From Basidiobolus meristosporus CBS 931.73 (lineage: Eukaryota; Basidiobolomycota; Basidiobolomycetes; Basidiobolales; Basidiobolaceae), in contig MCFE01000844.1 of the NCBI GenBank assembly GCA_002104905.1, positions 1 through 30,783 of the forward strand: DNA of 30,783 nt, written 5' to 3'. Position numbers and translations under genes: made by a program. This document shows, piece by piece, positions 1 to 30,783 of the stretch (positions are counted from its first letter, which is position 1; each line of letters opens with the position of its first letter). A model generated the notes under the pieces. That model was given only the letters and a program-made list of their open reading frames with translations. It had not been told where the DNA came from and made no database searches.

Positions 1-216
1 TACAATGAGATATTTAATCATTTCAGAGTGAGGGTAGAGCACACATTTGGATATCTGAAGAGACTCAGCATATTGGCAGGTAAATACAGAGGAAAGTCAT
101 ATATAGGAGAAAACAGCAGAATAGGTAAAATAGTTAAGATACTTATTAATGCACAGTATGTTCATACAAGAAGACATCCACTGAGAGAAATGTGTCTGGA
201 GCATTCTGAAGAGTAA
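1..216 (+). pseudogene. PIF/Harbinger (DDE_Tnp_4) transposase, C-terminal fragment
   Basis: The frame is open from the first base of the window and stops at 214-216, so the 5' part lies outside. The translated end contains the pattern NEIFNHFRVRVEHTFGYLK. In the DDE_Tnp_4 family this is the last conserved block, N..(S/H)..R..VE..FG.LK, and its Glu is the third catalytic acid. The protein ends about 40 residues later, which is normal for the family. Nothing in the visible part is broken, but the element cannot be judged complete. The block and its position at the C-terminus make the family assignment fairly secure; activity cannot be assessed. Confidence 0.75.
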
Positions 217-310
217 ATAAAGCAAGGAAAGCACTATTCTGAGCAACATAAGTAAGATTGAGTAAAATTACCAGTAACTGTATCATACCACTGGCATCAT
301 GGTAGAAATT

Positions 311-383
311 ATAGTGCCAGATAGTGCTGTAGAGTGCCAGATCAATCCGGCACCATAAACAGGCTTGCACTATGTGGCACTAT
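311..383. repeat. Imperfect inverted repeat, possible transposon end
   Basis: Bases 311-329 and the reverse complement of 365-383 agree at most positions (atagtgcca-atagtgc core). They could fold into a hairpin with a loop of about 35 bases. The site lies about 95 bp downstream of the Harbinger transposase stop, so it may be a subterminal or terminal repeat of that element. No target duplication can be assigned from this window. Confidence 0.35.
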
Positions 384-420
384 CCATCGGAACAAGTCTA
401 TTATGTACTAACCCTGAAAC

Positions 421-591
421 TGTTACAGAATGCTCCTGAATATTGAGAAACCCTCCCTACTTAGTGTTACAGCTGTATTACTTCTACAAAGGTATAAATA
501 CTGAGCTTCTTTATGAATAAATAACAGTTCAACTATTATCACTATTTCTTGATAAGTTCCTTATATCCAAATCACTTCTTAAATTGCAACA
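421..591 (+). repeat. Probable 5' LTR of copia element 1
   Basis: The segment begins tgttaca and ends tgcaaca, an imperfect inverted TG..CA terminus, and is followed directly by a tRNA-type primer-binding site. A TATA-like box (tataaat) lies at 493-499. The right border is well supported by the primer site. The left border is a guess, because the matching 3' LTR is absent and another tgttacag occurs at about 464. Confidence 0.4.
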
Positions 592-603
592 GGTTATAAG
601 CCC
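592..603 (+). other. Copia primer-binding site (half-tRNA initiator Met type)
   Basis: The bases ggttataagccc directly follow the LTR. They differ by one base from ggttatgagccc, the complement of the initiator tRNA-Met anticodon stem-loop. Priming from an internally cleaved tRNA-iMet is known for Drosophila copia. The same site follows the LTR of copia A on the minus strand at 12123-12134. Confidence 0.6.
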
Positions 604-627
604 TGATTGCCTTAATCTATTCCAAAG

Positions 628-3114
628 ATGACTTCTACCAGCAAACAAAGCAATACCAACATCTTCCCTTTTAAGGAGAGGTTTGATGGGAAGAATTACA
701 GACTTTGGAAAATCAAGATGCAGATCCACCTTGAGGAAAGAAAGCTTTGGAACATAGTAACAGGAAAGGAAGTTGAGCCCAAAGGAACAGCAGAAGATGT
801 GGAGAAGTTTCAAGTGAAGGAGAGAAAGGCCTTCAATGCCATATGCATCAATGTGCAAGACTCCTTCATTGGACAAATACATGCCTCAAATACTGCCAAA
901 GCAGCATGGGAATCCTTAGAGAAGATCTTTAGAGCAAAGTCAGTATCAAGCAAGCTTTATTTGAAACAAAAGTTCTTCAGCATAAGGAAGAAACCAGATG
1001 ATGACATGCTACAACTCATTACCAGAATGGAGACACTTGCAGAAGAACTTTACAGTATTAATGCTGGTGTAGATGATGAAGAAAAGATACTCTGTCTGCT
1101 TTGCAGCCTACCAGACAAGTATGAGCCACTCATACTTTCTTTTGAAAGCAGAGAAGACAACTTGACTTTAGACTATGTCAAAGGAAGACTTCTCCATGAA
1201 GAACTCAGACGTAATGATCAAGCAGATAAAACTGAAGATAATGCTTTATTCAGTTCAGAAAGGCACACAGAAAAGAAGGGAAAGCAACAAAACCAAAGAA
1301 AACCTGGCTGCTGTGACTACTGTAAAAAGCCAGGACACTGGGCAAGAGAATGCAAGAAGAAACAAGCAGACAAAAAACAGAAACTAGAGCAAGCAAACCA
1401 TATAACTACTGATGAACAGTTATTTGTAACTGTACAAGAGAGTGCAAGTAACTGAAGTAATGAATGGTATATTGACTCTGGAGCATCACAGCATATTTGT
1501 GGTATAAAGGATTGGTTCAGCAACTTAAAGACTATTCCCGTAAGAAAGGTTTATTGGGGAGATAACTCTGCATTGGAAGCTACTGCCAGTGGGTCTATAC
1601 AACCAAATATGAGTGATAACTCAGGGGCAACAACAGCAAAACTGACTGACATACTCTATGTACCTGGAATAGCTAAGAACCGACTCTCAGTCAGTAAAGC
1701 AACTACTCAGGGACTGAAATTTGTTTTTACTAAGCTGAGCTGCTCAATATTGAGTGAAAATGGACAAAAATTAGCTTCAGGAATCAGAGATCCAAATACA
1801 TACAAGTTACAATGCAAGATCATTGTACCTGAGTATGTCAACATTGCTGAAACTGATGAAACCAACTGGGAAATGTGGCATAGGAGGCCAGGACACATTG
1901 GGGAACAGAAAATGAGCCAATTGGTTGAAAATTAGCTTGTTTTGGGCCTGAAATACTCAATTCCAATCAAATTGAATGTTTGTAAGAGATGTTCATATGG
2001 CAAATAAGCTAGGCAATGTTTCAAGAGCTCAGAAGGCATCAATACCACCAAAATATTGGCTATTGTACACTCAGACATATGTGGCCCCATGAGAACACTG
2101 TCCTTTGGAGCCATGAGATAATTTATGACGTTTATTGATGACAAGACAAGATATACATGGGTGTACTTCCTCAAAACCAAGGATGAAGCTTTAGAGACGT
2201 TTATGCACTTCAAGAACATAGCGGAAACACAAACAGGATGTAAATTGAAGGTACTACAAAGTGACAATGGAGGAGAATACTGCTCAAAGGAGTTTGCAAA
2301 ATACTGCTTGTCTACTGGTATGCTTCAACAGACCACAGTTCCTCATACTACACAGCAAAATGGAGTAGCAGAATGTGCAAATAGAACAATAGTAGAGATG
2401 GGAAGTTCTTTGCTACATGATAAGGGAATGGACTACAGGTTTTGGGCTGAATCTATTGCTACCACTGTATACATCAAGAACAGATGCCCAACAACAGCAC
2501 TACATGATTCTACACCCTTTGAAGCATATACAGGCAAAAAACCAGATCTCCAGCACCTCAAGATCTTTGGCAGTGATATTTTTTATCACATCCCTGACAA
2601 AAAACGCTCAAAGTTGGAACCAAAGAGTAGGAAAGAGATCTTTCTTGGGTATTGTGAAGATACTAAAGGGTATAGAGTGTATAATGGCAAAATTCAGAAG
2701 CTGATTAACAGCAGGGACGTTGTATTTGAGGAGAATTCAGATCAGAAAGCCACAGAAATTATTGGTCAGCTGCCTGATGATGCATTCAACACTAATGAAG
2801 AAGATACGTCCCAAATCCAGCCTGATATGGAAGATACTTCTACCAGTTCCAGATCAGAACAGATTATCCCAGTTAGGAGATCTACCAGAATAAGAAATGC
2901 CCCTGGATCCTGGTGGCAGACATACAATGATCATGAAGAAGATTATCATACCTTATGTGCCAAACCTCGGAATCTGGAACAGGCAATGCAAAGTCCAAAT
3001 GCTACTAAGTGGCAACAAGCCATGCAGGAGGAGTGCCAATCACTGATCAAGGCAAAAACGTGGGAACTGGTAGATTTACCAAATGGGAGAAAGCCAATAG
3101 GATGTAGATGGGTC
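628..3114 (+). pseudogene. Ty1/copia Gag-Pol polyprotein, decayed and 3'-truncated (element 1)
   Basis: Gag starts at 628 (MTSTSKQ), about 36 bp after the primer site. It carries the copia Gag core (RFDGKNYRLWKIKMQ) and a CX2CX4HX4C zinc knuckle near 1312-1355. The protease motif WYIDSGASQH follows at about 1468, then a GAG_pre-integrase WHRR..H block, integrase DDE motifs (FIDDKTRYTWVYF at 2128, QSDNGGEY at 2260) and the integrase C-terminal region. Everything is in one frame but interrupted by stops at 1453 (TGA), 1933 (TAG), 2005 (TAA) and 2119 (TAA). At about 3114 homology ends abruptly just inside the reverse transcriptase (GCRWV), where the MutS7 segment begins in the same frame. RT, RNase H and the 3' LTR are missing. 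This element is diverged from copies A-C. Confidence 0.9.
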
Positions 3115-5262
3115 ACCAATCCCCACAAATTAGAACATTGTTATTGCCAACTTGACAACTTTAGTTCTCTCTTCAAACCTTCTGTAAAAACTTTCAATTG
3201 TCTCTTAACTAATATTGCCGACCTTGAACAACTTCATCGCCAACTTTTATTAGAAGTTCTAACTTTACCCAAACTTTCTTGACTCTATACCTCTTACAAA
3301 GCTATCCTTGATCTTTGCAATCTTCTTATTCCTGCCTTCTCCTCCCCTAATACTACTTCTTCCTCTCATGATCTTCCCAACCTACAAACTTTTTTGCTTG
3401 ATGATCCTCCTAATATACGCTCCTCTTCATCTGATGAGCCTCCCAATATACGTTCCTCTTCATCCAATGAGCCTCCCAATAGACGCTCCTCTTTGTTTGA
3501 TGATCCTCCCAATAGACGTTCCTTTTCATCCAATGAGCCTCCCAATAGACACTCCTCTTCATCTGATGATCTTCCTAACCCACAAACTTTACCTCCCAAA
3601 TCTTCTTTACAACATATTCTCTTGTCTCAACACAAAATTTCCCTTCTTAACAAATTTGTTAACAACATCTCTTGTATCTTTGTTATCGATAATATCCCCA
3701 CCACTGGCACCCTTGACCCCTCCATCTTTTGCAAAGGTATCTTCCCCAATCGCAACTCCCTCTCCAACCCTTGAACTTCTGAACTTGACAAATTAGAAGA
3801 TATTGCCTTTGCTCTCTCTTCTCACGCCCTCTCTTATCTTTCTTCTACCTCACGCAAATCTGTTGACAAAAAACTTATCCCCATTAAAGTCAACTATTCT
3901 CCCCGCTCTGGATACTATCTTTCTGTCACCAATTCTTTTGCCACCAAACTTAAATCTTTCTTAACCAAATCTTTCATCTCTAACAATAACATTACCTTTA
4001 AATCTGACAAATTAAACACCAAAATCTCCTCCAACAGCCTAACCCACATTAGCAATCATATTCTCTCCCTAGATGACCAAATTAACAAACAACTTAAATC
4101 TCTCTTCCTTAGCAGCCTCAAACACTTATCTTCTTACAAAAATATCTTTTGTTGCATCAAACTCTTTGTCGCCAAATTTGACGTTATTAAATCTAACTAC
4201 AAAATTAGTCGCCTCTACAACTTCTGCCACCCTGTTGTCAAACTCTCCAACAAAAGTTATTTTAAAGCCACTGATCTCCGTCACCCCCTCATCAAACGCC
4301 TCCACACTAATCTAGAATGTGTCCCTAATGATATCACCATTGGTACCAACAACCATGACAGTATCATCTTATACTCCATGAACTCCTGTGGCAAAACCAG
4401 CCTCCTCAAAGCCTGCGGCCTCTCCATCATCCTTGCCCAAATGGGCTCCTTTGTCCCCGCTTCTTCTTTCAAATTCTCTTCCTACAAATCTCTCATGACT
4501 TGCATCCTTAGCAAAGATAATATTCTCAAAGGCCAATCCTCCTTTGTCGCCAAAATGTCTGACCTTAGAAATATCCTCAAACATGCCAACCCCTACACTT
4601 TAGTTCTTGCCAACAAAATTACCCACGGCACAGAACACATCACTGGATCTGCTATCTTTGCCTCCAGCATCATGACTCTCGCCAAACAAAATATCAGCTT
4701 TATGTTCACCACCCATTTACACAACATTTACAAATTTATTAAAGATATTCCCAACGTTAAAGTTTTTCATCTTTCTGTTAATTTCAAACATATTAATTCT
4801 AAAAATGTTATCATCTTCAAATGCAAAATTAAAGAAGGCCCCTGTGACTCCATATATGGCCTCAAAGTCTGCAAATTCCTTAACATGGACTCTAACTTCC
4901 TGCAAAAAGCTTACCAAATCCGTGCCAACATTTTGTCCCGTGAAGATAAAGCTTGTCCCACTATTGCCAATGGTCTTCTAAACCAATACTCCAAATATAG
5001 CCATTACAACAAACTTGTTTACAAATGTCAAATCTGCAACTACGTCCCTACCCAAACTACCAGCCTCCCTATCAATGTCCACCATATCCAACATCAACAC
5101 ACTTCTGGCAACAATGGTATGATCAACCATCGCCACAAAAATTCTAAATCTAATCTTGTTGCTCTTTGCAAAAACTGTCACATTAAAACCCACCAAAATA
5201 AACTCCAGATTAACGGCTATGCTAGCACCATCAAAGGTCTTATCTTAAACTTTGCACAATAA
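3115..5262 (+). pseudogene. MutS7-type DNA mismatch-repair protein with C-terminal HNH nuclease domain, 5'-truncated relic
   Basis: The frame encodes about 715 codons of a MutS protein. It begins in the core domain (TNPHKLEHCYCQLDNF, then TNIADLEQLH). Next come a Ser/Pro-rich repeat insertion (3400-3597), a lever/clamp part (SELDKLEDIA, SGYYLSVT), the HPLIKR block and an ATPase domain (NSCGKTS at 4381, AQMGSFVPAS at 4438, ITHGTEH at 4618, TTHLHNI). The C-terminal HNH domain (5026-5193) shows CQIC, VHHI and a final CKNCHIKTH. MutS followed by HNH is the hallmark of MutS7, known from Mimivirus-type giant viruses, octocoral mitochondria and some epsilonproteobacteria, where it is thought to combine mismatch recognition with cleavage. 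The mismatch-binding N-terminus is missing. Two in-frame TGA codons lie at 3280 and 3772. In Walker B the usual Asp-Glu pair is Asn-Lys (4612-4617), and the first Gly of Walker A is Ser. No TGG codon occurs. Very low G on the coding strand sets it apart from every neighbour. The family call is strong; origin (viral versus organellar) is open. Confidence 0.85.
3400..3597 (+). repeat. 33-bp coding tandem repeat (11-residue unit) within the MutS7 relic
   Basis: Five good units and one degenerate unit of 33 bp run head to tail without spacers. Each encodes a variant of (D/N)(D/E)PPN(I/R)RSSSS, and the last drifts to DDLPNPQTLPP. The repeat keeps the MutS reading frame and inserts a Ser/Pro-rich linker between the core and the lever/clamp. 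Such insertions are not part of the MutS fold, so it is probably a lineage-specific expansion that arose while the gene was still coding. Confidence 0.85.
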
Positions 5263-5935
5263 CCATTCTAACCCAACGTTTATCCCTTTTTAAAACTCCT
5301 TTCAAACCTAACTCCCACCCCCTAATAAAACTTTTTTTATAAACCCTAATCTTTCTCTAACAACTTTTCCCAAAGTCTAACCGTCAAACTCCAATTAACA
5401 TCTTTTTCAAGATCCAAACCTTATTGTCATGAAAACTTTTTAAAAAACTTTTTTAAACATCAAGATTAAAACTTTGTCATCCTAAAAAACTTTTACACAA
5501 TTCAAACTTTGTCATCCTAAAAAACTTTCTCAACCAAACTTAATCTTTCTACTCCCAAACTCTCTTGACCCAAACCTTTTTCAAGATCTAAACTTTGTCA
5601 TCCCGCAAAACTTTCTCAACCAAACTTTTTTCAAGGTTTTAGTTTAGTCTTCCCGCCAAACTTTTTTTAAGATCTAAACTTTGTCATCACGCAAAACTCT
5701 TTTTAAAAAAATTTGTCATCACGCAACCTTTTTTTGACTAAACTTTTTCAAGATTTTAGTTTAGTCTTCCTGCCAAACTCTTTTCAAGATCTTAACTTTG
5801 TCATCACGCAAGACTTTTTTGACTAAACTTTGACAAATAAAAAAGTTTTCTCCAGACTTTTAGTCCAGATTTTTTTTAATCTATGTTTTTATTCTAATGT
5901 CTATTTGGTTTATTTTTTTTTAACCAGTTTTAAAT
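5263..5935. repeat. AT-rich tail after MutS7 with interspersed actttgtcatc repeat
   Basis: No gene is visible. The 11-mer actttgtcatc begins at about 5471, 5506, 5592, 5678 and 5795, with a variant (atttgtcatcacgcaa) at about 5711. It is often followed by acgcaaaactttt. A second motif, tttagtttagtcttcc(c/t)gccaaac, occurs twice (about 5637 and 5757). The same T/C-rich, G-poor composition as the MutS7 segment continues here, so it probably arrived with it as 3' flanking DNA. Confidence 0.6.
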
Positions 5936-6334
5936 CATAATGCCAATTAACATTATTAACATTATAAACAACCCGTTTATAGTTATTTTAGAACTGCTTG
6001 ACCCAATTGGAAATACACAACGGTTTGGTTGGGAAGCAGACAACTTTGCTTTATTTTTTGCTGGCATATATATGGAAGTAAGTCAATCCAAAGGAGAAAT
6101 GGTGTTACATATACGTGTGTATGTGGTGCCACAACTTTATTAAACATACTTACTATGGCAGGTCATCATTGAATCTTACATTCATGTAGCTGAAATGTCT
6201 CATATTCAAGACTGTTTTAAATTCACATGAGTATTGGCAAAATAGTGATATAATAATGTTACATTGTTGTATGTCAGACTGTTTGCCCCATGGACAAGGC
6301 CATTTCAATTTAATACCATAAGAGAAGAGAAAAA
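5936..6334. other. No gene recognised; boundary between MutS7 tail and Plavaka-like transposon
   Basis: One short open frame (5940-6143) has no features I recognise. The extreme G-poor composition fades by about 5960, marking the likely right limit of the foreign segment. An imperfect palindrome (acatatacgtgtgtatgt) lies at about 6108-6125. I can assign neither a terminal repeat nor a target duplication. Confidence 0.4.
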
Positions 6335-7880
6335 AGACCATGTGGCTATTGTAGCAAGCCTCTCAGCCATCAAGCACGCAGGCAGCATAAGAAGTATTAC
6401 AAGGATCATGGCCAGTGTTTTGACACACAAGTCATATCTGACCACTCACTAGTCACTACTGTACCAACAATATCTTGCCTGCCACTTGATACTTCTATAA
6501 CAGCCTTTAGGCTCACCCCAGCCTTCTGAATAAGGCATGCACAGTGATAGCTCTGAAGAAGCAGGCTCACTGATGAATTATGAGCCTATCTTTCCTGAAA
6601 ACCATACTCTGCATGAGCCTGGCAAAATCCCATTGTGTAAAGAGACAACACCTGTGGAAAAAAATGCCAAGGATACTTTATGGAGTCAAGTGAGCCCAGT
6701 AATCAATCTACTGGTGAATGATGTAATGTTATGGCTAGAGAAGTGGCACATTTCCACCAATATCAGTAATGGGGGCTATGAGGATATACTACTACTTTTT
6801 GCCAAAATCATCCTGGGATGCAACTTACCATGTGCATGTTATAAATGGATAACAATCATGTGGCTGGCAACATATGACCCAGAGACCATCCTGATACCAG
6901 CATGTGCTTACAGTTGTGTGGTATTCACATCAGAGAATGCCACCATTGCAAAGTGTCCAACTTGTCAGGAATCCACTACCATTGGGGGAAAACATGGTTC
7001 ACATTCTGGATATTTTCCAGTAATACCCTGGATAAAGAAGCTCATGCAGACCAACAAATATTGTGAAGCTATAAAGTTCCACACTTAGTATCAATCAAGC
7101 ACAAACATATCAGATTTATTTGATGGTAAACATTACAAACAGCTAAGAAGCAAGGGCTACTTCTCAAGTATGTATCACCATGCCTTTGCCTTGACACTTG
7201 ATGGAGTCTCATTAAACAAGCACTCTACCAGCATATCCTGCTGGCCACTGATTCTCATCAATGTGAATCTGCCTTCTGCCTTACAGTATCAGAGCAGAAA
7301 TCTGATGGTAGTCTCACTGGTACCTGGGACTATATCACCATCCAGCCTGAATACCTACCTGTATCCATTACTGGATCTATTTTGTATACTTTCCAGCAGG
7401 TTTACTCTAAATGGTCATGATGTAAAAGTGCAAAGCATTATTTGTATTGGAGGAACCCCAGCCATTAGCAAGATAGCCAGCTTTTCTGGGCATAATGGAT
7501 GGTATTGCTGTTGAATGTGTGAATCCAGGGGACTTACTCCATTACTCACACACACTATTTTTACCCAAACACCAACACTACAAACATCATCTTTCCACAG
7601 AGCAAACATACAGAAGTCAGCAGGCAATTGCCGCAAAGTAGGCAAGCTATAAGTCACAGGTTGGAATATGGAATTAATTAGAGACCAAAGATACTTAATA
7701 AAGAGGGAATCTGCAGGAGCAAAAGCTTTCCAATGGGAGCAATGCATTTTCTTTTCAACAATATCCCTACACTGATGACCAAGTTGTACATGGTACTTTT
7801 CAAGCTAAATGAGCCCTTTGAGATTCTGGAGAAATTTGAAAGAATTGGCAAGATATAACAGAATAGTTTTTTTTTATCCA
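6335..7880 (+). pseudogene. Tnp2/Plavaka-like (CACTA-type) transposase, N-terminal and catalytic part, decayed
   Basis: The remains start with a zinc-finger-like block (CGYCSKPLSHQARRQHKKYY, about 6341-6400) in frame 2, which stops at 6527. The match continues in frame 3 from 6537. This covers the Tnp2 region with CPTCQESTT, a 'PVIPWIKKLM' block, 'DLFDGKHYK', 'LTLDGVSLNKHS..CWPLILINVNLP' and 'VPGTISPSSLNTYLYPLLDLF', ending at 'GHNGWYCC' before a stop at 7512. In Tnp2/Plavaka proteins these blocks occur in this order (Asp-containing DG block, WPL.L.N.NLP, PGP..P...D.FL.P, D.PA..K, GH.G...C). Stops at 7086 and 7512 plus frame changes show loss of function. From about 7515 to 7880 only scattered traces remain. 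Plavaka elements are typical of basidiomycete fungi. The broad family is fairly secure; the subfamily name less so. Confidence 0.65.
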
Positions 7881-8303
7881 AACTTTATGTGGAATACCCA
7901 ATGTAGTAGTGGGTAAGCAAATAAAGAGGGGTGAATCCACAGTGGAATAAGTGAACCATCAGTGGCTTGCAAATGGCTGTCTAAACACCGTCATGTTTTT
8001 GCCATATAAGGCAATTGGATATACTAGTTAATTAGATCCACTCAAATAGTTGTAATGTCCACTAATACCACAAGAATGCCATGCCATCCTATGCAAAACA
8101 AGTGCAAACTCCATTATATTTTTTCAACTGTATATGGCTGTAAATTAGCAAAATGCTGTTGTGATCTTGTCACCAGATTGTGTAGATAGTTACCAATTCT
8201 AAGCTGCTGGTATTATAGTGGTCTCCTGATGGGATCTTAACAGCTGATCTGGATTAGATCCATCTGCAGGACCAACATATTTTTCATAGGGAAGGTCTAT
8301 CTG
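7881..8303 (+). mobile_element. 3' part of Plavaka-like element, left copy
   Basis: This stretch aligns to 19217-19745. Shared landmarks include a 'gtagtag.g.gtaagcaaat' stretch near the start, 'gccatataaggcaattg' in the middle and 'ctgctgg.attata' near the end, followed by 'gatc.atctg'. The two copies differ by many substitutions and by indels, the right copy being longer. Left of it the transposase C-terminus is missing, so this copy is internally deleted. It is cut off at about 8303, where copia A begins. Confidence 0.6.
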
Positions 8304-8744
8304 GTGGTGGATCTTATGTCATCTAAATTTTGTCCTCAATTAGCAATAGAGTATCCCACAAGACCCTATTCTGAGTCCTTATAGTGTATCTTAAGCAGAT
8401 AGCAACAGTCTCTTTTAGGTATCTAAAAATCTGCTCAACTGCTGCAATGTATTTAGATCCATAGTTCTGATTATGCTGGCTGACAACTCCTGCTGGATAT
8501 GAGATAACCAGATGAGTTCTGTGCATGATAGATATCAGACTGCAGATCACAGTTTGATAAGGAAAGTTATGGCTTTCAGATGGCACCAAGCTCTCTGGAT
8601 TTGGTTGAGTTTTGACAAAGATAAGGTTTGTCTCCATTGAGGTGGCTGATGGTTTTTGGTCCTCCATTTGGTACTTCCTTTGTATATCTTGAACATACTT
8701 GGGTTGGCCTAGAGTGATATTCTGGGTACTTCTGTCTATGGAGA

Positions 8745-9420
8745 ACTTTAATCCTAAGTAGTAACTGAGTTCTCCCAGATTGGACATCTTGAACTCCTTA
8801 GATAGGCTGGATTTAGTCTCTTTCAATGGTTCTAGGTTATTGGTGGCTATAATAAGCTCATCCACATATAGAGCCAATAGGCCTGGATTTGCCCTATTTG
8901 ATTTAGAGTATATGCAATAGTCAGCAATACTCCTTAGGAAACTCAAAGATTTTAAATAAGTATCTATCTTACAATTCCAGGCTCTTGTTGATTGTTTGAG
9001 TTGATGTAGAGAGTTTTTAAGCTTGCCAACCCAAATTGGGGTCATCTTGATCAGCAAACTCATTGGGCTGGTCCATATACATGTCCTTAAGTAGTGACTG
9101 AGCTCTCCTAGATTGGACATCTTGAACTCCTTAGATAGGCTGGACTTAGTTTCTTCTAATGTTTCTGGGTTATTGGCGGCTATAATAAGATCATCCACAT
9201 AAAGAGCTAATAGAACTGGATTTGCTCTATCTGGCTTATAGTATATACTATAGTCAGCATTACTTCTTTTGAAACTCAAAGATTCCAAATAGGCATCTAT
9301 CCTGCAATTCCAGGCTCTTGGTGATTGTTTGAGACCATACTGTGGCTTTTTAAGCTTGCAGACCAAATGGGGGTTGTCTTGGTCAAAAAACCCATCAGGC
9401 TGGTTCATATACATGTTTGC
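8745..9420 (-). repeat. In-frame 333-bp tandem duplication inside copia A reverse transcriptase
   Basis: The sequence gattggacatcttgaactcc occurs at 8778 and again at 9111, exactly 333 bp (111 codons) apart. Both units encode the RT stretch from a QPD-like block through 'RAWN', 'YVDD/YVDE' and 'ETKSSLSKEFKMSNLGELS'. The unit nearer the N-terminus keeps YVDD; the second has YVDE and a frameshifted first part. The units differ at many sites, so the duplication is old. Confidence 0.85.
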
Positions 9421-10377
9421 ATCAAATTCTCCATTCAAAAATGCAGTTTTTGCATCCATTTGATGAATAAAGAACGTATATTTAGCAGCAATAGCCAGTA
9501 TTAATCTTATGGCATTGAACTTGGCTACTGGTGCAAAGGTCTCAGTATAGTCAAGTCTTTTTGTTTGAGAGTATCCTTTGGCTACAAGTCTTGCTTTGTA
9601 TCTTTCAATTGTACTATCAGCCCTGTATTCTGTCTTGAAGACCTATCTGCATCCAATTGATTTATGGTTGATTGGTAATTTGACAAAGTCCCAAGTTTGA
9701 TTTTCCATCAGGGCCTGATATTCCTCAGTCATTGCAGATCTTCAAAACTTCATCTGCAGGCTATTTAGGGCCTCTTTCACAGTCTGGGGCTCATCAATGT
9801 GGACTGAATAGGCATAGGCTAAGTTTGTACCCTCATTAATATAGTAATTTGGGCTACCTCTTGTCCAATTGGATCTCCAGGCATATGATACTGGAATGAT
9901 CACTTCTGAGATATTGCTGGGCACTGATTCTGGCTGAACCACAGTTGTAGAGTGCTCTGGAGTGAAAAAATTTATATTGTTTTGCTCTGGTTCAAGGCTT
10001 ATAATTGGTGGACTTGAGATCAGATTTTTGTCATCATCTGATGTCATATTTTGTGAAAATTTTGAATTTTTATCAAGCAGCACATCCCTGCACATGATTA
10101 GCTTCTTTTCTGCAGTATTGTGGAGTCAGTATGCTTTAATCTCAATGCAATAACCCAAAAATATGCATTTTACACTTTTTAGCTCAAATTTTGACTGATT
10201 TCTGGGCAGTTTCTTGGCATATACTCTACACCCAAATATTCTTAGATGATCTGCACTTGATCTGTACCCATGCCATGCTTCAAATGGAGTAGAATCACAA
10301 AGTATTCTTTTACAATTCCTATATTTAATGTGTACAGCAGTGGCTTCTGATTCTGCCTAAAATTCATAGGATAATTT

Positions 10378-10725
10378 TGTTGTAAGAGTCTTGGACATAT
10401 TGTAAGTGATTAGGAGAACAAGTATATCATGAGGTTTTCACTTAAAGATTTATTGAATGTAAAAGTAGTGTTTATACTTTTACCTGGTCTTGGCATAACA
10501 AACACATAGAATAGGGTAAGGAAGGTCCCAAGAACATATGTGCAGAGTTTGGGGCTGTTTAGACAACTTTGAGAATTTTCATGTTCTGGGTACCAGGTAT
10601 TTTGGTGAAAATATTCTAAGTAAATCCTGACAAGGAATTTGGTCAGTATTTACTATAATCTGCAGGGAATGATCTAAGTGACTAAGTTAGGTGAATATAT
10701 AGGTGGAAATACAAATCTTACAACA
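10378..10725 (-). mobile_element. Solo copia LTR inserted in element A integrase, with 5-bp target duplication
   Basis: This 348-bp segment starts tgttgtaa and ends ttacaaca, and is the reverse complement of an LTR like that of element C (18184-18531, also 348 bp). It interrupts an integrase sequence that is continuous in element C at about 16000-16050. The flanks aattt (10373-10377) and aattc (10726-10730) are a 5-bp target duplication with one later change. No internal element sequence remains, so it is a solo LTR left by LTR-LTR recombination. Confidence 0.9.
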
Positions 10726-12122
10726 AATTCTTGATCATGGATCATAGATCTTGCCATATCAATTATTAACCTGTTAGCACATTCTGCTACTCTATTTTAC
10801 TGTGGGGAGTATGGTACAGTAGTCTCTTGCTTTATCCCATGAATTTTGCAGAAGTGGATGAAGAGTTTTGAGGTATATTCTCCGCCATTGTCAGAACGTA
10901 GTTTCTTGATTTTTTCATCAGTTTCTCTCTTGACCATAGCTTTAAGCACTCTGAGCTTAGACAGAGCTTCTTCCTTTCTCTCCATGAAGTAGACCCATGT
11001 GTATCTTGTATAATCATCAATAAAAGTGATCAAGTACTTCATCCCGTCTAAGGATAAATTTTGCATAGGTCCACACTGATCTGAGTGAATTAGATCTAAT
11101 TTTTTCTTAGTTTTGACTAACCCAGAGCTCTTGAACAATTGTCTGGCTTGCTTTCCATATATGCAGGCTTCACAGTGCTCCAAATTAGCTGGGGGATCAA
11201 TTTTTACTCTGGAAATTAGCTGATCTTTGATCATTTTGCGCAAGTAATCATGCTCCAGAGTCAATATACCATGTTTGAGAATCATTGTCTGTAGTCATAC
11301 TTAGTGCAGATATGAATAGTCTATCTTCAGTTGTTGCAGCATTTCCATATTCAGGCTTTTTCTGCTGACAATATTTCTTTTTGAAGCATCAGTTGGATGT
11401 GTGTCCTCTCTTTTTGCAATAGTTACAAAACAGGTTGTTGTTGCCATTGTAGGGTCTTGGGTGCCTCCTTTGTTGGCTATCATTGCTTATTAAAGCACTT
11501 TCTTCTTCCTTCTTATTGGTGCTTGATTTTCTTAATTCTTCATCCAGGAGCCTTCCATATACATAATTTAAGGTCAATTCTTCAGTTCTGGACTCTAGGG
11601 CTGATACAAGGCCCTGAAGCTTGTCTATCAAGCTATTCAGGATGGTAACTATCACATCCTCATCAGTAGTTGGTGTGCCCACAGATTCCATTTCATCTAC
11701 CAGCAGGGTAATTCTGTCAAGTAGATTTCTCATTTCTTCTCCTGGCAGCATCTTTGTAGTAAAGAATTCTTGTCTCAGATACATGCTCTTAGCAGCTGAA
11801 CATGACTGGTAGTTTTTTTTCTAATGTCTTACAGGCATTCTTTGCTGTTTTTGCTCTTGATCATCAAATTAGCAATTTGTCCTTATCATTAAGGCAAAGG
11901 CAGTTAAAGGCACTTTGTTCTTTCTTCTGTAACTTTAAGGCTTCCTCTCCCACATTTTTAGGAGGACATTCCTCTCCCATGACAATATCCCAAAGGCCTC
12001 TTTCTTGTAGCAGCATCTTCATCTTCACCTTCCACACTTGGTAGTTAGATCCATCAAACTTTTCAACAGAGGGAAAAATTCTAGTAATAGCAGTGGTAGA
12101 CATTGCAAAGTGTGACAGCTTG

Positions 12123-12134
12123 GGGCTCATAACC
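12123..12134 (-). other. Copia A primer-binding site
   Basis: On the minus strand ggttatgagccc directly follows the LTR. It is the exact complement of the initiator tRNA-Met anticodon region, so priming from a cleaved tRNA half is likely. It lies just upstream of the Gag start. Confidence 0.65.
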
Positions 12135-12483
12135 TGTTGTAAGAGTCTTTAGAGTTATTGGAAGTGATTGGGAGAACAAGTAGATTATGTGGTTTTCACC
12201 TAAGGATTTGATGAATGTAAAAGTGGTATTTATACTTGTACATAGTCTTGGCATATCAAACATGAAGAACAGGTTAAGGAAGATCCCAAGAATATGTGTG
12301 CAAAGTTTGGGGCTGTTTGGACAACTTTGAGAATTTTCATGTTTGGATACCTGGTATGTTGGTGAAAGTATTTCAAGTAAATCCTGACAAAGAATTTGGT
12401 CAGTATTCACTTGGATTTGAAGGTAATGATCTAAGTGACTAAGTTAGGTGAATATTTAGGTGGGATTATGAGTTTTCACCACA
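12135..12483 (-). repeat. 5' LTR of copia A (variant terminus)
   Basis: This 349-bp segment matches the other LTRs through most of its length, including the tgttgtaagagtc end at 12135 and the 'gtgactaagttaggtgaatat' region. At its outer end it reads ttcaccaca instead of ttttacaaca, so in the element's orientation it starts TGTGGTGAAAACTC rather than TGTTGTAAAATTTG. To the right, element B pol continues directly, so A seems to have inserted into B or the two were joined here. Confidence 0.8.
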
Positions 12484-13992
12484 ATTGGGCTATTTCTGGT
12501 CCTTTTGGATCTCCAGGCTTGTGCTACTGGAACAATCACTTCTGGGATATCCCTGAGCACTGATTCAGGCTAAACCACAGCTGTAGAGTCCTCTGGATTG
12601 AAATAATTTTCATTGTTTTGCTCTGATTCAATCCTGACAATTGGTGGACTTGAGATCAAAATTTTGTCATCATCTGATGTCATTTTTTGTGAAAATCTTG
12701 AATTACATCAAACAACACATCCCTGGACTTGATCAGGTTCTTTGCTTTGGCATTGTAGGGTATATATGCCTTACTCTCATTGCAGTAGCCCAAAAATATG
12801 CATTCAATACTTTCTAGCTCAAATATTGACTGATTTCCAGGCGGTTTCTTGGCATATGCTGTACACCCATATATTGTTAGATGTTCTGCACTAAATCTGT
12901 ATCCACGCCATGCTTTAAATGGAGTAGAATCACAAAGTATGCTGTTATAACTCTTATTTCTAAGGTATACAGCTGTGGCAACTGAATCTGCCCAAAAATC
13001 ATAGGATAATTTTTGATGATGGAGCATATATCTTGCCATATCAGTAATTGATCTATGTTAACATTGTGCTACTCCATTTTTCTGTGGGGAGTATGGTAAA
13101 GTGGTCTCTTGCTTTATTGCATGAGTTTTGCTCCCTGGGCCTAGACAGAGCTTCTTTATTTCCTTCCATAATGTAGACCCTATATATCTTTTATAATCAT
13201 CAACAAAAGTGATTAAATACTTCATCCCACCTAAGGATAAATTTTGTATAGGTTTGCACAGATCTGGGTGAGTTAGATTCCATTTTTTCTTGGTTTGATT
13301 AGCCCAGAGCTCTTGAACAGTTGTCTGTCTGATTTCCCATTTATGAAGGCTTCACAGTGCTTCAAATTAGCAGGGGATCAATGATTACTCTGGAAACTTG
13401 CTGATCTTTTATCATTTGCTCAAATTATCAAAGCTTAGAGTTAAATCTTCAGTTCTGGACTCTAGGGCTTATACAAGGCCCTGAAGCTCATCTGTCAGGC
13501 CATTCAGGGTAGTTACTAACAAATCCTCATCAGTCATTGGTACACTCACAGATTCCATCTCATCTCCCAGCGGGGTAATTCTGTTAAGTAGATTTTTCAT
13601 TTCTTCTCCTGGCAGCATCTTGGCAGTAAAGAGTTTTTGTCTAAACTACATTCTCTTGGCTGCTGTGCATGATTGATAGGTGTCTTCTAATACCTTCCAA
13701 GTATTTGTTGCTGTTTTTGCTCTTGAACACTGAATTGTTTCTAACATTAGGGCAAATGCAGTTGAAGGCACTTTGCTCTTTCTTCTAGTACTTTAAGGCT
13801 TCCTCTTCAATGCTTTTAGGAGGGCATTCTTGTTCCATGTCAATATCTCAAATGCCTCTTTGTTGTAGCAGCATTTTCATCTTCACCTTCCACACTTGGT
13901 AGTTAGATCCATCCAACTTATCAGCAGAGGGGAAAATTCCAGTAATAGTGGTGGTAGCCATTGCAGAGAGTGACAGCTTGGGGCACAAAGCC
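12484..13992 (-). pseudogene. Ty1/copia element B, internally deleted remnant
   Basis: On the minus strand, Gag sequence runs from about 13963 (MATTTITGIFPSADKLDGSN) down to about 13447. It jumps, without protease, to integrase sequence (13440-12680; 'FWADSVATAVYLRN' is readable at about 12990). It ends at 12484 in the linker between integrase and RT. Several stops and frame changes occur. Compared with element C, about 0.6 kb covering the zinc knuckle, protease and start of GAG_pre-integrase is missing at about 13440. There is no RT or RNase H. Confidence 0.85.
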
Positions 13993-14208
13993 TGTTGTAA
14001 GAGTCTTTGGAGATATTGGAAGTAATTGGGAGAACAAGCTGATAATGTGGTGTTCACTTAATGATATATTGAATGTAAAAGTAGTATTTATACTTTTACA
14101 TTATCTTTGGTGGAACAAGCATGTAGAATAAACTTGGGAAGGTCCCAAGAGAATGTGTGCAAAGTTTGGGGCTGTTTGGGCAACCTTGAGAACATTTGAG
14201 TTCTGGGT
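13993..14208 (-). repeat. Truncated 5' LTR of copia B
   Basis: The segment begins tgttgtaagagtc at 13993 next to the B Gag leader and matches other LTRs to about 14208 (ttctgggt). The outer third of the LTR is missing. At 14209 it meets Gag sequence of element C on the opposite strand, a head-to-head illegitimate junction. Confidence 0.85.
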
Positions 14209-17200
14209 GCTGAAAAGTTGGATGGATCTAACTACCAAGTGTGGAAAGTGAAAATGAAGATGCTGCTACAAGAAAGAGGCCTTTGGGATATTGTCATGGG
14301 AGAAGAATGCCCTCCTAAAAGCGTGGGAGAGGAAGCCTTAAAGTAACATAAGAAAGAACAAAGTGCCTTTAACTGCCTTTGCCTTAATGATAAATACAAA
14401 TTGCTAATTCAGTGCTCAAGTGCAAAAACAGCAACAAATGCTTGAAAGGTATGACAAATTGCCAATTCAATGCTCAAGAGCGAAAATGGCAAAGAATGCC
14501 TGGAAGGCATTAGAAAAAAACTACCAGTCATGTTCAGCTGCTAAGAGCATGTATCTGAGACAAGAATTCTTTACTACAAAGATGCTGCCTGGAGAAGAAA
14601 TGAAAAATCTAATTAACAGAATTACCCTGCTGGTAGATGAGATGGAATCTGTGAGCATACCAACTACTGATGAGGATGTGATAGTTACCATCCTGAATAG
14701 CCTGACAGACAAGCTTCAGGGCCTTGTATCAGCCCTAGAGTCCAGAACTGAAGAATTGACCTTAAATTATGTATATGGAAGGCTCCTGGATGAAGGATTA
14801 AGAGAATCAAGCACCAATAAGAAGGAAGAAGAAAATGCTTTAATAAGCAATGATAGCCAACAAAGGAGGTACCCAAGACCCTACAAAGGCAACAGCAACC
14901 AGTTTTGCAACTACAGCAAAAGGAAAGGACACACATCGGACCAGAGTTGCAAAAAGAGAGATTATCAGCAAAAGAAGCCTGAATATGGAAATGCTGCAAC
15001 AACTGAAGATAGACTATCCATATCTGCACTAAATATGACCACAAAGAAGGATTCTCAGACGTGGTATATTGACTCTGGAGCTTCTCAACACTTTACACAC
15101 CAAAAAGAACTTTTTACCAAATATAAAGAAATTCCAATTGAGGAGGTTTTCATGGGTGACAATAGAGCACTTGATGCAGTGGGAAAAAGAACTATCCAAG
15201 TAAGCCTTAGAAGCAGTGAAGGAAGCCATACACTGACCTTCAAAGAAGTACTCTATGTACTAGAAATAGCCAAGAACCTACTATATGTAAGCAAGGCCAC
15301 AGCAGAAGGACTCAGTTTCAGTTTGGACAATTCTGGATGCAGGATCACTGATCAAAATGGTGCCCATATTGCTTTGGGCATCAGAGACCAGAATCTATAC
15401 AAGTTGGCTCATAATCCATCATATTTAGAAGCCAATATAAGTAACTTAAATGAATATACACTAATGCTTTGGCATAGGAGATTTGGACGTCTCAATCTTG
15501 ATTATTTGCATAAAATGATCAAAGATCAGCTAATTTCTGGAGTGAAAATTGATCCCCCAGCTAATTTGGAGCACTGTGAGGCCTGCATATATGGGAAACA
15601 AGCCAGACAACCGTTCAAGAGCTCTGAGTTAGTCAAAACTAAGAAAAAATTAGATCTAATTCACTCAGATCTGTGTGGACCTATGCAAAATTTATCCTTA
15701 GACAGGATGAAGTACTTGATCACTTTTATTGATGATTATACAAGATACACATGGGTCTACTTCATGGAGAGAAAGGAAGAAGCTCTGTCTAAGCTCAGGG
15801 AGTTTAAAGCTATGGTAGAGAGAGAAACTGATGAAAAAATCAAGAAACTACATTCTGACAATGGCGGAGAACATACCTCAAAACTCTTCATCCACTACTG
15901 CAAAATTCATGGGATAAAGCAAGATATTACTGCACCATACACCCCACAGCAAAATGGAGTAGCAGAATGTGCTAACAGTCTAATAATTGAAATGGCAAGA
16001 TCTATGATCCATGATCAAAAATTATCCTATGATTTTTGGGTGGAATCAGTTGCCACTGCTGTATACATTAAAAATAGGAGTTATAACAGAGTACTTTGTG
16101 ATTCTACTCCATTTGAGGCATGGTATGGATACAGACCAAGTGCAGAACATCTAAGAATATTTGGGTGAACAGCATATGCCAAGAAACTGCCCAGAAATCA
16201 GTCAAAATTTGAGCCAAAAAGTGTAAAATGCATATTTTTGGGCTACTGCAATGAGAGTAAGGCATACAGACTCTACAATACCAAAGCAAAGAAGCTGATC
16301 AAGTCCAGGGATGTATTGTTTGATGAAAATTCAAAATTTTCACAAAAATGACATCAGATGATGACAAAATTTTGTTCTCTAGTCCACCAATTGTCAGGAT
16401 TGTATCAGAGCAAAACAATGAAAATTATTTCAATCCAGAGGACTTTACAACCGTGGTTCAGCCAGAATCAGTGCCCAGGAATATCCCAGAAGTGATCATT
16501 CCAGTATCAAATGCCTGGAGATCCAATTGGACAGGAAATAGCCCAAATTACTATATCAATGAGGGTACAAACTTAGCCTATGCCTATTCAGTCCATATTG
16601 ATGAGCCCCAGCCTGTAAAAGAGGCCCTAAATGGCCCTCAGACAAAGTTTTGGAGATCGGCAATGACTGAGGAATATCCGGCCCTGATGGAAAAGCAAAC
16701 TTGGGACTTAGTCAAATTACCAATCAACCAAAAATCAATTGGATGCAGATGGGTCTTCAAGACAAAATACAAGGCTGATGGTACAATTGAAAGATACAAA
16801 GCAAGACTTGTAGCCAAAGGATACTCTCAAACAAAAGGACTTGACTATACTGAGACCTTTGCACTGGTAGCCAAGTTTAATTCCATCAGATTAATATTTG
16901 CTATTGCAGCCAAGTATAAGTTTTTAATTCATCAAATGGATGTAAAACTGCATTTTTGAATGGAGAACTTGATGAGAATGTGTATATGGACCAGCCTGAT
17001 GGGTTTGCTGACCAAGATAGCTCCCATTTGGTCTGCAAGCTTAAAAAGTCACTATATGGTCTCAACCAATCACCAAGAGCCTGGAACTGCAAGATAGATT
17101 CTTATTTGGAATCTTTGAGTTTCAAAAGGAGTAATGCTGACTATAGTATACACTATAAGCCAGACAGAGCAAATCCAGTTCTATTAGATCTATATGTGGA

Positions 17201-18172
17201 TGATCTTATTATAGCTGCCAATGACCTAAAAACATTGGAAGAGACTAAATCCTGCCTATCTAAGGAGTTCAAGATGTCCGATCTAGGAGAACTTAGTTAC
17301 TATGTAGGGATTAAGTTCTCCATAGACAGAAGTACCCAGACTATCACCCTAAGTCAGTCCAAGTATATTCAAGATATACTAAAGAAGTACAAAATGGAAG
17401 ACTGTAAACCAGCAGCTACCCCAATGGAGACAAACCTTAACTTGGTCAAAGCTCAACCAAATCAAGGGAGCTTGGTGCCATCTGAAAGCCCTGACTTTCC
17501 TTATCAATCTATGTTTGGCAGTCTGATGTATATCATGCTTGGAACACGTCCAGATATCTCATATTCAGTGGGAGTTGTCAGCCAACATAATCAGAACTAT
17601 GGATCTGATCATATTGCAGCAGTTATTGGATTTTTAGATACCTAAAAGGAACTGCTGATATCTGCTCAAGATACACTTATAAGGATTCAGAACAGGATCT
17701 TGTGGGATACTCTGATGCTGATTGGGGACAAAATTTAGAAGTCAGAAGATCCACCACAAAATACCCCTTTCTTTACTGTCTAGGAGCAATTTCATGGAAT
17801 TCAAGAAAGCAACCAACTGTAGCACTTTCTACCACAGAGGCAGAGTACATGGCAGCCTGTGAAGCTACAAAAGAAGCAATGTGGCTAAGAAAGCTGTTTA
17901 CAGATTTAGGCCAATGTCAAAAAACGCCTATTACTTTATTTCAAGATAATCAAGGATGTATACAATTAGGTAGAAATCCAATTTTTCATGCTAGAACCAA
18001 GCACATAGATATTAGACATCATTTCATACATGAAGCTATAGAGAATAACTTAGTTAGCTTAGTTTACTGTCCTACTGATGAAATGATTGCAGACATATTT
18101 ACCAAACCATTAGCTAGAGACAAGTTTGAATATCTTAGGTCAAAATTAGGACTAGTCAGTATGAACATTTAG
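14209..18172 (+). pseudogene. Ty1/copia Gag-Pol, element C, most complete copy but frameshifted
   Basis: The copy starts inside Gag (KLDGSNYQVWKVKMK) with no 5' LTR. A main frame, 14420-16168, holds Gag, a zinc knuckle with its second Cys changed to Ser (CNYSKRKGH), protease (WYIDSGASQHF, about 15061), GAG_pre-integrase and integrase (HCEACIYGKQ, FIDDYTRYTWVYFM, SDNGGEH). After a TGA at 16166, a frame change near 16345 leads to the RT frame (GCRWVFKTKYKADG). Loss of one A near 16935 shifts to 16956-17645 (YVDD at about 17195), and an extra base near 17625 shifts to 17702-18172 with RNase H (GYSDADWG, ALSTTEAEYMAA, TKPLARDKFE). The order Gag-PR-INT-RT-RH defines Ty1/copia. It cannot make an intact polyprotein. 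Confidence 0.92.
14396..14511 (+). repeat. 58-bp tandem duplication in copia C gag
   Basis: Two adjacent units start at 14396 and 14454 (acaaattgc.aattca.tgctcaag). They differ at about ten positions. The unit length is not a multiple of three, so the duplication shifts the Gag frame. It is absent from element A. Confidence 0.75.
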
Positions 18173-18183
18173 CTGAGTGGGAG
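18173..18183 (+). other. Polypurine tract of copia C
   Basis: The purine-rich ctgagtgggag lies between the RNase H stop codon (18170-18172) and the first base of the 3' LTR. That is the place for plus-strand priming in LTR retrotransposons. Confidence 0.7.
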
Positions 18184-18531
18184 TGTTGTAAAATTTGTAT
18201 TTCCACCTAAATATTCACCTAACTTAGTCACTTAGATCATTACCTTCAGATCCTAGAGAATACTGACCAAATTTGTTGTTGGGATTTACTTAGAATATTT
18301 TCACCAAAATACCAGGTACCCAGAACATGAAAATTAGATAAGTTGTCCAAACAGCCCCAAACCTTGCACATATGTTCTTTGGACCTTTCTTAGTCTATTT
18401 TACATGTTTGTCATGCCAAGATCATGTAAAAGTATAAATACTACTTTTATATTCAATAAATCATCAAGTGAAAACCACATAATCTACTTGTTCTCCCAAT
18501 CACTTCCAATAACTCTACGACTCTTACAACA
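18184..18531 (+). repeat. 3' LTR of copia C
   Basis: The 348-bp LTR starts TGTTGTAA and ends TTACAACA, perfect 8-bp inverted termini. It contains a TATA-like box (gtataaata, about 18430). It is closely similar to the solo LTR in element A and the LTRs of A and B. The flank after it is ataac; no 5' LTR exists to confirm a target duplication. Confidence 0.93.
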
Positions 18532-18540
18532 ATAACATGG

Positions 18541-19745
18541 AGGACATTGGACCTTGATACACCTTTTGGGAGTCTCTTACAGAGCAGATCTGTGGAGAGA
18601 TAAAAAGAGTAGTCAAGTTGCAAGTACTACCATATTACAATCTCATTAAGAATATTACCTTTTGGTCCATCCTGGATATGATGAGTTGGCATATGGAAGA
18701 CAGGCTAGAAGTGTTCAAAGATATGCAGTACAGATCTGCCCATGGAGACACCTATGCCTTTGGCATTAAGAAGCTAAGCAGCCCCAATGTGTGGGTACTC
18801 AGTTAAGTAATGCAAAGTTGGGTTGGACACAGTAAGCAACAAATCATTAATAGGTCAACTGTACCAAAGTACACTAGACATCTCCTGGGCACAAGCCAAT
18901 TTTACACCTTTCAATACAGAATCTCCACAAATAAGTGCCAGAGCACACCTACAAGGTGGACTAGAATCCAGCAGGGAGAAGGACTACACTGGCCAAGTAC
19001 CAAGAACTATTTTGTAGATATTCAAGTGGTATACATGGCAAAAGTGGTTGCAACTAAGCATATGTTTGAAAGATATATATGCTACCAGCAATACAAGGTA
19101 TATGGCACCTTTGCAAGTATCACACTGAAATGCCTTGAGTTCAGGTGATAGAAGTGTGTCAATTGTGGCAGGTATGCACATATATAAAGGTTAGTAAGCA
19201 GGAGGCCATAGTTTTGGTTGATTTAAACTATATGGGGAATACCTATGGTAGTAGTGTGTAAGCAAATTTATTGGTGTGACTCTACAGTGGAACATATGAA
19301 TTGTGTAAGGGGAGGTAGAAAATGGAATATCATTGGTAAGCTGGTTTGGTAGAATTATACAGGACTAGCTGTAGGTCACTGTACTGCTGTGAAAATGCCA
19401 ACTGAGGTCTGTATTGAGGCTGTCAAAGCATCATCATGTTTCTGCCATATAAGGCAATTGCATATATTGGCCAGTAAGGTCTGCTCAGATAAGTGTAGAC
19501 CACATTTAGACCATCTGGATGCCATGCAAGTCCCACTTAAAGACAGTTAAAACGCCATCAAGTTTATTACTTAATTTGGCAGTAAAAACTGCAAAACACT
19601 GTCACAATCCCACCATTAGATTGTGGAGAAGGTCAAGAATTCCAAGCTGCTGGCATTATAACAGCCTTGTTGTGGGATTCAGATGGCTTATCTGGATCAG
19701 ATCCACCTGTGGGACTGAATTAGTATTCATAGAAGGATAGGTTGA
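18541..19745 (+). pseudogene. Plavaka/Tnp2-like transposase C-terminal region and 3' end, right copy
   Basis: Readable fragments include 'CGEIKRVVKLQVLPYYNLIK' (about 18591), resembling the 'AIKSRR.PYA.L' block near the end of Plavaka-like transposases. A C-terminal piece, 'NYFVDIQVVYMAKV..FERYICYQQYKVY', ends at a stop at 19146-19148. Several stops and frame changes occur. From 19217 the sequence aligns with 7881-8303. The pair may be two elements of one family or the two halves of one disrupted element carrying a duplication. The C-terminal match is suggestive rather than certain. Confidence 0.45.
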
Positions 19746-21215
19746 TGGGAGCCCCAGAAAGTGTTTCCCTATGTCTGATTGGGGGCAACATCTCAGCAAC
19801 ATGAAAAGAGAATAGTGCTTTCATGAAATCCATGATCCCAATGTAGGTACCAGATGAGGTTCCTCAATGGATTCCAAGATATCAGCCTGAGTGAAGCATG
19901 TAAACCTTATGTACAATTGATTGGGCAAAACTGACCTTGAGTTTGCCCTGAGTGAATCAGGTCTTACCACCTGGTCAGGCTTAGCAAACCTGCCAACAGC
20001 TAGATTCTCAGGTCTCACTGCCACCACAAATTAGCACCAGTGGACCCTTCACATGCTAATTCATTGAGTCAGTTTTGGCCATTCACTCCCGAAACGGAAC
20101 TGTTTACACCTGGGGAGTGGAGGCGATTGAAGGAGAGCCACCCAAAAGTGGTGATATGGTGTGTTGGAGGGTTTGAGATGAGGTCAAACCCATTCTTTCC
20201 TGAATTGAACGGCACCTAACAACCCCGGAACCTGCCATGAAACCACAAGCGCAGTCCCCGAGTGGTGTATCCTGAGGACATTCCAAGGAGGCGGGAGATA
20301 GGAGTCAGACTGAAACAATCCATGGTGATTGCATCCGCCGGCTGGCATGCCCCTCTGGAGTCACCACTAGGACGTTCAGGAGTCGCTGGTATTCAGTTCT
20401 CCATTAGACCAAGGATGCAGAATGATTGAGACACCTGACTCAACCAGCTAGGGGGATCCGGAGGATCACCAGTCGGGACCTGAAGGTATTGCCAAGGCCG
20501 GACGCTCCCCAATTGATGACCCGAAACCGGGCCGGGCGTTTCGACCTCAGGGACATTCACTGGGCATCAAGCCTCCGACCCAGGAACCGAGCCAGGCATG
20601 AAACAAGGTGGGCTGAGATTTGGAACCTTGCAGGCGGGAAACTGAGGAATCAGGTGAGGAGCAACTGAACCCATTCGTTGCCTCCTCAGATCCAGTAACT
20701 ATGAACCCCACCCTAGGTTGGTAGGCAGGCCAATTCCGGGAGAATCATGGTTGGTGCGCGGTGGAACCTATAGAACCCTGGGCATAGAAGAATACGTAAT
20801 CAGGTTCCCGAAGAAGATGGGGGTGTATGTACAACCGTCCAGAGGATATCCTCGGGTGACCAGCCTCCTCCCATATAGTCAAAACTCGGATGACTTTGGC
20901 TGTTTATTTACTGGTGGGAAACAAAACGACCTTGCCGACTCATTCATTAAAGTGGGGGGGGGGGGGGTGTCCCACTGGCAGGAAAGGCGCCAACCGCAAT
21001 GGAACGATGCCACGGTGACGATGATAGGGATAGCTTGGGATGAAAATCAGAGGGAAAGGTCTGTGAGGGGGGGGGGGGGGGTTGGGGAGTTTTTTACTTC
21101 ACCATCTCGGTTCTACTGCGTAAAAAAGGGGGAGGTAGCTAGATGGCTGGATATGAAAAGGAGAGGCTGGCGGGGATGGCGGTAGAAACGTGCGTTTTTG
21201 ACGAGCCCTCCGGGA
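19746..21215. other. No gene recognised; G homopolymers
   Basis: Composition becomes more GC-rich from about 20000. Open frames here (for example 20718-21185 plus, 19821-20027 minus) show no motif I know. Two long G runs occur, 14 G at 20954-20967 and 15 G at 21067-21081, just beyond the 3' end of the VRP1-like gene. The stretch could be old, decayed repeat DNA. Confidence 0.5.
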
Positions 21216-22719
21216 TTAACTTAGAGACTTGAGATTGAGCGGATACTCTGCGACGTACAAGGTCGGCATTAAACGATTTGCGATGGGGTACGTGAATGCT
21301 GGTGGGGACTTACTTGTGCCTGATCCTCCGCTAGGATACACTTTCCGTCCGGAACTGCTGAACGGCTTGGGGTCCGGGAACTCGGTATGAGAGTGGAAGG
21401 TCCAGCGTCCTTCGGTGGTAGGAGGGTGCTTCTTGACTACAAAGGTTGTAAACAAAGGATTAAACGATCGAACTTGTGCGGCGATTCCATAGTGAGTTAC
21501 CTTGGTGGGTAGGTTGGGAGGGTGCCTTTGCAATTCCGATGGCAGGTAACGTGTTCACTGGCGAAGGTGCCTTAGTAACAGGTGGTGGTGGTGGGGGCCC
21601 AAGTGCTTTGGGTGCAGCTGATGGAGGTGGTGGTGGGGGCGGTAGTGTCGTGGGTGATACGTGAGCCTTGGGTGCAGTATGTGTAAGTTGAGAAGGACCT
21701 CTAGATACAGGAGGTGGTGGTGGTGGGGGTGAGACCGGAGTGCTACGCAATGGATTTGGTGCTCTGTTTGGGGGAGGGGGTGGAGGAGCAGTACTACGGC
21801 TAGGTGGTGGCGGTGGTGGACCTGGTCGACGAGCAGGTGGTGGTGGTGGCTTTCTTCCCCCAGGAGGGGGTGGTACACTTCTACGTGATGGTGGTGGTGG
21901 AGCAGGGCCTCTGGCCGGAGGGGGTGGTGCCGGGCCTCTTCTAGGAGGAGGTGGAGCAGCACCTCTTGGCGGTGGAGGTGGGGCAGCATTTCTCGGGGGT
22001 GGTGGTGGAATGGCACTTCTCTGAGGAGGTGGAGCAACCGATCTGTTGGGTGGTGGGGAAGCTACGTTTCTTTGAGGCAGTGGCGGATTAAATGTACTAG
22101 TTTTGTTAACAGGTGGTGGAGGTGGGGGAATATTATTCACAGGCTTGCTTGGGAGACTCGAGCCGTTAAAGCGGCCAGCGGGCGGTGGGGGTAAAGCTGA
22201 AACAGCGGGTTTTGGAGCTGAAAAGCCATTCCCTTTATAGACATGGGGTGAGTACGGCATGGCCTAAAACCAACTGTAGGTGAATGGCTATGAAATAAAG
22301 CACATTACCTTCATCTTTACCCGTATCTATTCCTCCGCGAGATTTAAGTTTAGGCATCCCACCGGCAAATAATCCGCCTAACCCAGGTGGACCGCCCATC
22401 CCAGTCGGGGCACTACTCCCGCCAGCACTTGCCGATCCACCACTGAAACCGGTAGATGCACTTGGGCCAGACGTTTTTCCTGTTTTGCGTAGCGAGAAGC
22501 AGTGAGTATTTTCCGGTCGAGGCGTTTGAAGGCCAGATGAAGATGGAGTTGTATGTGCAACCAGGTACCTGAAAGTTGTGGACCGGATCTGTCGTTGGTA
22601 ACCGTTTTCTTCAGTCTAGTGCCAGTTTGGATTTGGCTTAGCAAGGCGGAACGATTAGGTGCCGCTGGCGGGGGACCCCCTGAGGCAGGCGGTGGGGGTG
22701 GTGGTGGGGGGCCAGGCAT
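21216..22719 (-). CDS. VRP1: Verprolin / WASP-interacting protein, five exons
   Basis: Exons on the minus strand: 22719-22569, 22479-22309, 22217-21501, 21436-21314 and 21247-21216. The introns are 89, 91, 64 and 66 bp, all GT..AG, and every junction has phase 1. The joined length is 1194 bp (397 residues and stop). The N-terminus is MPGPPPPPPPPASGG, then a WH2 actin-binding motif (NRSALLSQIQTGTRLKKT), a second block (LGGLFAGGMPKLKSRGG) and a long proline-rich middle with many PPPPPR-type units that would bind profilin and SH3 domains. The C-terminal WASP-binding motif is GRWTFHSHTEFPDP..F, and the protein ends YPSGGSGTKYPLNLKSLS. Proteins of this family stabilise WASP/Las17 at actin patches and act in endocytosis and polarity. 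Start choice: this ATG begins the conserved MPGPPPPP, although an in-frame ATG exists 93 bp upstream. No defect is visible. Confidence 0.9.
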
Positions 22720-23136
22720 CTTGTTTGAAAAGAAGAAACTACTGTATAAAGGAGAATTTACTGTAGAAGAGAATAAGCTACTTTGTGGAAACTGGAAGTT
22801 AAAGTTGGTCAAATGACACCCAAACCCGAACTCGTATTTCCGATTCGCAAAACATCGGGAAAGTCAAATAACCACCGGCAGAAATCATGGAAATCCGGGG
22901 AGTCAAACATCGATCATTGATGACGAGTATGGTGGAGCTTAGACAAGATTGATTGGCCAGTTGGCAAAGCTCTGACCGCGCATATCCCAAGATTTCAAAA
23001 CGCCATAGTTTGGAAACGCGAGAAGGACGACCCTCATTTATTTTTGGTTCGGTGATCACAAAATACAAAATACTCCCTGGATCGATAATTATAACTACAT
23101 TCTCTATGCTATGTAAGGTGCGGGGCAGGCTGGGAA
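22720..23136. other. Intergenic region between VRP1-like and HPM1-like genes
   Basis: These 417 bp hold the VRP1 promoter and the HPM1 3' region. A 348-bp antisense-frame ORF here has no family features. I see no clear TATA box. Confidence 0.5.
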
Positions 23137-24382
23137 TTACATCCACTCCAAAGCCAGGATCTCTCTTCTGACCCGTTCTTCCACGGTGTATACAGTGGTT
23201 ACCTTGAATTGAGCCTCACGTTCAACGAGTTGTCGGAAAAGGAGAACGCTTCCATTACACCCAAAGTACATGGATTTGGCCGCAACATAGGCAACACCGC
23301 CACGCTTCAGCAACGCCTTGATAAGATTGTAGAGTTTCAAGTGGGACTCGACAGAGTAGATGGTCTCGGAGGTAAGCAAGACGTCGTACTTGTCCTCTTC
23401 GCTGAGATTCAACAAGGCCTAATCGAACGTGATTAATGAAGGGACCACAAGTTAAGCAAGCCATTGGAGCACTCTACCGGTAGGGACTCCCAATCTCCGG
23501 AAAAGAAGCGGGTTCGTTTGGAAAGCTCCTGCAAGACTTGCTTCTCGTCAGCATCTTCGATATCCTGCTCGATCAAGCCATTGACTAGATCCGAGTCTGG
23601 TTGGGGGCGTGTCACAGTGTTGACCATAACGTTAGGGATGGTGATCAATCTAAGGACCTGCTCATTATAATCCTGCATATGGACAGCACATGTTTGATGC
23701 TGTACAAGGCAGTAGAGCGAGGGTAGCGAGGATCCACACCCTATCTAAATCCAGCCACGATTCAGCAAAGGCCCTAGGATGGATCGAGGAAACCTACTCA
23801 CCTCGAACACCTTCTTGTCATCGAAAAAGTTTTTTGGAAGTTGGGTGGACATGAAGCGAACCAGATCGACGGAGCATTCCCAGGTCTTGAAGCCACCTGT
23901 ACATATCACATAAGTTAACCAAAGCTGCGGGTCGTTCTCGGGCCACCAGCTTGACGCTAACCTTCATAAACACCGGCCACCAGATCGGAATTGTCTTCCA
24001 AACCAACAATGTTCTTTTGCTCGCCGTTCTCGATCTGATCCTCTTGGGCAAGTTGGAATTTGACGTCAGATAAATGACGTTTGTAGATGGGCTGGAGGTC
24101 TTGAGCGAACAAAATGGGTTCAACAACTATGTTCGTGGGCTACAACAATGTCAGCACCATTTCTGAGAAACCCCTTCAGAGAAAAGTGACCGCTCTCTTA
24201 CCAAAGGGAGTATGACCTCCGGAGAGACTTCGCGGCTGGACTCGTAAGAAATAGAAACCTCAGGGTTTACTTGATCGACGCTATCATCGTCATCCTAGGG
24301 TGCAGGGAAGTTGAGCCAGAGCGCCTTTTGTGAAGCATGTCGGGGACAAAGTGCCACTTACCACAAAGTCGAAGCGAAACAT
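23137..24382 (-). CDS. HPM1: Protein-histidine N-methyltransferase, HPM1/METTL18 family, six exons
   Basis: Exons on the minus strand: 24382-24362, 24294-24202, 24139-23962, 23896-23802, 23744-23478 and 23418-23137. The introns are 67, 62, 65, 57 and 59 bp, all GT..AG. The joined length is 936 bp (311 residues and stop). The short first exon encodes MFRFDFV, matching the phenylalanine-rich start of the family. Motifs in order are 'VYEGGFKTWECSVDLVRF', the SAM-binding motif I 'FEIGCGSSLPSLYCL' (split by intron 4), 'DYNEQVLRL', 'FFSGDWESLP', 'KYDVLLTSETIYS' and 'YVAAKSMYFG'. Yeast Hpm1 and human METTL18 methylate a histidine of ribosomal protein uL3 (Rpl3). It lies 417 bp upstream of the VRP1-like gene on the same strand. 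All exon phases agree and no lesion is seen. Confidence 0.92.
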
Positions 24383-24775
24383 TGTACTAAGGTCGAATAG
24401 GCGAACCCAGAAGCCTCGAAAACCCCATTTCAATATGGAATATAACCCGATGGTTTTTTTTATCCGGTTTGACGAAAGGCTGTTTAATCTGATTGCCTGC
24501 TCACATCTGTGATTAGTTTCACGACGAAGTAGGCAAGATCCATTTTTCTTTTGAACCAAATCCGGATTTTTCTTCACCGATACCATGCAAATCTGCTAGG
24601 ATGCAAATTGAGGCTATATTGCACACTATGCAGTCCGAGGATTCTTCTATCGTCCGTAAACGCTCCATTATCAGCGAGATCGGTTGTGTTTGTTGGTAAA
24701 TGAGGAATGGAATTATTTATTCAATCAAAAAGTATATGTATATGAAAGTTGTTGGGGCGAATTATTACACTGCGC
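24383..24775. other. Intergenic region between HPM1-like gene and transporter copy 1
   Basis: This is the HPM1 upstream region and the 3' flank of transporter copy 1. The only site I can point to is the poly(A) signal on the minus strand at 24716-24721. A 98-codon frame overlapping HPM1 exon 1 is not conserved. Confidence 0.5.
24716..24721 (-). terminator. Poly(A) signal of transporter copy 1
   Basis: AATAAA on the minus strand, 55 bp beyond the stop codon of copy 1. This hexamer is the usual eukaryotic cleavage/polyadenylation signal; use here is inferred. Confidence 0.5.
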
Positions 24776-26077
24776 TTATGAGGCTTCTTCCATCTTGGTA
24801 TCGGTATCATTGCATGTCTCCTTGACATTTTTCGCAATGAGATAGGTGAAGGGAAGGGACACGGTGAACAGTGCCCACGACACGATCAGCTGGATCAAGA
24901 AGCTGGTGTTGACTGCGTCGATTCTCCAGGCAATGGCTGCTCCGGCAGATTGCATTCCCTTGTAGTAGCCGGCATATCTGGCCAAGATGGTCGAGTCGTT
25001 GGACATGGCTCCCATGATCCAGTAGGCGTAGGTCTGGAGGGCAGCATCGCAGATACCATAGCAGACATACAGCACCCACTTGGGCCAGAAGGCTCCGGCA
25101 TCATTGATGAAGTCGATATCCTTGGGGTGATCCTCGCGGGTGTATTGAAGCTGCAGAGCAAGACCTCCACCCCAGGTGGCGGTGAACAGGATCCCGACGC
25201 CAGCAAGTCCGTACAAAGCTCTGGTTCTTCTGCCGAAGCGGGGGGTATCAAGGAACGCACCCAAGATGTATGCTCCGGCCATCTGCGAGCCCCAGTAGAA
25301 GGCGTTGTTGAATGATCTGCTACGGAGGTTGAACAGCACTCCGTTCACTGCTCCGAATTGGTACGAGTAGAACCAGTTGGACGCGAGGCAGAGTGGGGTC
25401 AGCAGGAGCATGTTCTTGTCGGTGAACATCTTCAAGATTCCGATGATCTCATTGCCAATGTTGCTGAACTTCTCCACATGCACGCGAGACCCATCGTCAC
25501 GGACGACCTTGGCGGGTGGGAGGATGGCAAGTCCAGCAATAGCGCCAATGATCATGATCACCAGGAAGGCCAGGTAGGTAGAGTTGCTGACAGCCCCGCT
25601 GTCTGAGTGGAAGTTGAGGCCGAATGGAATGAACGCGCCCATGACACCGCCAAGGTTGAAGATGATCCAGAAGAGACCGACACAGCGACCCTTCTGATCT
25701 TCAGCGGGGTAGGCCATCATGATCACACCCTGAGTGGTCCAGAGAATACCAGCACCAATACCCAACACTGCGCTGGAAGCAATGACAAAGGCGGCGTTCT
25801 TGTTGACGTTGTAGTTGAGAAGAGAGCCGGAGTATAGGGCATAGGAGAGCCCACCGAGCAGCATACACAAGCGGCCACCAAGGACATTGTAGAAGCCACC
25901 ACCGAGACAACCGAATACAGCGAAGCAGGCGTAAAGGGCGACGTTTCCGTTCTTGGCGGTGTTATCGTCCATCTGGCCACCGGCACCCATGCCGTTGATG
26001 ACATTGAACATGCCAGGGCAGCAGAAGCAAACAAGACCTACCAGGAGGACTTGTGTGAGAGGACTGTTGTATCTCAT
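24776..26077 (-). CDS. UNC93/DUF895-like membrane transporter, copy 1
   Basis: An intronless 433-residue protein with about 11-12 hydrophobic segments, the first at residues 7-27 (LTQVLLVGLVCFCCPGMFNV). Family motifs are 'CCPGMFNVINGMGAGGQ', 'ALYACFAVFG', 'LGGLSYALYSGSLL', 'GIGAGILWTTQGVIMMAYP', 'GLFWIIFNLGGVMGAFIP' and a C-terminal 'YAYWIMGAMSND'. Fungal members of this MFS-related family (UNC93, DUF895) are integral membrane proteins whose substrates are mostly unknown. The protein is identical to that of copy 2 (27123-28424), which is divergently oriented across a 1,045-bp spacer; the DNA differs at roughly ten silent sites. Absence of introns contrasts with the neighbouring genes. The ATG starts at the conserved MRYNSPLTQ; the N-terminal tail is very short. 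Confidence 0.93.
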   Translation of the reverse strand: MRYNSPLTQVLLVGLVCFCCPGMFNVINGMGAGGQMDDNTAKNGNVALYACFAVFGCLGGGFYNVLGGRLCMLLGGLSYALYSGSLLNYNVNKNAAFVIASSAVLGIGAGILWTTQGVIMMAYPAEDQKGRCVGLFWIIFNLGGVMGAFIPFGLNFHSDSGAVSNSTYLAFLVIMIIGAIAGLAILPPAKVVRDDGSRVHVEKFSNIGNEIIGILKMFTDKNMLLLTPLCLASNWFYSYQFGAVNGVLFNLRSRSFNNAFYWGSQMAGAYILGAFLDTPRFGRRTRALYGLAGVGILFTATWGGGLALQLQYTREDHPKDIDFINDAGAFWPKWVLYVCYGICDAALQTYAYWIMGAMSNDSTILARYAGYYKGMQSAGAAIAWRIDAVNTSFLIQLIVSWALFTVSLPFTYLIAKNVKETCNDTDTKMEEAS

Positions 26078-26126
26078 GATAATGAATTTGATGTGAACTG
26101 ATGTGATAGTAGCAACATTTCACAGC

Positions 26127-26133
26127 TTTTATA
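26127..26133 (-). promoter_or_regulatory. TATA box of transporter copy 1
   Basis: TATAAAA on the minus strand, 50 bp upstream of the start codon. It is followed by GC, as in the equivalent site of copy 2 (TATAAAAGC in both). Confidence 0.6.
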
Positions 26134-27049
26134 ACCTCGTAAAATTGGCGCATATTCGTCTCCAACGATAACGTGCTTCATATGGCAGGCATTCGTGGAG
26201 CCGAGAACCAGATCATACTCCCATATAATATATATGGAATGATCCTTAGTACAAAGTCTGGGCTGTCAAGCAAACTGTTTGGTAGTAACTCAGTAGAATT
26301 CAAATGGGGGTAAATGTAACAAACCTGGGTAGGTAAATACCCCCAAGAAACTACCCTGTATATATCTATACATAGTCTACTTATCGGAGCAAACCTCAAG
26401 GTTCTATTCAATAAGCTAATTAATTAATCTTAATATGGGATTTCTTGGAGCTGAAGAAGTTCGACTTTCTGATGATTGTGGCTTCCTCGCATAGTTACTG
26501 TTATGCTGGCCAATCAGGGAGTCCCAATTAGTGTTTTCCATATTCTACCATGGATGATGAGATGCCTATTTTGGAATGCCATCTGTGGAGAACCTATCTC
26601 CATCGCTCAACTGACTTGTACCAACCTGGTCGGAGAAGACGAATTAGGAATCACCGCTGCCACGACAGTTGAGCAACCCAACCAAGGATCCCCGTTGCAG
26701 TACGGTACACGAGTATGGCCACACCTGCCATAAAAAGGAATTCCAATCATTATGGTCTAGTTACGTAGTTTCAAAATGACAATATCTCCAGGACAAAACT
26801 AGACTTATTGCCACACAAACACAAACTTGAAGTCAAGAATGGGCTTAAATTCCATTGCAAGTCGAGATCGAATGATTCCTTTCGCCGGTCACGTTTTATC
26901 GTTCGCGATGCTGTGAATGGCAAAATGATTCTACTTATTTCGATTCCCTGTGATCGTTGGACAATTTTGGTGGAGTATCCGTACTGCTTAAACTACCATT
27001 TTAGCATGAACACAACACAAAGCAAACCACATAGCACAGAGCATGAAAC

Positions 27050-27056
27050 TATAAAA
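27050..27056 (+). promoter_or_regulatory. TATA box of transporter copy 2
   Basis: TATAAAA followed by GC, 66 bp upstream of the copy 2 start codon. Confidence 0.6.
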
Positions 27057-27122
27057 GCAGGGCTTGATTTCCTCCTTTCTCAGTAAAACCAATCATACAT
27101 TTTATTTGAATAAAATATTCAA

Positions 27123-28424
27123 ATGCGCTACAACAGTCCTCTCACACAAGTCCTCCTGGTAGGTCTTGTTTGCTTCTGCTGCCCTGGCATGTTCAATGTC
27201 ATCAACGGCATGGGTGCCGGTGGCCAGATGGACGATAACACCGCCAAGAACGGAAACGTCGCCCTTTACGCCTGCTTCGCTGTATTCGGTTGTCTCGGTG
27301 GTGGCTTCTACAATGTCCTTGGTGGCCGCTTGTGCATGCTGCTCGGTGGGCTCTCCTATGCCCTCTACTCTGGCTCTCTTCTCAACTACAACGTCAACAA
27401 GAACGCCGCCTTTGTCATTGCTTCCAGCGCAGTGTTGGGTATTGGTGCTGGTATTCTCTGGACCACTCAGGGTGTGATCATGATGGCCTACCCCGCTGAA
27501 GATCAGAAGGGTCGCTGTGTCGGTCTCTTCTGGATCATCTTCAACCTTGGCGGTGTCATGGGCGCGTTCATTCCATTCGGCCTCAACTTCCACTCAGACA
27601 GCGGGGCTGTCAGCAACTCCACCTACCTGGCCTTCCTGGTGATCATGATCATTGGCGCTATTGCTGGACTTGCCATCCTCCCACCCGCCAAGGTCGTCCG
27701 TGACGATGGGTCTCGCGTGCATGTGGAGAAGTTCAGCAACATTGGCAATGAGATCATCGGAATCTTGAAGATGTTCACCGACAAGAACATGCTCCTGCTG
27801 ACCCCACTCTGCCTCGCGTCCAACTGGTTCTACTCGTACCAATTCGGAGCAGTGAACGGAGTGCTGTTCAACCTCCGTAGCAGATCATTCAACAACGCCT
27901 TCTACTGGGGCTCGCAGATGGCCGGAGCATACATCTTGGGTGCGTTCCTTGATACCCCCCGCTTCGGCAGAAGAACCAGAGCTTTGTACGGACTTGCTGG
28001 CGTCGGGATCCTGTTCACCGCCACCTGGGGTGGAGGTCTTGCTCTGCAGCTTCAATACACCCGCGAGGATCACCCCAAGGATATCGACTTCATCAATGAT
28101 GCCGGAGCCTTCTGGCCCAAGTGGGTGCTGTATGTCTGCTATGGTATCTGCGATGCTGCCCTCCAGACCTACGCCTACTGGATCATGGGAGCCATGTCCA
28201 ACGACTCGACCATCTTGGCCAGATATGCCGGCTACTACAAGGGAATGCAATCTGCCGGAGCAGCCATTGCCTGGAGAATCGACGCAGTCAACACCAGCTT
28301 CTTGATCCAGCTGATCGTGTCGTGGGCACTGTTCACCGTGTCCCTTCCCTTCACCTATCTCATTGCGAAAAATGTCAAGGAGACATGCAATGATACCGAT
28401 ACCAAGATGGAAGAGGCTTCTTAA
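27123..28424 (+). CDS. UNC93/DUF895-like membrane transporter, copy 2
   Basis: This is an intronless 433-residue protein identical to that of copy 1. DNA similarity begins at the start codon (ATGCGC here, ATGAGA in copy 1) and ends at the last codons (GAGGCTTCTTAA here, GAAGCCTCATAA in copy 1). Outside the CDS the flanks differ at once. At several sites where copies 1 and 2 differ (codon 2 CGC, 'CTCTACTCTGGC', 'AACTCCACC'), copy 2 agrees with copy 3. This pattern fits conversion between coding sequences. Function is as for copy 1: a multi-pass membrane protein, substrate unknown. Both copies are intact, and distinct promoters might give them different expression. Confidence 0.93.
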   Translation: MRYNSPLTQVLLVGLVCFCCPGMFNVINGMGAGGQMDDNTAKNGNVALYACFAVFGCLGGGFYNVLGGRLCMLLGGLSYALYSGSLLNYNVNKNAAFVIASSAVLGIGAGILWTTQGVIMMAYPAEDQKGRCVGLFWIIFNLGGVMGAFIPFGLNFHSDSGAVSNSTYLAFLVIMIIGAIAGLAILPPAKVVRDDGSRVHVEKFSNIGNEIIGILKMFTDKNMLLLTPLCLASNWFYSYQFGAVNGVLFNLRSRSFNNAFYWGSQMAGAYILGAFLDTPRFGRRTRALYGLAGVGILFTATWGGGLALQLQYTREDHPKDIDFINDAGAFWPKWVLYVCYGICDAALQTYAYWIMGAMSNDSTILARYAGYYKGMQSAGAAIAWRIDAVNTSFLIQLIVSWALFTVSLPFTYLIAKNVKETCNDTDTKMEEAS

Positions 28425-28484
28425 TCGCAGTGTATCTAGAATTTTGTTCGTACATATAAGTTCGTTAACCTGTAGAATTTCATA

Positions 28485-28490
28485 AATAAA
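28485..28490 (+). terminator. Poly(A) signal of transporter copy 2
   Basis: AATAAA 60 bp beyond the stop codon, within cataaataaataac. Use is inferred from position. Confidence 0.5.
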
Positions 28491-30022
28491 TAACTCAATC
28501 GTTCATACAACATCTTCAGGTAAAGCCCACTTGTAGGTAGATACCTGTTGCGCGCTGGTTTTGAATATAAAGTTGGCAGATAGCGACTTTGGGCGATACA
28601 GGTCACCAAGGAATCTTGATCGACCGTTATTCAAGCCCTCGGATCGGGCGACATTAAGTGTAACGTTCACCGAGCGGGTAACATATGAATTAATCCTTCA
28701 ACGGGATCCTTCCAAATTCAACGATGGTATTGATAGCGCCAGCAACCAAATTATATGGATCCAAGACGATCCATTTAAATTCATGCTTTTGTTAGCCACG
28801 GCGCTGTAATACATCATACTATTAGCTATAAATTAGCTGATTATGGCCTCGTAGTCCAAATTTGGGACACCAATCCTGAGAGTACATAGGTTGTTGAAAA
28901 TCCATACTGATCTGGTTGAGGAAACGTTGAATATGTCAGGCTACGTTGATTGGGTGGGGGGTGTGATCATTTGATATTAGGTTAAAAAGTTGATGGTGTG
29001 GTTAATACCTTATTTAGGAGGCATGAGATCATGGGAAATTTTGGGCTAGTTATCGAATTTCTCTTGCTTGAAAAAGAGAACTTTTTCCTGTGATGAAAGA
29101 ACTTACCATTATTCCATATTCTAATATTAACCTCCTCGGGTTATTTTGGGATCCCGTCAGATGCACCATTTAATCATGAGATTGCAGGCAGAAAGTTGGG
29201 ATTTCTCAAGTGATAGACTCTAAAGCAGTTACCTGATGCTTACCTGTCAGTCGCTCGATCAATTCAGCACTGCATATTAATTGTGGACGCCCTTCCCCAG
29301 GGATTTTTTTCTCGTTTGTATTCATAGTGGTCATTCCCGAATCACTATTGATGTGTGGTTTTAATCTATTCATGGATTTAAACGAACCTGTCTGGATTCC
29401 CCACCAACTGTTAACCAGTGGATCTATTTTTATAACTAGCTGATAAGCGCTTTCCAAATTTCACGATATCAACGCAAGACCTGATTACATGCAGAGCTAC
29501 AAACCATCGGTACGTGGAATGTGTTTTATCGCGATCATCAACGCCTTGACGGTTAGAGTTACGCCCACAATAACTTACAATCGGTAGGTTGCAGTAGTAT
29601 GAAAGCTCCAATAACTCAACCCTCGCAGTGCCAATACCTCGTACCAATGCCAAGATTATACGGATAGTGATTCAAGGTAGTCTATTTTCCCTCCTAGAAT
29701 TGTCATAGAAGTTACATCTCAACGAGTAATCACAAAGTAAAACCACTTTGTTAACTGTTAATCATTGCGGCCGCAAATACGAAATGTCGCTAGGCTGATT
29801 GAAGTAAGTGAAACCCCTCCCACGTTTGGTATGGGCGATTGGCTTGATCGATTAAAGTAATGTGAAACCAACGACCATATTTGGCAGAGTAGAACGATGT
29901 CAAAATCCGATAAGAAGGGTTTGTTATTTTGGGCTTACAAAAAAGTAACGACATGGTTGTTATTATGTGCGTTTCCGAAGATTGACACAACAGTGGGTAT
30001 TCATAGATAAGCGCGAAAAGCG
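28491..30022. other. Intergenic region between transporter copies 2 and 3
   Basis: About 1.5 kb without a gene I recognise. Short frames (28561-28809 plus; 29206-29457, 29411-29653 and 29790-30098 minus) lack known motifs. No clear repeat of the copia or Plavaka families is present. Confidence 0.5.
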
Positions 30023-30029
30023 TATAAAT
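30023..30029 (+). promoter_or_regulatory. TATA box of transporter copy 3
   Basis: TATAAAT 74 bp upstream of the ATG at 30104. Its placement is similar to that in copy 2, although the surrounding sequence differs. Confidence 0.5.
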
Positions 30030-30103
30030 GAGAGCGTCTTGGCGCCTTGTACAACCTAACAAATCATCTAAACTTGGTCTCACCGCATTATCTTCCATTC
30101 TTG

Positions 30104-30783
30104 ATGCGCTACAACAGTCCGCTTGCCCAGGTTCTTCTAGTGGGTTTGATCTGCTTCTGCTGCCCTGGCATGTTCAATGTCATCAACGGCATGGGTGCCG
30201 GTGGTCAAATGGATAACAACACCGCCAAGAACGGAAACGTCGCCCTTTACGCCTGCTTCGCTGTATTCGGTTACTTGGGTGGTGGTATTTACAACGTTCT
30301 TGGTGGTCGCCTGTGCTTGTTGCTGGGAGGACTTTCCTATGCCCTCTACTCTGGCTCTCTTCTCAACTACAACGTTAACAAAAATGCTGCATTTGTCATC
30401 GGTGCCAGTGCCGTGCTTGGTCTTGGAGCCGGTATTCTTTGGACCACTCAAGGTGTGATCATGATGTCCTACCCCGCTGAAGACCAAAAGGGTCGTTGTG
30501 TCGGCCTCTTCTGGATCATCTTCAACCTTGGTGGCGTCATGGGCGCGTTCATTCCATTCGGCCTCAACTTCCACTCAGACAAGGGTGCTGTCAGCAACTC
30601 CACCTACCTGGCCTTCCTGGTGATCATGATCATTGGCGCTATTGCTGGACTTGCCATCCTCCCGCCCGAGAAGGTTGTCCGTGATGATGGGTCTCGTGTG
30701 CACGTGGAGAAGTTCAGCAACATCGGAAAGGAGATCCTTGAAACATTGAAGCTATTCACCGACAAGAACATGCTCCTGCTGAC
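30104..30783 (+). CDS. UNC93/DUF895-like membrane transporter, copy 3 (5' part, runs off the window)
   Basis: The frame is open from ATG at 30104 to the last base: 226 complete codons and no stop or intron. It starts MRYNSPLAQVLLVGLICFCC and keeps the family motifs (GMFNVINGMGAGGQ, ALYSGSLLNYN, GAGILWTTQGVIMMSYP, FWIIFNLGGVMGAFIP). It differs from copies 1 and 2 at a modest number of residues, for example DNNTAK for DDNTAK, FGYLGGGIYN for FGCLGGGFYN and SDKGAVS for SDSGAVS. Silent differences are unevenly spread: some blocks (about 30532-30662) are almost identical to copy 2, while others differ at every few codons. The gene lies head to tail with copy 2. Confidence 0.9.
   Translation, partial: MRYNSPLAQVLLVGLICFCCPGMFNVINGMGAGGQMDNNTAKNGNVALYACFAVFGYLGGGIYNVLGGRLCLLLGGLSYALYSGSLLNYNVNKNAAFVIGASAVLGLGAGILWTTQGVIMMSYPAEDQKGRCVGLFWIIFNLGGVMGAFIPFGLNFHSDKGAVSNSTYLAFLVIMIIGAIAGLAILPPEKVVRDDGSRVHVEKFSNIGKEILETLKLFTDKNMLLL

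Follow-up and report, generated by a model that had tools for sequence, protein, structure and literature searches.

MutS7 proteins combine mismatch binding, an ATPase and nicking in a single chain and are described in PMC3166940 as lacking MutS domains II and IV; elsewhere, they are on record for nucleocytoviruses, octocoral mitochondria and epsilonproteobacteria (PMC12292046). The presence of nucleocytovirus DNA in early-diverging fungi is already documented (PMC5294986, PMC10640383; virions in PMC9894930), and according to a 2023 paper no double-stranded DNA virus infecting fungi was known (PMC10640383), so that endogenous copies are the main evidence for large viruses of this kind infecting fungi. 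The window analysed here, i.e. the whole stretch of 30,783 bases, is contig C1140 of the genome of Basidiobolus meristosporus CBS 931.73 (89.0 Mb, 1,311 contigs) and contains, at 3112-6020, the relic of a MutS7-type MutS gene with a C-terminal HNH domain, without its N-terminal half and flanked by transposon pieces. In our estimate, with a probability of roughly 0.86, this segment derives from a nucleocytovirus-like large DNA virus that integrated in the chromosomes of the fungus, and has since decayed. The Basidiobolus version shares domains I, III and V, a C-terminal HNH and a place on the MutS7 side of the tree with the MutS7 of giant viruses, octocoral mitochondria (mtMutS) and epsilonproteobacteria as presented in PMC3166940, PMC12292046 and PMC8438181, but differs from them in being present as several pseudogene copies in the nuclear genome of a fungus and in carrying an array of 11-residue repeats. 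The features of the window are as follows.

628-3111, + strand: Ty1/copia retrotransposon gag-pol frames, ended by the presumed viral junction (ORFs, Retrotran_gag_2)
3112-6020, + strand: probable virus-derived segment, colinear with C1116:9792-12821 (blastn; GC skew about -0.5; CpG between the levels of both flanks)
3115-5262, + strand: apparent MutS7-HNH pseudogene, N-terminal half absent, in-frame TGA at 3280-3282 and 3772-3774 (translation, Pfam)
3358-3588, + strand: region of 33-base (11-residue) tandem repeats within the MutS7 gene (repeat search)
3778-4017, + strand: MutS domain IV-like stretch, marginal (PF05190, 22.3 bits, cut-off 22)
4366-4929, + strand: MutS domain V, the ATPase (PF00488, 123.3 bits)
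5026-5196, + strand: C-terminal HNH nuclease domain with C..C, HH, N and C..CH (PF01844 below cut-off, plus residues)
5263-6020, + strand: probable virus-derived spacer containing direct repeats, degenerate and some 30-34 bases long (repeat search, blastn)

The segment begins within a Ty1/copia frame (gag part 1.3e-40, Pfam), and to its right lies another CpG-poor stretch, the observed/expected CpG ratio being 0.11 over 1-3111, 0.504 in the segment, 0.056 over 6021-19500 and 0.717 from 19501 onwards. By blastn, the window is identical to C1116 at 93.8% over 3112-3320, 88% over 3321-3578 and 93.6% over 3358-6020 (2,719 aligned bases). The initial annotation had bounded the element at 3115-5262, which holds for the gene frame, closed by a TAA at 5260-5262, but not for the similarity to C1116, which runs from 3112 to 6020 and thus 758 bases beyond the gene. 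The spacer that makes up this extension has full-length matches in DNA searches on C1116 (95%) and C914 (93%), as well as short ones on C980, C102, C264, C1085 and C367, which lie outside the count of 25 contigs given below. Units of the 33-base repeat, counted with one regular expression, number 5 in the window, 6 in C914 and 8 in both C113 and C1116.

Several other characteristics of these regions were recorded. Strand asymmetry is very strong both in the window at 3112-6020 and on C1116 at 7000-13000 (GC skew of -0.42 to -0.59 per kb on C1116); on C1116 the skew is weak over the family-B DNA polymerase (PolB) and helicase genes. The stretch 6021-19500 of the window is transposon-rich and has lost nearly all of its CpG. 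Further right, two inverted copies of an UNC-93/MFS transporter, at 24776-26077 (- strand) and 27123-28424 (+ strand), encode an identical protein and share 1,293 of 1,302 bases; a third similar copy at 30047-30781 (+ strand) is cut by the window end.

Pfam searches were run on the pieces of the window between stops. MutS domain V was found over 3778-5259 at 1.5e-35 and domain IV at 1.6e-4 (22.3 bits against a cut-off of 22). The HNH domain scored 0.0013 (19.2 bits) on the piece 4378-5259 and 0.014 (15.9 bits) on a longer piece, both below the cut-off of 21.4 bits, despite which all its characteristic residues are present in the window copy and nearly invariant in alignment A1. With the Ty1/copia flank, these results bear out the initial description of a MutS core and ATPase fused to a C-terminal HNH nuclease among transposons. 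Domain I is absent from the window copy and domain III is unmatched in its pieces. The public model P0001 matches domains I (1.5e-10), III (3.1e-14) and V (7.7e-39), with domain II at 18.2 bits (cut-off 25), domain IV barely over its cut-off (23.3 bits against 22) and no listed Pfam HNH at E up to 0.01. An acidic pair of the ATPase that is invariant in alignment A1, and which we take to be the Walker B motif, is lost in the window copy. Because half of the protein and this pair are gone, the window copy is, judging from its sequence, a dead pseudogene that cannot work.

A search of the same genome with a 494-residue piece gave 14 matches. The whole piece was matched at five places, i.e. the window, C914, C113, C1116 and C423, and since the four places outside the window match residues 1-494 at 82-93% identity, the relic is beyond chance. 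MutS7 fragments were found in addition on C431, C468, C671 (at the contig end) and C136, which makes nine MutS7 contigs altogether. Matches on C769 (28%) and C842 (31%) were not counted as copies, since they are probably host genes of the MSH type; C769 groups with MutS1 in the tree. The missing N-terminal half, which had been proposed as an object of search, was located on C1116 and C914, both of which match the first 414 residues of P0001 in the stretches examined; the match to P0001 starts at about residue 355 on C113 and the window and at residue 424 on C423, and P0002 reaches slightly further back on C113. In these stretches, none of the five near-full copies is intact: the N-terminus is truncated in the window, C113 and C423, stops interrupt the window copy, C914 and C423, and the frame is broken on C1116; an open frame of 1,053 codons is retained in C914. 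The best protein match of the C914 copy is the public record K493DRAFT_362925 of B. meristosporus CBS 931.73, so the earlier statement that no fungal gene of this type was known does not stand.

The first 22,900 bases or so of C1116 hold a helicase, followed by a PolB with its exonuclease, a HIRAN protein and the MutS7 gene, and Pfam matches in this block comprise Helicase_C (5.2e-5, above its cut-off), DNA_pol_B and exonuclease, HIRAN, MutS I, III and V, and HNH. The PolB is a complete family-B polymerase. The helicase is a 100% match to K493DRAFT_308691 and has an NPHI_C-like tail (0.0014, 19.1 bits, under the cut-off of 22.3); at E up to 0.01 its sole match among solved structures is the NTPase-I chain 6rfl_Y (3.6e-6), presumably poxviral. 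The opposite strand holds six paralogous frames for which Pfam gives no firm match; calling this family membrane-type is our own reading of the sequences. These six frames lie at C1116:13497-22777 (L025, L026), and their relatives occur on ten contigs, C1116 included. From about 23 kb, C1116 consists of CpG-poor repeats common to other loci and then, at its far end, a PTR2 transporter gene (9.7e-73). From the presence of the viral block and the PTR2 gene on one contig, and of decayed copies amid CpG-poor flanks, we regard this DNA as integrated in the host chromosomes.

Searches of the same genome placed relatives of the helicase on 5 contigs, of one membrane-type protein on 10 and of the HIRAN protein on 5, which with the nine MutS7 contigs gives 25 contigs with related pieces. 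A helicase fragment of 1.3 kb with CpG-poor flanks lies on C910, and more PolB-like fragments, several with stops, were seen on C573, C377, C757, C127, C1248, C427 and others. The initial annotation had proposed that the gene came from a large DNA virus and could mark endogenised viral DNA elsewhere in the genome; this reading is supported by the helicase and PolB beside MutS7 on C1116, the 25 contigs, the missing N-terminal half on C1116 and C914, and the 100/100 clade described below with its PolB-sharing contigs. Of the giant-virus hallmark genes, for which it had suggested a search, the genome has the NPH-I-like helicase, along with a family-B PolB, but gave no match to D5_N and A32 in searches that left introns out and detected the controls in 3/14 and 2/14 cases, respectively; Capsid_NCLDV and VLTF3 had no genome match either, but their controls were silent too, which makes this test, in which introns were likewise left out, uninformative. 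The absence of D5 and A32 from scattered fragments is compatible with a viral origin, and because neither was found in the genome we term the source nucleocytovirus-like, not a proven member of the group.

Relatives of the MutS protein were taken as the best 120 of 633 matches (8,000 candidates scored), of which the first 99 (P0001-P0099) were classed as MutS7-like, and the remaining 21 served as MutS1 controls. Of these 120, 67 carry a strict HNH pattern, and several of the misses end within the motif or have a looser form of it. P0001 is the only eukaryote-named entry among P0001-P0099. For PolB, the best 120 of 1,219 matches were used, and the named proteins among those listed are from Mortierella sp., Linnemannia elongata, Podila clonocystis and Bifiguratus adelaidae. 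Equal contig size was taken as identity of contig. On this basis, the 99 MutS7-like and the 120 listed PolB entries have 11 exactly equal contig sizes in common, against a mean of 0.275 and a maximum of 3 in 2,000 trials with jittered sizes, and two sizes, 22,473 and 92,727, are found in all three lists of MutS7-like, PolB and helicase entries (24 of the latter); the 21 MutS1 controls have no size in common. In L. elongata, the helicase and PolB carry the consecutive tags BGZ89_005715 and 005716, and the contig size given for both is equal. The IMG/VR contig L037 encodes a PolB and a helicase that are 42% and 37% identical to the C1116 proteins, its helicase having no NPHI_C match at E up to 0.01. 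The search of IMG/VR gave no MutS7 relative and two PolB loci, one of them only 24% identical; in a phage collection, the matches among the 10 listed of 29 records were partial, at 25.6-29.7% identity. A 592-residue ORF of L037 was considered as a capping enzyme and dropped for want of a Pfam match at E up to 0.01; it had no match in the Basidiobolus genome in a search run without a control.

Three side observations were made among these relatives. MutS7-like genes occur in metagenome-assembled genomes (MAGs) titled Uhrbacteria, Magasanikbacteria and Patescibacteria (L050, L054, L080, L082), and L050 and L054 nest inside the Campylobacterota MutS7 clade of the tree. P0077, P0082 and P0089 are MutS7-like proteins of 1,260-1,395 residues with Pfam PF05203, which we take to be an intein or homing-endonuclease domain. 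The helicase relative P0252 belongs to the EukProt entry SM000112S24010, presumably the alga Spirogloea muscicola, and is perhaps part of another viral insert.

The MutS tree comprised 43 sequences: 25 of P0001-P0099, 13 bacterial MutS7-like sequences (11 from Campylobacterota and two from candidate-phylum MAGs, picked from 80 returned loci), four MutS1 and the host protein of C769. It was built without named viral or octocoral MutS7, as was the PolB tree without a named virus. The MutS7 side is split from MutS1 and the host MSH at 100/100, with Basidiobolus on the MutS7 side. Basidiobolus and eight apparently metagenomic sequences form a 100/100 clade, and the 13 bacterial sequences a separate one, also at 100/100; the contigs of five of the eight clade mates (P0002, P0003, P0006, P0007, P0057) match that of a PolB entry in size. 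Long branches were flagged (host MSH, P0093), and the branching order within MutS7 is provisional; a quick tree of 56 sequences agrees with the 43-sequence tree. In the PolB tree (46 sequences, 44 of them from the 120 listed relatives; midpoint rooting), Basidiobolus forms a 100/100 group with P0121 and P0122. It lies on the side of the named fungal proteins and L037, the sequences nearest to it being ones that lack a species name, followed by a clade with the Mortierella, Linnemannia, Podila and Bifiguratus proteins. All 11 PolBs of the MutS7-bearing contigs lie across a 100/100 branch from the Basidiobolus PolB. The two trees misfit one simple shared history, and an exchange of genes between viruses is possible.

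The copies differ widely in their CpG content. C113, as the less changed copy, served as reference: the window copy differs from it at 63 of 1,485 aligned sites, 39 of which are C-to-T or G-to-A changes at CpG, and the CpG count falls from 58 in C113 to 19. Transitions affect 39 of 116 CpG bases against 11 of 498 other G/C bases in the window copy (p = 1e-21), and 32 of 116 against 10 of 498 in C914 (p = 5e-17). The protein is altered by 30 of the 39 CpG changes of the window copy. Observed/expected CpG ratios form a graded series (C1116 1.16, C113 1.15, C914 0.64, C423 0.60, window 0.50, C910 0.37), to which the short segments add values of little weight (C136 0.66 in 186 bases with 4 CpG, C468 0.18 in 321, C431 0 in 563, C671 0 in 177); for comparison, eight flanks range from 0.01 to 0.38 and the host MSH region has 0.87. 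DNA_methylase domains were found at 5 places in the genome. We infer that the inserts underwent CpG methylation and then deamination; the graded decay resembles what mutation of methylated DNA would produce, and it may be the trace of invasions that recurred in the past.

The changes outside CpG bear on the number of invasions. Relative to C113, C423 has 175 such changes, distributed over the codon positions as 52/17/106 (p = 1e-15 against equal shares); the counts are 3/9/12 in the window, 3/1/18 in C136 and 3/2/2 in C671, and the bias is weaker or absent in C431 (16/11/13) and C468 (18/17/27). Raw dN/dS is below 0.5 in every pair of the five copies, and the values outside CpG are 0.18-0.41 between the young copies too, albeit from few changes; a low raw dN/dS alone therefore fails to single out C423. 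Its codon pattern is, on sequence grounds, read as the mark of selection before decay, and because of this 52/17/106 distribution at least two viral lineages probably integrated. A host copy once under selection is a less probable reading of C423.

Four other origins were weighed against a viral insertion. An undescribed large mobile element, capsid-less and transposon-like but equipped with virus-type replication genes, would fit the failure to find a capsid or packaging gene (the capsid test being uninformative), the spread of pieces over many contigs, and the repeats and paralogous membrane-type family of the block. We nevertheless hold it to be unlikely: Pfam detected no transposase or integrase in ten ORF pieces of the C1116 block, a blastn comparison of the first 3 kb of the block with bases 20,001-23,500 revealed no common repeat (on the left, the block is truncated where the contig stops), the helicase carries its NPH-I-like tail, MutS7, PolB and helicase matches sit on contigs of equal size, and the related PolB and helicase of L037 are together on one contig. 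An assembly chimera or a viral contamination of the culture, suggested by the abrupt junctions in the window, is very improbable, as C1116 passes from viral genes into CpG-poor repeats and the PTR2 gene, and as a free virus would leave unexplained a CpG ratio of at most 0.66 in 8 of 10 segments on different contigs, next to two near 1.15.

The existence of a public gene model and the open frame kept by C914 could also speak for a domesticated fungal MutS gene with a host function. This is more improbable still, given that, in the stretches examined, every near-full copy has a truncation, frame break or stop, and that most CpG changes of the window copy are protein-altering. The horizontal transfer of an epsilonproteobacterial MutS7 gene to the fungus has in its favour that MutS7-like genes occur in these bacteria and that all 13 examined have an HNH-like tail; it is contradicted by the MutS tree, in which Basidiobolus and the bacterial sequences belong to different clades, and by the virus-type neighbours of MutS7, and was rejected as having almost no likelihood.

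For the preferred reading, an insertion of viral DNA, the following course of events can be proposed. Nucleocytovirus-like viruses of at least two lineages would have integrated at different times, the fungus would have methylated the CpG sites of the inserts, which deamination then mutated, and retrotransposons would have broken up the inserts. In the living virus, going by the MutS7 literature, the MutS core would find mismatches and the fused HNH would nick the DNA, a self-contained viral DNA repair. More broadly, and tentatively, at somewhat less than even odds, Basidiobolus was invaded repeatedly by MutS7-carrying giant viruses of early terrestrial fungi, whose integrated DNA it disarmed by CpG methylation followed by fast CpG-directed mutation, the CpG content ranking the inserts by age. 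One strain thus offers inserts of graded decay together with a repair gene otherwise known from reports on nucleocytoviruses, octocoral mitochondria and epsilonproteobacteria, and two questions become testable now: whether giant viruses with MutS7 infect early fungi, and whether it is through cytosine methylation that fungi tolerate such insertions.

Literature searches combining Basidiobolus with giant virus or NCLDV returned nothing, and with MutS nothing apparently relevant, judged from titles. Endogenous nucleocytoviruses were reportedly described from several fungal phyla by Gong et al. in 2020, possibly including Basidiobolus. For Basidiobolus, the MutS7 relic appears to be new, as do its scattering over the genome and the graded decay of its CpG. 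The term MutS is absent from the main text of PMC10640383, Basidiobolus and MutS from that of PMC5294986, and neither occurs in PMC9894930. The survey of methylated gene clusters in several fungi presented in PMC12344493 found no viral origin for them.

Among the systems described, the nucleocytovirus inserts of Gonapodya, Allomyces and Rhizophagus likewise consist of viral core genes in early-diverging fungi, as reported in PMC5294986. The giant endogenous viral element of Rhizophagus irregularis, as portrayed in PMC10640383, also has nucleocytovirus-like genes in an early-diverging fungus and lacks MCP, A32, D5, RNR and SFII, the absence of D5 and A32 being a point in common; it is, however, a single block of 1.5 Mb judged to be recent, whereas the Basidiobolus DNA is scattered and graded in CpG. 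The endogenised giant viruses of Amoebidium, which are under 5mC according to PMC11244446, resemble it in that endogenisation recurred in a host which has retained cytosine methylation, but Amoebidium is not a fungus and the Basidiobolus case is known from the mutational footprint alone. If true, the repeated invasion and disarming proposed for Basidiobolus would be a fungal counterpart of such methylation-tolerated giant-virus endogenisation.
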